Positions 1 to 64,000 of a DNA stretch of 64,000 bases are shown piece after piece. Every line of letters starts with the position of its first letter. The first letter of the stretch is position 1. Made by a program: the position numbers and the translations under genes. Under the pieces are notes generated by a model. The model was not told the DNA's origin and made no database searches. It saw only the letters and a program-made list of their open reading frames with translations. This stretch comes from Salipaludibacillus daqingensis (GTDB lineage: Bacteria > Bacillota > Bacilli > Bacillales > Salisediminibacteriaceae): the NCBI RefSeq assembly GCF_029891575.1, contig NZ_JARZHF010000006.1:248001-312000 (forward strand), read 5' to 3'.

Positions 1-1820
1 ATGTGGGCTGCTCCATCGGCAGAACTATTAAATAACACTCTACCATTCGTCTCTACAGGTTTGATCGACCAGTTATAGGACGCATATGGCGTGTAAGCTG
101 TACCTAAATCTTGAATATAGTCCAAGATGACGTATCTGTTTTCGATACTTAGCGCTTGTAATGAATCAACCAGTGGTGCATCTAATCCTGCTAGGTGATC
201 ACCACCACCGCCGGCACGGTAGTTATTTGTTGCTACTAAGAATTCCATATCTGACGTGACCGGTTCTCCTTCATACGTTAGATCTGTAATTCTCTCTCCG
301 ATTGGCTGTGTGACATCGATTTGGTATTCGACACCTTCAATGACATCATAGTTAAACGCACTAAAACTAGCGAGTAATGATTGATCATCCGTTTCAGTAG
401 GATCAATTTGGTTGAAGCTTTCCGCTGAGCGTTCTAACCATTGATTTAATCCATCACCGTCTACTTCGACGACTTGTAACGTATTATCATACACATAAAT
501 ATCTGCGAGGTCTCTTACTCTAAGGTCCCCGGCATCAACTTCTGTGTAGCCACCTCTGTATCCAGCTCTAAACGGAGCAGCTGCTGACAATAAAGGCTTA
601 TCTTCGTATTCCGTTCCTTCTAAATAATCTTCCGTGAACCATAACTGAGCATCGTTCACTAACTGTAAAACTTCATTATCCATCACTAAAGAGAAAAATG
701 TGTTAAAGCTATCCGCCATTGTTCCAACAGCGCTATCAACGTATTCTAGTGTTCTTTCGTGAACATCTACAATTAAGTCGACGATACCTTGATCAGCTTC
801 GACGTTTTCTACTCCGGTTACTTCTGATTTGGAGCTGACAACCGTCCATTCTCCATTTTCTTCTGTAAGGTCAAGTTGAATCGTACCTAAGTGGCTTCCC
901 CAAGAACCAGCCATGACAGCAGGTACACCATGGATCGTTCCAGCTTCGTCATCGACACCTTCAATGGCATCATACCCAGAATTTTGAGGGAATGTTTGGT
1001 GTGCGTGACCCATAACAAGGGCGTCAATCCCGTCCACTTCTCTTGCTAAACTAACAGCAGCGTGCTCTGTTTCACGGTCACCCGTGTTCACACCGGTATG
1101 GGCAAGAGCAACCACTAAGTCAGTTTGCTCCGCTAGTTCTGGTACGTATCGTTGTGCTGAATCGACAATGTGTTCTACTTCGACATTTCCTTCAAGGTGA
1201 AGGTTGTCCCATTGCATGATTTGTGGAGGAGTAAATCCAATCACACCAATTGTAATCGTCTTTCCGTCTACTTCATGTTCAATGATTTCGTACGGTTGAA
1301 ATCTGTGTTCTTCTAAATCTGTTCCAGCCTCATACACATTGGCATTTAACCAAGGAAAGTTTGATGTTTCAATGGCATTGTCTAAAAAGTCTAAACCAAA
1401 GTTAAACTCGTGGTTACCAATTGATGCTGCAGCATAATCTAATTCATTAAATGCTTTAATAATCGCTTGTGTCTCGCCTTCTTCAAGAGGTTCTACAGTT
1501 GCCTCTAGTTCTCCAAGAAGACTGCCTTGAAAAATATCACCATTATCAAATAAGATCGTATTATCGTGATTCGCTCGAATCTGGTCAATCAATGTGGCCG
1601 TTTTTACTAACCCATAATCATCTACTTCGGTATCGTTCATGTAGTCATAAGGCATTAGATAAGAGTGAATGTCTGTCGTTGTCATGATCAATAGTTCATG
1701 AAGGTCATCGTTCTCATCATGCTCTTCACCGAATGTCACCATTGGTGAAAGGAACATAAATAGTAATGAAAGGATTGCTGCTCTTTTAAAAACCTGAGAA
1801 AATCTCCAATTCTGTAACAT
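1..1820 (-). CDS. cpdB: 2',3'-cyclic-nucleotide 2'-phosphodiesterase/3'-nucleotidase, secreted (3' end beyond window)
   Basis: At least 606 residues; the C-terminus lies beyond base 1. It should hydrolyse 2',3'-cyclic nucleotides and 3'-nucleotides outside the cell so that nucleosides and phosphate can be taken up. A signal peptide covers roughly residues 1-31. A calcineurin-like metallophosphatase domain follows, with TTTDIHSYL, DNGDIFQGS, IGNHEFNFG, ALAHTG and MGHAHQTF as metal-binding motifs. The second half is the 5'-nucleotidase C-terminal domain (ATNNYRAGGGG near the window edge). The MPYDYMND stretch after the first motif is typical of CpdB rather than UshA-type enzymes. Start: ATG at 1820 with AGGAGGT at 1826-1832. 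It is divergent from a second secreted nucleotidase. Confidence 0.9.
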   Translation of the reverse strand, partial: MLQNWRFSQVFKRAAILSLLFMFLSPMVTFGEEHDENDDLHELLIMTTTDIHSYLMPYDYMNDTEVDDYGLVKTATLIDQIRANHDNTILFDNGDIFQGSLLGELEATVEPLEEGETQAIIKAFNELDYAAASIGNHEFNFGLDFLDNAIETSNFPWLNANVYEAGTDLEEHRFQPYEIIEHEVDGKTITIGVIGFTPPQIMQWDNLHLEGNVEVEHIVDSAQRYVPELAEQTDLVVALAHTGVNTGDRETEHAAVSLAREVDGIDALVMGHAHQTFPQNSGYDAIEGVDDEAGTIHGVPAVMAGSWGSHLGTIQLDLTEENGEWTVVSSKSEVTGVENVEADQGIVDLIVDVHERTLEYVDSAVGTMADSFNTFFSLVMDNEVLQLVNDAQLWFTEDYLEGTEYEDKPLLSAAAPFRAGYRGGYTEVDAGDLRVRDLADIYVYDNTLQVVEVDGDGLNQWLERSAESFNQIDPTETDDQSLLASFSAFNYDVIEGVEYQIDVTQPIGERITDLTYEGEPVTSDMEFLVATNNYRAGGGGDHLAGLDAPLVDSLQALSIENRYVILDYIQDLGTAYTPYASYNWSIKPVETNGRVLFNSSADGAAH

Positions 1821-2497
1821 AAAATACCTCCTGTTTTTTAAATTAACCGAAAAAATAAAGCGCTAGCTTATTCCATTATTTAGTCGGTTTCACCTCCTCA
1901 AATAGAGTACATTCCGCTAAAAAACGATAAAGAATCTTTTAAAGAACCAATTACGAGACAAATCGAACAAATTAGTATGTATAGTCAGGTAATTGGTAGC
2001 GTTACCATATGTTAACACATATTCTAATCGTCATGAGTAATCCATTTAGACACGCTTTTTTAGTTTTTAAGACCCGACTCTCGTCAAAATTTGTATATTA
2101 ATGTAAAAATTTTGAAACTTGCTACCTCATCATACATGGGCAGTAACTTTTTCGTTTGCTAGGGCTTTAAAGTATCAAGTGAAACGAAGTGGCATGGCGT
2201 TTTTCTGAAGAGGTATATTTTTGAAAGTAGGTACAATACGTCCCATTTCATTCATTTCTTCTTATCATTCGAAAATACAAGACTAATTTCATAACGTACG
2301 TATCTAATTGTTCATGCCTTTTCGAAGAGAAGTGCTCATTATGCACGTTAAATTCCATATTTAACCATAAAGAATAGACAGAATTTTGTATTGGAGATTG
2401 GTTCTCCGTTTTTAAAGAAGTAACAGAAGGCGAAGGTTTTAGTCGCTGAGGTGGGAGTGAGTGAGAAGGGGAAGACGTTTTTTCACGAACACTATTA

Positions 2498-2515
2498 TTC
2501 TAGCTTAAGCTAGAA
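2498..2515. promoter_or_regulatory. 18-bp perfect palindrome, candidate operator
   Basis: TTCTAGCTTAAGCTAGAA reads the same on both strands. It lies 28 bp upstream of the extended -10 of the 5'-nucleotidase gene and is followed by a T run. It may be an operator or the hairpin of a weak terminator. The factor is unknown. Confidence 0.4.
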
Positions 2516-2542
2516 ATTTTTTACGAAGGACCTACAATAGAT

Positions 2543-2551
2543 TGGTATAAT
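2543..2551 (+). promoter_or_regulatory. Extended -10 promoter of the 5'-nucleotidase
   Basis: TGGTATAAT is a perfect extended -10 (TGnTATAAT). No good -35 lies 17 bp upstream. It predicts a leader of about 150 nt before the gene start at 2710. Confidence 0.5.
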
Positions 2552-2709
2552 TTAGTACGCACGTCATGTGCAGAAGTGCTTAATCCTCTAATTAGTAAGG
2601 TTTACGTGAAGACTAAATCAAGCTTACACTTTAAAAGTATTATCTTGGCTATCAGGAAGATAATAGAATCAAAGATTATCCAATACTTATGTTTAAGGGA
2701 GGAAATCGT

Positions 2710-4557
2710 ATGATGAAGAATCGATCGAAAGTGTATCAGAAAGTCGTGATGGTTTTAATGGCAGTCATTCTCATGGCAGGGTCATTTGCTAGCTTGTCTC
2801 CGGTTGCTGCAAACCAAGGCCATGGAAATGGACAGGCAGAACAAAAGGAAAAGAGTGACGGGGCACCTCATGGCCCGAAGCGTGCTATTGAAGACGTAAT
2901 TGTTGTAGATTCTACTAGTTTTGAAATTGATTTTGATAAAACATATCCAGAAGGATTGGATATTAATAGAATGATTGATGTAGAAGTGGAGTTAGCTGAT
3001 GAAACGGTCGTTGAGCCAGAATTAACAGATTATCACGTCTCGTCGGAAGACCGATCACTTGTAACGGTGGAACATGGAAACGACGATCTTGATGGATTAG
3101 CAGGTACATTATCTATTAATGGATTTGAAATCGACTTTGATTATGTTGAAGAAGAGGAAGACAGGTTTTCTTTAGATATTTTTCATACGAATGATATCCA
3201 TTCAAAGATTAATAACTTCGGAAAAATGTCCGCATTTATCAATGAAAAAGGAGAAGAGGCAGATAATCACCTTTTCTTAGATGCTGGGGATATTTTCAGT
3301 GGGAATGCGGTCGTTGACTTGCAAGATGGTGAGCCGATTGTGGAGCTGTTAAACGAAATGGGATTAGACGCGATGGCTATTGGAAACCATGAATTTGATT
3401 ATGGTCAAGAAGCATTTGCTGCGAGAGAAGAACAAGCAGACTTTGACTGGTTAAGTGCCAATATGGAAGTTGTCGATGAAGACATTGCCATTCAACAACC
3501 AGAACCTTATCAAATCTATGAGATTGACGGGGTGGACGTAGGAATATTCTCCTTAACACAAAACCCACCAGCAACAAGTCCATCTGGTATTGTTGGACTA
3601 GAGTTTCATGATTACGTAGAGACAGCGGAAGAGTATTCTTACTTACAAGATGAAACAGATATCTTGATTGCTTTAACGCATATTGGGAATAACGCTGATA
3701 AACATCTAGCGGAGAATGTTGATTTCTTTGATGTCATTATCGGTGGGCATTCTCACACTAGAGTATTTGAAGAAGAGATCGTAAATGGAACGCCTGTTGT
3801 ACAAGCCGGAAGTGATTCGTTATTTGTCGGTCACTTCAACCTAGAATTTGACGGAACAGATGTGACATTTAATGATTATTATTTGCAAGATGTGGAAGAG
3901 CTAACGGACGTTAATCAAGGTGTCCAGGACATGGTTGATGCATACAACGCGGAAGCAGAAGAACTATTAGAAGAAGTTGTAGGTTACACAAATACAGGGT
4001 TGTATCGTGATGCACGCTATACAAGAGACACTTCTTTAGGTAATTTCATCACCGATGCGATGAAAGATGCGTTAAATGCTGATATGGCAATGACGAATAA
4101 TGGCGGTATTCGCGCGAATATTGAAGAAGGTGACATTAAAGCTGCGGACATTTACACAGTTGAACCTTTCGGTAATGAGCTAAGTGAAATGGAGATTACT
4201 GGAGAAGATTTAAAAGATGTCATTGAATATTCTTTCTCAAGAAGTAATAGTATTGATCTGCAAACGTCTGGTTTGACCTATACGATCTATACGAATGAAG
4301 ATGGCGAATACGTGGATGCTGATTTATTTGTAGATGGGGAACCTATTGATGAAAGCGAAACGTATACGCTAGTGACAAATAACTTCATGGCGGAAGGTGG
4401 AAGTGGTTACGACTTCTCTGCTGCTGATATCATTCAACAAGAAGCTGGTTACATCACAAATGCGATGTTCCAACTGATGGATGACATCATGAATGCTGAA
4501 GGGGCCTTGGATTATGAAGATGGTGAAGGCCGGATTACGATTGAAGAAGCAAATTAA
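2710..4557 (+). CDS. Secreted 5'-nucleotidase, metallophosphatase family (paralogue 1)
   Basis: 615 aa. It should dephosphorylate extracellular nucleotides to nucleosides. An N-terminal signal peptide (about residues 1-34, ending near VAAN) is followed by a GNGQ/acidic linker. A domain of about 85 residues (from RAIEDVIVVDSTSF) comes next that is shared only with the copy at 44331. Then come the metallophosphatase domain (HTNDIHSKI, DAGDIFSG, IGNHEFDYG, LTHIGN, GGHSHTR) and the 5'-nucleotidase C-terminal domain (TNNGGIRANI, NNFMAEGGSGYDF). No LPXTG or other anchor is visible, so it is probably released or loosely wall-bound. Start: ATG 2710 after AAGGGAGG (2695-2702); an ATG at 2689 lies upstream of that site and was rejected. 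The protein is very acidic, as expected in an alkaliphile or halophile. Confidence 0.92.
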   Translation: MMKNRSKVYQKVVMVLMAVILMAGSFASLSPVAANQGHGNGQAEQKEKSDGAPHGPKRAIEDVIVVDSTSFEIDFDKTYPEGLDINRMIDVEVELADETVVEPELTDYHVSSEDRSLVTVEHGNDDLDGLAGTLSINGFEIDFDYVEEEEDRFSLDIFHTNDIHSKINNFGKMSAFINEKGEEADNHLFLDAGDIFSGNAVVDLQDGEPIVELLNEMGLDAMAIGNHEFDYGQEAFAAREEQADFDWLSANMEVVDEDIAIQQPEPYQIYEIDGVDVGIFSLTQNPPATSPSGIVGLEFHDYVETAEEYSYLQDETDILIALTHIGNNADKHLAENVDFFDVIIGGHSHTRVFEEEIVNGTPVVQAGSDSLFVGHFNLEFDGTDVTFNDYYLQDVEELTDVNQGVQDMVDAYNAEAEELLEEVVGYTNTGLYRDARYTRDTSLGNFITDAMKDALNADMAMTNNGGIRANIEEGDIKAADIYTVEPFGNELSEMEITGEDLKDVIEYSFSRSNSIDLQTSGLTYTIYTNEDGEYVDADLFVDGEPIDESETYTLVTNNFMAEGGSGYDFSAADIIQQEAGYITNAMFQLMDDIMNAEGALDYEDGEGRITIEEAN

Positions 4558-4570
4558 GAAGTCGATTTAT

Positions 4571-4604
4571 CAAGCCCCTTTGAGCGTTTGCTCAAAGGGG
4601 CTTG
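4571..4604 (+). terminator. Rho-independent terminator after 5'-nucleotidase
   Basis: A 14-bp perfect stem (CAAGCCCCTTTGAG with CTCAAAGGGGCTTG) and a 6-nt loop, followed by a T-rich tract. Confidence 0.9.
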
Positions 4605-4668
4605 ATTTGTGTTTTTCATCAACTATTTTCGTGGAGATAGTTGAGTTGTAATCGTTATTATTGATTGA

Positions 4669-4696
4669 TTTACAATCTTTCGTGTCGTGATATGAT
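4669..4696 (+). promoter_or_regulatory. SigA-type promoter of HAD hydrolase
   Basis: TTTACA, 16 bp, TATGAT. The expected transcription start near 4703 leaves almost no leader for the GTG at 4708, so the GTG at 4732 is the likelier start codon. Confidence 0.6.
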
Positions 4697-4731
4697 AGGA
4701 GATAGGAGTGGAAAAGAAAGGGTTGGTGACA

Positions 4732-5445
4732 GTGGAAACGATTATTTTTGACGTAGATGACACTTTATATGATCAAACGGTCCCTTTTAGAAATGCATTT
4801 AGAAAGTTGTTTCATGTCCCTTTTACTGATGAAAAAATAGAGGAAATATACATAGCTAGTCGAAAATATTGCGATGCATTATTTGAAAAAAGCCAAACTG
4901 GTGAAATACCCCTATTAGATATGCAAATATATCGTTTAACAGCGGCATGTCAGGAGTTTGATCTACCTGTGAGTGATCAAAAAGCGATGGAATTTCAGAA
5001 AGTATATGTAGAGGAGCAACAAAAAATTAAATTATTTGATGAAATGGAAGAACTATTAGATTTGTTGTCTAGAAGAAATAAACAGCTTGCTGTTCTCACG
5101 AACGGGGAGGAAGAACATCAATCGATGAAAATAAAGCAGTTAAATCTAGCGAACTGGATTCCTGAAAAGCATTTCTTTATTTCTGGAAAGATTGGACATG
5201 CAAAACCAACGAAACGAGCGTTTCAATTTATTGAAGATGAGCTTTCATTAGATCGATCAAAAACGGTTTATATTGGTGATTCCTTTGAGAATGATATCGT
5301 AGGTGCCAAACAAGCTGGATGGCATGCCATCTGGATGAATCACCGCAACCGAAAACAATCCGTCGAATCTGTTCATCCGGATAAAATTGTATCTCATCCT
5401 AAAGAGCTTTTAGACGTGTTTAGCTCTTTCGTTCCTCCTTTGTAA
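4732..5445 (+). CDS. HAD-family phosphatase (YjjG/pyrimidine 5'-nucleotidase-like)
   Basis: 237 aa from the preferred GTG start; an in-frame GTG at 4708 would add 8 residues. Cytosolic HAD hydrolase with motif I FDVDDTLYD (nucleophile Asp and general acid Asp), motif II TNG, motif III Lys in GHAKPTK and motif IV GDSFENDIVGA. The alpha-helical cap between motifs I and II (about residues 15-90) is the type found in HAD pyrimidine nucleotidases and haloacid dehalogenase-like phosphatases. Substrate cannot be read from sequence. A nucleoside monophosphate would fit the secreted nucleotidase just upstream, but the terminator in between shows separate transcription. Confidence 0.88.
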   Translation: METIIFDVDDTLYDQTVPFRNAFRKLFHVPFTDEKIEEIYIASRKYCDALFEKSQTGEIPLLDMQIYRLTAACQEFDLPVSDQKAMEFQKVYVEEQQKIKLFDEMEELLDLLSRRNKQLAVLTNGEEEHQSMKIKQLNLANWIPEKHFFISGKIGHAKPTKRAFQFIEDELSLDRSKTVYIGDSFENDIVGAKQAGWHAIWMNHRNRKQSVESVHPDKIVSHPKELLDVFSSFVPPL

Positions 5446-5480
5446 AATTGTCAGATCTTTCGTGAAGCGTTTTAATAGCG

Positions 5481-5516
5481 AAAAGCCCATTACTGGAAAA
5501 AACAGGATGGGCTTTT
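5481..5516 (+). terminator. Terminator after HAD hydrolase
   Basis: 10-bp stem AAAAGCCCAT / ATGGGCTTTT with a 16-nt loop and a T-rich tail. It lies between convergent genes and could serve both strands. Confidence 0.8.
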
Positions 5517-5553
5517 CTTTGTCTAGAATAAGGGGTTTTTGGTCGTTGAGAGG

Positions 5554-5913
5554 TCATACGCCAATGCGTTCCATAATATGATTGTAAGCATTAGTGTAAT
5601 GAGAAAGGTCAGGGTCTTCGCCTTTGATTTTAGGTACCTTAAAGACAGACAGATCAAAATGGTGCGTTGCTTCTACTTGGTGCCTCGCTAGACAATTTTG
5701 AACACAGGACAAGGGACACCCGTCAATTGCAATGATGTTCCGTCCAGATTTCGCTGTATTAACTAGCGGTTTGACATCGCCACCTACTCCAGCAATACAG
5801 GACATTTCGGCGATTTTTTCTCGATCCATCTTAATAGCAATCATATTAGCCGTTTGTGCAGCTGAGGAACATCCAGAACATGAATAGACGATTGGTAAAT
5901 CAGTTCTTTTCAA
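5554..5913 (-). CDS. DGC-domain putative zinc-binding protein
   Basis: 119 aa, TTG start at 5913 with GGGAGAA about 8 nt upstream. It carries the cysteine pattern of the DGC family: YSCSGCSSAAQ near the N-terminus, a central Cys in MSCIAGVGG, and IDGCPLSCVQNCL, where the family name-giving Asp-Gly-Cys lies. These cysteines are thought to bind zinc; no enzymatic reaction is established. Family members are small cytosolic proteins. It is a single gene, with the neighbour convergent across a terminator. Confidence 0.85.
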   Translation of the reverse strand: MKRTDLPIVYSCSGCSSAAQTANMIAIKMDREKIAEMSCIAGVGGDVKPLVNTAKSGRNIIAIDGCPLSCVQNCLARHQVEATHHFDLSVFKVPKIKGEDPDLSHYTNAYNHIMERIGV

Positions 5914-6416
5914 CTTGTTATTCTCCCTTCAACATATAAATTCGATACTTTATGCCTTTAGGCTATCTTAAACGAGGGAAAGGAAAATAAAAGTGAGAGA
6001 TATCACATTAAGGTGGAAAAAAAAGTCGGTTTCATCTTTACACTCATCATTGTTTTAAGAGCTTATTTTCATTAAATTGAATTTTCGTTTTATATGTGTG
6101 TAAGAAGTATGATTATATCAAGGGATACTTACGAGATATGTGTCCAAATGTCCCATTGAACGGAGAAGGTTTTGCTAATATACTTAGATTATTACGAAGG
6201 ATAGAAAGATCTATGTAAAGAATTAAATGATCTTAATAACTCGCTATTTTTTTAAGGGTAAATATGAAACAATTCTTACCATTGATTTTTAATGAAAAAG
6301 TAATATAACGTGGTTTACATTTATATAAATAGGGGTAAGGCAGAAGTAAACTGAAGTGGAAAGTCTTTTATCTACATACTAACAAGATTAGACAAGTAGG
6401 AAGGGTGAAGATATTA
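5914..6416. other. Intergenic region, no gene seen
   Basis: About 500 bp, AT-rich, with frequent stops on all frames. It must hold the promoters of the DGC gene (minus) and of the small unknown gene at 6417 (plus), but no convincing -35/-10 pair was identified. Confidence 0.5.
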
Positions 6417-6701
6417 ATGACGAAAAAAAATTCCGCCTCCAAAAGTGCTATGGCAATTAGAAATGAAGCAGGGAAAGGGATCGATATTGTTTCTGCAAAG
6501 CACATAGCAAAAGCCCTTAAAAAAGGTGAGAATGTCTTCGATTTATTGGAAACCTTTTCAAACATTATTAAAGTGGAAGATTCGTTCCGAGATATCAAGG
6601 AGCCTCATGAAGCATCAGCAACGTATCTTAATAAGCTAAATAATTTTAAATTTACAGTAAACCGGTGCAGTCAACACGGATTTTCTTTTACGCATTACTG
6701 A
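6417..6701 (+). CDS. Hypothetical protein, 94 aa
   Basis: Not recognised. 94 residues, N-terminal half strongly basic (MTKKNSASKSAMAIRNEAGKG), no signal peptide or membrane segment. Start chosen at ATG 6417 because AGGAAGGGTGA (6398-6408) sits just upstream. The basic start and predicted helices could suit a nucleic-acid-binding or spore protein, but no motif supports this. It is a stand-alone gene followed by a terminator at 6818-6860. Codon use looks normal, so it may be real, though a chance ORF cannot be excluded. Confidence 0.5.
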   Translation: MTKKNSASKSAMAIRNEAGKGIDIVSAKHIAKALKKGENVFDLLETFSNIIKVEDSFRDIKEPHEASATYLNKLNNFKFTVNRCSQHGFSFTHY

Positions 6702-6817
6702 TTTTCATTACGTTATGTCATTTCGCTTAAAGTTCTATGGAAAAGCAAATGGAAAAAGGTACTTTAAAACAGGATATGTTCAATAGAATTGTCATCAACC
6801 GAAAACAATAATGAAAT

Positions 6818-6860
6818 AAACACGTTAAGTTGTGCGATAAACGTACAATTTAACGTGTTT
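6818..6860 (+). terminator. Rho-independent terminator
   Basis: 16-bp stem with one G-T pair (AAACACGTTAAGTTGT / ACAATTTAACGTGTTT), an 11-nt loop and a T run. It ends the transcript of the small upstream gene. Confidence 0.85.
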
Positions 6861-6968
6861 TTTGGTGTGTTTGAGAGATACCTTGATCTTTAAAAGTGTT
6901 TGTACAGAAACGTCCTCTTTCTGATTTTGGTACAATAGACGATAACTAACGATGAAGAGGGTGGCATC

Positions 6969-8747
6969 TTGGAAACAGAAAAGAAGCTTTTGAGTTTGAT
7001 TAGTTCTGCACGGGTGATGACATCGACACTGGATTTAGATGAGGTTCTTCATCAAATGATTCGTGAAGTACTGAATGTGCTGGAAGGATCGAACGCCAGT
7101 ATTTTATTTTTATATGATAAAAAACACAATTATTTATATCCGAAAGCAGCTGTCGGTTTTGATATGAAGTATTTACAACATGCTCATCTCGCACCAGGAG
7201 AGGGGATGAGTGGGATCACGTTCCAGGCTCGAAAGGGTCAAATATTTCATTCACATACAGAAACAAAACAAAATATGTCCAATATTAGTGAAGAGGTTAA
7301 GGAATTCCACATGTTAGCTCTTGGGGAAAATAAATACCCACAAAGTGCGTTATGTGTTCCACTCCTCGTCAAAGGCGATTGCATTGGGGTACTGACGGTT
7401 GATATTTATGATAAAACTGTTCAGTTTGACGAAGAGCATCTGAAGCTTTTAGAAACATTTGGAGCGCAAGCAACGATTGCGATTGAAAATGCCACGTTGT
7501 TTTCAAGAAATGAACGGACGAACAAAATACATGAAAAATTATCAAAAGTGGCAGTCTCCCAAGGAGGAATCGCTGAAATTACTAAAAGCCTTGGTGAGTT
7601 AATGCAACACGGTGTAGCCGTTTATAATGAATTTTTTGATGTATTGGAAGGTTCTTCTTCTCAAGCGGTGAAAGATGCGAATGATATACGGGGATCACTA
7701 GGCGATACGATTAGTCATGTCGTCAGTGAAAATTCGATATCAACGATCCAAGTACCTCTAAATGAATCCGAAGTGGAAGTGGTTTTCTTCCCTGTGAAAT
7801 CCGATTCGTATACGATTGGGTATTTAACGATCCTTGTTCATGATGAGGCGGAGCTTGACCCATTAGATCGATTCGCGATTGAACAGACGAGTGTTATTTT
7901 CGCCTTGGAAATGACGCGCCGAGAACGAACAGCCTTGAATGAATTGAAACATTCCGGATATTTGCTCGATCAGCTTCTCTACAGTGACTGGAATGAGATG
8001 GCGATTAATCAAATTGCTAAAATGCCTGACTTTACCTCAATGGACTTGAAGTACGTGATCGCTCAGCTTTCGATTATTAACCCGATGTTGTCGATCAAGC
8101 ATTTAACAACAGAAAAAAATAGGTTGCTCCGACTGATTTACCACGAAGTATCTAACTACCAGTATAAAACGTTTGTGCTGGATCAGAATTTAGATACGAC
8201 GTTTTTATTTGCAATTCCAGAAGATATATCAGAAGAGACCATTTACAAAGAGGTGAAAATGATTTTTCAAGCCATTTCCGAACATACGTTAAATGAGTTT
8301 GAATTAAGCTTGGCTGTTGGTATCGGACGATCTGTTTCAGATGTGAAAGACGTGAGGGCGAGTCATCGTGACGCTAAGAAGTGTATCGAATATATCCAGA
8401 AAAAAGGACAAGCGGGAAGCGTCATTAGTTTTCATCAATTAGGAATCCAAAGGTTGCTTCTGAACACGGAATGGAATGAACTCCAAGATTTTGTAGACGA
8501 TACGGTTGGACCGATCATTGATAATGACAAACATTACCACACGATGCTGTTCGATACGCTACACCATTATTTGGAATCGAATAACAATATGGCTGAGACG
8601 GCTAAAACGATGTTTGTTCATGTCAATACGATTAAATATCGATTGAAACAAATGGAGAATCTTCTTGGTATTGATAAGGTCAGTGGTTCAAAGGCGTTTG
8701 AGCTTCAGCTTGGTATCTATATTTACCATTATATAAATAAGAAGTGA
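6969..8747 (+). CDS. GAF-domain PucR/CdaR-family transcriptional regulator
   Basis: 592 aa, TTG start preceded by GAAGAGGGTGG. Cytosolic one-component regulator. An N-terminal GAF domain (about residues 5-175, with SNASILFLYD, LAPGEGMSGI and IGVLTVDIY) should bind a small ligand. A middle segment resembles the CdaR GGDEF-like domain (ELSLAVGIGRSVSDVKDVRASHRDAKKCIEYI). The C-terminus is the PucR-type helix-turn-helix (MAETAKTMFVHVNTIKYRL, about residues 535-590). PucR-family activators commonly control purine, allantoin, proline or glycerate catabolism. The gene lies directly upstream of an M20 carbamoylase/amidohydrolase and a TRAP transporter, which it probably controls (inference from position). 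A terminator separates it from them. Confidence 0.87.
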   Translation: METEKKLLSLISSARVMTSTLDLDEVLHQMIREVLNVLEGSNASILFLYDKKHNYLYPKAAVGFDMKYLQHAHLAPGEGMSGITFQARKGQIFHSHTETKQNMSNISEEVKEFHMLALGENKYPQSALCVPLLVKGDCIGVLTVDIYDKTVQFDEEHLKLLETFGAQATIAIENATLFSRNERTNKIHEKLSKVAVSQGGIAEITKSLGELMQHGVAVYNEFFDVLEGSSSQAVKDANDIRGSLGDTISHVVSENSISTIQVPLNESEVEVVFFPVKSDSYTIGYLTILVHDEAELDPLDRFAIEQTSVIFALEMTRRERTALNELKHSGYLLDQLLYSDWNEMAINQIAKMPDFTSMDLKYVIAQLSIINPMLSIKHLTTEKNRLLRLIYHEVSNYQYKTFVLDQNLDTTFLFAIPEDISEETIYKEVKMIFQAISEHTLNEFELSLAVGIGRSVSDVKDVRASHRDAKKCIEYIQKKGQAGSVISFHQLGIQRLLLNTEWNELQDFVDDTVGPIIDNDKHYHTMLFDTLHHYLESNNNMAETAKTMFVHVNTIKYRLKQMENLLGIDKVSGSKAFELQLGIYIYHYINKK

Positions 8748-8803
8748 CGTTGTTTCTATCGTGGTATACGTCGTTTTTCTTATCATCATATTCGATTAGC
8801 TTT

Positions 8804-8826
8804 AAGCCTACAGGTATTGTAGGCTT
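8804..8826 (+). terminator. Terminator after PucR-type regulator
   Basis: 9-bp stem AAGCCTACA / TGTAGGCTT with a 5-nt loop, followed by ATTTGT. A modest T tract. Confidence 0.65.
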
Positions 8827-8944
8827 ATTTGTCTGATACCGATAAAAACCTCTTGTTATGTTTGTGTTATCAAGACATATCTGAATTTACTAAATTGTCT
8901 TATAATTTAAGTTATCAATTTATTTTCGGTCACAGGAGGCACCT

Positions 8945-10228
8945 ATGTATCAGACACTCATGGAATCATATCAGTCAGAATTATCCTATTCAGGTGTGGA
9001 CGGAAGTCGTTTAGCTAAACGATTGCATGAACTTTCCCGAATTGGTCTAACAGAAGATGATGGTTGTAACCGTATCTCTTTCACAAAAGAAGAGCAACAG
9101 GCGAAAGATTTAGTGAAAAAATGGATGGAAGAAGCGGGACTTCACGTGAATCAAGACGGTGCGGGGAATGTGATTGGTAGAATAGAAGGCGTTTCATCGA
9201 CGACAACAATCATGTCTGGGTCCCATTTAGATAGTGTTCCAAATGGTGGTCACTTTGACGGTCCACTTGGCGTCCTTTCCGCTCTTGAAGTAGTGCAAGC
9301 TTGGAAAGATACGGGATACACACCAGAAAAATCGTATGAAGTGGTTGTGTTTACTGACGAAGAGGGGGCACGCTTTAAAAGTGGCCTCACTGGTAGTCAG
9401 GCGATGACTGGAACATTTGATTTGTCGCAAAAACAAACGTTGTTTGATTCGGAAGGGCAGTCATTTGAGGAAGTTCTCGCACAGAATAATCTCAGCTTGG
9501 CAACGTTAAAAGAAGCAAAACGTGACTTCAGCTCGATTGAAGCTTTTGTAGAAGTGCATATTGAACAGGGAAAACGTCTGGAGAAAGAAGATCTTCCCGT
9601 TGGTGTCGTGCAGGGAATTGCCGGACCTTCTTGGGTGGATGTGAGCTTTTACGGTTCTGCTGGACACGCTGGGAATACGCCGATGAATGATCGACAAGAT
9701 GCGTTGATTGCGGCGAGTCACTTTATTACGGAGATAGAAAAGCTACCATCAAAAGTTAGTGAATCTGCTGTGGCAACCGTTGGGAAACTATTTGTGAAAC
9801 CTAATGGGATTAATGTCATTCCAGGAGAAGTCCAGTTAACGGTCGATATTCGTGATATTCATGAAGATACACGTGATCAGCTTCGAGAAGATATTTTTGC
9901 CAAAGGAAAACAAATTGCAGCTGAGAGAAATGTTCAGGTGGAATTAACTGAAATTATGTCGACACCTCCAGTAAAGGTGAAGGAAGAGATGCAACAAAAA
10001 GCAGCGAAGGCGATGGAAAAATCGTTAAATAAAAAGCCTTATTTCCTTCCAAGTGGTGCTGGTCATGATGCGATGATTATCGGTGGACAAACAGATATTG
10101 CCATGTTGTTTACGAGAAGTAAGGACGGGGTTAGTCATAACCCAGCGGAGTGGTCTTCACTTGATGATTGTGTTCAAACCGTTCATGTATTGAAAAATCT
10201 ATTAGAAGAGTTATGTTCCGCGTCGTAG
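8945..10228 (+). CDS. M20-family N-carbamoyl-L-amino acid hydrolase / allantoate amidohydrolase
   Basis: 427 aa; ATG 8945 behind AGGAGG (8935-8940). Cytosolic dimetal amidohydrolase that hydrolyses N-carbamoyl amino acids or allantoate. Metal and catalytic motifs are visible: GSHLDSVPNGGHFDG (His/Asp ligands), FTDEEGARF (catalytic and bridging Glu), VEVHIEQG (His ligand) and SGAGHDAM (C-terminal His ligand). The dimerisation-domain signature GIAGPSWVDVSFYGSAGHAGNTPM holds the substrate-binding His and Asn. The substrate class cannot be chosen from sequence alone. The downstream TRAP transporter, 31 bp away, suggests that the substrate or a related carboxylate is imported as a unit. Confidence 0.9.
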   Translation: MYQTLMESYQSELSYSGVDGSRLAKRLHELSRIGLTEDDGCNRISFTKEEQQAKDLVKKWMEEAGLHVNQDGAGNVIGRIEGVSSTTTIMSGSHLDSVPNGGHFDGPLGVLSALEVVQAWKDTGYTPEKSYEVVVFTDEEGARFKSGLTGSQAMTGTFDLSQKQTLFDSEGQSFEEVLAQNNLSLATLKEAKRDFSSIEAFVEVHIEQGKRLEKEDLPVGVVQGIAGPSWVDVSFYGSAGHAGNTPMNDRQDALIAASHFITEIEKLPSKVSESAVATVGKLFVKPNGINVIPGEVQLTVDIRDIHEDTRDQLREDIFAKGKQIAAERNVQVELTEIMSTPPVKVKEEMQQKAAKAMEKSLNKKPYFLPSGAGHDAMIIGGQTDIAMLFTRSKDGVSHNPAEWSSLDDCVQTVHVLKNLLEELCSAS

Positions 10229-10259
10229 TTTATAACTATATGAAAAAAGGGGAGAGGTC

Positions 10260-11384
10260 ATGATGACAAAATACGGATGGAAACTATCCATGTTCACTGC
10301 AGCTGCTTTGTTTCTTAGTGCTTGCGGAGTAGAAAGTGGAAATAGTGGAAACAACGATGAGACAGATGTGGAAGTAAATGAAGGAAATAACAATGTTGTT
10401 GAAGATGAGACAAATAACAACGAAGCGAATAATAACGGTGAGGCAGCAGAAGCAGAAGTTGAATATGAATGGCAAATTGGCTGGAACTCAGGTCTTGATG
10501 ATGATTCTAAAGGGGAAGCGGCAAAAGCATTCGCAGAACATGTGATGGAAGCTTCGAATGGAAGAGTAGATATTGAGTTCTTCCCAAATGAAACGTACGC
10601 AAGTTCTCCGGAAATGATCGATGCTGTTCAAGTTGGTGCGTTGGATATGGCGTTACCTGGTGCGAACGAGCTAGCTGGGGCTATTCCAGAATATGCCGCT
10701 TTATCTCTTCCGTTTTTGACAGAAGGGTTTGAAGAAGCACATGCAGTGCTTGATGGGCCGGTTGGCGATGACTTGAAAGCGTTGGGCGAAGAGCAAGGGT
10801 TTATTACGTTAAATGATGTAGAAATTGGCTTCGCGCAGATTACGAATAGTGTGAGACCAATTGAAGAGCCGTCTGATTTGGAAGGATTGTCGATTCGATC
10901 GCCTAATGATGTAAGTTTGATCGAGACGTTTAATGCCCTTGGTTCATCTGTTTCAACGATGGATTATACAGAAATTTACAGTGGGTTGTCTCAAGGGGTT
11001 ATCGATGGGCAATTTAACCCTCTTCTAAGCATTTATGATCAAAATATGCAAGAAGTTCAAGACTATCTTGCGATAACGAATCACACGTATTACTATTCTT
11101 ACTTCATTATGAATGATGATTTATTCAATAGTTTAGATGAAGAGTTACAAGAGATTGTCCGTGAAGGTTCGGAGCATGCTCGCGATGCTGCTCGTGACTT
11201 CATTGCAGGTGAAGAAGAAGCTGCTATTGAACGTGCGGAAGATGAGTTCGAGGTTGTGACGTATCCTGATCTTGAGCCTTTCCAGGAAGCTGTTTTACCA
11301 GTATATGACGAAGTGTCTGATGTGATGGGAGAAGAAATCATCGCAGATATGCAGGACTTCCTTGAAGAGTATCGAAATAATTAA
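10260..11384 (+). CDS. dctP: TRAP transporter substrate-binding lipoprotein (DctP family)
   Basis: 374 aa. Extracytoplasmic solute receptor of a TRAP transporter, anchored as a lipoprotein: hydrophobic N-terminus with lipobox LSAC (Cys about residue 22). An Asn/Glu/Gly-rich acidic spacer (about residues 23-68) holds the receptor off the membrane. The DctP fold follows: QIGWNSGLDDDSKGEAAKAF, IEFFPNETY, VQVGALDMA, and the hinge and ligand Arg region ITNSVRPIEEPSDLEGLSIRSP. Start: ATG 10260 or the next codon ATG 10263, both served by GGGGAGAGG. It follows the M20 hydrolase and precedes the two permeases, separated from them by a hairpin. Confidence 0.93.
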   Translation: MMTKYGWKLSMFTAAALFLSACGVESGNSGNNDETDVEVNEGNNNVVEDETNNNEANNNGEAAEAEVEYEWQIGWNSGLDDDSKGEAAKAFAEHVMEASNGRVDIEFFPNETYASSPEMIDAVQVGALDMALPGANELAGAIPEYAALSLPFLTEGFEEAHAVLDGPVGDDLKALGEEQGFITLNDVEIGFAQITNSVRPIEEPSDLEGLSIRSPNDVSLIETFNALGSSVSTMDYTEIYSGLSQGVIDGQFNPLLSIYDQNMQEVQDYLAITNHTYYYSYFIMNDDLFNSLDEELQEIVREGSEHARDAARDFIAGEEEAAIERAEDEFEVVTYPDLEPFQEAVLPVYDEVSDVMGEEIIADMQDFLEEYRNN

Positions 11385-11405
11385 TCTAATTGATTGAAAC
11401 TTTTG

Positions 11406-11429
11406 AGGGACCTGTTTCGACAGGTCCCT
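11406..11429 (+). terminator. Intra-operon hairpin (attenuator or mRNA-stability element)
   Basis: 10-bp perfect stem AGGGACCTGT / ACAGGTCCCT closed by a TTCG tetraloop, in the 68-bp gap between dctP and the small permease. The poor T tract suggests partial termination or 3'-end protection. That would leave receptor mRNA more abundant than permease mRNA. Confidence 0.7.
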
Positions 11430-11452
11430 TGTGTTATTAGGGAGGGAATAAT

Positions 11453-11992
11453 ATGGCTCAAGTAAATGCAAAGAAAGAAAAGAATTGGTTTGACTATATC
11501 ATCGGCTGGACAGAAATTGCTGCTTCCGTTTTACTTATTGGGTTAACCGTTATTGTATTTGGAGAAGTGCTGAGTAGGTACGTTTTTCGTACGCCGCTCG
11601 TTTTTTCAAATGAATTAACACAGCTATTATTCCCTTGGATGATTTTTGTAGCAGCGATCAGTGTGACGAAAGAAGATGGACATCTGGCCGTTTCCTATTT
11701 TCGCGATCGATTACCTTACGTGATGCAAAAGGGGCTTTATGTTTTTTCGAAGCTAATTATGTTGTTCTTCTCTGTGTACATGGTCATTGCCAGTGTTAAG
11801 TACGTGGATAATGTTTCAAGTCAACTCATGCCGGTCATCCGAATTTCAAGAGGGTGGTTGTCTGGCTCTTTGACGGTGTCTTTTGTTTTTATCAGTATCA
11901 TTCTTATTTATCAAATCGTTTTAATCTTGACGAATAAATTAGACGTGCAGCGAGAGGAGGATACTTTAGATGATATGGATTATGATCGCTAG
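11453..11992 (+). CDS. dctQ: TRAP transporter small permease (DctQ family)
   Basis: 179 aa, ATG 11453 behind AGGGAGGG. Four predicted membrane segments. The family signature GEVLSRYVFRTPLVFSNELT and the ISVTKEDGHLAVSYF loop after segment two identify the DctQ subunit, which scaffolds the large permease. Its end overlaps the next gene by 23 bp, so the two are translationally coupled. Confidence 0.92.
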   Translation: MAQVNAKKEKNWFDYIIGWTEIAASVLLIGLTVIVFGEVLSRYVFRTPLVFSNELTQLLFPWMIFVAAISVTKEDGHLAVSYFRDRLPYVMQKGLYVFSKLIMLFFSVYMVIASVKYVDNVSSQLMPVIRISRGWLSGSLTVSFVFISIILIYQIVLILTNKLDVQREEDTLDDMDYDR

Positions 11993-13244
11993 TTTTTTTG
12001 TATTGCTCGTGTTGGGCATTCCGATTGCATTTGCAATGGGGGCTTCGGCATTAATGTATATCTTAGTTACAGGTATTCCTCTGGAAATGTTTGCACAGCG
12101 GTTCTTTTCTAATACGCAATCATTCGCCTTTCTAGCGATTCCCTTTTTTATTCTTGCTGGTAATTTAATGATTCACGGAAACATTGCACAGCGAATTATT
12201 AAAGTTGCCGATTCGATGGTTCGTCAACTCCCCGGTGGTTTAGGGTGCGTCTCTGTTGTCACAAGCATGGGGATGGCGGGTGTGTCTGGTTCATCCGTTG
12301 CTGATGCGGCTTCAACGGGAAGTGTATTAATTCCGGAGATGAAGCGGAAGGGGTATAGCGCAAGATTCGCTGCTTCGATTAATGCTTCTAGTTCGGTTGT
12401 TGGTATTATCATTCCTCCTAGTTCGACGATGATTATCATTGCTTGGTTAGCTAATTTGTCCGTTGGAGAAATGTTTATTGCCGGGATTATTCCTGGTGTG
12501 TTAGTTGGGTTAGCTTATTTAGGGACAACTGTTTTGATCGCATTGAAGCGAGGGTATCCTAGTGAGTCGAAACCAACTTTTATGGAATTTTTGCGAAACT
12601 TCCGCCACGCTTTGTTAGCGTTGTTACTGCCGATTTTGTTAATTTCGGCGATTATTACTGGTGTAGCCACGGCAACAGAAGCGGCTTCGTTAGCGGTTGT
12701 TTATGCGTTGATCATCGGCGTGTTTGTTTATAGAACGCTTAACTGGAAAAATATTATGTTGTCGTTAAAAGACACGGCGCGTGGAACGAGTATTGTCATG
12801 GTGACGATTTGTGCGTCGATGATTTTTACATGGGTACTTATTTCAGAAGGCATTCCGCGGATGATTTCCGATAACTTGGAAGGCTTAGGCTTACCGCCGT
12901 GGGGGCTTTTGATGGTGATGATCGCAATTATGCTGATTGCCGGAATGATTATGGAGCTTGTTCCTAACTTGTTTTTATTCATTCCGATCTTCATGCCGAT
13001 TGCGACAGACATTATCGGAATGGATCCGATGCACTTTGCGATGATCATGCTCGTCACATTGGCACTAGGTATGTTTACACCTCCAGTTGGCGCAACATTA
13101 TTTATCTCGTGCTACATTGCAAAAGTGAAAATAGAAGACACAGTCAAAGACATCTTCCCATATTTCTTAACAGGTATTCTTGTTGTTCTACTAATCTCTT
13201 TCTTCCCAGCGAGCGTCCTTTGGTTGCCCGGATTGTTTGAGTAG
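11970..13244 (+). CDS. dctM: TRAP transporter large permease (DctM family)
   Basis: 424 aa, about 11-12 membrane segments. This is the ion-coupled (usually Na+) transport subunit. DctM signatures seen: FAFLAIPFFILAGNLM, GMAGVSGSSVADAASTGSVLIPEM, NASSSVVGIIIPPSSTMII and FTPPVGATLFI. Start inside the end of dctQ (23-bp overlap). It completes a three-gene TRAP system with the receptor. Substrate is unknown; dicarboxylates, sialic acid, ectoine or ureido acids are all transported by relatives. A dispersed REP-like repeat begins 22 bp after the stop. Confidence 0.94.
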   Translation: MIWIMIASFFVLLVLGIPIAFAMGASALMYILVTGIPLEMFAQRFFSNTQSFAFLAIPFFILAGNLMIHGNIAQRIIKVADSMVRQLPGGLGCVSVVTSMGMAGVSGSSVADAASTGSVLIPEMKRKGYSARFAASINASSSVVGIIIPPSSTMIIIAWLANLSVGEMFIAGIIPGVLVGLAYLGTTVLIALKRGYPSESKPTFMEFLRNFRHALLALLLPILLISAIITGVATATEAASLAVVYALIIGVFVYRTLNWKNIMLSLKDTARGTSIVMVTICASMIFTWVLISEGIPRMISDNLEGLGLPPWGLLMVMIAIMLIAGMIMELVPNLFLFIPIFMPIATDIIGMDPMHFAMIMLVTLALGMFTPPVGATLFISCYIAKVKIEDTVKDIFPYFLTGILVVLLISFFPASVLWLPGLFE

Positions 13245-13266
13245 GAGTGGTGAATGGGTGGTGAAC

Positions 13267-13290
13267 GGGGACGGTTCTCATGTGGCAAAA
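13267..13290 (+). repeat. REP-like dispersed repeat, copy 1
   Basis: GGGGACGGTTCTCATGTGGC followed by AAAA, 22 bp after the dctM stop. Preceded by the GTGAATG/GTGAACG-rich lead-in seen at most copies. Confidence 0.85.
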
Positions 13291-13386
13291 GAGTAGTTAA
13301 ATGAAGAGCGTGTCCCAAAATGTTGTTGTATAAGCAGCCTTGTTTGGTCCCTTTAATTTATGGTTTTTTTGTATATAATTGTTAAT

Positions 13387-13440
13387 ATAAAGTCAAACAG
13401 GATCTTTACTTACCTAATGTGAAGTCTTGTTTGACTTTAT
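13387..13440. terminator. Inverted repeat between convergent operons
   Basis: Perfect 13-bp arms ATAAAGTCAAACA / TGTTTGACTTTAT around a 28-nt loop, followed by a T-rich tract. Likely bidirectional terminator for the TRAP operon and the sdhCAB-like operon. Confidence 0.6.
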
Positions 13441-13726
13441 TTGATTTCTTTTTTCATGTGTTTTTTACTTATTGGCAATGTAAAGAGGACCCACAATACA
13501 TGGCTGTTTTGGAAAGTCCTCTAAACTTAAGTCGGTAAAATCGATTGTCCAAAAAACAGTTTTCTTCGAGAATATAATTTATATCCTTTTATCGTCTTTG
13601 ATCGTTTTTGTATCCTTGTCCATTACACAGGTTTCCTGAATAGGAAAACCGTAAGATCCGAATCATTATCATAGATACTGACCGGATCATCTTGTTATTT
13701 TTCATTTCATTATAGCTTTTTTCGTT

Positions 13727-14476
13727 TTACAATTGAAAGAATCGTTTAAATGAATACAGCGTTGTGGCCTTGTTTAATTCTGCAATGGAATGTGTCAGAG
13801 GGATTTCTTTTGGACAGACTTCAGCGCAGTTTGCCGCATTTCCACAAGACGTCAGCCCGCCATCACCCATAATCTGATCAAGTCGCTCTTCTGCCTGAAT
13901 CTGTCCTGTCGGATGCGTGTTAAATAGACGTACTTGAGACAAAGGCGCAGGACCGATAAACGATGAATATGGGTTCACGTTTGGACACGCTTCAAAACAA
14001 AGTCCGCAAGTCATACATTTACTCAATTCGTAAGCCCATTGCCGATCTTTTTCAGGTATCTTCGGTCCCGGTCCCATATCGTAAGTGCCATCAATGTCAA
14101 TCCAGGCTTTTACTTCCTTCAATGCATCAAACATCTTTTGACGGTCCACCATTAAATCCCGCTCACATGGAAATGTTTTTAAAGGAGCCAGATGGATTGG
14201 CTGTTCCAGTGTATCCACAAGGGTTGAGCATGCCTGTCGCGGTTTCCCGTTGACGAGCATTGAGCACGCACCGCAAACCTCTTCCAGACACACGGACTCC
14301 CATTGAACAGGGGTGGTTTCGTCGCCGTTGATATTCATCGGGTTGCGTCTAATTTCTATCAATGCTGAAATAATATTCATGCTTGGGCGCCATGGCACAT
14401 TGAACTCTTCGACATAGGGCTCGGAAGAAGGTCCATCTTGTCGATTAATCTTTAAATGAACTGTCTTACCGGTCAT
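13727..14476 (-). CDS. sdhB: Succinate dehydrogenase / fumarate reductase iron-sulfur subunit
   Basis: 249 aa. Passes electrons between the flavoprotein and the membrane haem subunit. All three clusters are visible: 2Fe-2S ligands in VCLEEVCGACSM and a downstream Cys in PRQACSTL; 4Fe-4S in CMTCGLCFEACP; 3Fe-4S in CGNAANCAEVCPKEIP. Length and motifs match the Bacillus menaquinone-type SdhB. The start overlaps the sdhA-like stop by 4 bp (ATGA). It is last in an operon that begins with asparaginase, so the complex may run as a fumarate reductase rather than in the citric acid cycle (inference; direction cannot be read from sequence). Confidence 0.93.
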   Translation of the reverse strand: MTGKTVHLKINRQDGPSSEPYVEEFNVPWRPSMNIISALIEIRRNPMNINGDETTPVQWESVCLEEVCGACSMLVNGKPRQACSTLVDTLEQPIHLAPLKTFPCERDLMVDRQKMFDALKEVKAWIDIDGTYDMGPGPKIPEKDRQWAYELSKCMTCGLCFEACPNVNPYSSFIGPAPLSQVRLFNTHPTGQIQAEERLDQIMGDGGLTSCGNAANCAEVCPKEIPLTHSIAELNKATTLYSFKRFFQL

Positions 14477-16242
14477 GATGTTACACCTCCCTTTTTATTC
14501 TGGGTGTAATCTCGTTTTCTCGGTTCAATCAACGATGTATCCACTTCTGCATAACTGAAGGAAGGATTGCGTTTTTGCGTATCAAATGCAGCCATAGTGG
14601 TTTTTAACCATTCGTCATCATTCCGGTCAGGGAATTCCGGTTTGTAATGAGCCCCGCGGCTTTCATTTCTGTGAAGAGCACCTTGTGTGATCACTTTCGC
14701 CAAATCCATCATCCCACTCAGTCCTCGAATGAAAGAAACGGAGTGATTATGGTATTTCGTCGTATCCTGAACGTTTATGTTTTTATATCTTGCCATCATT
14801 TCCGTAAGCATTTCATCTGCCTTGACAAGGTTTTTGTTTTCCCTTACAACTGTAACATTTTCCGTCATTAGTTCGCCCATTTCGTGATGGAGAGTATAAG
14901 GGTTTTCACTGCCGTTCATGCTGAGAATCGCAGTGATTTCATCCTTATCGGCTTTCAGCTGAGAGGTGAAGACTCGCTCGTCAACGTCATCCACGGATTG
15001 ACTGTTATTGCGGACATACGTCGCTGCTTCAGGGCCTGCAACCATTCCACCATAAACCGCTGATAAAAGAGAATTGGCACCAAGACGATTCGCACCGTGC
15101 TGGGAATAATCACATTCTCCTGCTGCAAACAGGCCGGGAATATTAGTCTGCTGGTGGTCATCCACCCATAGTCCACCCATTGAATAATGAACACCTGGGA
15201 AGATTTTCATAGGAACTTTTCTCGGATCGTCCCCCATGAATTTTTCATAAATCTCAAGAATTCCACCCAACCTTACATTGAGACGTTCCGGATTGATATG
15301 TGAGACATCAAGATAGACTTTATTTTCTCCGTCAATCCCTAGCCTTTGATTCACGCAAATATCGAAAATTTCTCTAGTGGCAATGTCACGGGGAACGAGG
15401 TTCCCGTATGCCGGATATTTATCTTCAAGAAAATACCACGGCTGTCCGTTCTTATAAGTCCATACCCTTGCTCCTTCTCCTCTTGCAGACTCACTCATCA
15501 GCCTCAATTTATCCTCTCCCGGGATGGCAGTAGGGTGGATTTGGATGAATTCACCATTCGCATAAATTGCACCCTGCTGATATAATTTACCTGCAGCTGA
15601 GCCTGTATTGATTAATGAATTCGTTGATCGCCCGAAAATCATTCCCGGACCGCCGCTTGCTATAATCACCGCATCTGCTTTGAATACTTTAATATCCATT
15701 GAAATCATCTCTTGTGCAGTCAGTCCGCGGCAAATTCCTTGTTCATCAATAATTGCCGAAACGAAATCCCATCCTTCAAACTTCGTGACTCGTCCTTCAG
15801 CTTCATATTTTCGAACTTGCTCATCCAAGGCGTAAAGAAGCTGCTGCCCCGTTGTTGCACCGGCAAAAGCCGTCCGCCGGTGTTGTGTACCTCCAAAACG
15901 TCTAAAATCGAGGTGGCCTTCAGGCGTCCGATTAAACATCACACCCATCCTGTCAAAGAGGTAGATGATTTCTGGTGCTTTTTGACACATGCCCCAAACC
16001 TGCTGCTGATTGGCAAGGAAATCACCCCCATAAAGGGTGTCATCAAAATGTTCCCAAGGTGAATCATTTTCTCCTTTCATATTACACGCCCCGTTAATTC
16101 CTCCTTGTGCACAAACGGAGTGGGATCGTTTCACTTTTACCAGTGAGATGAGGTCCACGTTCATGCCCATTTCGACTATTTTTAGTGTCGCCATGAGGCC
16201 GGCTAGTCCACCGCCCACAACTGCTATTTTTTGTCTATTCAT
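14473..16242 (-). CDS. sdhA: Succinate dehydrogenase / fumarate reductase flavoprotein subunit
   Basis: 589 aa. FAD-binding catalytic subunit interconverting succinate and fumarate on the cytosolic face of the membrane. Rossmann motif VVGGGLAGLMA at the N-terminus; covalent-FAD region RSHSVCAQGGINGA; active-site stretches EFIQIHPTAIPG, SESARGEGARVW and HYSMGGLWVD; C-terminal GECDYSQHGANRLGANSLL and RNESRGAHYKPEFPDR. Very close in pattern to Bacillus SdhA. Start set at ATG 16242 because AGGAGG lies 9 nt upstream; the ATG at 16248 is only 3 nt from it and an upstream extension to 16281 would overlap the previous gene. Confidence 0.94.
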   Translation of the reverse strand: MNRQKIAVVGGGLAGLMATLKIVEMGMNVDLISLVKVKRSHSVCAQGGINGACNMKGENDSPWEHFDDTLYGGDFLANQQQVWGMCQKAPEIIYLFDRMGVMFNRTPEGHLDFRRFGGTQHRRTAFAGATTGQQLLYALDEQVRKYEAEGRVTKFEGWDFVSAIIDEQGICRGLTAQEMISMDIKVFKADAVIIASGGPGMIFGRSTNSLINTGSAAGKLYQQGAIYANGEFIQIHPTAIPGEDKLRLMSESARGEGARVWTYKNGQPWYFLEDKYPAYGNLVPRDIATREIFDICVNQRLGIDGENKVYLDVSHINPERLNVRLGGILEIYEKFMGDDPRKVPMKIFPGVHYSMGGLWVDDHQQTNIPGLFAAGECDYSQHGANRLGANSLLSAVYGGMVAGPEAATYVRNNSQSVDDVDERVFTSQLKADKDEITAILSMNGSENPYTLHHEMGELMTENVTVVRENKNLVKADEMLTEMMARYKNINVQDTTKYHNHSVSFIRGLSGMMDLAKVITQGALHRNESRGAHYKPEFPDRNDDEWLKTTMAAFDTQKRNPSFSYAEVDTSLIEPRKRDYTQNKKGGVTS

Positions 16243-16267
16243 TTCCATTTGCCTCCTGTTGGATTCA

Positions 16268-16876
16268 TCATACAAATGCAAAGATTGCTATTAATCCGAT
16301 CGCTGAAAGCCCGATAAACATTAATATACCAAGTATTATTCCGAACTTCTGACTTCGTTGATTTACAGTGATTCCCCATGTAATCAGCATCGTTCTGAAG
16401 CCATTACTGAAATGATAGGTCGTCATCAAAATTCCGACGATATAAAACATCAGATAGATCGGGTTGGAAACGAGGTTCGCCACCATATCATAATTTACTT
16501 CGGCTCCAAATGCAGCAGGTACCCTCGTCGTGCCCACATGCCAAATTAAGAAGAGAAATACTACAATGCCAGATAAACGTTGGAAATAAAAATACATATT
16601 CTTTTCATAACGGTAAACAGATAAGTTGTTCTTAGCTTCCCTAGCAATGGCAATCCCATATATCCCGTGAAACAGCAACGGAATAAAGATAATGAAGATC
16701 TCCATCGCGTACCTGAACGGTAAGTTTCCCATCATCGCAGCGGCAGTGTTGTAGGCATCTTCTCCGTAAAATGCCGTGTAGTTGATACCAAAGTGAACGA
16801 AAAGAAAAACTCCAATGGGAATCACCCCTGACAGAGAATGAAGTTTTCTCCAAAAAAACGTTCGGTCATTATTCAC
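16268..16876 (-). CDS. sdhC: Succinate dehydrogenase / fumarate reductase cytochrome b558 subunit
   Basis: 202 aa, five membrane segments, membrane anchor carrying two b-type haems and the menaquinone site. Candidate haem ligands are the conserved His in WRKLHSLSG, FVHFGIN, LFHGIYG, IWHVGTTR and TTYHFSNGF, the same set and spacing as Bacillus SdhC. Start: GTG 16876 (VNNDRTFF) with AAGGAG 8 nt upstream; a GTG at 16885 overlaps that site. It begins 14 bp after the aspartase stop, so aspA and sdhCAB are almost certainly one transcript. Confidence 0.92.
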   Translation of the reverse strand: MNNDRTFFWRKLHSLSGVIPIGVFLFVHFGINYTAFYGEDAYNTAAAMMGNLPFRYAMEIFIIFIPLLFHGIYGIAIAREAKNNLSVYRYEKNMYFYFQRLSGIVVFLFLIWHVGTTRVPAAFGAEVNYDMVANLVSNPIYLMFYIVGILMTTYHFSNGFRTMLITWGITVNQRSQKFGIILGILMFIGLSAIGLIAIFAFV

Positions 16877-16890
16877 AACAGTCACTCCTT

Positions 16891-18312
16891 CTATTGTTCA
16901 ATTAGCGATTTTCCAGAAATACCCGGATTGGTCATCTCATAAGGATCGAGGATCTCATCGAGCTCATCCTCTGAAAGGACGCCGCGCTCTATGCAGATGT
17001 CTCGGACCGGACGTCCCGTTGCGATGGCTTCCTTGGCAATGGATGACGCCGATTCATAGCCGATATGCGGATTGATTGCTGTAATCACCCCTACACTTTG
17101 ATTCACGTACTGTTCCATTCGCTCATTGTTAGCCTTAATTCCCTGAATACAATGACGATCGAATACGTCAATCACATTTGTCATCATTCTGATGGTGTCG
17201 AGGAGACTTGAAACAAGAACAGGCTCCATGACATTTAGTTCAAACTGTCCAGCTTCGGATGCAAGGGTAACTGTTACATCATTTCCGATCACTTTAAAGG
17301 CAACCTGATTTACGACTTCTGCCATAACCGGATTTACTTTTCCAGGCATGATTGAAGAGCCTGGTTGTCTCGGTGGCAGGAGTATTTCATTCAAACCTGT
17401 CCTCGGTCCTGAAGCCATTAACCGCAAATCGTTGGAAATTTTTGACAGGTTGGACATTGCCGTTTTCATGGTGCTTGATACAGTCACGTACACATCAGTG
17501 TTTTGCGTACCGTCGACAAGATTCGGTGATGTTGTCATCGGAAAACTACTAATCTCAGCCAATTCTTGAATTACAATGTGAATATAATCCGGATCGGCAT
17601 TCAACCCGGTACCTACGGCCGTTGCACCCATATTTGTCTCGTAAAGAGACTCTATTACGTTGCGGATGCGCTTGATATCACGTTCAAGCACCGCTGAATA
17701 GGCACCGAATTCCTGGCCAAGTCGAATCGGAACGGCGTCCTGAAGGTGGGTTCTACCCATCTTTAGACAGTTTTCAAATTCCGAAGCCTTTTCCAGAAAA
17801 GAAGCTTGTAGCGATTCTATTGCAGGTAGCAACTGATTTAGACGATTCAATAAAGCAAGTTTGAATGCCGTAGGAAATGCATCGTTAGTGGACTGAGACA
17901 TATTGACATGAGAATTAGCACTGAGCACCATTGTATTACCTTTCTCTTCACCGAGTATCTCCAGAGCCCGGTTGGCGATGACTTCATTGGCATTCATGTT
18001 AACGGACGTTCCGGCCCCGCCCTGAATCGGATCGACGATAAACTGATCGTTCCAGCGACCATTCGCTACTTCCATGGCAGCCTGCTCGATGGCATCTGCA
18101 AGATGAGCACCCAGCTGACCCACTTTACGGTTCGCTCGTGCTGCAGCAATCTTGACCATACCGATCCCGCAAATCAGCTCCTCATCGATATGTTGACCGG
18201 TAATTGGAAAATTCTCGACAGCCCGCAATGTTTGAATTCCGTAATAACACTCATTATGAATCTTCATTTCACCAAGAAAATCTTTCTCTATACGGTGTGT
18301 ATTCCCATTCAT
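16891..18312 (-). CDS. aspA: Aspartate ammonia-lyase (aspartase)
   Basis: 473 aa. Deaminates L-aspartate to fumarate plus ammonium. The fumarase/aspartase superfamily signature GSSIMPGKVNP (flexible catalytic loop) is present. The N-terminus (RIEKDFLGEMKIHNECYYGIQT) and SQSTNDAFPTAFKLA are aspartase-like, close to Bacillus AnsB. Start: ATG 18312 (MNGNTHRIEK), 8 nt after GGAGG. A GTG- or ATG-initiated upstream extension lacks a ribosome site. Placement between asparaginase and sdhCAB makes an asparagine, aspartate, fumarate, succinate route. Confidence 0.94.
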   Translation of the reverse strand: MNGNTHRIEKDFLGEMKIHNECYYGIQTLRAVENFPITGQHIDEELICGIGMVKIAAARANRKVGQLGAHLADAIEQAAMEVANGRWNDQFIVDPIQGGAGTSVNMNANEVIANRALEILGEEKGNTMVLSANSHVNMSQSTNDAFPTAFKLALLNRLNQLLPAIESLQASFLEKASEFENCLKMGRTHLQDAVPIRLGQEFGAYSAVLERDIKRIRNVIESLYETNMGATAVGTGLNADPDYIHIVIQELAEISSFPMTTSPNLVDGTQNTDVYVTVSSTMKTAMSNLSKISNDLRLMASGPRTGLNEILLPPRQPGSSIMPGKVNPVMAEVVNQVAFKVIGNDVTVTLASEAGQFELNVMEPVLVSSLLDTIRMMTNVIDVFDRHCIQGIKANNERMEQYVNQSVGVITAINPHIGYESASSIAKEAIATGRPVRDICIERGVLSEDELDEILDPYEMTNPGISGKSLIEQ

Positions 18313-18351
18313 TATTTTTTCCTCCATAACTACAGAATTCACCATAACAAA

Positions 18352-18398
18352 AACACAGTGTGTGGCATGGAGATATACCCAATTCTCACACCTGTGTT
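18352..18398 (-). terminator. Internal terminator between transporter and aspA
   Basis: On the minus strand an imperfect hairpin (arms AACACAGGTGTG and CACACTGTGTT) is followed by TTTTTGTT. It lies in the 118-bp gap after the transporter, so read-through into aspA-sdhCAB may be partial, or a second promoter may exist. Confidence 0.6.
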
Positions 18399-18430
18399 CT
18401 TGTTGATGAATAGATGATTATTAGTTTTAA

Positions 18431-19699
18431 TTAATTAATAAACAGTACGACGAAAAATAATACTGCTAAACCACCAAGAATGGACGGTCTTTGGAACTTA
18501 TTGGCTAATTTTAAATCGGACCCTGGTACAACTGGAACCGTTGTTGCTAGGGCAGCAACTGGTCCACCCGTTAAATAATATTGCATAATTGCACAACCGC
18601 CAGCACCTGCAGCAGCAGCTGCCAATGGAGAGACATCATATTGAAGAACTATGGTTAAGAATGGGATGACAATTGCAGCAGAAGCAGCGTTTGATTGCGT
18701 TATAAGTCCTGCCAGTGCCGATACGGCTAACATAACCAAAATAGGTGAGTAAGTTAGTAATGGATCAAACCAGTCAGCCATAATATCAACAATACCGATA
18801 TTTTGAATCACAGATGACATAAAAAGAAAACCTAAAGTCGCAATTAAGGGAACTGCCACTCTTTTTACGCCTTCAAGCATCATTTCCTCAGCCTTCTTTA
18901 ATGATACTTTTGCAAATATCGCAACTAGGATTGATGAAGCGACACCAACTATAAACACAGGGTATCCGACAGAGAAACCTACGACTAAGACGATAAAAGG
19001 AATGATTGCCAGTATGAAGCTTCTTTCATTATCAATGTCTTCGAGATCCTTAAGTATACTGTTTACTTCTTGTTCAGTGAGCTTGATATCATTACTTCTC
19101 TCTTCACGTTTTAAACGAAGATAGCTGATTCCAATGATAGACATTGCCACAAATGCACCTATTAGATTGATCCATCCAAAGGTAATTCCCGCAGTTGCAA
19201 TAACTGCTAACAATGTAGGATGGGTAAAGCCACCGAAGTTACCTAGGTGACCTGCATGAGCTTGAATCCCCGCTACTTTGTTGGGATTAACACCTAGTTT
19301 GATTGCAGCGGGACCTGTGATTACTGCAGTAATCGCGGGTTGAGTAAAACCTGTTAATCCACCAATTACACCTGCAGCAGCGCTTCCCGCACCTGCGATG
19401 CCCGGTCCGCCACCGATTTTACTTCCTAATAAAATAATTTTTCTTATGATCGCATTTAAAAAACCTGTTTTTTCCATCACACCAATGAAAAGCAACACTC
19501 CTGCCATATCAGCAATGACTGGATGCAGGCTGCCATTGACTAAGCTGAGTACCGTGATCTCTGCATCACCTGACAACGGAAACCCTGCACTGATGGCAGC
19601 TAAAGTGGAACCAATAATGGCTGTCATGTAGAGAGGTGTTTTCCCAGTAATCATCAAAATTAAAGTTGCCAGCATGATTAATTGAGCAAATAATATCAT
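18431..19699 (-). CDS. Ion-transporter-superfamily permease (GntP/DcuC/CitM-like), probable Asn/Asp/C4-dicarboxylate carrier
   Basis: 422 aa, about 11-12 membrane segments with the inverted-repeat architecture of the ion transporter superfamily. Glycine-rich re-entrant regions GIAGAGSAAAGVIGGLTGFTQ, HAGHLGNFGGFTHP and ITQSNAASAA are the likely substrate and cation sites. Exact family was not recognised, so the substrate is inferred only from its place between asparaginase and aspartase. Start: ATG 19699, 9-10 nt after AAGGAG; the ATG at 19708 lies inside that site. 47 bp separate it from the asparaginase, with no terminator. Confidence 0.8.
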   Translation of the reverse strand: MILFAQLIMLATLILMITGKTPLYMTAIIGSTLAAISAGFPLSGDAEITVLSLVNGSLHPVIADMAGVLLFIGVMEKTGFLNAIIRKIILLGSKIGGGPGIAGAGSAAAGVIGGLTGFTQPAITAVITGPAAIKLGVNPNKVAGIQAHAGHLGNFGGFTHPTLLAVIATAGITFGWINLIGAFVAMSIIGISYLRLKREERSNDIKLTEQEVNSILKDLEDIDNERSFILAIIPFIVLVVGFSVGYPVFIVGVASSILVAIFAKVSLKKAEEMMLEGVKRVAVPLIATLGFLFMSSVIQNIGIVDIMADWFDPLLTYSPILVMLAVSALAGLITQSNAASAAIVIPFLTIVLQYDVSPLAAAAAGAGGCAIMQYYLTGGPVAALATTVPVVPGSDLKLANKFQRPSILGGLAVLFFVVLFIN

Positions 19700-19746
19700 G
19701 TAAATCATCTCCTTATAAGTGAATCATTTCACATAAATGACCTTAA

Positions 19747-20709
19747 TTAATCTGTAAATCCTTTATTAACGTCTGTGTGTGAGCGAAGAAGTGCAATTAA
19801 TTTCAATCTAGCTTTCTTGGAGTTCATATCACTGCCCAAAACAACACCATTTTCGTATAAATGAAGGGCACTGGCATAGTAGTCGTATGTTGTGTTCACC
19901 CTTCCTTGTTCACTCGATGTTGTAAGTACAAATTGGATTCCTTTTTCGATTGCCTTTAATATCGACTCCATTTGATTGGGAGCAATTTGTCCTCTACCAT
20001 TTGCCTCTAATATAATCCCTTTTACATTAAAATTAGTACAAGCATCTATTAATAAGCCATCCGCATCAAGATAACATTTAATTATTTCTACTTTAGGGAT
20101 GACATTATCTACTGGTGGATAAACTTGGCGATCTGCCGGCTTCTGATACAAGATTACTTTTTGACCGTCAATCGTTCCTAAATGACCATAACCAAAAGAT
20201 TCAAAGCCTTGTAGATTATATGCATGCTCCTTTTTCACATATTTAGCAGAAAATATTCTTTCGTTAAAGACAACTACAGTGCCAATTCCAAATAGTTTGT
20301 CAGATGATGCAGCACATATGGATTGAATTAAATTCGTATCGGCATCACTCCCTGAAGCACTTGAAGATCGTTGTGATCCTGTAACTACAACAGGATTGGA
20401 ATGATCTATAATCAAATCCAAATAATAAGCTGCTTCTTCCAGTGAATCTGTTCCATGAGTGATGACTGCACCGTGAAAACCCTGATCAAACAAACCTAAA
20501 ATTTTATCAGCGATTAGATCCAAATCTTCCAATGAAATGTGCATACTGGGTTTATTTAATAAAGAAAAGATTGTTACTTCTGTATCACTTGGTATTTCTT
20601 CGAGATCGCAATAATCTTCACTAGCTAAAACTCCCGATACAAGCCTCCCTTCCTTGTTTTGTTTACTTGCAATCGTACCTCCCGTTGTGATTAATGCGAT
20701 TTTTTTCAT
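19747..20709 (-). CDS. ansA: L-asparaginase
   Basis: 320 aa. Hydrolyses L-asparagine to aspartate and ammonia. Both asparaginase active-site signatures are present: TTGGTIAS (first catalytic Thr) and THGTDSLEEAAYYL (second Thr and the Asp), plus the Lys region SAKYVKKEHAYNL. Start at ATG 20709 (MKKIALITTGGTIAS) with GGAGGAGGG upstream; the longer open frame reaching 20802 has no ribosome site and was rejected. No signal peptide, so it is probably cytosolic, acting on asparagine imported by the next gene. First gene of the minus-strand cluster, divergent from a two-component system. Confidence 0.93.
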   Translation of the reverse strand: MKKIALITTGGTIASKQNKEGRLVSGVLASEDYCDLEEIPSDTEVTIFSLLNKPSMHISLEDLDLIADKILGLFDQGFHGAVITHGTDSLEEAAYYLDLIIDHSNPVVVTGSQRSSSASGSDADTNLIQSICAASSDKLFGIGTVVVFNERIFSAKYVKKEHAYNLQGFESFGYGHLGTIDGQKVILYQKPADRQVYPPVDNVIPKVEIIKCYLDADGLLIDACTNFNVKGIILEANGRGQIAPNQMESILKAIEKGIQFVLTTSSEQGRVNTTYDYYASALHLYENGVVLGSDMNSKKARLKLIALLRSHTDVNKGFTD

Positions 20710-20886
20710 CTGAACCCTCCTCCTATTTCTTTCGTTAAAGATACTGTACTCTGATTCCTTCAAAAAACTACAAAGTTCTACTGAAAAAAATGAAACTGTC
20801 AAAATTTCGACATAATCAAGAATTATTGCCTATCAATTGATTGATAAAATATAAGTAGATATAAATGGAATTAAGTGGTGATTAAA

Positions 20887-22176
20887 GTGAAACGAAAAAA
20901 CGTGAATATCATTCTTTTGTATATCGCTATGGTTATTTTAATTGTAGTTTCAGATGTATTTCATTTAATAGAAATGGAAACATCTTTTTTTATCACTTTG
21001 AGTGTTCCAGTCTTTTTATTGTTTTTACTATATTTTTATTCCCTCTCTCCAATACTTTCAGGGGTTGTTGTTGGGACTACATTATTTTCATCACGAACGA
21101 TTATTTCGATTGTGGATCAAGTGCCCTTATCAGACGCTTTAATGCTTCACTTTCCAGTAATTGTTTTTTTCTGCATCTATGGGATATTATTTTGGCTATT
21201 CTATTTACAACGATTTTACAGTAGACCTGGTTTTATCGGCATATATGCCATCATACTTGATACAGCATCATCTTTCGCAGAGCTGGCTGTCCGAAACACT
21301 TTATCACTTACGGATCCGTCGTTCTCACTTATGGGCACCGTTATTTTTCTTGCGATTTTAAGAAGTTTTTTCGTGATGGGTTTTTTCATGCTTATCCTTT
21401 ATAACAAAGAACAGACAAAGCATGAAGAAGAAAAGAAACAAAGTGATCATATGTTTTTATTAATATCTGATTTATACGCTGAGAGTGTTCAATTAAAACA
21501 CTCTATCTCAAGAGCAGAAAAAATCACATCAAATCTTTATTATCTGTCAAAGCAATTAAAAGAAGAACAAGCATCACAATCATCAAAAAAAATACTTGAA
21601 ATGGCTGGCGAAGTGCATGATTTCAAGAAAGATCACCAAAGAATTTTTGCTTCCCTTGCTCAAATAATCAAAGATCAAAAAAAAACTGAGCACCTGAATA
21701 TTTGCGAGCTTCTTGAAATTGTCATTAAATCAAATGAATCGTATGCAGCTTATTTAGATAAACAAATAATATTCTCTGTCACAGTTGATAATAAAAATGA
21801 TATGATACATTCGTTTTTGACGATGTCAGTGTTAAATAACTTAATTGGTAATTCAATCGAATCTATTCAAAAGTGGGGATCCGTTGATATTCAGATCGAG
21901 AATCCAGATAATAATGCGTTCATTCGTATCCATATTACTGATAACGGACCTGGGATTCCTTTTCATAATCAATCTCTGATTTTCTCTCCTGGTTTTACAA
22001 CGAAGTTTAATGACGAAGGTAATCCGTCAAACGGTATTGGATTATCGTATATTAAACACTCATTGAATAAATACAATGGAGATATCAAACTGGTTGAGTC
22101 AATTTCCAATATTCAAACTTGTTTTTCGGTCATCATTCCTCGGAATATTGAATTTGAACAGAAGGAGGCATTTTAA
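20887..22176 (+). CDS. GlnK-like sensor histidine kinase
   Basis: 429 aa from GTG 20887 (GGTGAT just upstream; GTG 20875 is an alternative). Five to six N-terminal membrane segments (about residues 5-175), a coiled-coil linker, then a kinase core with the GlnK/LytS-like phospho-acceptor region GEVHDFKKDHQRI, N box NNLIGNSIES, DNGPGI and a GIGLSYIK lid. This resembles the B. subtilis GlnK (YcbA) sensor that controls glutaminase and glutamine uptake. Here it lies divergent to asparaginase and its transporter, so asparagine or a product is the likely signal (inference). Stop and next start overlap by one base (TAATG). Confidence 0.87.
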   Translation: MKRKNVNIILLYIAMVILIVVSDVFHLIEMETSFFITLSVPVFLLFLLYFYSLSPILSGVVVGTTLFSSRTIISIVDQVPLSDALMLHFPVIVFFCIYGILFWLFYLQRFYSRPGFIGIYAIILDTASSFAELAVRNTLSLTDPSFSLMGTVIFLAILRSFFVMGFFMLILYNKEQTKHEEEKKQSDHMFLLISDLYAESVQLKHSISRAEKITSNLYYLSKQLKEEQASQSSKKILEMAGEVHDFKKDHQRIFASLAQIIKDQKKTEHLNICELLEIVIKSNESYAAYLDKQIIFSVTVDNKNDMIHSFLTMSVLNNLIGNSIESIQKWGSVDIQIENPDNNAFIRIHITDNGPGIPFHNQSLIFSPGFTTKFNDEGNPSNGIGLSYIKHSLNKYNGDIKLVESISNIQTCFSVIIPRNIEFEQKEAF

Positions 22177-23075
22177 TGAATTATTTTATAGTTGATGATG
22201 ATCCTGCTGTAAGAGGAATATTGAAACATATAATAGAAATGGAAAATGGGAATGTTGTCGGAGAAGCTGAAGATGGCAGTAATGTTTTTTCATACATGTT
22301 AAACCAGACTGAAACAGATATTCTTATTATTGATTTACTTATGCCGGAAGAAGATGGTATAGAAACCGTCAAAAGAATTAACTCTGACTACGTTGGAAAA
22401 ATAGTGATGATATCACAAGTCGAAACAAAAGAAATTATTGCCGAGGCATATCAGAACAAAGTGGAGGCATATATCACTAAACCTGTTAATCGATTAGAGG
22501 TATTATCCGTTTTATCAAAAGTTTCTAAAAATCTTAAACTAGAGAGATCAATGACTCAAATAAAAAATAGCTTGGAGTGGGTTGGCAGTAATGATGAGAT
22601 GGTCACAAAAAAAGATTCAATGGATGTAGATATTATTGGGAATGCTGATACCGTTCTCTCAGATCTGGGCATAAGATATGAAAAAGGTGCAGATGATCTT
22701 ACCGATATCCTCCGTGCCATTAATTCCGAAAAAATATCTACTTTTTCTTCATTAAAAGAATTATGGGTATCAAGTCTTTGTATTAGTGGTCAACAAGCCA
22801 GTTCGAAGAACATCAAAGCAACTGAACAAAGGGTTCGAAGGGCTGTTATTCAAGCATTTAATCATATTTCTTCTCTTGGTGCCATGGATGTCACTCATCC
22901 AAAGTTTGATTATTATGCAATGAGATTTTTTGACCTTGATCAAGTTCAGCAACGAATTTTTGAACTGAATCATCATAGTCAGGAAAAAAAGTCACCCCAG
23001 TCTCGTTTGAATATTAAACGTTTTATTATGGCTTTTTACGATGAATGCCAACAGCAAAGAACCACTGGAAATTAA
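22176..23075 (+). CDS. GlnL-like response regulator with YcbB domain
   Basis: 299 aa. N-terminal receiver (residues about 1-120) with DDD near the N-terminus, phospho-acceptor Asp in IIDLLMPEEDG and Lys in AYITKPVNRLE. The C-terminal half (about 155-295, LSDLGIRYEKGADDL ... RVRRAVIQAFNHI) matches the YcbB domain of B. subtilis GlnL rather than a standard LytTR or wHTH domain. Partner of the upstream kinase; expected to activate the divergent asparaginase cluster. A strong terminator follows at 23174-23210, after a REP-like repeat. Confidence 0.9.
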   Translation: MNYFIVDDDPAVRGILKHIIEMENGNVVGEAEDGSNVFSYMLNQTETDILIIDLLMPEEDGIETVKRINSDYVGKIVMISQVETKEIIAEAYQNKVEAYITKPVNRLEVLSVLSKVSKNLKLERSMTQIKNSLEWVGSNDEMVTKKDSMDVDIIGNADTVLSDLGIRYEKGADDLTDILRAINSEKISTFSSLKELWVSSLCISGQQASSKNIKATEQRVRRAVIQAFNHISSLGAMDVTHPKFDYYAMRFFDLDQVQQRIFELNHHSQEKKSPQSRLNIKRFIMAFYDECQQQRTTGN

Positions 23076-23098
23076 CGCCGGGTTAATGGGGGGTTAAT

Positions 23099-23122
23099 GG
23101 GGACGGTTCTTATGTGGCAAAA
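23099..23122 (+). repeat. REP-like dispersed repeat, copy 2
   Basis: GGGGACGGTTCTTATGTGGC plus AAAA, 24 bp after the response regulator stop. Inverted with copy 3 at 23914-23937; together they bracket the decayed Fic gene. Confidence 0.88.
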
Positions 23123-23173
23123 AGAAGCTGAAACTTTGGCTAGCCTGCTTTAGGTAAATGAAACAAATAAAAG

Positions 23174-23210
23174 AAAAACGAGTCAGAGTGGATATCACTG
23201 ACTCGTTTTT
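23174..23210 (+). terminator. Terminator after the two-component system
   Basis: 13-bp perfect stem AAAAACGAGTCAG / CTGACTCGTTTTT with an 11-nt loop; A and T tracts on both sides make it bidirectional. Confidence 0.9.
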
Positions 23211-23338
23211 AAAATTAATTAGGTTTAGAGATACCTCTTCTTTTAGGTTGATCAATCTAAAAAACATTTAAAAACACGAAGAAATTTCTGAACATGCATC
23301 CAAGTTAGAGGGAAATTTGGGGTCAGATCATATTTATA

Positions 23339-23871
23339 TTAGCGTCTTTTTCGCTTTCGGTAGTCTTTGAATATCATATTTAATTCTGTAAGCTGATTAA
23401 GGTTGTTTCTAACAGTTGACGAGGTAAAGTTGGTTTTATCTTCTATTATGGTGACCAGTTGTAATTGGATAAGTAAATAGTGCACTCAAAACCTTCTCAG
23501 TAGAAGGTTTTTCAATTTTTTGGATGTTTTTGTGATAAAGCAATTGATCGAGGTTATTTAAGTGATGTTCGGTCATTTGTATCGAAGAGTCTAAGAAAAA
23601 AAGAATCAAACTCTTCAATCAGATAGCTATTTCCCAATAAAGCGGACGCTATTTGGCATAGAATAATATTTGAATTTTTCCGGTTCTAGTTTCTCGTTTA
23701 AGAAAAAGAAAGGTGACTAAATTTATTTTGCTTGAAGAAGAGACAGAGCGGTTAAGATTCTACCTCAACTTCCACTTTCGTCAAGAAAAGGATGAATAGA
23801 TTCCAATTCTGCATGTTGGATGGCTGCTTTAATGAGAGGTGGGAGTGTTTCTTCAACATACGGTGTTAATA
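23339..23871 (-). pseudogene. Decayed Fic-family (FIC domain) AMPylator gene
   Basis: Minus-strand frames read, in order: PYVEETLPPLIKAAIQHAEL, ESIHPFLDESGS-stop-GRI, EEFDSFFLDSSIQMTEHHL, a dimer/linker region, and a winged-helix tail (STVRNNLNQLTELNMIF ... KRKRR). This is the order of Fic proteins with a C-terminal wHTH. The catalytic motif HPFx(D/E)GNGR is ruined: His-Pro-Phe is kept but GNGR is replaced by a degenerate stretch with an in-frame stop. More stops follow near the LLQAK region, and a one-base frameshift lies near 23454. The N-terminal part is missing: homology ends near 23871, about 40 bp from REP-like copy 3. Clearly non-functional. Confidence 0.8.
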
Positions 23872-23913
23872 ATTAAATAAATGACTCATTACTAAAGAGT
23901 ACCTAAGTTTAAC

Positions 23914-23937
23914 TTTTGCCGAATGAGAACCGTCCCC
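23914..23937 (-). repeat. REP-like dispersed repeat, copy 3
   Basis: TTTTGCCGAATGAGAACCGT then CCCC; reverse orientation to copy 2, lying just beyond the truncated 5' end of the Fic pseudogene. Confidence 0.88.
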
Positions 23938-23975
23938 ATTCCCCACCACAAAAAAATAATCTTTAACCTAATAGT

Positions 23976-24004
23976 GTGACAGAATTTGTTTATACCGCTA
24001 TAAT
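23976..24004 (+). promoter_or_regulatory. SigA-type promoter of ArsR-like regulator
   Basis: GTGACA, 17 bp, TATAAT, ending 37 bp upstream of the start codon at 24042. Confidence 0.65.
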
Positions 24005-24041
24005 TATTATATAAAAACTTGTAATAAAAGGGTGGTCATTG

Positions 24042-24974
24042 ATGAAGACACTGCAGTTGAATTTTGATAATGCACTGGAGATAACAAAAGCAATCGCAAA
24101 TAAACATAGAATAGAAATTCTCAGAATCTTGAGCGAAAAGCCTCATAACGTGAATGAGCTTGCAGAAAAATTAAATCTTCCGTTTTCTACAACTGCAGCC
24201 AACGTGAAAAAGTTGGAAGACGTCCAGTTAATTTCTACTGAAATGGTTCCAGGAAGAGGATCGCAAAAAGTAAATACGATTAACTATGATCGAATTATGC
24301 TTGAATTGTTTCATAATGAAAATGGAGATAACAAAAATGAGGTAGTCATAGAAATGCCGATTGGTGAATTTGTCGACTGCCGCGTGGAACCGAGCTGTGG
24401 GATTGTAGGGGAACATGATTATATTGGGATGCAAGATGATCCTAGATCTTTTTATGAACCAGGTAGAAAAATGGCGCAACTATTGTTTTTCAGAGACGGA
24501 TTTGTAGAATATCGCTTTCCTAATCGGTTGCCACATGGTACGGAGGCGACAGAGCTTGAGATTATCGCAGAACTTTGTTCCGAAGCCCCTTACCATAAAA
24601 AAGACTGGCCGTCTGATATTACGGTATGGGTGAATGGTGAAGAAGTTGGAACGTGGACCTCACCAAGTGACTTTGGTGGAGAGAGAGGTTTTAACACACC
24701 TGAATGGTGGTTAAAAAATTATACACAACATGGCATCCTAAAAAAATTCATCATAACAAAAAATGGGTGTTTTCTAGATGGGGTGAAATTAAATAGAGGA
24801 ATCACAATTAATGACTTAAAAATACAAGAGTTTCCTTTTATTTCCGTTAAAATTGGAATAAAAGAGGATGCAATCAATAAAGGTGGGTTAAATTTATTTG
24901 GTGCTAAATTTGGTAATTACGACCAAGACCTGCTTATGACAATGCGTTACAAGCAACTTCCTAACAATAATTGA
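24042..24974 (+). CDS. ArsR-type HTH regulator with large C-terminal domain
   Basis: 310 aa; ATG 24042 chosen over the adjoining TTG 24039 (ribosome site AAAAGGGTGG). Winged helix-turn-helix of ArsR type at residues about 10-85 (KAIANKHRIEILRILSEKP, NVNELAEKLNLPFSTTAANVKKL). The remaining 220 residues lack the metal-binding Cys sets of metal sensors and form a domain I cannot name, possibly a carbohydrate sensor. It stands next to, and in the same direction as, a sugar ABC transporter and a GH2 glycosidase, which it probably controls. Confidence 0.82.
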   Translation: MKTLQLNFDNALEITKAIANKHRIEILRILSEKPHNVNELAEKLNLPFSTTAANVKKLEDVQLISTEMVPGRGSQKVNTINYDRIMLELFHNENGDNKNEVVIEMPIGEFVDCRVEPSCGIVGEHDYIGMQDDPRSFYEPGRKMAQLLFFRDGFVEYRFPNRLPHGTEATELEIIAELCSEAPYHKKDWPSDITVWVNGEEVGTWTSPSDFGGERGFNTPEWWLKNYTQHGILKKFIITKNGCFLDGVKLNRGITINDLKIQEFPFISVKIGIKEDAINKGGLNLFGAKFGNYDQDLLMTMRYKQLPNNN

Positions 24975-24986
24975 TCAATCTATGTA

Positions 24987-25009
24987 ACTGTCTTTTTCGA
25001 AAAGACAGT
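24987..25009 (+). terminator. Terminator after ArsR-like regulator
   Basis: 10-bp perfect stem ACTGTCTTTT / AAAAGACAGT, 3-nt loop, then a seven-T run. Confidence 0.92.
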
Positions 25010-25039
25010 ATTTTTTTATTTTTTTATTATCAAAATAGT

Positions 25040-25068
25040 TTGAATAAAACAATAAAACCTGTTACAAT
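25040..25068 (+). promoter_or_regulatory. SigA-type promoter of sugar ABC operon
   Basis: TTGAAT, 17 bp, TACAAT, about 40 bp before the first gene. A cre-like TGAAAGCGCTTCA (25208-25220), one base short of the CcpA consensus, lies inside the start of that gene and could act as a downstream roadblock. Confidence 0.7.
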
Positions 25069-25109
25069 AAATTTGAGCAAGACAACATTAACTAAGGGGG
25101 TAACAAAAC

Positions 25110-26387
25110 GTGAGAAATTATTTATTTGTATTGTTGATGTCTGTTATGGTAATCAGTTTGGCAGCGTGTGGAGCGGAAGGCGAAGAAGGAACAAGTTCGG
25201 ATGAAAATGAAAGCGCTTCATCTGTTGAACTTGATTATTGGGTTCCTTTCAGCGGTGGAGATGGAGAGTATATGGAAAGTCTCGTCAATCAGTTTAATGA
25301 AGAGCATGAGGATATTGAAGTCAGTATGTTGAACATTGAATGGGATGAGTATTATACAAAGCTTAGAACGGCTATGAATTCGCAAAGTGGTCCTGATGTA
25401 GCTATTTCACATGCTTCAAGGCTAATTGAATTAGTTCCTAGCGGTAATGTGGAAGCACTGGATGGATTAGCGGAAGAAGCAGAAGTAGATTGGGGAGAAT
25501 TTAGTGAAAATCAATTAGAAGCGACGATATTTGATGATCAGCATTATGCGGTTCCGTTAGATGCGCATGCGTTGATCATGTATTACAACAAAGCGCATTT
25601 AGAAGAAGCAGGGCTTCTTAATGACGATGGAGAGTATGAGTTGGACGGAGGAATAGATCAGTTTATCAATGATTTAAAAACTGTAGAAGAAACAGTATCT
25701 GACGACGATGTGTTTCCTTTTGTATCAAATACAAATGAAGTTTATCCATTTTGGATATGGTATATGTTGAACGCTCAGCAAGGTGGCAGTTATATAGATG
25801 GTGATCAAGCAGCGATGAATAGTGAGCAAGGGGTAGAAGCACTTTCAACAATGGAAATGATGGTGACAGAAGGATTATGGCCTAAGAATGTCTCGAATGC
25901 TTATGATTTATTCCGTTCAGGTAGGGCAGCATTTAACTTTGCTGGTGTTTGGGCGACTGGAAATTATGAACAAGAAGAAAGTCTTGAATTTGGAGCAAGT
26001 CCGATTCCACAACTATTTGATAACGCAAAAACGTGGGGAGATTCTCATACGTTGATTTTACCTTCTCAAGACGATGAAGAACAAAAACTTGCAGCACTTA
26101 GATTCTCAGATTGGCTAGCTGATAATGGAGCTTTTTGGGCGCAAGCAGGACATGTACCGGCTAAACCGTCCATCATAGATTCTGAAGAGTATCAAGAGCT
26201 TGAGTATCGTCCGGGATATGCGGAAGTTCTTGCAGACGTAGAATATATGCCTAATCACCCGTCACTGGGAGCCGTGAATGATGTGATGATTCAGCAGTTC
26301 TCTCAAGTGTTAAATGGTGATATGACTCCTGAAGAAGGATTAGAACAAGCGGAACAAAATGCACAAAATACAATCGATCAAAATTAA
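25110..26387 (+). CDS. Sugar ABC transporter substrate-binding lipoprotein
   Basis: 425 aa, GTG start 9 nt after AAGGGGG. Extracellular carbohydrate-binding receptor (family 1, MalE/UgpB-like). Lipobox LAAC near residue 20, acidic Gly/Ser spacer, then DYWVPFSGGDGEYMESLVNQF and QFNEEHEDIEV typical of this class; YYNKAHLEEAGL and the C-terminal AGHVPAKPSI are also characteristic. The ligand is unknown but should be an oligosaccharide or glycoside released or cleaved by the GH2 enzyme three genes downstream. Confidence 0.92.
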   Translation: MRNYLFVLLMSVMVISLAACGAEGEEGTSSDENESASSVELDYWVPFSGGDGEYMESLVNQFNEEHEDIEVSMLNIEWDEYYTKLRTAMNSQSGPDVAISHASRLIELVPSGNVEALDGLAEEAEVDWGEFSENQLEATIFDDQHYAVPLDAHALIMYYNKAHLEEAGLLNDDGEYELDGGIDQFINDLKTVEETVSDDDVFPFVSNTNEVYPFWIWYMLNAQQGGSYIDGDQAAMNSEQGVEALSTMEMMVTEGLWPKNVSNAYDLFRSGRAAFNFAGVWATGNYEQEESLEFGASPIPQLFDNAKTWGDSHTLILPSQDDEEQKLAALRFSDWLADNGAFWAQAGHVPAKPSIIDSEEYQELEYRPGYAEVLADVEYMPNHPSLGAVNDVMIQQFSQVLNGDMTPEEGLEQAEQNAQNTIDQN

Positions 26388-26393
26388 TTTAAT

Positions 26394-26422
26394 GAGGGGA
26401 AACAAATGTATTTGTTCCCCTC
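26394..26422 (+). terminator. Intra-operon hairpin after receptor gene
   Basis: GAGGGGAAACAAAT pairs with ATTTGTTCCCCTC (one bulge), followed by CTCTTTATT. It lies between the receptor and permease genes. As in the TRAP operon (11406-11429), it can raise receptor over permease expression. Confidence 0.7.
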
Positions 26423-26450
26423 CTCTTTATTAGCGGGAGGTGCCTGTAAA

Positions 26451-27395
26451 TTGTCAAAAACCGAAGGAAAGAAAAACAAAGCGTTTCCAAAGAAAAGAGA
26501 AAAAATTTCCAAGGTCAAGAAAAGAGAGAGATGGAAAATGAATATCACTGCATGGATATTTCTTTTCCCTTTTGTTTTTTTATATCTCATTTTTATGGTA
26601 TATCCGATTATTGAAGGATTTATTATCAGTTTGACAACTGGTGGTTTTGGAGGTGACCGAGAGTTTATTGGGTTAAGCAATTATACAACGATGCTAACGG
26701 ATGTTTATTTTTGGGAAGCGCTATGGAATACTGTGATCTTTGTGTTGATTTCTACACCTTCCATTGTTGTTCTCGGTCTTATGATGGCATTGCTAGTTAA
26801 CCTCGGATTAAAAGGGACGACAATAATGAGAGCAGCGTTTTTCGTTCCATATATGCTGTCTATCTCCGTTATGACAAGTATCTTTGTTTTCATCTTCCAA
26901 CCCTACACTGGTTTATTAAATGAAATTCTTCAGTCTATCGGGCTGATTGAAGGGGAAATCTTTTGGCTTGGAGAGACAGGGCTTGCGTGGTTTTCTATTT
27001 TGGTTGCGACACTATGGTGGACAGTCGGATTTAATATGGTGTTGTTTTTAGCTGGTCTTCAAGATATTTCTGATGAATGGTATGAAGCAGCGGATATGGA
27101 TGGGGCCAATGCATGGCAAAAATTCTGGCATATCACACTTCCTTCGTTGCGCGGTGTTCTGACACTCGTCGTCATTTTGCAATCGGTGGCCTCTTTTAAG
27201 TTATTTGGTCAACCTTGGCTTATGACGGGAGGCGGACCAGGGACTTCGACACGTCCATTAGTGCAATATATTTATGAACTAGGTTTTAGAAACTGGAACC
27301 CAGGTTATGCTTCTGCCGTGTCTTATGTGCTGTTTCTCGTGATGATGATCTTTGCGTTTATTCAATATAAATTACTTATTAAGAAAGAAGCATAA
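26451..27395 (+). CDS. Sugar ABC transporter permease (MalF/UgpA type)
   Basis: 314 aa from TTG 26451. That start has GGGAGGTG 8-10 nt upstream and lies clear of the hairpin; the ATG at 26406 sits inside the hairpin and was rejected. A long basic N-terminal tail (about 30 residues), six membrane segments, and the coupling-helix EAA motif EAADMDGANAWQKFWHITLP near residues 215-235 that contacts the ATPase. No ATPase gene is nearby; a shared MsmX-type ATPase elsewhere is the usual solution in bacilli (inference). Confidence 0.92.
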   Translation: MSKTEGKKNKAFPKKREKISKVKKRERWKMNITAWIFLFPFVFLYLIFMVYPIIEGFIISLTTGGFGGDREFIGLSNYTTMLTDVYFWEALWNTVIFVLISTPSIVVLGLMMALLVNLGLKGTTIMRAAFFVPYMLSISVMTSIFVFIFQPYTGLLNEILQSIGLIEGEIFWLGETGLAWFSILVATLWWTVGFNMVLFLAGLQDISDEWYEAADMDGANAWQKFWHITLPSLRGVLTLVVILQSVASFKLFGQPWLMTGGGPGTSTRPLVQYIYELGFRNWNPGYASAVSYVLFLVMMIFAFIQYKLLIKKEA

Positions 27396-27407
27396 GGGGG
27401 AATCTGT

Positions 27408-28232
27408 ATGAAAAACAGAAAAAAAAGATCCCGTATTTTGGTATATATCGTAGCTTATGGTCTGGTAGCTTTTATGTTGATTCCAATCATTTGGATGTTC
27501 TGGGTATCTTTTAAACCTATCAATTCCGTTGTAACGGTCGTGAGTGAGTTGCTCACTCCACCTTACGGAGTGGAAAGTTATATAAGGGTGCAGGAATCTT
27601 CGATGATCTGGAGATGGACTATCAACAGTGTGTTTGTTGCTATTATTCAAACCGCAGGAACGCTCTTATTTAGTTCCCTTGCAGCGTTTGCCATTTCGAG
27701 AATCCCTTTTAAGGGAAAAACGTTTGTGTTTTTACTCATATTAGCTGGTTTGATGGTTCCAGTGGAAGCAACGGTCGTTCCGTTATTTGAAATGATTGTT
27801 AATTTAGGATGGGTAAATAGCTATCCTGCGCTGATTCTCCCAGGAATTGCCTTACCACTTGGTGTGTTGATTTTAAAACAGTTTTATGATGGCATACCAA
27901 ATGAACTGATGGAAGCAGCAAAAATTGATGGTGCGAATATGTTCAGAATATGGTGGAGTATTTTTTTACCGCTTTCTCGAACTTCCATGGCGGCTCTGGC
28001 AATATTCGTATTTGTTCAATCGTGGAACAACTTCCTTTGGCCTCTTCTTGTGGCCAATGATCAAAGTATGATGACTTTGCCGGTGGCAATCCCAACTTTC
28101 CAAAGTAGCTTTACGACAGATTTAACAGTACCGATGGCTGCAAATGTTCTAGCAAGTATACCTGCATTAATATTTTTCTTAATTTTCCAAAAACAAATCA
28201 TTAAAGGGGTTGCAATGACAGGTATTAAGTAA
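27408..28232 (+). CDS. Sugar ABC transporter permease (MalG/UgpE type)
   Basis: 274 aa, ATG 27408 after AAGGGGGAA. Six membrane segments; EAA-loop motif EAAKIDGANMFRIWWSIFLP near residues 168-187. Start 12 bp after the previous gene. Second half of the permease heterodimer. Confidence 0.93.
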   Translation: MKNRKKRSRILVYIVAYGLVAFMLIPIIWMFWVSFKPINSVVTVVSELLTPPYGVESYIRVQESSMIWRWTINSVFVAIIQTAGTLLFSSLAAFAISRIPFKGKTFVFLLILAGLMVPVEATVVPLFEMIVNLGWVNSYPALILPGIALPLGVLILKQFYDGIPNELMEAAKIDGANMFRIWWSIFLPLSRTSMAALAIFVFVQSWNNFLWPLLVANDQSMMTLPVAIPTFQSSFTTDLTVPMAANVLASIPALIFFLIFQKQIIKGVAMTGIK

Positions 28233-28249
28233 AGTATGGAGGGACAGAT

Positions 28250-30955
28250 ATGAGAAAAACAATTGACCTCAATGGGGTTTGGAAATTTAAACAAGATCCA
28301 GCGCAGTCTGGAGAAACGAACAGTTGGTTTCAGGCGCTTCCAGAAGGAATGGAAGTACAAGTACCACATATTTGGCAAAGAGAAGGGGGGGAGCTTATTC
28401 ATTATACCGGGATGGCCTGGTACGAAAAAGAGTTTACTAGTGAAAAACTCGATGCAGGCAAAAAACTCTTTCTTCATTTTGGAGCAGTGGATTATGAAGC
28501 AGTCATTTGGGTGAATGGTCAATTTGCAGGAAGACATGAAGGTGGTTTTACTCCTTTTTCCTTTAATATTACGGATCAGTTAAATCATTCAGGCAAGGAG
28601 CGTATCGTCGTAAAAGTTTACGATCCTCAAGATAATGCGGAGATTCCTATCGGAAAACAAGGCAGCTGGTATACGAGAGTGAGCGGTATTTGGCAAGATG
28701 TATGGTTGGAAGAGAAGAATGAGATTTTCATAGAAAGCCTCCATGTCGCGCCTGATATAGATAAAGAGGAAGCGAAAGTTACCGTAACGTTGTCAGAAAA
28801 ACCAGTTGAACCTGTGGTGATGGATATGATGTGTCTGTCATATCCAGATGATAGCAAGAAAGAAACGAGACAGCCGGTTCAAGTGTCCTTGCTCGATAAA
28901 CAAACGACCTATGTCGTTTCCATGAAAGGGTCAGAAAAGTGGTCCCCTGAGCATCCTGCGTTGTATCAGATTCAAGGAGAGCTTAAAAATGGAGACCAGA
29001 AATCAGCTATTTTTGGCATGCGGCACATTTCATTTGAAGATGGAACGCTCTATCTCAATCACAAGCCATTATATATTCGTGGGGCCCTAGATCAAGCATA
29101 TTATCCAGATACAATTTATGTAGCACCGTCTGATGACTATATTATCAATGAAATAGAAGAAGCGAAAAAAATGGGTTTAAATATGCTCAGAAAACATATC
29201 AAAATTGAAATACCTAGATATCTTTATTGGGCAGATCGCATGGGGATGTTAATATGGGCGGAACCTCCCAATTATATTAAATGGACGAAGCAAGGGAGGA
29301 AACGTTTTGAAAAAGAGTTAGAAGCGATGATCGAAAGGGATTATAATCATCCTTCTATTATTATTTGGTCTTTGTATAACGAGGAATGGGGACTTGAATG
29401 GACCCTTTCTAAAGACAAAGATAAACAGATACACGTGGAGGAATTGTACGAACGAATTAAAAAAATCGATCCCACTCGTTTGATTTGTGATAATTCAGGA
29501 TGGGTCCATGTGAAGACAGATATAAATGACTACCACCGTTATTTCACGTTGCCGGAGCAAAAAAGCGAATGGGAAAAAGATTTGGATACATTTATTGTTG
29601 GAAATAAGGAAGCAAATTTTGTTCATGGATATGAGTCAAGAAAGGAACCGGTCATCGTTTCTGAATTTGGTATGTGGGGGCTTCCGAGTGTCGATAATTT
29701 AATCGAACATTACGAGGCAGAACCATGGTGGTTTCTAAATCAAGGAGATGAAACTCATAACGAAGATTATAAATCTCCCAAAACGGCAGAGCTAAATTTC
29801 CAGAAGTTTGGCTTGGATAAAATCTTCGGTGATTTCGAGGAGCTTGCTAAAACGTCGCGGAGTAGAATGTTCCGTGGAGTAAAATCATTAATACAAGAAA
29901 TGAGAAAACGAGAAGAGTTAACAGGTTATGTTGTGACGGAATTTACAGATGTAGAGTGGGAAACAAACGGGTGGCTGGATTATTTACGTGAGCCGAAATT
30001 TTCATCAGAAGAGATGCTGACATTTAACGGAGAAGTGGCTGTGATCGCAGATATCTCAAATAGAAATGCCATGTGCGGAGATTCTGTTACAATCGATATT
30101 ACGATATCGAACCATAGTAACCGGAAGCTGAAAGGAGAACTTTATTGGGAAATTTCAGATACTCCATTAAAAGGTTCTGTGTCTGTTGACTTCAGCGAGG
30201 CGCCAGTCGTTAAGCTAGATAAGGCTATCCGTTTTACGGTTCCAGAGGTGATCCAGCCTGAATTAAAAGAAATGCGTATCCGGTTATCGGAAGAAGTGGG
30301 GAATACGTGGTACGTGACAGAAGAAATGATGTTTGCCCCAACAGTGGATCATTTTAACTATCGTTTTTGGCCAGTAGCCTTGTCTAAAGAGACTGTTGAG
30401 GTCTTGGAACAATCGGGAGCAGTAGCGACTGATTCGATCGATGAAGCGGATGTTGTTTTGGCAGCCGAATGGACTGCGGAAGTGGCAAAAGGAGCAAAAG
30501 AAGGGAAGATGGTTCTGTTTTTCGCAGAAAACGGAGATGAGATCGAAGAGAAGGGATTTTACTCGTTTAAAAAATTACCTCCTGCAGAAAGCTGGCAGCG
30601 TACCTCTTCCATGCAGGCTATAAATACGACCTTTTTTGACGACCTACCTCTAAGAAAAGAGATGGGCTGGGAGATGGAAGGGATCTATCCTGATTATATT
30701 GTTCCATTTTCTGATTATAGTAAAGAAGGTGGTAGAACTGTTTACTTGTTTGGAAATAGTCAATACGCTGAAAATAGTGATATTCTTGGCGTTTATTTCG
30801 AAGGCTGGATCGGTCAAGTTGGCGGATCATTTCTACGGCAGCTTCACGGTAAAGGAACAGTATATGTAACAACTTGGAAACTTCTTCAAACATTGAAAAC
30901 AAACCCTATATCACAGCACATTATCCAACGGCTAGTTCGTAAAGAAGTGGAATAG
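28250..30955 (+). CDS. Glycoside hydrolase family 2 protein (beta-galactosidase/glucuronidase-like)
   Basis: 901 aa, ATG 28250 behind GGAGGGA. Retaining exo-glycosidase, no signal peptide, so it acts on sugars already imported by the ABC system. Domain order: GH2 sugar-binding jelly roll (about 1-165, WKFKQDP, VPHIWQREGG, YEKEFTS), immunoglobulin-like domain (170-265), then the TIM barrel with acid/base Glu in WSLYNEEWG (E378) and nucleophile Glu in VSEFGMWG (E472). About 300 further residues carry no recognised motif. The specificity (galactoside, glucuronide, arabinoside, mannoside) cannot be told from these motifs. Confidence 0.9.
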   Translation: MRKTIDLNGVWKFKQDPAQSGETNSWFQALPEGMEVQVPHIWQREGGELIHYTGMAWYEKEFTSEKLDAGKKLFLHFGAVDYEAVIWVNGQFAGRHEGGFTPFSFNITDQLNHSGKERIVVKVYDPQDNAEIPIGKQGSWYTRVSGIWQDVWLEEKNEIFIESLHVAPDIDKEEAKVTVTLSEKPVEPVVMDMMCLSYPDDSKKETRQPVQVSLLDKQTTYVVSMKGSEKWSPEHPALYQIQGELKNGDQKSAIFGMRHISFEDGTLYLNHKPLYIRGALDQAYYPDTIYVAPSDDYIINEIEEAKKMGLNMLRKHIKIEIPRYLYWADRMGMLIWAEPPNYIKWTKQGRKRFEKELEAMIERDYNHPSIIIWSLYNEEWGLEWTLSKDKDKQIHVEELYERIKKIDPTRLICDNSGWVHVKTDINDYHRYFTLPEQKSEWEKDLDTFIVGNKEANFVHGYESRKEPVIVSEFGMWGLPSVDNLIEHYEAEPWWFLNQGDETHNEDYKSPKTAELNFQKFGLDKIFGDFEELAKTSRSRMFRGVKSLIQEMRKREELTGYVVTEFTDVEWETNGWLDYLREPKFSSEEMLTFNGEVAVIADISNRNAMCGDSVTIDITISNHSNRKLKGELYWEISDTPLKGSVSVDFSEAPVVKLDKAIRFTVPEVIQPELKEMRIRLSEEVGNTWYVTEEMMFAPTVDHFNYRFWPVALSKETVEVLEQSGAVATDSIDEADVVLAAEWTAEVAKGAKEGKMVLFFAENGDEIEEKGFYSFKKLPPAESWQRTSSMQAINTTFFDDLPLRKEMGWEMEGIYPDYIVPFSDYSKEGGRTVYLFGNSQYAENSDILGVYFEGWIGQVGGSFLRQLHGKGTVYVTTWKLLQTLKTNPISQHIIQRLVRKEVE

Positions 30956-30999
30956 TGGAGAGTGGTGGTTGTGGTGAATGAGTGGTGAATGTGGTGAAT

Positions 31000-31020
31000 G
31001 GGGACGGTTCTTATGCGGCA
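31000..31020 (+). repeat. REP-like dispersed repeat, copy 4
   Basis: GGGGACGGTTCTTATGCGGC plus A, 44 bp after the GH2 stop, first of a tandem pair with copy 5 (33-bp period). Confidence 0.9.
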
Positions 31021-31032
31021 AAGGTGGTGAAT

Positions 31033-31056
31033 GGGGACGGTTCTTATGCGGCAAAA
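31033..31056 (+). repeat. REP-like dispersed repeat, copy 5
   Basis: Identical core to copy 4, repeated with its GTGGTGAAT lead-in; the pair shows local duplication of the unit. Confidence 0.9.
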
Positions 31057-31076
31057 GAGCTCTCACTTATAATATG

Positions 31077-31120
31077 AAAGAAGCGCAAACTAACTGAAAA
31101 GCGTTAGTTTGCGCTTCTTT
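31077..31120 (+). terminator. Strong terminator of ABC-GH2 operon
   Basis: 18-bp perfect stem (31077-31094 with 31103-31120, GAAGCGCAAACTAAC / GTTAGTTTGCGCTTC) and an 8-nt loop, T-rich on the plus strand. Confidence 0.95.
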
Positions 31121-31531
31121 TGTTCTTTTGAAGTTGGATAACACATTGTTTTTGCTGGCACCATTCGGTTTTTATAGGAAAATAATTCAAGAGTTAACTG
31201 GGAGATGTGTTGGCATGCGTATAAAGAAAGAAGTATAAACCTTTCGGAATGAGTTAGCTTTCTGAAGGTTTTTGGGATTTTTTTCGTTTTTATGAGCACT
31301 TTAATAGTATATGGGGCATTAATTTTTAGTTCGTCGAATTCATCGAATCGACTGCTATATTGTTTTATAGCACTACTATTTCTCCTGAATTACTCTAATG
31401 AAATTCTTTCAAAGACGCAAGGCCATAGGTAAGGTCTAATGGAAGTCATCCATTGTTTATGACCTCGAATGTTCAAGATTTTATTATGATTGATTTTCAA
31501 TTAACCACCTAAATTGAACTTAACAGCCGAC

Positions 31532-31554
31532 TTTTGCCGCGCGAGAACCGTCCC
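31532..31554 (-). repeat. REP-like dispersed repeat, copy 6
   Basis: TTTTGCCGCGCGAGAACCGT plus CCC, reverse orientation, first of a second tandem pair. Confidence 0.88.
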
Positions 31555-31576
31555 TGTTCCTCCTCCCCGTTCCTCC

Positions 31577-31600
31577 TTTTGCCGAACGAGAACCGTCCCC
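31577..31600 (-). repeat. REP-like dispersed repeat, copy 7
   Basis: TTTTGCCGAACGAGAACCGT plus CCCC. With copy 6 it mirrors the direct pair (copies 4 and 5) about 500 bp upstream. Confidence 0.88.
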
Positions 31601-31658
31601 GTTACCCACTCGCCCTTTACGATTATTTAAGTTCAAACAATTCTGAAAAGATACGTAA

Positions 31659-31672
31659 TGTAAGCGCATTCA
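31659..31672 (+). promoter_or_regulatory. cre site (CcpA operator)
   Basis: TGTAAGCGCATTCA matches the TGNAARCGNWWWCA consensus at every position, 54 bp upstream of the regulator start. It predicts carbon catabolite repression of the regulator-PTS-transketolase cluster. Confidence 0.75.
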
Positions 31673-31725
31673 AAAATCTCTTGGATAGGTTTATAATCAA
31701 TTTAACAAGAAGGGAGGTGAATGTA

Positions 31726-33585
31726 ATGAACAGTCGAAAAAGGCAGTTAGTTCAAATGATTTTGGATGGTAGAACTCAATTTAAAATAAAAGATTTTGAA
31801 GATATGTTCGATGTAGGTGAAAGAACAATACGATACGACGTGGAAAATATTTCGTGTTGGTTGAAGGAGTTTGATGTTTTATTAGAACATCAATCGGGAC
31901 GAGGGTTATGGCATCTGAAGGAGTATCCAGATTCTGAGAAAATAAAACAGATTTATGACTCTCTTAATTTCTTTGGAAGATCTATTTCTATCAAAGATCG
32001 TTTATTGCTCATTGTTCATGAACTTATCATTAATCAAAGTTGGCAACCTTTGAGGCAACTAGCGGAAGAGTTAGATGTGAGCAAGGGAACGGTGTTACAG
32101 CAAATGGAAGACGTAGAGAGTTGGTTGAAGCCTTTTCATCTCAAGCTAGATAGAGGTAGAAAAGGATTTAAAGTAAATGGAAAAGAGCGAAATAAGCGTT
32201 TTGCATTATTAACCGTCATGGCAAAATTAGAGAACTCATGGGATACAATAAACCCTATTCCTCAATTAAACTGGTCTCATTTGTCGATGAAGGATATGGA
32301 TCAAATTTTCAAAACAAGTACAGCATTGATGGAGGCAAAAGAGACCGTTCCTTCTTTCTTTAGAGTGTGGGCACTCCACTTAGAAAGATATCGTTCAGGA
32401 AAATTTCTTACTAAAACGAACTTTAGAGAGGTAGAACCGGAAACTTGGTTTTACGAATTGTGGAAAGAGTTAACGAGCAGTTTTGATATTCCGATGTTGG
32501 AGGAAGAAGTAGAGTTCGCGTATATCTATTTGAAGGCCATTGGAGGAATTCCTCATGATGATAAGGATAACTATAACAAGGACCTCACGTATAAGACTTT
32601 TATAAAAGAGGTCGTTAATCGAATAGGCTTAAAAGGTTTGAATGAAAGTCAAATGAATGACATGTACCGAGAGTGGAGCCAATTTCAATGGGCAAGCAAG
32701 TACAATACCGTTTTTCTTCATCCTTTAAAAGAAGATATAGAAGGCCAATACCCCTTTATTGTCAGTCATATTTGGGAGACATTATTAGATCATCAAATGA
32801 ACACAAGAAATCTATTAATGGATGATGTTATCTCAATGTCGATCAGCATGGCAACGATCTATGAAGAGTCGTCTTTTGAGAATCAACGTTATCAAGTATG
32901 GGTTTTGTGTCCGCGTGGGATTGCTACTAGTCGATTATTAACGTCGACATTGAAAAAGCATTTTCCACAAATAGAAGTGAAGAAAACGCTATCCATTTCT
33001 GAACTAAACCAACAGGATGACTGGGGGAAGCCTGACTTTATTATTTCTTCCGTTTCATTACATGATAGTCCTTATCCCTATGTCACTGTCAAACCAGTCA
33101 TAACGAAGGAAGAATTAAAGAAAATCAAGTCTTTTATGACGAACTTAGAAGATCAGCAAAGTTTTGAAGTGAAAAATGGAACAGATCCATCGATACACGC
33201 GTTAATACCAAAAGAAAGAATGACGAAGTATGAAGAAGAACCGTTTCGTTTGGAAGGTGTCATTGATTTAGGCGTTGCCTTGTTGGAAAACGAGGGTTTT
33301 GTGAGTAGTGGGTTTAAAGAAGATATGAAAAGAACGGTGTTTTCTGATAAGTATATCTATGAAGTGGTTCCAGGACTATTATTTTTACACACGGACTCTG
33401 AGAATGTGTTGAAACCGGGTTTTAGTTTGGTTCAATTAAACAAACCATACATTGTGGAGGGGAAACTTCATTCTGTAGCGGTACTGTTTATGGCGACGCC
33501 GGATAAAAAGGCTCATCTTCCTCAACTACAATATTTGCATCAAGTACTGATGAATGAAGACCCACTGAAAGACATTTTAAATTAA
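31726..33585 (+). CDS. PRD-containing BglG/MtlR-family transcriptional activator
   Basis: 619 aa; ATG 31726 with AGGGAGGTGA 5 nt upstream. An upstream extension to 31534 merely translates the REP-like repeats. Two N-terminal helix-turn-helix domains (residues about 1-60, FEDMFDVGERTIRYDVENI, and 85-150, LAEELDVSKGTVLQQMEDV), PTS-regulation region(s) (about 190-370), an EIIB-like domain with CPRGIATSRLL (about 390-470) and an EIIA-like C-terminus (about 500-619). Activity should be set by phosphorylation through HPr and the cognate PTS. It stands directly before ascorbate-family PTS genes, its likely target. Confidence 0.9.
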   Translation: MNSRKRQLVQMILDGRTQFKIKDFEDMFDVGERTIRYDVENISCWLKEFDVLLEHQSGRGLWHLKEYPDSEKIKQIYDSLNFFGRSISIKDRLLLIVHELIINQSWQPLRQLAEELDVSKGTVLQQMEDVESWLKPFHLKLDRGRKGFKVNGKERNKRFALLTVMAKLENSWDTINPIPQLNWSHLSMKDMDQIFKTSTALMEAKETVPSFFRVWALHLERYRSGKFLTKTNFREVEPETWFYELWKELTSSFDIPMLEEEVEFAYIYLKAIGGIPHDDKDNYNKDLTYKTFIKEVVNRIGLKGLNESQMNDMYREWSQFQWASKYNTVFLHPLKEDIEGQYPFIVSHIWETLLDHQMNTRNLLMDDVISMSISMATIYEESSFENQRYQVWVLCPRGIATSRLLTSTLKKHFPQIEVKKTLSISELNQQDDWGKPDFIISSVSLHDSPYPYVTVKPVITKEELKKIKSFMTNLEDQQSFEVKNGTDPSIHALIPKERMTKYEEEPFRLEGVIDLGVALLENEGFVSSGFKEDMKRTVFSDKYIYEVVPGLLFLHTDSENVLKPGFSLVQLNKPYIVEGKLHSVAVLFMATPDKKAHLPQLQYLHQVLMNEDPLKDILN

Positions 33586-33616
33586 TCAAAGTTAACTACA
33601 TCAACGAGGTGAGGAC

Positions 33617-34063
33617 ATGGAAGAAATGAAGGTAGACAAACGATATATCCAGTGGGAAAAACGAGCTGATAACTGGATGGATGCGATCAGAATAAGTGCT
33701 CAACCCCTTTTACAAGAACAGAAAATAACAACGAATTATGTGGAGGCGATGATCACTAATATTCAAGAATTAGGTCCTTATATTTTGATTGCACCTAATG
33801 TGGCTCTTCCACATGCACGTCCAGAACAAGGCGTAAATGAGATTGGTTTATCCGTAACCGTGTTTCAGGAAATGGTATTTTTTGATAAAGCTGAAGCGGA
33901 GAAACCTTCCGAGGCAAAAATATTTATTTGTTTAGCGGCAAAAGACTCGGAATCGCATTTGAATTTATTAAAGGAAATATCCTCTTTGATTGAAAATGAA
34001 GAGATGATTACTCGGATGATGAATACAAATTCTGAAGAAGAATTACATGAAATTTTTGAATAA
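33617..34063 (+). CDS. PTS EIIA component, ascorbate/mannitol-fructose superfamily
   Basis: 148 aa, ATG 33617 after GAGGTGAGG. Cytosolic phosphocarrier taking phosphate from HPr on His66 in the motif NVALPHARPEQG, then passing it to EIIB. Length and motif match UlaC/SgaA-type EIIA. 31 bp after the regulator and first of the transporter set. Confidence 0.92.
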   Translation: MEEMKVDKRYIQWEKRADNWMDAIRISAQPLLQEQKITTNYVEAMITNIQELGPYILIAPNVALPHARPEQGVNEIGLSVTVFQEMVFFDKAEAEKPSEAKIFICLAAKDSESHLNLLKEISSLIENEEMITRMMNTNSEEELHEIFE

Positions 34064-34075
34064 TAGTAGTCATAT

Positions 34076-34119
34076 TGAAAGAAAATAATAGGAGTCACAA
34101 TGAAAGAAAATAATAGGAG
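34076..34119 (+). repeat. Tandem duplication of a ribosome-binding-site leader
   Basis: A 19-bp segment TGAAAGAAAATAATAGGAG occurs twice (34076-34094 and 34101-34119) with a 25-bp period, just upstream of EIIB. The duplication gives two Shine-Dalgarno sites and creates the leader ORF at 34100. Confidence 0.9.
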
Positions 34120-34132
34120 GAAATTAAAATGA
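34100..34132 (+). CDS. Candidate 10-codon leader peptide coupled to EIIB
   Basis: ATG 34100 reads MKENNRRKLK and its stop overlaps the EIIB start (ATGA). It has its own AGGAG upstream, and the AGG AGG codons inside it form the EIIB ribosome site. It would couple translation. It may be a by-product of the 25-bp duplication. Confidence 0.4.
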   Translation: MKENNRRKLK

Positions 34133-34404
34133 AAATATTAGCAGTGTGTGGAATGGGATTTGGGTCTAGTTTAATGCTGAAAATGACAGCAGATCGGGTT
34201 ATTCAGAAAAAAGGGATTAATGCGGAAGTAGAAGCGACAGATATCGGAACAGCAGAAAGTGTTCAGGCAGATCTGATTTTAACGAATAACGAATTTGCCT
34301 CCCAATTAGAAGGCGGAAAATCAGCTGTCAAAGCGATCATGAATATGGCGAGTGAAGAAGAAGTAGGAAAAGCAATCGACGAATTTTTGGAAAATAACAA
34401 ATAA
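34129..34404 (+). CDS. PTS EIIB component, ascorbate family
   Basis: 91 aa. Accepts phosphate from EIIA on Cys7 in the P-loop AVCGMGFGSSLMLKM and gives it to the incoming sugar. UlaB-type size and motif. Ribosome site AGGAGG formed inside a duplicated leader. Confidence 0.93.
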   Translation: MKILAVCGMGFGSSLMLKMTADRVIQKKGINAEVEATDIGTAESVQADLILTNNEFASQLEGGKSAVKAIMNMASEEEVGKAIDEFLENNK

Positions 34405-34426
34405 TTAAAATGGAGAGTGAGTAATC

Positions 34427-35692
34427 ATGGGATTTTTCGAATTTCTAATGAATGAGATTCTAAGTTTACCCGAAGTGCTTGTCGGTTTAATCGTTATGAT
34501 TGGTTTAATTTTACAAAGAGCAAAGTTTGCTAAAATTTTCTCTGGAACAGCGAAAAGTATTATAGGGTTTATCATTCTTGGAGCTGGAGCGGGTGTCATC
34601 ATAGGATCTCTTGATTCTTTAGGAGGAATTATTCAAGATAGATTTAACATTCAAGGTGTTATTCCAAATAATGAAGCCATTGTAGCTTTGGCTCAACAAA
34701 CTCTTGGAACAGAGACCGCTTTAATTATGGGTTTTGGTTTTATAGCTAATATTTTAATTGCAAGGTTTACTCCATTAAAATATATCTTTTTAACTGGGCA
34801 TCATACATTTTTTATGGCTGCTTTATTATCGGCAGTACTTGGAACGGCTGGTATTACAGGATTTCCATTAGTTATTGTTGGTTCCCTTATTCTTGGTTTT
34901 GTCATGGTTCTTATGCCAGCACTTGCTCAACCATTTATGAGAAAAGTAACAGGTGGAAATGATATTGCGATTGGGCACTTCGGAACAGTTGGTTATATTA
35001 CAGCCGGGTTAGTCGGTAAAGCGGTTGGTAATGAAAAGAAGAGCACAGAGGACATTAAAGTTCCTGAACATTTATCATTTCTAAGAGATTCTTTACTTTC
35101 TACGGCTCTTACGATGGTAACAATGTTCTTAATTCTTGTATTAGTAGCTGGACCAGATGTAGTCTCCACTTATGCGGGAGATCAAAACTTCATCATGTTC
35201 GGTATCATGCAAGGGATCACATTTGCGGCTGGCTTTAGTATCATTATGGCTGGTGTTCGAATGATCCTTACAGAAATTGTCCCTGCATTTAGAGGGATCG
35301 CTGAGAAATTAGTTCCAGGTGCAAAACCAGCGCTTGATGTTCCAATTATTTTCCCTTATGCGCCTACCGCTGTCATTATTGGATTTTTGTTTAGTTTCCT
35401 TGGAGGATTAATCAGCATGTTTTTCTTAGGGATTTTCTCTTTAGCCCTCATTATTCCTGGCCTTGTTCCTCACTTTTTCACAGGAGCTGGAGCTGGAGTA
35501 TTTGGTAATGCTACGGGAGGTAAAGTAGGAGCGGCAGCAGGCGGATTTGCCAACGGTGTCCTCATCAGTTTCATTCCAGCGTTGTTACTTCCGGTATTAG
35601 GAGGTTTAGGGTTTGAAAATACAACCTTTGGCGATTCGGACTTCGGAGTAATAGGGATATTGATCGGTCTTTTAGCTAACTTATTTAGCTAA
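34427..35692 (+). CDS. PTS EIIC component, ascorbate family (UlaA/SgaT type)
   Basis: 421 aa, about 10-11 membrane segments. Sugar channel of the UlaA class: LVGLIVMIGLILQRAKFAKIFSG, LIARFTPLKYIFLTGHHTFFMA and VPHFFTGAGAGVFGNATGG are characteristic. Members carry L-ascorbate or other, often unidentified, polyols and sugars. 22 bp after EIIB. The genes that follow (transketolase, phosphatase) replace the usual UlaG-UlaD-UlaE set, so the sugar is probably not ascorbate (inference). Confidence 0.92.
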   Translation: MGFFEFLMNEILSLPEVLVGLIVMIGLILQRAKFAKIFSGTAKSIIGFIILGAGAGVIIGSLDSLGGIIQDRFNIQGVIPNNEAIVALAQQTLGTETALIMGFGFIANILIARFTPLKYIFLTGHHTFFMAALLSAVLGTAGITGFPLVIVGSLILGFVMVLMPALAQPFMRKVTGGNDIAIGHFGTVGYITAGLVGKAVGNEKKSTEDIKVPEHLSFLRDSLLSTALTMVTMFLILVLVAGPDVVSTYAGDQNFIMFGIMQGITFAAGFSIIMAGVRMILTEIVPAFRGIAEKLVPGAKPALDVPIIFPYAPTAVIIGFLFSFLGGLISMFFLGIFSLALIIPGLVPHFFTGAGAGVFGNATGGKVGAAAGGFANGVLISFIPALLLPVLGGLGFENTTFGDSDFGVIGILIGLLANLFS

Positions 35693-35694
35693 CC

Positions 35695-35735
35695 AGAGGG
35701 ACGGTTCCTGCGGTCAACCAAAAGAACCGTCCTCT
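35695..35735. repeat. REP-like repeat inverted pair (copy 8) inside operon
   Basis: AGAGGGACGGTTC and GAACCGTCCTCT face each other with a 16-nt loop, 2 bp after the EIIC stop and 26 bp before the transketolase start. The transcript would form a hairpin within the operon; the T tract of a terminator is absent. Confidence 0.85.
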
Positions 35736-35760
35736 CGGTCACCCGCGAGGAGGAGTATTG

Positions 35761-36594
35761 ATGGAGGACGTTCAAACAAAGGCAACAGAAATTAGAAAAG
35801 GAATTATAACGACTGTCTTTAAGCAAAAACAAGGGCATATCGGTGGGCCATTATCTGCCGCCGATATGCTGGCTGTTCTCTATTTTCATACGATGAATGT
35901 GAAAGCTGATCATCCATATTGGGAAAATAGAGATCGATTTGTGTTATCAAAAGGACATTCCGGTATCGCGCTCTACGTCGCCTTAGCCTTGAAAGGATAT
36001 TTCCCTTATGAGGAATTATTCACTTTTGATGATTTGCACTCACGCCTCCAAGCTCATCCTGATATGACGAAGTTACCTGGTATCGATATGTCGACAGGAT
36101 CTTTAGGACAAGGGATCTCCGCAGGGGTTGGGATGGCAGTAGCTGCCAAATTGCAAGAAAAAGAGTATAGCACCTATGTCATGATTGGTGATGGTGAATC
36201 TCAAGAAGGACAGGTATGGGAGGCGGCAGCTATTGCCTCACGTTACAAATTAAATAACCTTGTCGTGATGATTGATAATAATCGGTTACAGCAATATGGT
36301 TGGAAACAAGATGATATTTCTCACCGGCAAGCTCCTGAGCTATGCCATGCAGAAAAGTGGAAAGCTTTTGGATGGAAAGTGTTGACGATAGATGGTCATA
36401 ATCTGGACGAAATAGCAACTGCTCTTAAAGAAGTGAAAAACACTGAAAATAACCAGCCAATCGCTATTATTGCAAATACGATAAAAGGAAAAGGTGTTAG
36501 CTTTATGGAAGGGAACTTTCAATGGCATTCTAAAGTACCGACGGAAGCTGAGTATCATCAAGCTATCAGCGAACTTGAGGAGGGATTGTCATGA
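35761..36594 (+). CDS. Transketolase, N-terminal subunit (split type)
   Basis: 277 aa, ATG 35761 after GAGGAGG. Thiamine-diphosphate-binding half: QGHIGGPLSAADMLAVLYFH, KGHSGIALYVALA, STGSLGQGIS and the metal/ThDP motif GDGESQEGQVWEAA ... NNRLQQ. Together with the next gene it transfers two-carbon units between pentose and hexose phosphates, or acts on a related ketose phosphate. Split transketolases are common in sugar-specific operons. Overlaps the next gene by 4 bp. Confidence 0.93.
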   Translation: MEDVQTKATEIRKGIITTVFKQKQGHIGGPLSAADMLAVLYFHTMNVKADHPYWENRDRFVLSKGHSGIALYVALALKGYFPYEELFTFDDLHSRLQAHPDMTKLPGIDMSTGSLGQGISAGVGMAVAAKLQEKEYSTYVMIGDGESQEGQVWEAAAIASRYKLNNLVVMIDNNRLQQYGWKQDDISHRQAPELCHAEKWKAFGWKVLTIDGHNLDEIATALKEVKNTENNQPIAIIANTIKGKGVSFMEGNFQWHSKVPTEAEYHQAISELEEGLS

Positions 36595-37547
36595 CTGTTT
36601 CTACAAAAAGTATGAGAGATGTTTTTGGTAAGGAGCTAGCGAAGATGTCACTGGAAGATCAACGAGTGGTCGCGCTAGATGGAGATTTAGGTAATTCCAC
36701 AAGACTTGCATTGGTTGAAAAAGAGAATCCATCGTCTTTTTTACAAATGGGAATTGCAGAACAAAATCTTGTTGGAGTATCTGCAGGATTAGCGACATGT
36801 GGAATGATTCCATGGGCATGTAGTTTTACTGCGTTTATTACTAGAAGAGCCTTTGATCAATTGGTAGTCAGTGTAGATCAACCTAAATTAAATGTAAAAC
36901 TCGTAGGATCCTATAGTGGGTTACTTACAAGTAATACAGGGAAAACGCATCATTCATTTGAAGACATCGCACTAATGACTTCTCTGCCTAACATGCTCGT
37001 TTTCTCACCAGGGGATGCGAAAGAAGTTCAACGTATCATGAAGGCGATGAATCAGTATGATGGCCCGGCATATTTAAGGTTATCTAGAGATGAGGGGGTC
37101 GATTTTCTAGATGAATCAGACGAAGAGTTCGTGATTGGAAAAGCGAAATGGTTGAAACGTGGAGAGAACAGAGATAGAGTCGCTTGTTTATCAACTGGGG
37201 CTATGAGCCCAAGGGTGAAAAGAGCATTGGAGCGTTTGGAAGCAGAAGGGATTTTGATTACTCATGTTCACTTTCCGACGTTAAAACCACTAGATGAAAG
37301 AACGATAATAGATTTGGCCCATAATCACAAACATCTGATTACGATAGAGGAACACTATGTACGACATGGCTTTGGTAGTTTAGTGAACGAAGTGACTTCC
37401 TCCAAACGACCAGTTAAAACAACTCGAATAGGCATTCAAAATGAGTACAGTGAATGTGGGAAAAATGAAGAACTATTAGACATGCATGGTTTGAGTCCGG
37501 AAAAATTAGCTGCAAAAATCAAAGATATAGTTGAAGGTGAACGATGA
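36591..37547 (+). CDS. Transketolase, C-terminal subunit (split type)
   Basis: 318 aa. Pyrimidine-binding and C-terminal domains: LDGDLGNSTRL, FLQMGIAEQNLVGVSAGLA (catalytic Glu), PWACSFTAFITRRAFDQ, and the C-terminal LITIEEHYVRHGFGSLV. ATGA overlap with the N-terminal subunit and another ATGA overlap with the HAD gene show tight translational coupling. Confidence 0.94.
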   Translation: MTVSTKSMRDVFGKELAKMSLEDQRVVALDGDLGNSTRLALVEKENPSSFLQMGIAEQNLVGVSAGLATCGMIPWACSFTAFITRRAFDQLVVSVDQPKLNVKLVGSYSGLLTSNTGKTHHSFEDIALMTSLPNMLVFSPGDAKEVQRIMKAMNQYDGPAYLRLSRDEGVDFLDESDEEFVIGKAKWLKRGENRDRVACLSTGAMSPRVKRALERLEAEGILITHVHFPTLKPLDERTIIDLAHNHKHLITIEEHYVRHGFGSLVNEVTSSKRPVKTTRIGIQNEYSECGKNEELLDMHGLSPEKLAAKIKDIVEGER

Positions 37548-38389
37548 TGGTAAAAGCAATTGCTCTCGATATGGACGGCACACTGTTGAATGATAACCAT
37601 CAAATCAGTCATGAATTGGTTGATTTATTAGCGGGATATCGTCAACAGGGTATCCGTCTATTTTTAGCAACAGGAAGAACGTTGAAAGAAGTGAAAGATG
37701 TCCTTCCGGATGAAGTAAAAGTGGATGGCATTGTTGGCGGAAATGGGATGGTCGTTGAAGCGGAGGGTGAGATCCTCGTTGAAAATGAAGTAGAAAGGGA
37801 TCTTGTCGATGAAGTAATTAAGCGATCCAGAAGTCATGGTCTTTACTATGAAATTCATCCGTTCCAAGGGCATCGCTTTGTGTTTGAAGAAGATAAAGCT
37901 AGCTTAGTGAATGAAGTAACCTATACCGAAGGATTAACGGTGGAAGAACATGAGTGGAAATCTAGAACTGCCGCAGTGAAGTCGGAGATAAGTTGGGTTG
38001 AACAATATCCTGAGTCAAAAATCATTAAAGTCTATTTTTTCAGTAAAGATCTTGAAAAAATGAAAAAATGGATAGGTGAGCTTTATCAATTAAAAGACAC
38101 ATACCCATTCTCAACCTCTTCTTCATCGAACAATAATGTTGAGGTAATGGCGTTGGGAATTAATAAAGCGACTGGTGTCAAAAAACTATTAAACTATTTT
38201 TCTGTTGATCACTCACAGTTATTAGCTGTCGGTGACGCGAACAATGATCTACCACTTCTTCATTTCGCAGGAAAGTCTGCCGTTATGAAGAATGGAAGTG
38301 AGGAAGTGAAACAGGAAATTCAAGAAGTCACAGACAACACAAACGAAGAGAATGGCCTTTACCACTATTTGAAAAAATCTGTTTGGTAA
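37544..38389 (+). CDS. HAD-superfamily phosphatase, Cof type
   Basis: 281 aa. Motif I ALDMDGTLLND, motif II FLATGRT, Lys in GINKATGVKKLL and motif IV GDANNDLPLL. The C2-type cap between (about residues 85-190) marks the Cof/YidA class of sugar-phosphate phosphatases. Last gene of the PTS-transketolase operon; it may remove a dead-end sugar phosphate. A large REP-like hairpin follows. Confidence 0.92.
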   Translation: MMVKAIALDMDGTLLNDNHQISHELVDLLAGYRQQGIRLFLATGRTLKEVKDVLPDEVKVDGIVGGNGMVVEAEGEILVENEVERDLVDEVIKRSRSHGLYYEIHPFQGHRFVFEEDKASLVNEVTYTEGLTVEEHEWKSRTAAVKSEISWVEQYPESKIIKVYFFSKDLEKMKKWIGELYQLKDTYPFSTSSSSNNNVEVMALGINKATGVKKLLNYFSVDHSQLLAVGDANNDLPLLHFAGKSAVMKNGSEEVKQEIQEVTDNTNEENGLYHYLKKSVW

Positions 38390-38417
38390 ATGAGTGGTGG
38401 GTGAATGAATGGTGAAT

Positions 38418-38464
38418 GGGGACGGTTCTCATGCGGCATTGAGTGGTGCGCGAGAACCGTCCCC
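38418..38464. repeat. REP-like inverted pair, copy 9 (13-bp perfect stem)
   Basis: GGGGACGGTTCTC (38418-38430) pairs with GAGAACCGTCCCC (38452-38464) across a 21-nt loop. It lies between the convergent HAD gene and a small minus-strand membrane-protein gene, and may serve both as 3' end structure. Confidence 0.92.
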
Positions 38465-38469
38465 ACTTA

Positions 38470-38637
38470 TCACTTTATACTTTCTTTTTTATCAAATAAG
38501 TAGTTGATGGCAAATGCCCCTATAAAGAAAGACAATATAACAAGGAGATAAAAGTAAATGTTTCTTTCCATTCCCAATACATACTCAGGAATAATAACTA
38601 ATAGAGCTGCCCAAGCCGTTATTGTTAGTACTTTCAT
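38470..38637 (-). CDS. Small two-segment membrane protein, 55 aa
   Basis: Not recognised. ATG 38637 with GAGGGGCG about 8 nt upstream. The product starts MKVLTITAWAALLVIIPEYV and has two hydrophobic segments (about 3-20 and 27-47) with a charged loop (GMERN) and a basic C-terminus (FDKKESIK), a hairpin-like inner membrane protein. Small, alone, and ended by the REP-like hairpin. The good ribosome site and clean hydrophobicity make it likely real. Confidence 0.65.
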   Translation of the reverse strand: MKVLTITAWAALLVIIPEYVLGMERNIYFYLLVILSFFIGAFAINYLFDKKESIK

Positions 38638-38732
38638 TATATTCGCCCCTCATTAATGATCCGTTTAGCTAATATGTATTCTCATTATACAGCATGTAGC
38701 CAAGTATAACTAATGTGTTGAGTGAGGGAATT

Positions 38733-38774
38733 GGGGGCTTATGTGGCATTGAGTGAAACGTGAGAGCCGTCCCC
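38733..38774. repeat. REP-like inverted pair, copy 10 (degenerate)
   Basis: GGGGGCTTATGTGGC facing GAGAGCCGTCCCC. The left arm has lost several core bases. Confidence 0.7.
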
Positions 38775-38795
38775 ACGCATCACCCGCGCATCAAT

Positions 38796-38830
38796 AAGAA
38801 AAGAGTCCGTAGATTGATTTCTCTTTTCTT
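38796..38830. terminator. Hairpin, probable terminator
   Basis: 10-bp arms AAGAAAAGAG / CTCTTTTCTT, 15-nt loop. A/T-rich arms; it could end the 42-codon minus-strand ORF next to it. Confidence 0.5.
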
Positions 38831-38857
38831 GGTAGGGTATTCTCTTTTTTGTATGAT

Positions 38858-38986
38858 CTACCAAAACCTCTTTAATTGACCCAGCCTATTTTTTCTGAAA
38901 ATCCGCTTACTTTCTTGGTCTTGTAAAAGTTTGATTCCCACAAACTCCAAAGGTGTCCAGATCCGTTTAAGATTATAGTATGGCAT
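38858..38986 (-). CDS. Hypothetical 42-aa basic protein
   Basis: ATG 38986, with GAGGGG about 9 nt upstream. Product begins MPYYNLKRIWTPLEF and is rich in Lys, Arg and aromatic residues (about 9 basic residues in the second half); no membrane segment. Not recognised. It may be a chance ORF, but ribosome site and following hairpin favour a gene. Confidence 0.35.
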   Translation of the reverse strand: MPYYNLKRIWTPLEFVGIKLLQDQESKRIFRKNRLGQLKRFW

Positions 38987-39312
38987 ATGTGAAATTCCCC
39001 TCTATCGAATAGTAATTGAAACTACATTTTATTATACAAGAGACTTTTTGCTAAAAGATAGGATTATTTTTCGGGACTTTTGTATATAAAACGTGTTTTT
39101 TCGACAAAGGCATTGAAAAGTAGGAATATAGTTTGGAATTATATGCGCTATGGAAAGTTTTCATTGAATTAAATTGAGGAGGGGAAATAACTAGTTTTTT
39201 AAGAGGGGAAAATTTTAAAATAGTTCGGGTAGATAATATACCTGAACGTTGGGAGAGAGTCGAAGGCTGTAAGACAATTGATTTATTTGTTGAACAATTC
39301 AGAAAAAAAGCA
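38987..39312. other. Intergenic region, no gene seen
   Basis: About 325 bp, AT-rich. It must hold a promoter for the small minus-strand ORF; nothing else was recognised before the LacI-gene promoter at 39313. Confidence 0.5.
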
Positions 39313-39342
39313 TTGACAATGATTTTAAGGACAAGGTATACT
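39313..39342 (+). promoter_or_regulatory. SigA-type promoter of LacI-family regulator
   Basis: TTGACA, 18 bp, TATACT. The operator at 39345-39360 begins 3 bp after the -10, so repressor binding would block the start site. Confidence 0.8.
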
Positions 39343-39344
39343 TT

Positions 39345-39360
39345 ACGAAAGCGCTTCCGA
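39345..39360. promoter_or_regulatory. LacI-type operator O1 (autoregulatory)
   Basis: ACGAAAGCGCTTCCGA, a near-palindrome sharing CGAAAGCGCTT with the two sites upstream of the glucanase gene. Confidence 0.75.
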
Positions 39361-39377
39361 AATAGGTGAGGGAAAAA

Positions 39378-40388
39378 ATGCCAACTATTTATGATATTGC
39401 GAAAAAGACTGGATTTTCAATCACGACGGTTTCTAGAGCATTAAATAACTATACAGATGTAAGTCAAAAGACAAAGAAATTAATATTGGAAGCCGTTCAG
39501 GAGATGGATTATTATCCTAACTCCGTGGCTCGAACGTTAACGACGAAAAAGTCTTGGGCTTTAGGGATTATATTTGTAGAAGATCTCGGAGTCGGATTCA
39601 AACACCCCTTTTTCAACTCAGTTATTGAGGGATTTAAGAAAAGTGCTGAGCAGTGCGGGTATGATTTAATTTTCTTGACTCGAAATGTTGGTGGAGTTCA
39701 AAAGAGTTACCTCGACCATGCTTATCACCGAGGGGTGGATGGAATTGCCGTTGTTAGTTCTAACTATGATGATGTGGAGATAGAGAAAATCATGGAATCC
39801 TCTCTTCCAAATGTCGTGATAGATTTATATAGTTCTAAATCAAGTGTTGTTTATAGTGACAATTTTCATGGCAGTGAGTTGGCGATTGATTATTTGTATT
39901 CATTAGGACACCGAAAAATTGCCCATATCGCAGGGCATGAGAAAACATTTGTTGGATTGGAAAGACTTAGAGGCTTCATAAGTGCGATGGAACAACATAA
40001 GTTAGATATTCCTGAATCATACATTACTGATGGAGGTCTTTTCTCTACTGAAAGTGGATATAATGCGATGAAAGCATTGCTCCAATTAGATGATCGACCG
40101 ACGGCTATTTACGCAGCGGGTGACAACATGGCCTTCGGCGCAATGAAAGCGATTACGGAAGCTGGTTTGAAAGTACCTGATGACTTTTCCGTTATTGGTT
40201 TTGATGATATTGAACTAGCAGAACATACTTCCCCAGCATTGACTACCATTCGGCAAGATATGGATAGAATTGGAGAGAAAGCAGCGGAAGTTCTTTTGAA
40301 ACAAATAAATACAAAAGTGAAAGAAGTTTCAGTATCTACCATTCCAGTAACATTGGTTGAAAGAGATTCAACTAGAAGCATTAATTAG
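39378..40388 (+). CDS. LacI-family transcriptional repressor
   Basis: 336 aa; ATG 39378 behind GGTGAGGG (GTG 39366 lies in the ribosome site). N-terminal LacI helix-turn-helix and hinge (TIYDIAKKTGFSITTVSRAL, YYPNSVARTL, residues 2-58), then the periplasmic-binding-like sensor domain (LGIIF, HPFFNSVIEGF, SVVYSDNFHGSELAIDYL, VIGFDDIELAEHTSPALTTIRQ). It precedes a secreted GH16 glucanase whose upstream region carries two matching operators, so it should repress the glucanase until a glucan-derived sugar binds, and also itself. Confidence 0.93.
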   Translation: MPTIYDIAKKTGFSITTVSRALNNYTDVSQKTKKLILEAVQEMDYYPNSVARTLTTKKSWALGIIFVEDLGVGFKHPFFNSVIEGFKKSAEQCGYDLIFLTRNVGGVQKSYLDHAYHRGVDGIAVVSSNYDDVEIEKIMESSLPNVVIDLYSSKSSVVYSDNFHGSELAIDYLYSLGHRKIAHIAGHEKTFVGLERLRGFISAMEQHKLDIPESYITDGGLFSTESGYNAMKALLQLDDRPTAIYAAGDNMAFGAMKAITEAGLKVPDDFSVIGFDDIELAEHTSPALTTIRQDMDRIGEKAAEVLLKQINTKVKEVSVSTIPVTLVERDSTRSIN

Positions 40389-40480
40389 GAAGATGTGAAC
40401 TTTTATTCTAGTGAGTGATACGTTGACATGAGTTTTAAAAAGTAGGTGTATTTTCTCATCTACTTCAAATTATCTGCCAA

Positions 40481-40498
40481 TTCGAAAGCGCTTTGGAT
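40481..40498. promoter_or_regulatory. LacI-type operator O2
   Basis: TTCGAAAGCGCTTTGGAT, 16 of 18 positions as in O3; centre 107 bp upstream of O3. Confidence 0.75.
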
Positions 40499-40587
40499 GA
40501 TTGTGAGACATGTATTTTGTTCTTTTATGAAGGTCGATTTAATTTAGTAGATATGTATTTTAATGTCTACCTTTAATTTTCTGACAA

Positions 40588-40605
40588 ATCGAAAGCGCTT
40601 TCGAT
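40588..40605. promoter_or_regulatory. LacI-type operator O3, perfect palindrome
   Basis: ATCGAAAGCGCTTTCGAT, an 18-bp perfect palindrome. The 107-bp spacing to O2 is close to ten helical turns, permitting a repression loop (inference). It also resembles a cre site, but lacks the TG...CA ends. Confidence 0.8.
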
Positions 40606-40702
40606 CATTTGATTAATCTAAGGAGGTGACTACTGTCTGACCCGTTGTCTGTTACGTATTTTTACTTAATTTTTAATTTGAAAAAATGAGAGGAGATTGT
40701 TT

Positions 40703-43582
40703 ATGAAAGTAAAAGTGTTTAGTTGGTTTATGATCTTTTTACTAATGCTTCCAAATTTCAGTGTGTTCGTTCAAGCGAATGAGCATAGCGAAGGCGATGA
40801 CGAAACAGTATTAGTAAACTTTGGTGAAAGTGGTGTTGAATACGTTCTTGATGATTTTGGGGGTGCAGAATCTGGCATCGTTGAGGATCCAACAGATACG
40901 TCAAATGAAGTAGTTGAAGTAGTGAAAAGTGAAGGTGCCGCATCATGGGCCGGAACGACCTTTGGACAAGCGCCAGAAAATACAATTCAAGCAATACCGT
41001 TTACTGAATCTAATACAAAAATGTCAGTAAAAGTATTTTCACCCAAAGAAGGAATCGAAGTTAGACTCAAGGCTGAAGAAAAGGGCGACCCTACACGTTC
41101 GGTTGAAACTGGAGCAGTTACAACGACTTCGAACGAGTGGGAAACGTTAGAATTTGATTTTTCAAATCAGTCTCCAGGGACAGAGTACTTAATTTATGAT
41201 TATACGTTTAACATGATTTCTATCTTTTTCGATTTTGGAAATGAAGGAGCAGGAGATACGTATTACTTTGATGATTTGAAATTCTTAGGACAAGCAGGTT
41301 CTCCATCAACTGGAGATGGTGATCAAGGTAACAATGATAACACGCTATTCCTTATAGGCGGAGAAGAATCAAGGGAATTATCAGTTGAGCCTGGAACTTC
41401 TGCAGAGGCCGATATATTGCCTCAATCTAGAGAAACATTGACTTATGAGATTGATAATGTTTCCGGTGAATATAATGGATCTGGAAATACATTGGCTAAT
41501 TTATACTTGAACGGTTTAGATATCGCATTAGACTTTGTAGCAAAAGCTTCCTACGACTTTAATGGCGATGGTAACTGGGATCGGACAGAAGAAACACCAT
41601 GGTTAGCAACGGATGGAAATACAGAATCAGAATCATATGAGGAATTCACGCAAGAATTCACTCAAAATGTAACAGGGGATTCCTATAGTGAGTTTACAAA
41701 TGGAAAAATTCGAGTGGAAGTTTCACTCGCAATTGGTGGTAGTGATGGTGAGCTTAAGGTAAATGCACCTGATGAAGCTTCAAGTATTGAACTTCCATAT
41801 AGTTTGTCTTTTGATGGTTCTGAACCATCTGACCCGAGTGATCCAGGTGACGGAGACGAACCAACAGATCCAACAGATTCAGAACATGATTGGCAGTTAA
41901 CATGGAGTGATGAATTTGAAGGAACTGAATTAGACACTTCTAAATGGAAAATTGACATCGGAAATGGTTTCTACGATGGTGACGAATGGATAGACGGTTG
42001 GGGAAATAATGAGAAACAATCCTACCAAGAAGACAACGTTCGGGTAGAAGACGGGCGCCTTATTCTTGAAGCTCGTGAAGAAACGGTAAGTGATGAGCAA
42101 GGCGAATATGATTACACATCTGGAAAGGTTTTGACAGATGAACTATTCAGTCAAGCTTACGGAAGATTTGAAGCAAGTATGAAACTTCCTGAAGGACAAG
42201 GCTACTGGCCTGCGTTCTGGATGATGCCACAAGATGACATTTACGGTGGTTGGGCAGCATCTGGTGAGATTGACATTATGGAAAACAGAGGTTCTGAAAC
42301 AGATAAAGTGGGAGCGGCGATCCATTACGGTGATGTTTGGCCATTTAACACATATTCTGCGGCAGAATATGATTTCCCTGAAGGACAATCTACGACTGAA
42401 TTCAATGAATATAGCATTGAGTGGGAGCCAGGTGAAATTCGCTGGTATGTTAATGACGAATTGTATTCAACGAAAACAGAGTGGGGAACAGCTAATGGTG
42501 AATATCCAGCTCCATTTGATCAAGAATTTTATTTAATTCTTAATCTAGCAGTTGGCGGCTGGTATGGCGGAGACCCTGATGGAACAACAGAGTTCCCAGG
42601 TCAAGTGGAAGTTGATTATGTACGTGTCTATGAAGATGCAAACGCAGATCACCCAGAGCCAGGGCAACCGACAGATCCAGGTGACGGTGACGGCGAAGAT
42701 CCAGGTGACGGAGATCAAGAACCGTTAGACCCATCAAAAGATTGGCAAGAAGTTGGTGACAACTTAATCATTGATGGAACATTTGAAGAAACAACTGAAT
42801 TTGGTGATGAGCAGAATTCGATCGTATGGAACGTCTTTAATCTAGGAGATTATGAGGGTTGGGCTGGTTTAGCTGATTTCTCTATCGAAAATGAAGAATT
42901 AAAAGCAACGATTCAGCAAGTTGGTTGGGAATGGTGGCATATTCAGTTCATGCAAGATGTGACCGTACCAACGGGTAACTACAAAGTTGAATTCGACATG
43001 AGATCTGAACGAGACCGCAATGTCAGTGTAGAGCTTGCGGGATCAGAGTCAGGCATTATGGAATTCAATGTAGGAAGTTCCATGGAAACATATGAAGGTT
43101 ACATTAACGTAGAATCTGCTGGAGACTTCAGATTGATGTTCGGTTTAGGTAGAGGAGAAGACGATCCTGAACTAGCAGTCCCATATGACCTCTTCATTGA
43201 CAATGTAAGATTAGTAGAAGTGGTTGAAGGTGACGGAAATGGAGAAGATCCAGGAGATGGTGACGGCGAAGATCCGGGTGACGGAAATGGAGAAGACCCG
43301 GGCGATGGTAACGGGGAAGATCCAGTTTCTCTAGAAGAACTTTATCACCTCATTGGTGACTTAGAGGAAAATGGAGAAATCAAAAAATCAGCAAGTAAAC
43401 AGTTAATGAATTCACTAAACGTAGCTGAGAAACACTACGAAGGTGGAAGACAGAAACAAGCGATTAACCACTTGGAAAGATTCCTTTCCACAGTTGATAA
43501 AAATCAAATGAGAAATTCTTCTGAGGAAGTGAAAGAACTTCTCAAAAATAGTGGAGAACAGTTAATAGAGGAATGGTCTTAA
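40703..43582 (+). CDS. Secreted GH16 beta-glucanase (laminarinase-like), multidomain
   Basis: 959 aa; ATG 40703 after AGAGGAGA. Signal peptide to about residue 26. Domain order: jelly-roll CBM-like domain (about 30-200), a second beta domain (210-380), a PSDPSDPGDGDEPTDPT-type linker, GH16 catalytic domain (395-645) with nucleophile E522 and acid/base E527 in GEIDIMENRG, a second linker, a CBM4/9-like domain (675-845, NLIIDGTFEE ... YDLFIDNVRLVE), GDGNGEDP repeats, and an all-helical C-terminal domain (about 875-959, FIMAH-like) also found at the end of the big protease at 56526. GH16 enzymes of this form usually cut beta-1,3- or 1,3-1,4-glucans. Controlled by the adjacent LacI repressor. Confidence 0.93.
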   Translation: MKVKVFSWFMIFLLMLPNFSVFVQANEHSEGDDETVLVNFGESGVEYVLDDFGGAESGIVEDPTDTSNEVVEVVKSEGAASWAGTTFGQAPENTIQAIPFTESNTKMSVKVFSPKEGIEVRLKAEEKGDPTRSVETGAVTTTSNEWETLEFDFSNQSPGTEYLIYDYTFNMISIFFDFGNEGAGDTYYFDDLKFLGQAGSPSTGDGDQGNNDNTLFLIGGEESRELSVEPGTSAEADILPQSRETLTYEIDNVSGEYNGSGNTLANLYLNGLDIALDFVAKASYDFNGDGNWDRTEETPWLATDGNTESESYEEFTQEFTQNVTGDSYSEFTNGKIRVEVSLAIGGSDGELKVNAPDEASSIELPYSLSFDGSEPSDPSDPGDGDEPTDPTDSEHDWQLTWSDEFEGTELDTSKWKIDIGNGFYDGDEWIDGWGNNEKQSYQEDNVRVEDGRLILEAREETVSDEQGEYDYTSGKVLTDELFSQAYGRFEASMKLPEGQGYWPAFWMMPQDDIYGGWAASGEIDIMENRGSETDKVGAAIHYGDVWPFNTYSAAEYDFPEGQSTTEFNEYSIEWEPGEIRWYVNDELYSTKTEWGTANGEYPAPFDQEFYLILNLAVGGWYGGDPDGTTEFPGQVEVDYVRVYEDANADHPEPGQPTDPGDGDGEDPGDGDQEPLDPSKDWQEVGDNLIIDGTFEETTEFGDEQNSIVWNVFNLGDYEGWAGLADFSIENEELKATIQQVGWEWWHIQFMQDVTVPTGNYKVEFDMRSERDRNVSVELAGSESGIMEFNVGSSMETYEGYINVESAGDFRLMFGLGRGEDDPELAVPYDLFIDNVRLVEVVEGDGNGEDPGDGDGEDPGDGNGEDPGDGNGEDPVSLEELYHLIGDLEENGEIKKSASKQLMNSLNVAEKHYEGGRQKQAINHLERFLSTVDKNQMRNSSEEVKELLKNSGEQLIEEWS

Positions 43583-43652
43583 AGTTAGTTACGAGTAGTA
43601 TTACCGAATGATCTTGTTTATGAAAATGGTTGAGCTAGACCTCTAATCTAAT

Positions 43653-43699
43653 AAAATAGCCTCTTGGTAAGCGAGTTTAGCTTACCGAGAGGCTATTTT
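43653..43699 (+). terminator. Strong terminator after GH16 gene
   Basis: 20-bp stem (AAAATAGCCTCTTGGTAAGC with its complement, one G-T pair), 7-nt loop, T5 tail. Confidence 0.95.
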
Positions 43700-43748
43700 T
43701 GTATTGGAGGAGCACACCGAAACCTAAACGTGAGCAACGACCAGATCA

Positions 43749-43802
43749 TTTTTATGTGGCAAAACTTCCGATTGATTCCTTTAAGAACCGTCCCCATGTT
43801 GC
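43749..43802. repeat. REP-like inverted pair, copy 11 (degenerate)
   Basis: TTTTTATGTGGCAAAA on the left (core lost) and AAGAACCGTCCCCATGTTGC on the right. Confidence 0.6.
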
Positions 43803-44330
43803 ACATATTTTAAGTAGGACTATACGACGTTTAATGAAAGTTGATTTATCTATTGGGTGTAAAAAGTATGATGAATTTATTAGTTTCGGCTCTATGATTA
43901 GTTCAAAGCAAAGAGATTTGTATTTCATTCGCTTTTTATCTCGCTTTTTTCCATTAAATAGAGATAGAAGTACTTATTTTTTGTAAAACGACTGATTCGA
44001 TTAGATTAAGCTTATTCATGGATTAGAAAATACGTTATGCCTTGATAGAGATAGGGCAGTGTTAGGAAGAGGAAGCTAAAATATTTTTATTTTTCTAAAA
44101 AATAATTATGGACTTATTTCGTTTTTCGAATTAAATGAAACATGATAATTAAAATGATAGTGAAACAGCTACTTTAGGCATGGGAATAAGTTCATGAATT
44201 GGTCAGACGTCTGTTTATCTAACGTTTACATCACTTGTCGTATAATATTATACTTTACTTGCTATTACTATCTTCAATCAGTAATAGAACGATAGATTAT
44301 CACTTAATCATTAAGGGAGGAAATCGTTTT

Positions 44331-46169
44331 ATGAAGGATCGTTCAAAGATGTATCGGAAAATTAGTGTGGCTGTCATGTCAGGGATTCTCGTCGCCTCTT
44401 CATTTGCGCCTATGGCTACAGCAAATCAAGGCAATGGAAATGCTAATGGGCAAGCTGCGAGTGAAGAAAGAGGAAATAGCGGAAATAACTCTCAAGGACC
44501 GAAAAGAGCGATTGAAGATGTGGAAGTGATTGATTCTACAAGTTTTGTTATTGATTTTGATAAAACGTACCCAAAAGGATTGGAAATTGATCGGATGATT
44601 GATGTGGAAGTAGAACTAGAGGATGGAACCGTTGTTGTTCCAGAATTAACGGATTATGCAGTTTCCTCAGAAGATCGTTCACTCGTAACGGTGGAACATG
44701 CAAACGATGATCTTGATGGTTTGGCAGGGACACTGACAATTAATGATTTTGAGATCGATTTTGATTATGGAAGAAGTTTGTCTTTAGATATTTTTCACAC
44801 GAATGATATTCATTCAAAGATTGATAACTTTGGAAAAGTTTCCGCCTTCGTTAATGATAGAGGGGCAGAAGCTGACAATTATCTATACTTAGATGCAGGC
44901 GATATTTTTAGCGGTAATGCCGTTGTTGACTTACAAGACGGAGCGCCAATTGTTGACTTGTTAAATGAAATGGGTCTTGATGCAATGGCTATAGGAAACC
45001 ATGAGTTCGATTATGGACAAGATGCGTTTGCAGCGAGAGAAGCAGAATCAGAATTTGACTGGTTAAGTGCGAACATGGAAGTCGTTGACCCAGAAGTGCC
45101 TATTCAACAGCCAGAGCCGTATGAGATTTATGAGATTGACGGTGTGGATGTAGGGGTTTTCTCCTTAACACAAAACCCACCAGCAACTCGTCTTTCTGGT
45201 ATTGCTGGAATTGAGTTTTATGATTATGTAGAAACAGCTGAACAATATGCTTACTTAAAAGATGAAACCGATATTCTTATAGCATTGACGCATATCGGTA
45301 ATAGTGCTGATAAAAATCTTGCAGAGAATGTTGATTTCTTCGATGTCATTATCGGTGGGCACTCTCACAGTAGGATTTTTGAAGCAGACATCGTGAACGG
45401 AACGCCAGTCGTTCAAGCGGGAAGCGACGCATCATTTGTTGGTCACTTCAACCTTGAATTTGATGGAACCGATGTGACGTTCAATGACTATTACTTGCAA
45501 GATGTTAATTATCTAACGGATGTGAATCCAGATGTTCAAGACAAAGTTGATGCTTATAATGCTGAAGCAGAAGAACTTCTTCAAGAAGTCTTAGGTGTTA
45601 CGAACACTGGGTTAAGCAGAAATGCTCGTTGGGAAAGAGATACATCGTTAGGTAATTTCTGGACAGATTCTATGAAGCAGGCATTGGATGCTGACATGGC
45701 GATTACAAATAACGGTGGAATTCGTGCCAATATCGATGAAGGTGATATTACAGCAGGCGATATTTACACTGTAGAACCTTTCGGTAATGAACTGAGTGAA
45801 TTGGAAATCACAGGAGCAGATTTAAGAGATGTGATTGAATATTCCTATTCTTATCGTACTCAAAATGACCTACAAACATCGGGATTAACATTCACGATTT
45901 ATGTTAATGAGGATGACGAGTTTGTCGACGCTGATTTGTATGTCGATGGCGAGCCGATCGATGACAATGAAACGTATACGCTAATTACAAATAACTTCAT
46001 GGCCGAAGGCGGCGATGGTTATGACTTTTCAGCAGCAACAGTAGTTCAAGATGCTGCTGGTTACGTAACGACTGGAATGTTCCAACTGATGGAAGATCTA
46101 ATGGAATCAGAAGGAGCAGTTGACTACGAAGACGGCGAAGGTCGAGTTGAAATCGTAGAAGTAGATTAA
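44331..46169 (+). CDS. Secreted 5'-nucleotidase, metallophosphatase family (paralogue 2)
   Basis: 612 aa; ATG 44331 after AAGGGAGG, the same start context (GGGAGGAAATCGT) as paralogue 1. Signal peptide to about residue 30, then the shared N-terminal domain (RAIEDVEVIDSTSF), metallophosphatase motifs HTNDIHSKI, DAGDIFSG, IGNHEFDYG, LTHIGN, GGHSHSR, and C-terminal domain TNNGGIRANI, NNFMAEGGDGYDF. Nearly colinear with the 2710 copy along its length, so the two come from a gene duplication. Differences cluster in the signal peptide and C-terminal third. No anchor motif. Confidence 0.93.
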   Translation: MKDRSKMYRKISVAVMSGILVASSFAPMATANQGNGNANGQAASEERGNSGNNSQGPKRAIEDVEVIDSTSFVIDFDKTYPKGLEIDRMIDVEVELEDGTVVVPELTDYAVSSEDRSLVTVEHANDDLDGLAGTLTINDFEIDFDYGRSLSLDIFHTNDIHSKIDNFGKVSAFVNDRGAEADNYLYLDAGDIFSGNAVVDLQDGAPIVDLLNEMGLDAMAIGNHEFDYGQDAFAAREAESEFDWLSANMEVVDPEVPIQQPEPYEIYEIDGVDVGVFSLTQNPPATRLSGIAGIEFYDYVETAEQYAYLKDETDILIALTHIGNSADKNLAENVDFFDVIIGGHSHSRIFEADIVNGTPVVQAGSDASFVGHFNLEFDGTDVTFNDYYLQDVNYLTDVNPDVQDKVDAYNAEAEELLQEVLGVTNTGLSRNARWERDTSLGNFWTDSMKQALDADMAITNNGGIRANIDEGDITAGDIYTVEPFGNELSELEITGADLRDVIEYSYSYRTQNDLQTSGLTFTIYVNEDDEFVDADLYVDGEPIDDNETYTLITNNFMAEGGDGYDFSAATVVQDAAGYVTTGMFQLMEDLMESEGAVDYEDGEGRVEIVEVD

Positions 46170-46201
46170 TAGAGTAATTGTCTGAAAACTAGATTGAAAA
46201 T

Positions 46202-46243
46202 AAACACCTCGAATGGAAGCAATTGCTCCATTTCGAGGTGTTT
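46202..46243 (+). terminator. Terminator after 5'-nucleotidase 2
   Basis: 16-bp stem AAACACCTCGAATGGA / TCCATTTCGAGGTGTTT, then a T run. Confidence 0.93.
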
Positions 46244-46379
46244 TTTGTTTTGAGTTAGTTTTTAATTTTGATGATAGAAATTAAATAAATAAGTGTAAAA
46301 GAAGGATTGAAAAGGAAGCTCTTTTAAACGATACTAAAGATATAGTCTTTTAGACTAAAACACTTGAGGGGGTTGGTAT

Positions 46380-49013
46380 ATGAAAAGAAAAAAAGTATCT
46401 CTTATGTTTTTATTATTAATTATGAGTTTAAACCTTGTTTTACCAATGTATGTAGGGGCTTCAGAAGAACTTCCCGTAGAAATAGACGAAACTGAAATAA
46501 TTGATACTATTGAAGATATAGATGCAGTTGAAGCAGACGAATATCCTATAGAAACTGATGATAATGATCAACAAGAGCAACAAGAGCAACAAGAGCAACA
46601 AGAAGAACAAGAAGAACAAGAAGATTCTACTTTAACGGATGAAAATGAAAGTGAAGTCTTATATGAAGAAGCAGAAGCTGATTATACTGATGATGAAGAT
46701 AACAAGCGAGGTAGTTCAAGTACCCCAAAGAATGGGAAGCAAGAGGACGAAGAGAAAGTTATCGTTCTATTTAAAGAAAATCCCAACAAGGGATTAATCG
46801 CAAATGCAAATGGAACCACCCATCATGAGTATGATAACATCCCTGCTTTAGCAGTAACTATTCCTAGTCATGCCATTAAAGGATTAGTGAATAATCCGAA
46901 CGTCGTATCAGTTGAAAAAAATGAACAATACTACATTCAAAGTCAAACAACACCTTGGGGGATTGAGAGTGTTGACGCACCTAAAGCTTGGAGTAATAAC
47001 TTTACTGGTAAAGGTGTGAAAGTTGCTGTTATAGATAGTGGAGTTGATACTTCTCACCCGGATTTAAATGTCGTAGGATGTTACGGGGCATCGGATGCCT
47101 TAACATGTGAAGATGCGGATGGTCATGGGACACATGTAGCTGGTATTATTGGCGCAAAAGACAACAATATTGGTGTTGTTGGTGTAGCTCCTGAGGTGGA
47201 TATCTTTGCAGCCCGTGTCAGTGATATTGATGGAAAAATCATGACAACCAATCTAATAGAAGCAATTGATTGGGCGATATCAGAAAATGTAGACATAATT
47301 AATTTAAGTTTAGGGTCTAATAAATATTCTTTTCCGTTAGCAGAAGTAATTGCAAATGCCGTAAACAAAGGGATTTTAGTCGTTGCAGCAGCGGGGAATG
47401 AATACGGGAGTAGTGTGAGCTATCCGGCTGCCTTATCGAACGTAATTGCTGTCTCTGCTATTGATAAAAATAATGAAATTGCTTCCTTTTCAAACACTGG
47501 AGTTGAAATAGAAGTTACTGCTCCGGGAGTATCGATCTATTCCACACATATTAACAATTATTATACTCGTATGAGTGGAACGAGTATGGCATCTCCTCAT
47601 GTTGCCGGTATTCTTGCACTATTAAAAGTAGCTTATCCTAGCATGGGAAGTAAAGACTTAAGAAAAATATTAAGAGATACATCAATAGATTTAGGATCAG
47701 AAGGAAGAGATTCCAAGTATGGATATGGATTAGTGCAAGCGCCAATTAAAAAAGGAAATGAATTACCTCAAATTGATGAAACAATATTAGCATTGCAAAA
47801 AGATTTAAAAAATTTAGGTTTCTTAGAGATAAAAGATCCAAATGGTAAGTTGGACAGTAAAACGGAGTCAGCTTTAAGAGATTTTCAAGCATATTATAGT
47901 TTGGATGTCACAGGGAAGATAAATGATAATACTTTAAAAAAGATAAGTGAAATTTTATCAAGTCCATTAAGAAGAGGTCGGAACAATCTAGAGACAATCG
48001 AAATAAAAGAAAACTTAAATAAGCTAGGGTTTTCTGTCTCGATGAACTTTCCAGACAGCTATGGCCCATCTACGGAACGAGCAGTAAAAGAATTCCAATC
48101 ATATTACGGTTTAAAAGCAAATGGAATTGGAGATGAAGTAAGCTTAGCAAAGGTGAAAGAGGTTCTATCAAGTCCATTAAGAAGAGGCGAGAATAATCCG
48201 GAGACAATCGAAATGAAAGAAAATTTAAATAAGTTAGGGTTTTCTGTCTCGATGAACTTTCCAAGCAGCTATGGCCCATCTACGGAACGAGCAGTAAAAG
48301 AATTCCAATCATATTACGATTTAAAAGCAAATGGAATTGGAGATGAAGTAAGTTTAGCAAAGGTGAAAGAGGTTCTATCAAGTCCATTAAGAAGAGGCGA
48401 GAATAATCCGGAGACAATCGAAATGAAAGAAAATTTAAATAAGCTAGGGTTTTCTGTCTCGATGAATTTTCCAAGCAGTTATGGCCCATCTACGGAACGA
48501 GCAGTAAAAGAATTCCAATCATATTACGGTTTAAAAGTGAATGGAATTGGAGATGAAGTAAGTTTAGCAAAGGTGAAAGAGTTTCTATCAAGTCCATTAA
48601 GAAGAGGCGAGAATAATCCGGAGACAATCGAAATGAAAGAAAATTTAAATAAGCTAGGGTTTTCTGTCTCGATGAACTTTCCAAGCAGCTATGGCCCATC
48701 TACGGAACGAGCAGTAAAAGAATTCCAATCATATTACGGTTTAAAAGTGAATGGAATTGGAGATGAAGTAAGTTTATTAAAGGTAAAAGAAGTACTATCA
48801 AGTCCATTAAGAAGGGGTCAAAACAACCAAAAGACCATAAAGATTAAAGAAGATTTAAATAAGGTCGGTTTCCCTGTCTCGATGAATTTTCCAAGCAGCT
48901 ATGGTCCATCAACAGAACGAGTAGTGAAAGAATTCCAGTTATATTATGGCTTAAAAGTAAATGGAATTGGAGATGAAGTTACTTTAGCTAAGATAGCTAA
49001 ACTCATTAATTAG
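46380..49013 (+). CDS. Secreted subtilisin-like serine protease with peptidoglycan-binding repeats
   Basis: 877 aa, ATG 46380 after GAGGGGG. Signal peptide to about 27; a very acidic Gln/Glu-rich stretch (28-115, with QEQ repeats); I9-type propeptide (about 121-180, KVIVLFKENPNKG); S8 catalytic domain (185-455) with D219 in VIDSGVD, H249 in DGHGTHVAG and S402 in GTSMASPHVAG; then one divergent and five near-identical 70-residue modules (about 462-877) resembling peptidoglycan-binding domain 1 (LNKLGFSVSMNFPSSYGPST, RAVKEFQSYYGL). The modules should hold the enzyme in the cell wall. The repeats are also near-identical as DNA, so copy number can change by recombination. Confidence 0.92.
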   Translation: MKRKKVSLMFLLLIMSLNLVLPMYVGASEELPVEIDETEIIDTIEDIDAVEADEYPIETDDNDQQEQQEQQEQQEEQEEQEDSTLTDENESEVLYEEAEADYTDDEDNKRGSSSTPKNGKQEDEEKVIVLFKENPNKGLIANANGTTHHEYDNIPALAVTIPSHAIKGLVNNPNVVSVEKNEQYYIQSQTTPWGIESVDAPKAWSNNFTGKGVKVAVIDSGVDTSHPDLNVVGCYGASDALTCEDADGHGTHVAGIIGAKDNNIGVVGVAPEVDIFAARVSDIDGKIMTTNLIEAIDWAISENVDIINLSLGSNKYSFPLAEVIANAVNKGILVVAAAGNEYGSSVSYPAALSNVIAVSAIDKNNEIASFSNTGVEIEVTAPGVSIYSTHINNYYTRMSGTSMASPHVAGILALLKVAYPSMGSKDLRKILRDTSIDLGSEGRDSKYGYGLVQAPIKKGNELPQIDETILALQKDLKNLGFLEIKDPNGKLDSKTESALRDFQAYYSLDVTGKINDNTLKKISEILSSPLRRGRNNLETIEIKENLNKLGFSVSMNFPDSYGPSTERAVKEFQSYYGLKANGIGDEVSLAKVKEVLSSPLRRGENNPETIEMKENLNKLGFSVSMNFPSSYGPSTERAVKEFQSYYDLKANGIGDEVSLAKVKEVLSSPLRRGENNPETIEMKENLNKLGFSVSMNFPSSYGPSTERAVKEFQSYYGLKVNGIGDEVSLAKVKEFLSSPLRRGENNPETIEMKENLNKLGFSVSMNFPSSYGPSTERAVKEFQSYYGLKVNGIGDEVSLLKVKEVLSSPLRRGQNNQKTIKIKEDLNKVGFPVSMNFPSSYGPSTERVVKEFQLYYGLKVNGIGDEVTLAKIAKLIN
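46568..46620 (+). repeat. In-frame CAA/GAA-rich microsatellite
   Basis: 9-bp units (CAAGAGCAA) followed by 6-bp units (GAACAA), encoding QEQQEQ tracts. Unit length is a multiple of three, so slippage changes length, not frame. Confidence 0.85.
47962..49011 (+). repeat. Five tandem 210-bp repeats encoding peptidoglycan-binding modules
   Basis: Units begin at AGTCCATTAAGAAGAGG-type sequence near 47962, 48172, 48382, 48592 and 48802. The middle three units are almost identical; the last is more diverged. Each encodes 70 residues starting SSPLRRG. Confidence 0.93.
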
Positions 49014-49080
49014 AAAAAGTGAGGAAGCATGGATTGAAATGATATTTTCTTTTTTAATGGTTCCATCGGAGCTATAATAT

Positions 49081-49121
49081 AAGCGACCTGAACAAGGATG
49101 ATTCTTATGTTCAGGTCGCTT
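49081..49121 (+). terminator. Terminator after the subtilase gene
   Basis: 13-bp perfect stem AAGCGACCTGAAC / GTTCAGGTCGCTT, 15-nt loop, TTTG tail. Confidence 0.85.
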
Positions 49122-49160
49122 TTGTAATATTTTAGAAGGACAAGTTCTTATTCAAGACCC

Positions 49161-49218
49161 GAACCGTCCCTTTGTTTCTAAATGTGGTCAGGTGAATGGG
49201 GACGGTTCCCGTGCGGCA
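49161..49218. repeat. REP-like pair, copy 12 (divergent orientation)
   Basis: GAACCGTCCC (49161-49170) then GGGGACGGTTCCCGTGCGGC (49198-49217), the opposite order to the pairs at 35695 and 38418. Confidence 0.85.
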
Positions 49219-49351
49219 TTAAAGGGGAAGTAGAACTTGCATGTGTTAGCTCACTAGGTTCGGAAGCATTCAATTAATGGTCGTTTAAGGTGACAAAATC
49301 TATTAATCATTCCATTAAGAACTTCGCTCAAATTTCATACGAATCATTAAG

Positions 49352-49380
49352 TTGACAAAAGCCTGTAGATTGATTATTAT
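49352..49380 (+). promoter_or_regulatory. SigA-type promoter of glutaredoxin-DsrE operon
   Basis: TTGACA, 17 bp, TATTAT. The first CsoR/CstR-like operator starts 2 bp after the -10, covering the expected start site. Confidence 0.8.
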
Positions 49381-49381
49381 A

Positions 49382-49397
49382 ATACCTATAGGGGTAT
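49382..49397. promoter_or_regulatory. CsoR/CstR-like operator 1
   Basis: ATACCTATAGGGGTAT has the ATACC-N4/5-GGGTAT form known for CsoR and CstR family repressors. The Cu(I) sensor CsoR and the persulfide sensor CstR bind closely related sites. Confidence 0.75.
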
Positions 49398-49512
49398 CAG
49401 ACAGACGAAGAAACAATTCTCACGATAACTAATATTACGTAACACTCTTAAATGTTTCGGAGATTTTGTTATCTATATCTGAAAATACCATGAAATTTTT
49501 TTGGTTTAAAAT

Positions 49513-49528
49513 ATACCTTTAGGGGTAT
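49513..49528. promoter_or_regulatory. CsoR/CstR-like operator 2
   Basis: ATACCTTTAGGGGTAT, differing from operator 1 at one position, 131 bp downstream and 46 bp before the glutaredoxin start. It may control a second promoter (TTGGTT ... TATAAA, weak) or act as a roadblock. Confidence 0.75.
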
Positions 49529-49573
49529 AAATGAATAATGACGAAACTAAAATATAATGAGGAGGAATTCAAA

Positions 49574-49819
49574 ATGAATCAAGTAACACTTTACAGCACA
49601 AACACATGTCCTTACTGTACAATGATGAAAAATTTTTTGAGAGAGCAAGGAATCTCATTTAAAGAGGTGAACGTTCAACTAGATCAAAAAGCAGCAGAAA
49701 AATTAGTTGCAACAACTGGTCAGCTAGGCGTTCCGCAAACAGAGGTCAACGGTCAATGGGTTCTAGGTTTTAATCCAGATGCGGTGTTAGAAAACTTAAA
49801 AGGAGGAGTTACGAAATGA
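49574..49819 (+). CDS. Glutaredoxin-family protein
   Basis: 81 aa; ATG 49574, 8 nt after GGAGG. Thioredoxin fold with active site CPYC in TNTCPYCTMMKNFL, the cis-Pro region GVPQTEVNG and GFNPDAVL at the C-terminus. Such short NrdH/Grx-like proteins reduce disulfides or persulfides. ATGA overlap with the DsrE-like gene, and CsoR/CstR-like operators upstream, point to sulfane-sulfur metabolism. Confidence 0.93.
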   Translation: MNQVTLYSTNTCPYCTMMKNFLREQGISFKEVNVQLDQKAAEKLVATTGQLGVPQTEVNGQWVLGFNPDAVLENLKGGVTK

Positions 49820-50208
49820 GCAAGGTTGCTATTATCGCAAGTAATGGTGAATTATTTGATGCATACAAAGTATATAATATCGCAACAGCAGCTGCAGCAA
49901 GTAACAAAGAAGTAGCTATCTTCTTCACGTTTGAAGGGTTGAATTTAATCCATAAAGAAGGTTATAAGCAACTCCCAGTACCAGCAGGAAAAGAGCACAT
50001 TGCAGAAGGATTCAAAGAGGGGGATCTCCCATCAATTCCAGACTTAGTGGAAATGGCGCAAGATCTAGATGTAAAATTTATCGGCTGTCAAATGACGATG
50101 GACTTGATGAAGTTAACAACGGAAGACTTTGTTGATGGGATTGATGTTGGTGGAGCAGTCACATTCTTAGAGTTTGCAAAAGATGCAGAAGTAACGTTAA
50201 CATTTTAA
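49816..50208 (+). CDS. DsrE/DsrF-like family protein
   Basis: 130 aa. DsrE fold: AIIASNGELFDAYKVYNIATAAAASNKEVAIFFTFEG N-terminal half, and the conserved Cys loop FIGCQMTMDLM near residues 92-103, which in DsrE-type proteins carries persulfide sulfur. Expected cytosolic sulfur carrier or peroxiredoxin-like partner of the glutaredoxin encoded 4 bp upstream (overlapping). Such proteins frequently lie in CstR-controlled persulfide-detoxification clusters. Confidence 0.9.
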   Translation: MSKVAIIASNGELFDAYKVYNIATAAAASNKEVAIFFTFEGLNLIHKEGYKQLPVPAGKEHIAEGFKEGDLPSIPDLVEMAQDLDVKFIGCQMTMDLMKLTTEDFVDGIDVGGAVTFLEFAKDAEVTLTF

Positions 50209-50219
50209 GCGTGAGGTTA

Positions 50220-50250
50220 GTGCCGAACAGGAACCGTCCCCGTTCGGCAC
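50220..50250. repeat. REP-like repeat, copy 13, with perfect palindromic ends
   Basis: GTGCCGAAC ... GTTCGGCAC enclose AGGAACCGTCCCC. A partial third arm (GGCACGTTCGGCA) follows directly. Confidence 0.85.
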
Positions 50251-50449
50251 GGCACGTTCGGCATGGTTCAAAGATACAGTCAGAATGAGGGTCTCTTGGA
50301 GAGGAAATTCCAAGGGATTTTTTGCTATGCACTATCCTATAAAAGAAGGTGAGAACGTTGTTTGTTATTCGTTATCATTTAGACTAATCATCTAGTGCTA
50401 AAAAATATTCCGTGTTTTCATTCCTCTCTCCTATAAGCGACAATAACCA

Positions 50450-50458
50450 TGGTATAAT
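50450..50458 (+). promoter_or_regulatory. Extended -10 promoter of KinB-like kinase
   Basis: TGGTATAAT, perfect extended -10; about 115 nt of leader to the start. Confidence 0.55.
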
Positions 50459-50579
50459 ACCAACAATTAGTCTTGTGAATTTTCATTCCTAAATGTTGAT
50501 ATTAAAGGATTTTTTATACATATTGCTTTGATTATTGAAATCACTATTTTCTAATTAATGATAGAAAGGAGTGGACAAG

Positions 50580-51818
50580 TTGACTGAGATATTGTTAATT
50601 AATTTCCTGTTTTTACTTTTTCCTGTAGTAGTCTATCTAATATTTTTTGAGAATCGAGTTCTGTTAGAGAAAAATCAAATGCTCGTTTTTTTCCTATCGT
50701 CCGTTTCGATGGTATTATGTATGACTTTTCCTATTCGATTAGATGCTGACTTTGGATTTATGTTTGATTTACGATATGTACCATATATTATTTCATCCCT
50801 TTTCGGTGGCTACATTATTGCTTTTCCACTCTATCTCGTATTAAATATATATCGATTTTTTCTCGGTGGAGATGGCATGCTATTTTCTTTTTACTTCTCC
50901 ACAGCGATGGTTATCTTTATCCCTTTATGGAGTGGGAGATTTATGAAACTAGGAGCTCGAAAAAGGATTGTCAGTGCGGTCGTGCTTACTTTCGTCACAA
51001 TGCTTTTATTTTTTACGACAATCATTCCGTTTTATCCATCAGTAGGGGAAGAATATTGGAAGATGGCTGTTAGTGTTTTAATCATACATGTTGTTGCCAC
51101 GTTTATTATCATGATTTTAATTGAAAAAATTATTGTTAATGTAAAAACGAGAGAAAGGCTTTTTCAATCTGATAGACTTCATCTCATGAGTGAATTATCG
51201 GCTAGTGTGTCTCATGAAATAAGAAATCCTTTGACTGTGACAAGTGGTTTCCTTCAACTTTTACATACTTCCAAAAATATAGATGAAAAAGAAAAAGGTT
51301 ATATAGACCTTTCCATCAAAGAATTGAACCGGGCAGAAAATATTGTCAGTGATTTTCTTTCGATCGCCAAACCTCAAGCGAAAAACATGGTACATTCTAA
51401 TTTGAAATATGAAACCGAATACGTCAATAATATTATGGTTGCCTATGCAAACATGCATCAAGTCACGCTAGATTTTCAGTTTAATAATAAGGTGTATAAA
51501 AAGTTCGACCAAAACCAAATTCAGCAGTGTCTCATTAATTTATACAAAAACGGTATTGAATCGATGAAAGAATCTGGAGGCATCCTTTCTATTCATGTTT
51601 CAAACCAAAACGACAAAATTATCATCGTAATCAAAGATTCAGGAATTGGAATGACAGAACAAGAAGTCGCGCGTATGGGAGATCCGTACTATTCTACAAA
51701 AAAAGAAGGTACAGGTCTCGGTATGCTCATGGTCTATAGCACGATAAATAAACTAGGCGGAAAAATTGACATAGATAGCAAAAAACGAGTAGGCACCACC
51801 TTCCGCATCACACTATGA
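50580..51818 (+). CDS. KinB-like membrane sensor histidine kinase
   Basis: 412 aa from TTG 50580 (8 nt after AAAGGAG; the GTG at 50571 overlaps that site). About six N-terminal membrane segments of the 5TM-5TMR-LYT type (LRYVPYIISSLFGGYIIAFPLYLVLNIYRFFLGG), then the kinase core: H box SVSHEIRNPLTVTSGFLQLL (H212), N box LINLYKNGIESM, DSGIGM, TGLGMLMV. The membrane part and core resemble Bacillus KinB-family kinases that feed the sporulation phosphorelay. No response regulator is adjacent, as usual for orphan sporulation kinases. Confidence 0.88.
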   Translation: MTEILLINFLFLLFPVVVYLIFFENRVLLEKNQMLVFFLSSVSMVLCMTFPIRLDADFGFMFDLRYVPYIISSLFGGYIIAFPLYLVLNIYRFFLGGDGMLFSFYFSTAMVIFIPLWSGRFMKLGARKRIVSAVVLTFVTMLLFFTTIIPFYPSVGEEYWKMAVSVLIIHVVATFIIMILIEKIIVNVKTRERLFQSDRLHLMSELSASVSHEIRNPLTVTSGFLQLLHTSKNIDEKEKGYIDLSIKELNRAENIVSDFLSIAKPQAKNMVHSNLKYETEYVNNIMVAYANMHQVTLDFQFNNKVYKKFDQNQIQQCLINLYKNGIESMKESGGILSIHVSNQNDKIIIVIKDSGIGMTEQEVARMGDPYYSTKKEGTGLGMLMVYSTINKLGGKIDIDSKKRVGTTFRITL

Positions 51819-51840
51819 AAGTGATGAACGGGTGATGAAT

Positions 51841-51861
51841 GGGGACGGTTCTCATGCGGCA
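51841..51861 (+). repeat. REP-like dispersed repeat, copy 14
   Basis: GGGGACGGTTCTCATGCGGC plus A, 22 bp after the kinase stop. Confidence 0.9.
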
Positions 51862-52834
51862 CTGGGTGACAAAATTAGCAATTTAAATAGATTTTATCCC
51901 TGACATAAAAACTTCTATCTATTGTCTATAACTTTATTACTGACTAGACATGGTGACTAGTTTATAAAAATCTACATGTAAAAAGAGTGCCCATTTCTAG
52001 GTACCAGGTCTTCAACTAGCCAACGTGAAAAGCGTATTACTATTCCAATACTCTTGTATGATTAAAAATACGTCATAATAAAAGAATACAAAATTTGCCT
52101 ATATGAAGTAAATTGATTTGTGATACATAAAAATTGACGGTGAATCAATATTGAATTAAAATAAAATGAAGGGAACAAATGTTCTGTCAGGTAGTTACTT
52201 AACGATGTTGTCGTAAATTTTGTTGAACAGATCGAAGAAGTGAATTGCCCTCTGTCTCTTTCTCTTAATTACTATAGTGCTGAAATTTTCTTGATTGAAT
52301 AAACGATACTGATATGTCATTAATGATTATTGCTACGTAATATAAAATTCATTTGTATTTGCTTTCTGTTGGAACTCCTCTAAATGCAAAAGAATGACTG
52401 AAATTTCCGCTTTGTCACCTCATTGTAGGAAGGGATTACATCTCTTATTAATGCAAACCACCTCCTTCATACCATCCATTTTTACATGATACATCATGAA
52501 GCAATCACTTCACCTATTTTGAAAAGAATATTAAATAATTGTTCTTATATCGCTAATCTAGAAGGGATATTTACTTATGGTCGCAACCTTCTATACAAAG
52601 CTTATAGAAAGAAAACAACAAGCAGTAATTCTCTGAAAATGAACATTCCCTTGAAATACTCTTAGGATTTAGAACAGAAATCAGCGTTAAGTGAAGTCTA
52701 ATCTTATTGATGAAAGAGGTGGAATCATAAAGGGAGACTATTGATTTACCGAATTGATATTTTAGGTGGAGAAAAGGGAAGCAAATGCAGCAGCAATATT
52801 AAAGACAAAGTACCATAAATCAATTTTTCTAAAG

Positions 52835-52843
52835 TGTTATAAT
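52835..52843 (+). promoter_or_regulatory. Extended -10 promoter of coiled-coil gene
   Basis: TGTTATAAT, perfect extended -10, about 28 bp before the start codon. Confidence 0.55.
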
Positions 52844-52871
52844 GAACATAAGATGAAGGGTGTGATTTCTA

Positions 52872-53639
52872 ATGGATAACGAGAAATTGCTGGACGCTTT
52901 AACAAAAAAATTCGACAAGATGGACGGTCAGTTTGATAAAGTGTATAAAAGACTTGATGATGTAGATGAGAAGTTTGAAAAAGTGTATAAAAGGCTTGAT
53001 GATGTCGACGAGAAGTTTGAAAAAGTGGACGAACAGTTTGAAACGGTATTTAACAAGTTTGATCTTATAGATGACCAATTTGAGAATGTGAATCATAAAT
53101 TTAATCAAGTGGACGAGCAGTTTACGACAGTTTTCCATAAGTTTGATCTCGTGGACGGACAGTTTGAAACGGTATTTAACAAGTTTGATTTCATAGATGA
53201 ACAATTTGAGAATGTGAATCATAAATTTGATCAAGTGGACGAGCAGTTTACGACAGTTTTCCATAAGTTTGAAAAAGTGGATGAACAGTTTGAAACGGTA
53301 TTTAACAAGTTTGATCTCATAGATGAACAATTTGAGAATGTGAATCATAAATTTAATCAAGTGGACGAGCAGTTTACGACAGTTTTCCATAAGTTTGATC
53401 TCGTGGACGGGCAATTCGACATTATAAATCAAAAGTTCGATCACGTGGATGATCAATTCATGACTGTAACTAATAAACTAGATCAGATGGAGAAAAGCCA
53501 ACAAGAAGATGTGAAAGGAACCCTTCATATCATAAATAAGAAAATGGATACATTTATATACGACATTGATTATTTAAGTGAAAAAGTAGGGAAGCATGAT
53601 ACACAAATTAATCGCCTTGAAAAGAACATGAGATTGTAG
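52872..53639 (+). CDS. Phe-heptad coiled-coil repeat protein
   Basis: 255 aa, not assigned to a named family. Residues about 14-215 are an unbroken series of heptads with Phe or Leu at one core position and Val, Ile or Met at the other (pattern KFDxVDxQFxxV), strongly acidic. The last 40 residues (KGTLHIINKKMDTFIYDIDYLSEKVG) are a more usual coiled coil. No signal peptide, membrane segment or enzyme motif. The central part is encoded by 126-bp DNA repeats (six heptads each). A long parallel bundle or filament-like structure is likely; function unknown. Similar short heptad proteins with a DUF16-like look occur in other bacteria. Confidence 0.8.
   Translation: MDNEKLLDALTKKFDKMDGQFDKVYKRLDDVDEKFEKVYKRLDDVDEKFEKVDEQFETVFNKFDLIDDQFENVNHKFNQVDEQFTTVFHKFDLVDGQFETVFNKFDFIDEQFENVNHKFDQVDEQFTTVFHKFEKVDEQFETVFNKFDLIDEQFENVNHKFNQVDEQFTTVFHKFDLVDGQFDIINQKFDHVDDQFMTVTNKLDQMEKSQQEDVKGTLHIINKKMDTFIYDIDYLSEKVGKHDTQINRLEKNMRL
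53034..53411 (+). repeat. Three tandem 126-bp repeats in coiled-coil gene
   Basis: Units start CAGTTTGAAACGGTATTTAA at 53034, 53160 and 53286, 126 bp apart, almost identical; each encodes six heptads (42 residues). Confidence 0.93.
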
Positions 53640-53666
53640 AAACACAATAGTGAACAAATAATTCGA

Positions 53667-53699
53667 AAGCCATGTGGATTTGCATTCTCCGCATGGCTT
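53667..53699 (+). terminator. Terminator after coiled-coil gene
   Basis: AAGCCATGTGGA pairs with TCCGCATGGCTT (one G-T pair), 9-nt loop, then ATTTTTG. Between convergent genes. Confidence 0.85.
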
Positions 53700-53796
53700 A
53701 TTTTTGCTTGAGTAATCCTCGCTTGAAACAGCGATTACACGAATATCGCTAGATACCCTCACAGGAATATATTGTGACCTCCCACACGCCAATTCA

Positions 53797-55131
53797 TCAG
53801 TTTGTTTTCCTCGAAACGACCTTCATGTTAAGTCCATCTTTGACTCGAAGGGAAACTAACGGTTCAGGTTCAACTGGAGCAGCATCGACACGCTCGAATC
53901 TTAAACTTTTACCTACAACGGCAAGGATGAGCGCCGTTTCCATCATCGCAAAACGATAGCCGATACAACTCCTTGATCCAGCACCAAATGGAAAGTATGC
54001 AAATGTCGGGATCGATTCTTGGTTTTCCTCTGAGAAACGCTCTGGTTTAAATTGTTCTGGATCTGGAAAAATATCCGCATTTCGATGAATCGAGTAAGGA
54101 GCGATCATGAAAGTACTTCCAGCTTTGTAGGTTTCACCTAATAGTTCCACATCTTCGTCTGCCTCTCGGTAAATAAGCCAAGCTGGGGGATATAATCGCA
54201 ACGTTTCCTTAATGATCTGATTTGTATACGTTAGCTTCCGGTACGTTTCAAAAGGGGTTTCCGTTAACGAGTCTAATTGATCAATTTCTTCATGGAATTT
54301 TGCTTCTGCCTCAGGATTTTTTGACAAGGCATAGAAGATCCACGTTAACAAATTGGCTGACGTTTCATGTCCGGCGAGTAGCATCGTCATCATTTGATCG
54401 CGAAGTTCTTTATCAGATATCGGAGGGGCGTCGGGCTGTTTTGCTGAATCCAACAATAAGCCAACCATCGTATCTTCGTATGCTGTTGGGTTTCGCTTTG
54501 CCTCGTCGATAATAGGATAGATCACGTTTTCTAACTTGTTGATTGCGTCTCGGTGTGTTCTATTTCCCTTTGTCGGAACAGCCAGAGGTAATAGGATTGG
54601 TGAAAATAAGTTGTTCGCCGTTTGTTTAATCGTCGCGCTGACAGCAGCGGCCAATTCTTTTTTCTTTTCATCTACATTTGTAGCAAACATGACCTTCGAA
54701 ATGATCGATAGCGTAAGCTCCATCATCTCTTCATCTAATAGGCACGAGTCCTTTTGCTCCAGTTCTGCTACTAGACTTTCTGAATCCGATACCATTGTAT
54801 CGGCGTAGCGCATGAGACGCTCTTTATAAAAAACAGGTTGAAAGTACTTTTTTTGCTTTTTGTGTGTGGATTTTTCAGTTGTAAGTAATCCATCACCAAT
54901 CGTTCTTGTCAAAACTTTAGACGTACGTCCCTTCCGAAAAAAAGCATCCTTGGTTACTAATATCTCTTGAACGAAGGAAGGAGAGTTAACAATATAAGAA
55001 GGGACAAGCCCTGTATTTAATGAAACAATATCTCCCTTTTGGAGCAATCTTACAAAAAACGATAACGGATCTCTTCTAAAATCAAAATAGTTTTTGATAC
55101 GCGACCTCTTGATAGTCTTCGTTCGGCTCAT
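53797..55131 (-). CDS. Cytochrome P450
   Basis: 444 aa; ATG 55131 (MSRTKTIKRSRIKNYF) with GGAGGGGG upstream; longer in-frame starts to 55191 lack a site. Haem monooxygenase. I-helix oxygen-binding motif AGHETSAN, K-helix ETLR in IKETLRLYPPAW, the PERF meander region, and the haem loop FPFGAGSRSCIGYRF with the thiolate Cys. The overall look is that of the CYP102-haem-domain/fatty-acid or carotenoid-type P450s of bacilli, without a fused reductase. No redox partner gene is adjacent, so electrons must come from unlinked ferredoxin or flavodoxin. Substrate unknown. Confidence 0.93.
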   Translation of the reverse strand: MSRTKTIKRSRIKNYFDFRRDPLSFFVRLLQKGDIVSLNTGLVPSYIVNSPSFVQEILVTKDAFFRKGRTSKVLTRTIGDGLLTTEKSTHKKQKKYFQPVFYKERLMRYADTMVSDSESLVAELEQKDSCLLDEEMMELTLSIISKVMFATNVDEKKKELAAAVSATIKQTANNLFSPILLPLAVPTKGNRTHRDAINKLENVIYPIIDEAKRNPTAYEDTMVGLLLDSAKQPDAPPISDKELRDQMMTMLLAGHETSANLLTWIFYALSKNPEAEAKFHEEIDQLDSLTETPFETYRKLTYTNQIIKETLRLYPPAWLIYREADEDVELLGETYKAGSTFMIAPYSIHRNADIFPDPEQFKPERFSEENQESIPTFAYFPFGAGSRSCIGYRFAMMETALILAVVGKSLRFERVDAAPVEPEPLVSLRVKDGLNMKVVSRKTN

Positions 55132-55200
55132 AGTACAACCCCCTCCAACATTAGTTGCCATCATTGTATAACAATCGTAGATGTTTTGCATAATTTAGCG

Positions 55201-55228
55201 TGCCGAATGGGACGGTTCTCATGCGGCA
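55201..55228 (+). repeat. REP-like dispersed repeat, copy 15
   Basis: Complete unit from TGCCGAATGG to CATGCGGCA; one G of the GGGG core is missing. It lies between the P450 and VanZ-like genes. Confidence 0.88.
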
Positions 55229-55259
55229 GACTTGCGATTCATCAGGTCTTATCTTCGTT

Positions 55260-55766
55260 TCACCCAGTTGAATCAAAAGATTTGTTTCGATGTTTTTTTG
55301 TAGACTCACGTTTAGAAATTAAATAATACAAGAGAAGTGTTAGCAATACAAAAGAAATGCTGCCTACTGTATTTATGTATACATCAAGGAGTCGTCCAGA
55401 ACGATTGATTAAAAAGTGCTGGTGTATTTCATCTAGGAGCCCTATAAAAGAAGAGGTGCCAATAGCGATAATACGCCGTAGCGACCATCGTTTGATGGAA
55501 AGAATGACAAAGATGAAGCTTGCAAGTATCCCATACAAAACAAAATGACCTATTTTTCTAGTTAATAATGCAGGGTTTCCTTGAAAAGAGTATAAAGAAT
55601 AAAATGAACTGTTTATATCCATAAGAAAAATCAAGGACGATTCGTTTTTATAAACTTCGTGTAGAGAAGAATCTATCGTTATAGTTGTTATTTGCGAAGC
55701 GACACTGATAACAATCAGCGAAAAAGTCACGATAATAATCATAGATGACGCTACTAATGGTCGCAT
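55260..55766 (-). CDS. VanZ-like family membrane protein
   Basis: 168 aa, ATG 55766 after AGGGGG. Four to five membrane segments. VanZ signatures: LTRKIGHFVLYGILASF in the second segment and the loop GLLDEIHQHFLINRSGRLLDVYINTVG. The protein that named the family raises teicoplanin resistance by an unknown mechanism; chromosomal homologues like this one have no settled role. Same direction as the P450 gene but separated by 128 bp and a REP-like repeat. Confidence 0.9.
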   Translation of the reverse strand: MRPLVASSMIIIVTFSLIVISVASQITTITIDSSLHEVYKNESSLIFLMDINSSFYSLYSFQGNPALLTRKIGHFVLYGILASFIFVILSIKRWSLRRIIAIGTSSFIGLLDEIHQHFLINRSGRLLDVYINTVGSISFVLLTLLLYYLISKRESTKKHRNKSFDSTG

Positions 55767-55843
55767 CTGTAAACCCCCTAACTAGTCATCCATTTTTAAC
55801 AAGAAATAGAGAAATATACTCGTTGCCTGGTGCCGAACGGTGG

Positions 55844-55872
55844 TGCCGAATGGGGACGGTTCTTGTTCGGCA
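55844..55872 (+). repeat. REP-like dispersed repeat, copy 16
   Basis: Complete unit with matched ends TGCCGAA / TTCGGCA around GGGGACGGTTCT; preceded by a stray half-arm TGCCGAACGG. Confidence 0.9.
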
Positions 55873-55990
55873 GTGAATCGACCGATCCATGTTTTATAGA
55901 AGGAACAAAGACTCACCAATCTTGATGTGTCGTGTTCCTAGGTAACATTCAAAATCTCTCAACTGTGGGGAGCATCTTGTTAAGAGGAGG

Positions 55991-56107
55991 CGTCTTGAGA
56001 CCGTTGCGAGTCGATTTTGGTGAAAGATGGTCACAAGAGGGAGTATCTTGAGCCCGTTGCGAGTCGATTTTGGTGAAAGACGGTCACAAGAGGGAGCGTC
56101 TTGAGCC
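55991..56107 (+). repeat. 53-bp tandem repeat, about 2.2 copies
   Basis: CGTTGCGAGTCGATTTTGGT recurs at 56002 and 56055 inside units running from CTTGAG to CACAAGAGGGAG; a third partial unit ends at 56107. Copies differ at only a few positions. Confidence 0.9.
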
Positions 56108-56177
56108 AAAAACGTTTTGATTTTACGAAAAAAACTTTTCCTCTCAAAAGATTACGAACAAGTGACAAATTGCTTAG

Positions 56178-56201
56178 TTTTGCCGCATGGGAACCGTCCC
56201 C
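56178..56201 (-). repeat. REP-like dispersed repeat, copy 17
   Basis: TTTTGCCGCATGGGAACCGT plus CCCC; inverted relative to copy 16, together flanking the 53-bp tandem repeat. Confidence 0.88.
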
Positions 56202-56488
56202 ATTCCCCACCCATTCCCTACCAAAATTTCCTATAGATGAAAAAAGGTTCTAAAGGCCTTGTTCGTGCATAAATTTTATATAATTCTGTCGTGAATTTTA
56301 GGGGAAAAATTCATTATAGTGAATTTCAGATCGAATAACTTCGTTTCGTGTTGCGGTATTTGTCGTAAATTATATCTATTTATAGTAAATATTAACATCT
56401 AAGTTTGATATTACCTGAAAATTAAAATAATATAAAAATAGATTGATAGATAGGTAATATGGTGCAAAAAAGGAGGGGAGATTTTCAT

Positions 56489-56524
56489 ATGTCGCCTATC
56501 GGACCATACTTAAAGGGGGAATAA
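56489..56524 (+). CDS. Candidate 11-codon leader peptide before protease
   Basis: ATG 56489 reads MSPIGPYLKGE and stops 1 bp before the protease ATG. Its ribosome site AGGAGGGGAG (56471-56480) is the strongest in the area, and the protease ribosome site AAGGGGG lies inside it. Likely translational coupling. Confidence 0.5.
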   Translation: MSPIGPYLKGE

Positions 56525-56525
56525 A

Positions 56526-59500
56526 ATGTACTATAATAAGAGGAAGATACGTTCATTGTTCGCTATGTTGATGGTATTTTTGCTAGTTTTGACCCCATTC
56601 ACTAGTTTTGCAGAGTCTACTAATGCAGCTAATTCTAGTGAGATGACGACTTTGAAAGAGCAAAACGAAACAACGGCAGCAGAAAAAATTGATTCTTCCG
56701 TCATGAAACAATTGGAAGATGAAAAGTATGCAGATGTGTTAATCGAGTTAACAGAGCAAGTAGATACTTCGGAAGTCGCAGCTGTTGCAAAACAACAGTT
56801 AGGCTCTGATTCCACAGCCTACAATCAAAAAATGGCAGCAAGACATGCTGTAGTGGAAACATTACGCACCACTGCAGAAACCACACAACAACCTCTCTTA
56901 ACTACCTTAGAAAAATCCCAAGAACAAGGTGAAGTCAAGGATATCGAAAGTTTCTATATTATGAACGTCATTTCCGTTAAAGCGACAAAAGACGTTATTG
57001 AAAGACTTTCTTATTCTTCTGATGTCGCGCGAATTAAAGACAATGATCATGTAGACATCATTCACCCTGAAAAACCAGAAGATCCTATTTCCTCTCCGGC
57101 CGTCAATAACGACGAAGTGGAATGGAACATTGATCAAGTTCTTGCTCCGGACGCCTGGAACGAATTTGGTGTTACAGGAGAAGGAATTGTCGTTGGTGTC
57201 ATTGATACTGGTGTTCAATGGGATCATGAAGCATTAAAAGAAAATTTCCGTGGGTATGATCCAGAAGATCCAGATAATCCAGATGCAACTGGAAACTGGT
57301 TAGACGCTACGGGAAGTTCTGAACTTCCAGCTGACACACATGGTCATGGTACCCATGTAACAGGTACGGTTATGGGTCAAGGACCAGATGAAACAAACAT
57401 CGTTGGAGTCGCACCTGATGCAGAGTGGATTGCCGCTCGTGCCTTCACTGCCGCTGGTGGGACAGAAGCTGCTTTGTTAGCATCTGGTGAATTTATGCTT
57501 GCACCAAATGGTGACCCAGACTTAGCTCCTGATATTGTACAAAACTCATGGGGCGGTCAACCAGGAGTTGACGAGTGGTATCGTCCAATGGTCCAAGCTT
57601 GGCGTGATGCTGGACAATTACCAGTTTTTTCAGCCGGAAATTCAGGACCCGGCGCTGAAACAGTTACTCCTCCTTCAAACTATCCAGAAAGTTATGCCGT
57701 AGCGGCTACGGATAGTAATAACGGAGTTGCGAGTTTCTCCAGTCGAGGCCCATCACAATATGATGATCAAAAGCCAAACATTTCCGCACCAGGGGTAAAC
57801 ATTCGCTCATCAGTTCCAGGTGGCGGATATGAAGGTGGATGGAATGGGACATCAATGGCTTCCCCACATATTTCTGGTGTTGCAGCTATGCTGCTTTCGA
57901 TTGATGCTTCCTTATCGCCTGATGAGATTGAGGAAATCATGGACGAAACAGCAACACCTTTAACGGATGACCAATACTCAGACGTCCCGAATGATGGGTA
58001 TGGGGTAGGTTTAGTTAATGCCTATGAAGCTGTTGCGATGATAGCTGATGGAACAGGATTTGTTAGTGGTCAAGTGTTATCCGAAGGTTCCGATGAAGAG
58101 CCTCCAACAATTGAGCACACACCATTAGACTTTTCTTTTTCCGGGATGGACCTACCAGTCACAGCAGAAATTTCTGATGATGTTGCAGTCGTAGAAGCAG
58201 AAGTAATTGTTAGTCATGAGGAGTTTGATGAGGACATCTCAATAGACATGTCTCTCACATCTGGGGATCATCTAGATGGAACGTATGAAGCGACGATTCC
58301 TCATATGTATGCCATGGAACCAGGTTTTGACTATCAAATCTTCGCTCATGACTTCGGTGGAAACACGACATCGACAGACGTGAATTGGGTAGATATTGAA
58401 TTCGGTATTGTGCCGGATGAGTACAGTGAAGACTTTGAAGAATTCCCTCTCGGTTGGACGATGGGTGGAAGCTGGGAGTGGGGAGAGCCTTCTGGTGATA
58501 GCCCGGACCCAGTTGTAGGAGATAACGTGATTGGTACAAACCTTGCCGGAAATTATCCGCCAAATGCAGCCGACACGTTAGTTCTTCCACCTATCGATTT
58601 AAGGGATTCGGATGCAGCTTCATTAAGTCTCAGTCATTGGTACGACATTGAAGCTGGTTGGGATTACGGATATGTCAACATTTCATCCGATTTTGGTGAA
58701 ACGTGGGAAACGATTGAGACCATATCTCAACGAGGTCAAGAGTGGGAAAACTTATATATCGACTTAAACGAATATGTCGGCTCCGATGACCCGATTTTTG
58801 TAGCATTCGAGCTAACATCTGATGCGATTATCGAGTATTTAGGTTGGTATTTGGATGATGTAGAACTTCAAGGGGCAGATACCGAAGCACCGGATGCGCC
58901 TACCGAATTAGAAGCAACGGCTAGTTCTACAGGTATTACGTTGTCGTGGACTGCGTCTGAAGCAGCGGACACTGCTGGTTACAACGTATACCGATCCACA
59001 ACGTCTGGCTCGGATTTTGAAAAAATAGGTGATACGTCGAGTACTCAGTTTAATGATAATACAGGGGAATCTGGGGAGACGTATTACTATGTTGTGACGG
59101 CATTTGACTACTCTGGAAACGAAAGCGACTATTCCAATGAAACGTCGGCTGCACCACCTGAAATCGAAGTGCTTTTCCACACGGACTTTGATGAAAACGA
59201 TGGTGACTTTACGACAGACGGCGAAAACAATAGTTGGGAATGGGGCGAACCAACTTCTGGACCTGAAGAAGCCTTTGCTGGAGAAAACCTCTTGGCTACG
59301 AATCTATCAGGAGATTACAACAACAATGAAGATAGCTGGATGATGAGTCCAGAAATGGAATTAAACGCTGACCTTACTACCGCAGAGTTGAATTTCACTT
59401 ACTGGCAAAACATCGAAAATAATTTTGACTACGGATATGTGGAAGTAACTGCTGACGGTGGATCTACTTGGGATACCCTTACTAGTTACACGGATGTATT

Positions 59501-61841
59501 TGAAACTTGGAATACAGAAGCAGTTTCGCTAAATGATTACATTGGTGAAACGATCCAATTCCGTTTTGCATTAGAGACAGATGGGTCCGTTACTCGTCCT
59601 GGTTGGTACATCGATGATGTGTATGTACTTGGATCGTTTGAAAGTACAGACGACGTCGTGGAAAGTCCTTCAACAGAGCGAGTATCCATTGATTCATCAC
59701 GAGAAAAAGTCGGTCCACAATCGACTTTTGAACACACGCTTCAAAATGATGCTTCATCGTATGAATTTGAAAAAGTTTCAGGCGGTGCTACAAGTGTCCT
59801 TTCAGAAGATGGATTACCAGTTGACGGTACAGTAACAATTGTAGAAACGGACCGTACAACACAGACGGATCCAACAACTGGAGAGTATACGATTAGAAGT
59901 AGTGCAACAGAAGATGGGGAAACAGTAACTGTTCTTGCAGAAGCTTACGGATTCCATCCAGCTGAAGCAAGTGTCACAGTTGAAGAAGATGAAACAACGT
60001 ACCAAAACTTCATGCTAGATCCTTTAGCAACTGGAGATATTGAAGGTACTGTAACAAATGATTATACGGAAGAACCCGTTGAGGGCGCATCTTTACGTAT
60101 CATCGAAGATCCAAATGTACCGGTTGCCTATACGGATGACTCTGGTGCATTCACGATGGAAGGTATCTATGAAGGAGACTATACTGTTCGAGTTTCCGCA
60201 GAAGGATACCATCCGAATGAATTTGATGTCACGGTTGAAGATGGAGAAGTATTCGTTCTTGACGTGGCGTTGGAGCAATTTGTAGGATACGAAGATGAAA
60301 TCGCTTATGATAATGGACAGCCTGAAAATGCGTTAGTGTTAAACGCAGCAGGAAATGGATTAGCGGTGAAGTTTACACCAGAAGATGGTATGGCTGAACT
60401 TCGAGGTGTGAATATGTTCATACATGGTGATGATTTCCCTGTGCCTGGGGGGAATGAAATCAACATTGTTGTGTACGATACAGATGACAATGGCAATCCA
60501 AATGAACAGGTGATCGAACCTGTCTTAGTAGAAGTAGATCGCGGGGAGTGGAACTATATTGATCTATCGGATCATGGTTTTGTAACAGAAGATGATTTCT
60601 TCATCTCGACGTTGCAAGATGAAATAGGAGATTATTCACCTGCAGTTGGTACAGATGAAGAGCAGCCAAATGCAGAGCGTTCTTACTTGAACATCGGTGG
60701 ATCATTTGAACCTCACTTCGATAATGGTAACTTTATGATCCGTGCAAATGTCGCCTACTCTCTTGATGCACCAACACTGACATCGCCAGAAGATGGCATG
60801 TTTACTTCGGAAGATTCTATCGAAGTAACTGGTGAGTTTGCTGGTGATGGAGATGTCACTGTATATAATAATGGTGAAGAAGCGGCAGTGGCCGATATGG
60901 AAGATGGAGCATTTAGTGCGACGATTGATTTGGAAGAAGGGGATAACGAGATTTTTGCAGAAGGTGATGCAGAAGGTATTCCACTTCCTTCAGACAGTGT
61001 CACAGTTATTAAAGATTCGATTGATCCTGACGTGACGATTGATTCGCCAGTAGACGGTTCTGTTACAGGCAATGAAGTCATTAACGTAGAAGGTTCAGTT
61101 GATGATGAAAACTTAGCTTCTATTGCTGTCAATGGAGAGGATACGGAATTTGCAGAAGACGGTTCCTTCTCGAAACAAATCATTGTAGAAGAAGGGGAAA
61201 ATACTTTCACTGTTGAAGCTGTGGACCATGCTGGAAATAGCACAACAGAAGAAGTCACTGTCTATGTTGACTGGACAGATCCTTCGATTGAGAATATTGA
61301 ACCAGCGGAAGATATGGAAATAGAGCCTGGTGACACGGTAACTGTTTCTTTCGAGAGTGATTCTGAAGGTGGAGAAGCGAGTTTCACGGTCAGTATCCCG
61401 AGTGGTAATCAGCCTGCTGCCATTAATGAAATGGAAGAGGTAGAACCTGGTTTCTATGAAGGAACGTGGACGGCTCCTGAAGGGAACTTCGAAAATGCAG
61501 AGGTCAACATTAGCATGACGGATGCAGCAGGAAACCATTCAACAGCTACAGCTGATGGAACTATTACTGTTGCTGAGGAGCCAATGACTGCAGAAGAGCT
61601 CTATCACATTATTGATCGTTTGGAAGAAGACGGGGAAATCAACAAAAGAGCGTCCAGTCAATTAACGGGAGCGCTTGAAAATGCGGTGGACCATTACAAT
61701 AATGGCAGAGAAAAACAAGCATTTAGCCAGCTTGATCGATTCCTTTCCATCATTGATGGAAATCATATGAGGGACGCATCGGAAGAAGTGAAAGAACTTC
61801 TCCGAGACAGCGTCAATGAACTGAGAGAGGAATGGTCGTAA
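56526..61841 (+). CDS. Secreted bacillopeptidase F-like S8 serine protease, multidomain
   Basis: 1771 aa. Signal peptide to about 29 (TSFAES), I9-like propeptide (60-180), S8 catalytic domain (about 200-510) with D227 in VIDTGVQ, H274 in THGHGTHVTG and S443 in GTSMASPHISG, close to bacillopeptidase F. It is then much longer than Bpr: MAM/choice-of-anchor-J-like domain 1 (about 632-783), fibronectin III (788-878), J-like domain 2 (881-1035), carboxypeptidase-regulatory-like beta domains (about 1090-1255, GTVTNDYTEEPVEGASLRI), an Ig/glucodextranase-like domain (about 1500-1583), and the helical C-terminal domain (1686-1771) shared with the GH16 glucanase. No LPXTG. Highly acidic. Confidence 0.92.
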   Translation: MYYNKRKIRSLFAMLMVFLLVLTPFTSFAESTNAANSSEMTTLKEQNETTAAEKIDSSVMKQLEDEKYADVLIELTEQVDTSEVAAVAKQQLGSDSTAYNQKMAARHAVVETLRTTAETTQQPLLTTLEKSQEQGEVKDIESFYIMNVISVKATKDVIERLSYSSDVARIKDNDHVDIIHPEKPEDPISSPAVNNDEVEWNIDQVLAPDAWNEFGVTGEGIVVGVIDTGVQWDHEALKENFRGYDPEDPDNPDATGNWLDATGSSELPADTHGHGTHVTGTVMGQGPDETNIVGVAPDAEWIAARAFTAAGGTEAALLASGEFMLAPNGDPDLAPDIVQNSWGGQPGVDEWYRPMVQAWRDAGQLPVFSAGNSGPGAETVTPPSNYPESYAVAATDSNNGVASFSSRGPSQYDDQKPNISAPGVNIRSSVPGGGYEGGWNGTSMASPHISGVAAMLLSIDASLSPDEIEEIMDETATPLTDDQYSDVPNDGYGVGLVNAYEAVAMIADGTGFVSGQVLSEGSDEEPPTIEHTPLDFSFSGMDLPVTAEISDDVAVVEAEVIVSHEEFDEDISIDMSLTSGDHLDGTYEATIPHMYAMEPGFDYQIFAHDFGGNTTSTDVNWVDIEFGIVPDEYSEDFEEFPLGWTMGGSWEWGEPSGDSPDPVVGDNVIGTNLAGNYPPNAADTLVLPPIDLRDSDAASLSLSHWYDIEAGWDYGYVNISSDFGETWETIETISQRGQEWENLYIDLNEYVGSDDPIFVAFELTSDAIIEYLGWYLDDVELQGADTEAPDAPTELEATASSTGITLSWTASEAADTAGYNVYRSTTSGSDFEKIGDTSSTQFNDNTGESGETYYYVVTAFDYSGNESDYSNETSAAPPEIEVLFHTDFDENDGDFTTDGENNSWEWGEPTSGPEEAFAGENLLATNLSGDYNNNEDSWMMSPEMELNADLTTAELNFTYWQNIENNFDYGYVEVTADGGSTWDTLTSYTDVFETWNTEAVSLNDYIGETIQFRFALETDGSVTRPGWYIDDVYVLGSFESTDDVVESPSTERVSIDSSREKVGPQSTFEHTLQNDASSYEFEKVSGGATSVLSEDGLPVDGTVTIVETDRTTQTDPTTGEYTIRSSATEDGETVTVLAEAYGFHPAEASVTVEEDETTYQNFMLDPLATGDIEGTVTNDYTEEPVEGASLRIIEDPNVPVAYTDDSGAFTMEGIYEGDYTVRVSAEGYHPNEFDVTVEDGEVFVLDVALEQFVGYEDEIAYDNGQPENALVLNAAGNGLAVKFTPEDGMAELRGVNMFIHGDDFPVPGGNEINIVVYDTDDNGNPNEQVIEPVLVEVDRGEWNYIDLSDHGFVTEDDFFISTLQDEIGDYSPAVGTDEEQPNAERSYLNIGGSFEPHFDNGNFMIRANVAYSLDAPTLTSPEDGMFTSEDSIEVTGEFAGDGDVTVYNNGEEAAVADMEDGAFSATIDLEEGDNEIFAEGDAEGIPLPSDSVTVIKDSIDPDVTIDSPVDGSVTGNEVINVEGSVDDENLASIAVNGEDTEFAEDGSFSKQIIVEEGENTFTVEAVDHAGNSTTEEVTVYVDWTDPSIENIEPAEDMEIEPGDTVTVSFESDSEGGEASFTVSIPSGNQPAAINEMEEVEPGFYEGTWTAPEGNFENAEVNISMTDAAGNHSTATADGTITVAEEPMTAEELYHIIDRLEEDGEINKRASSQLTGALENAVDHYNNGREKQAFSQLDRFLSIIDGNHMRDASEEVKELLRDSVNELREEWS

Positions 61842-61869
61842 TAAGCGGTTAGTGGGAGTGCCGAATGGG

Positions 61870-61902
61870 TGCCGAATGGGGACGGTTCTCGTGCGGCAAA
61901 AA
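61870..61902 (+). repeat. REP-like dispersed repeat, copy 18
   Basis: Complete unit TGCCGAATGGGGACGG ... GTGCGGCA plus A tract, preceded by a partial TGCCGAATGGG; 29 bp after the protease stop. Confidence 0.9.
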
Positions 61903-61920
61903 AGAATTATTTGAATAGGT

Positions 61921-61948
61921 CCGACGGCAAAAACACCTTTGCCGTCGG
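61921..61948 (+). terminator. Terminator of protease gene
   Basis: 11-bp stem CCGACGGCAAA / TTTGCCGTCGG, followed shortly by a run of eight T. Confidence 0.93.
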
Positions 61949-62055
61949 GCTTTTTTTTGGAGAGGTGAGTTGACGAGGTGGGGCAGGTCTAACTAGGGCG
62001 ATTCTGTGTCGATATTAGCTTGGGAAAAGGCTTTGAACTGCACCGCTAGAAGCAT

Positions 62056-62073
62056 GGGGATGGCTCTTATGCT
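62056..62073 (+). repeat. REP-like repeat, copy 19 (degenerate)
   Basis: GGGGATGGCTCTTATGC, two mismatches to the core, ends lost. Confidence 0.5.
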
Positions 62074-62131
62074 TCCTTCGATGTAGAGTGGCTACTTAGT
62101 CTTGGTCAAAGGAGGAGTCATTTTATTTATG

Positions 62132-62160
62132 TTGACAGAATTGTTCTAATTTTATATATT
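62132..62160 (+). promoter_or_regulatory. SigA-type promoter of sbtA leader
   Basis: TTGACA, 17 bp, TATATT. Expected start near 62167. Confidence 0.75.
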
Positions 62161-62425
62161 ATATTTAATTAAACAACCTAATAATATCCGAATAGTTTAA
62201 ACACTTGAAACTAAAATAAATTAGCATATTATTAATGATATGTATTGATAATGTGAAAATTAGCTTTCCTGTTTCAAGTAAAGTTTCCCAGAATCTGAAA
62301 GGATACTAGTGTCATTATGGAGACCGAGTCATTATCTTTATGTTAAAAGAAAACCTTGAGACAAAACTGTTACAACTTAATCTGGTAGATTAATTAAAAC
62401 ACCTCTTAAAAGGTGAGTTAATGAT

Positions 62426-62481
62426 AAACCGACAATGATTGGAAGGTGCAAATCACATCCTTCTATATCGTGTCGGTTTTT
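62426..62481 (+). terminator. Leader terminator / attenuator upstream of sbtA
   Basis: Outer arms AAACCGACA / TGTCGGTTT with an inner GGAAGG / CCTTC stem, followed by a T run; it ends about 40 bp before the gene. Position between promoter and gene implies regulated read-through or a separate small RNA. Confidence 0.75.
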
Positions 62482-62521
62482 TTATATTCTAGGAAATTAA
62501 TAAAAAAGAGGAGTAGTAGAT

Positions 62522-63538
62522 ATGTTCGATATCATGATACAAAATTTGCTTTCTCCAGTTGTATTATTCTTTGTATTAGGACTAATAGCGGCGATTTTTA
62601 AATCAGATTTGAAATTCCCTTCAGCCTTAAGTGAAGCCTTAAGCATTTATTTACTTGTGGCAATTGGGATGAAAGGAGGGATTGAACTCTCTAATTATTC
62701 TCTAGAAACCGTCATCCACCCGATATTAGGGACGTTATTTATAGGTGTGATTACTCCGATCCTTACGTTAATTATCCTACGCTTAACAATAAAAATTGAT
62801 ATAAATAATGCTATTGGATTAGCTGCAACTTATGGATCGGTAAGCATTGTCACATATGGTGCAGCACTTACGTTTCTAGAGAATCAGGGTACAAGTTACG
62901 AAAGTTTCATGAATGCAATGGTTGTATTAATGGAAATTCCAGGAATCCTTGTTGCTTTAATCATTTTTGGAATGATTAAGAAAAGTAAAAAACAACCCCT
63001 CGTTCCAAAGCATGAAGTAGCAGGAATCGTTGCCGGCCCTTCGTTTCCAAAGATAAATATAGATGTATTAAAAGAAAGCTTCTTTGGAAAAAGTGTCCTG
63101 CTGCTTTTGGGAAGTTTGTTCATTGGCTTAATAGTTGGAAAAGAGGGACTTCCCATTGTGCAACCACTCTTTATGGATTTGTACAATAGCATCCTGATGT
63201 TATTTCTTTTAAATATGGGGATTATGGCTGGAGAACGATTAGATTTGATCAAAAAACATGGTGTTAAATTAATTGTATTTGCTGTTTGTATACCACTTGT
63301 CTATGGTGTATTAGGCATCTTTGTCGGTTATGCTTCTGGACTTTCATTAGGAGGAGTGGCGTTAATGGGGATTTTAGCAGCTAGTGCTTCTTATATTGCT
63401 GCACCAGCGGCACTGAAGACAAGCGTTCCTGATGCGAATCCTTCAATTTATCTTGGTTTAGCATTGGGGATCACATTTCCTTTTAATTTAATCTTTGGAA
63501 TCCCAATTTTATATCAACTTGCAGCATGGATTGTTTAG
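62522..63538 (+). CDS. sbtA: Sodium-dependent bicarbonate permease, SbtA family
   Basis: 338 aa, ATG 62522 after AGAGGAG. About ten membrane segments in two inverted halves, as in SbtA: FKSDLKFPSALSEALSIYLLVAIGMKGG (first half), AATYGSVSIVTYGAALTFLE and the second-half equivalent GILAASASYIAAPAALKTSVPDA. SbtA imports bicarbonate with Na+; a bicarbonate concentrating role would suit growth at high pH (inference). Paired with the next gene, 85 bp downstream, which looks like a carbonic-anhydrase-related protein. Confidence 0.9.
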   Translation: MFDIMIQNLLSPVVLFFVLGLIAAIFKSDLKFPSALSEALSIYLLVAIGMKGGIELSNYSLETVIHPILGTLFIGVITPILTLIILRLTIKIDINNAIGLAATYGSVSIVTYGAALTFLENQGTSYESFMNAMVVLMEIPGILVALIIFGMIKKSKKQPLVPKHEVAGIVAGPSFPKINIDVLKESFFGKSVLLLLGSLFIGLIVGKEGLPIVQPLFMDLYNSILMLFLLNMGIMAGERLDLIKKHGVKLIVFAVCIPLVYGVLGIFVGYASGLSLGGVALMGILAASASYIAAPAALKTSVPDANPSIYLGLALGITFPFNLIFGIPILYQLAAWIV

Positions 63539-63623
63539 TCTGAAGGGGGAAAAGACTCTTGTGTGAGTTCCACTGATAGACCATGGCTTAGTATTATAAA
63601 ATTCTTTTAAAGGAGAATGTCAT

Positions 63624-64000
63624 CATGCAACTAATGGAGAGTGAGAATGGGGTTCAGAAAGCAAAAAAATTATTTGTGACTTGTGTTAGCAATGACCTAG
63701 AGGAATTTGTGTTAGATGAATTGAACATAATGAAAGAACAAGTTTTACAAATTAAAAGTTATGGAAACGTCATTTCTCAGCCTTTTGATAGTATCATTCG
63801 AAATATTATTCTTAGTGTTTACCAAGACAATGTAGATGAAGTTTATATTATCGGAGAACAGTTTGCCAAATATGCTAAATTAGAGAAAGAACAAATCTTA
63901 ACGCAAATGAATGAAGATGGAATTACAGAAAAAACGATAAAGACTTTGGAATATTTAAAACAACCTATAGGAAAAGATTTATACTATTGGTTAAGTGGAA
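63624..64000 (+). CDS. Beta-carbonic-anhydrase-like protein lacking visible zinc ligands (3' end beyond window)
   Basis: At least 125 residues; ATG 63624 after AAAGGAGAA. LFVTCVSNDL, GNVISQPFDSIIRNIILSVYQDNVDEVYIIGEQ resembles the beta-carbonic anhydrase core (CxDxR ... RNAG ... SIxxAVxxLGVxxIxVxGHxxC). Here the zinc-ligand motifs are changed: CxDxR becomes CVSND and GHxxC becomes GEQFA. B. subtilis YbcF is a comparable divergent member. It may be a non-catalytic partner or regulator of the adjacent bicarbonate permease. Moderate certainty because the gene is incomplete. Confidence 0.6.

Follow-up and report, generated by a model that had tools for sequence, protein, structure and literature searches.

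The Bacillus-type SdhCAB is usually taken as a citric-acid-cycle enzyme, and the direction in which a complex II works is hard to read from sequence. The Dcu family consists of antiporters of fumarate respiration. Fumarate respiration fed by asparagine or aspartate is a concept already known in Proteobacteria. In Actinobacillus succinogenes, asparaginase and aspartase genes are clustered with a gene for a C4-dicarboxylate carrier (ansB-aspA-dcuA, Asuc_0140-0142); asparagine and aspartate were proposed to feed fumarate respiration there, and aspartate/succinate antiport was reported to do so (PMC10634366). For E. coli in air, the same paper reports aspartate/fumarate exchange by DcuA for nitrogen gain only. 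In B. subtilis, the kinase GlnK and the regulator GlnL control glsA-glnT, an amidase gene with an uptake gene (PMC2743287). SdhABE of Wolinella was annotated as a succinate dehydrogenase and reportedly turned out to be a methylmenaquinol:fumarate reductase (PMC2680327).

The gene cluster analyzed here lies in a 64,000-nucleotide stretch of DNA from Salipaludibacillus daqingensis (the window). As in A. succinogenes, genes for an asparaginase and an aspartase are found together. The A. succinogenes asparaginase is described as periplasmic, whereas that of the window looks cytoplasmic from its predicted protein; the carrier there is DcuA, whereas the window permease is not Dcu; and the main text of the report names no reductase gene in the cluster and does not contain the term "sdh", whereas the window cluster contains SdhCAB (PMC10634366). 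Among the papers listed by our literature searches, none showed a dedicated SdhCAB inside such a cluster. The likeness to B. subtilis glsA-glnT lies in a kinase and regulator placed with an amidase and an uptake gene, over which control is predicted in the window, but here an asparaginase takes the place of the glutaminase and aspA-sdhCAB follows downstream (PMC2743287). The window complex resembles Wolinella SdhABE in its annotation as a succinate dehydrogenase; that enzyme represents another branch and has an SdhE (PMC2680327). With the Bacillus-type diheme succinate:menaquinone oxidoreductase SdhCAB it shares subunit make-up, family scores and five invariant SdhC histidines. Unlike the housekeeping SdhCAB of Bacillus, it belongs to an aspartase-tied clade of paralogs, and a housekeeping copy is also present.

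Organization of the Cluster

The minus-strand order ansA, permease, aspA, sdhC, sdhA, sdhB proposed in the initial annotation was recovered with every gene at its proposed coordinates, as was the 4-bp overlap between sdhA and sdhB. ansA (19747..20709, minus strand) encodes a protein matching PF00710 and PF17763. Its likely start is the ATG at 20709, although the reading frame is open to 20802, and AnsA read from this start has no evident signal peptide. The best solved match is L-asparaginase 7c91 (E 1.7e-95), while in profile scoring AnsA stayed under the NCBIfam cut-offs for asparaginase types I and II. aspA (16891..18312, minus strand), with a likely ATG at 18312 in a frame open to 18345, encodes an aspartate ammonia-lyase scoring 690.7 bits with TIGR00839 (cut-off 681.2); it was aligned with aspartase 1J3U over residues 17-479, and the GSSIMPGKVNP loop is intact. 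Both proposed ATGs are preceded by a purine-rich Shine-Dalgarno sequence, as read from the DNA.

The permease gene between them (18431..19708, minus strand) encodes a protein of the CitMHS/DctM-like kind, which itself matched CitMHS only (PF03600, 38 bits, cut-off 31.9); of its aligned relatives, 8/8 matched CitMHS and 2/8 DctM. In L019 and L020, a permease gene of this kind stands next to an asparaginase-like gene. No solved relative was found by sequence, and the structure predicted by AlphaFold was too poor to use (mean pLDDT 43.7).

Facing the cluster on the plus strand are a membrane histidine kinase with an ATPase domain (20875..22176; HATPase_c), GlnK-like by position and partner, and a response regulator (22176..23075). 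The latter has a receiver domain (PF00072, 8.1e-22) and a YcbB output domain (PF08664, 1.3e-29), both above cut-off, and is thus of the GlnL type, in agreement with the GlnK/GlnL-like pair first described.

Identity and Descent of the Complex II

The three sdh genes, all on the minus strand, encode a diheme cytochrome b558-type anchor (sdhC, 16268..16885), a flavoprotein (sdhA, 14473..16248) and an iron-sulphur subunit (sdhB, 13727..14476). The start of sdhA is likely at 16242 or 16248, chosen by comparison with other sdhA copies in a frame open to 16281. With curated cut-offs, SdhA scored 1065.7 bits with PRK08641 (cut-off 855) and 827.9 with TIGR01811 (541), SdhB 421.4 bits with PRK08640 (244) and SdhC 144.9 bits with TIGR02046 (96); the complex thus has the SdhA and SdhB families and the single b558-type anchor of a Bacillus-type diheme SdhCAB. 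SdhC histidines 16, 31, 73, 116 and 158 were invariant in 47 aligned rows, and we take the last four to be the haem ligands His 28, 70, 113 and 155 of B. subtilis.

An E. coli-type FrdABCD was rejected, as the window SdhA reached only 340.2 with TIGR01176 (cut-off 932.7) and 354.6 with PRK09231 (854). The label "fumarate reductase-like" in the initial annotation was therefore too strong as a statement about sequence. An 8-methylmenaquinol:fumarate reductase of the SdhABE type was likewise rejected by its curated scores (SdhA 278.2 against 1100, SdhB 51.5 against 600); no SdhE match was found among the eight proteins scanned, and the third gene of the window set is the b558-type sdhC.

A search of the rest of the genome for a second sdhCAB, as the annotation had suggested, brought the number of complete sets to three; the absence of any other sdhCAB, which the annotation had named as grounds for refutation, thus does not apply. 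One of the others adjoins genes resembling murI and a thioesterase, which we take to be the usual place of sdhCAB in Bacillus; the other paralog, L006, has no evident fumarate-making gene nearby. In a 47-row tree, from which six rows thought to be near-copies had first been removed (L064, L067, L068, L072, L089, and L090), nine aspA-linked SdhCAB and two unlinked paralogs formed one clade (100/100), standing apart from the housekeeping copies; the tree includes the housekeeping sets of 7/10 clade genomes, those of G003, G046, and G576 being left out. Each subunit alone recovered the clade (98, 97, and 95) in 46-row trees, from which the long row G025s2 had also been dropped. None of the other 36 rows had aspA in the stretch examined, which for 21 of them was just 1.5 kb of flank. 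The unlinked clade paralog of G009 lies near genes resembling, by eye, a two-part fumarase and near a DASS transporter. The linked AspA proteins fell into two groups rather than one. As judged from these trees, the linked SdhCAB is a distinct clade and not a recent copy. This clade and the two other sets support the proposal of a separate complex II that goes with the breakdown of asparagine and aspartate and is not the citric-acid-cycle copy.

A residue was counted as diagnostic if every one of the 11 clade rows shared it, none of the 35 others had it and at least 90% of those others agreed with one another. This gave one per subunit (I329 in SdhA, L99 in SdhB, T165 in SdhC). The nine family rows alone had 14, 4, and 7 such residues in SdhA, SdhB, and SdhC, including a W to R change at SdhC 164. 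No position in the alignments of the three subunits separated reductase from dehydrogenase, and no diagnostic residue could be linked to direction; we infer the direction of electron flow in the linked SdhCAB.

Recurrence and Uptake Genes

The aspA-sdhCAB arrangement was found in 7/35 genomes of the family and in at least two genomes of other families, that is in at least nine genomes of three families with that of the window included. Three further family members (G012, G018, and G021) carry the whole set together with the facing two-component pair. Because of this recurrence of both the full set and aspA-sdhCAB, the gene order is not due to chance. In the class sample, AspA matches with E 1e-193 or better occupied 74 places in 72/299 genomes. 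Linkage was checked at 30 of these loci, 29 by tblastn plus that of the window, and visual comparison with the SdhA places among the matches listed served for the remaining 44, at most four SdhA candidates being scored per genome.

A Dcu-family gene lies ahead of aspA in 5/9 clusters. Those of G002 and G046 scored above NCBIfam cut-offs and that of G003 above the Pfam cut-off, while those of G147 and G576 were called by tblastn (71 and 73% identical to the protein of G002). No Dcu gene is present within the cluster of the window or the three other permease-type clusters; in this genome Dcu is encoded elsewhere. Since Dcu replaces asparaginase and permease in the sister clusters, aspartate itself is likely the substrate there. 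Genes dcu-aspA without an adjoining sdhCAB were found in G135 and at 4/6 dcu-aspA loci among the 29 examined, and the reductase is therefore no fixed part of the arrangement.

We compared 40 relatives for genes that accompany the cluster, with kinship ignored. Dcu was found in 6/6 cluster genomes and 7/34 others (p 0.0004), and full-length NrdD, the anaerobic ribonucleotide reductase, in 5/6 and 7/34 (p 0.006, or 0.014 when two NrdD fragments were counted). Within the family alone the associations weakened (NrdD p 0.06, Dcu p 0.014), and G003 has the cluster and no NrdD match. The initial proposal that fumarate serves as electron acceptor gained from these associations and from Dcu in five sister clusters; its part concerning direction stands as inferred.

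Proposed Function

From its predicted proteins, the locus is an asparagine/aspartate utilization cluster carrying its own complex II: besides asparaginase and aspartase it encodes all subunits of a diheme SdhCAB from a separate, aspartase-tied lineage. Comparison with related genomes suggests that the linked complex is kept for making succinate from asparagine-derived fumarate, probably in oxygen-free respiration. With moderate confidence, we read the cluster as a system for fumarate respiration fed by asparagine or aspartate, in which a dedicated paralog of the Bacillus diheme SdhCAB acts as the reductase. The kinase and regulator would sense asparagine or aspartate and switch the cluster on, and the permease would import asparagine, possibly swapping it for a C4-dicarboxylate. 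AnsA would convert asparagine to aspartate and ammonia, AspA would convert aspartate to fumarate and ammonia, and the dedicated SdhCAB would pass menaquinol electrons to fumarate, giving succinate, for which the permease or the Dcu carrier encoded elsewhere would provide the exit. The net yield would be two ammonia per asparagine and an electron sink at low oxygen. Several observations weigh against this reading: the Bacillus succinate dehydrogenase scores of SdhA and SdhB, the dcu-aspA loci that lack sdhCAB, the absence of Dcu from the permease-type clusters, the stem-loop ahead of aspA, the missing NrdD match in G003, the neighborhood of L006 and the two groups of linked AspA proteins.

The linked SdhCAB could instead be an ordinary succinate dehydrogenase, raised with asparagine catabolism and widening citric-acid-cycle flux in air. 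Its family scores and motifs do match Bacillus succinate dehydrogenase, and relatives such as G004 and G007, which have no linked copy, manage with a single strong SdhA match each. Oxidative use of fumarate, however, requires fumarase and not complex II: aspartate-derived fumarate joins the cycle downstream of complex II, so that one would look for fumarase or malate enzymes there, and none were found in the clusters by eye or by search. The partnership of Dcu genes with 5/9 clusters and the distinctness of the clade also speak against this account, which we consider unlikely.

We find it improbable that the module yields little energy and mainly harvests ammonia, or re-oxidizes menaquinol at low oxygen to meet a biosynthetic need, for example that of making haem or pyrimidines. 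Asparaginase and aspartase do release two ammonia and the regulator belongs to the nitrogen-related GlnL type, and PMC10634366 argues both for aspartate purely as a nitrogen source and for fumarate as the acceptor in haem and pyrimidine synthesis. Taken alone, this does not account for the retention of an entire membrane complex of separate lineage beside aspA. A chance neighbor or plain housekeeping sdhCAB is refuted by the two further complete sets in the same genome and by a linkage recurring in nine genomes of three families.

The housekeeping and aspartase-linked SdhCAB in one cell are a natural pair for studying what sets direction. Fumarate respiration with the linked SdhCAB as reductase, if true, would indicate amino-acid respiration among these Bacilli. 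We give even odds to a broader form of this reading, in which a second, aspartase-bound lineage of Bacillus-type complex II would run opposite to the textbook direction and serve amino-acid respiration as a dedicated menaquinol:fumarate reductase. This lineage would have spread between families of Bacilli along with aspartase, a GlnL-type sensor and an exchangeable uptake part, either Dcu or asparaginase plus permease.

Regulatory Elements

The kinase occupies the same place in three other permease-type clusters of the family (69-71% identity) and in three Dcu-type family clusters (38-39% identity). The neighboring genes suggest asparagine or aspartate as its signal.

The predicted stem-loop near 18352-18398 proved real: a stem-loop with a short T run lies in the gap between the permease gene and aspA (18346..18404, minus strand; -26.3 kcal/mol, z -4.9). 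It is also found in the three other permease-aspA clusters (z -6.2, -4.1, and -4.7), and visual inspection of the gap between dcu and aspA in the three Dcu-type family clusters showed no comparable stem. It is possibly an attenuator, a leaky terminator or a processing site. It splits ansA-permease from aspA-sdhCAB, so that a single transcript spanning both is only putative.

Scans with promoter and terminator consensus sequences gave no clear excess over shuffles. A block upstream of ansA (20768..20815, minus strand), conserved in an alignment of five genomes, reads TATGTCGAA-N4-TGACAGTT, then GTAGAACTTTGTAG. A longer form of the site with three mismatches allowed was matched in 30/100 shuffles of the window, and the block therefore remains a candidate regulator site. 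The pattern TATGTCGAAN{3,5}TGACA has a single match across the whole genome, at this block.

Organization of the gene cluster

On the minus strand of the window, which sits on contig C6 of the source genome (4.58 Mb, 27 contigs), the order proposed in the initial annotation was found: ansA (19747-20709), a permease gene (18431-19708), aspA (16891-18312), sdhC (16268-16885), sdhA (14473 to 16242 or 16248) and sdhB (13727-14476). AspA, SdhC, SdhA and SdhB all scored over the cut-offs of curated models, and AnsA matches the L-asparaginase 7c91. Residues 17-479 of AspA could be aligned with the solved aspartase 1J3U, the catalytic loop lying within the alignment. Five histidines of SdhC were invariant in all 47 rows of the alignment, as expected of a diheme complex. 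The set is faced on the plus strand by a histidine kinase (20875-22176) and a response regulator (22176-23075) with a YcbB output domain, as in GlnL, in agreement with the proposed GlnL-type two-component system. Also on the plus strand, a gene for an M20-family amidohydrolase and an apparent three-part TRAP transporter set, recognized by eye, converge on sdhB (8945-13244).

A separate lineage of SdhCAB

The genome carries three complete sdhCAB sets, including that of the window, and a weak fourth flavoprotein match (31 bits). The view that the window's copy is the housekeeping enzyme of the citric acid cycle was therefore rejected. One of the other sets (locus L005) adjoins genes resembling murI and a thioesterase gene, the usual place for sdhCAB in Bacillus. 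The other (locus L006) stands alone with no evident fumarate-making neighbour. SdhA of the window shares 79% identity with the L006 copy and 70% with the L005 copy. A second aspA in the genome is 62% identical, with neighbours that by eye resemble mreBCD and maf.

When SdhA, SdhB and SdhC were concatenated for tree building (47 rows, 1055 columns), all nine aspA-linked SdhCAB and two unlinked paralogs, from L006 and genome G009, formed one clade with 100/100 support. The remaining 36 rows, which include housekeeping sets from 7 of the 10 clade genomes, fell outside. Each subunit alone returned the identical 11-row clade (SH-aLRT 98, 97, and 95). Three of these genomes also have an ordinary AspA, from which the linked AspA proteins were distinct. 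The linked proteins themselves split into two groups; a single origin is thus indicated for SdhCAB, not for the linked AspA. Altogether, the existence of the cluster and of a separate SdhCAB lineage is well supported and hardly in doubt.

The L006 set (6738-9922) is unlinked to aspA, yet belongs to the aspartase-linked clade. The G009 paralog has as neighbours genes resembling a two-part fumarase (by eye) and a DASS transporter gene (TIGR00785, over cut-off). Four relatives (G001, G006, G021, and G005; loci L044, L045, L046, and L059) carry an additional flavoprotein-FeS pair, 33-34% and 27-28% identical to the sets of the window's genome. In G001 this pair is followed by a CCG-type protein, for which the best model was SdhE of methylmenaquinol:fumarate reductase (353.6, below the cut-off of 500), and the locus also holds fumarase-type and DASS genes.

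Conservation of the cluster

A close AspA (E 1e-195 or better) was found in 7 of 35 genomes of the family Salisediminibacteriaceae, and in all seven sdhCAB lies immediately 3' of aspA. Four of them (the window's, G012, G018, and G021) have ansA-permease-aspA-sdhCAB with the facing kinase and regulator. In G002, G003, and G046 the gene before aspA belongs to the anaerobic C4-dicarboxylate transporter (Dcu) family, exceeding NCBIfam cut-offs in G002 and G046 and the Pfam cut-off in G003, and a kinase and a regulator, both related (38-39% and 53-55%, respectively), still face the cluster. The shared core is therefore aspA-sdhCAB, with the uptake part exchanged. Within the 19.5 kb examined, G006 kept the kinase/regulator, ansA and permease genes without aspA-sdhCAB, and G001 and G005 kept the permease gene alone.

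The permease (18431-19708; loci L016-L018) is 92-95% identical across two genera, compared to 57-86% for its cluster neighbours, and Vibrio records contain it at 75% identity in the absence of the cluster. Its distribution is patchy and it has perhaps moved horizontally. In G006 (L024, around 7420-9300) similar inverted-repeat stretches resembling small mobile elements lie on either side of ansA, in its upstream region and in the gap to the permease gene.

Outside the family, no SdhC match at E 1e-72 was found among 397 genomes of the order. Among the matches listed for 299 class genomes, multiple SdhA matches at E 1e-268 occurred only in G147, G576, and the window's genome; in G147 and G576 one copy each lies within a dcu-aspA-sdhCAB cluster. 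That of G147 is faced by a regulator like the window's (43%); in G576 such a regulator (41%), truncated at the sequence edge, is located some 6 kb past sdhB. The locus of G135 consists of kinase/regulator, dcu and aspA and lacks sdhCAB. Six dcu-aspA loci were present among 29 examined, and four of the six had no sdhC within 1.5 kb of flank.

Candidate regulatory sequences

A block upstream of ansA is conserved in five genomes, and its core occurs once in the genome. G002 and G003 carry a similar string, oppositely oriented, between the kinase gene and dcu. A strong stem-loop, differing in sequence, separates the permease gene from aspA in each of the four permease-type clusters (z -4.9, -6.2, -4.1, and -4.7); none comparable was seen by eye before aspA in the Dcu-type clusters of G002, G003, and G046. 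Judged from sequence, the stem-loop may hold back aspA-sdhCAB or uncouple it from ansA-permease.

Direction of use

Aspartase yields fumarate, and its oxidative use requires fumarase. A complex II beside an aspartase makes sense mainly in the direction from fumarate to succinate. A succinate dehydrogenase that requires membrane potential would be able to run as fumarate reductase. Such a succinate dehydrogenase is ascribed to B. subtilis in a work cited in PMC10308238. According to PMC10634366, Dcu carriers export succinate in fumarate respiration and DcuA exchanges aspartate for succinate; in E. coli in air, DcuA is usable for nitrogen gain only, with fumarate exported.

Dcu was present in 6/6 cluster genomes vs. 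7/34 others (40 relatives; Fisher p 0.0004, kinship ignored). The four permease-type genomes have a Dcu gene outside the cluster, near a recQ-like gene in both genomes inspected (the window's and G012). NrdD is the ribonucleotide reductase of anaerobic growth. It was found at full length in 5/6 cluster genomes vs. 7/34 others of the same 40 (p 0.006), or 5/6 vs. 9/34 when two fragment matches were counted (p 0.014), kinship again being ignored. Tests within the family, likewise ignoring kinship, gave p 0.014 for Dcu and 0.06 for NrdD.

The initial annotation had proposed that fumarate from asparagine serves as electron acceptor. The separate, aspartase-tied complex II was confirmed, and fumarate reduction is the best reading of the job of the window's SdhCAB and probably the correct one. 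Fumarate respiration fed by asparagine or aspartate is already known; here it would take a new form. No description of an aspA-sdhCAB cluster was found in titles and abstract openings of the papers listed, subscription journals being mostly outside reach and absence unproven.

Other features of the window

Two 5'-nucleotidase-type genes with identical domain make-up lie about 40 kb apart (2689-4557 and 44235-46169). A large GH16 glycosidase and a subtilase (40697-43582 and 56526-61841) both end in a FIMAH domain.
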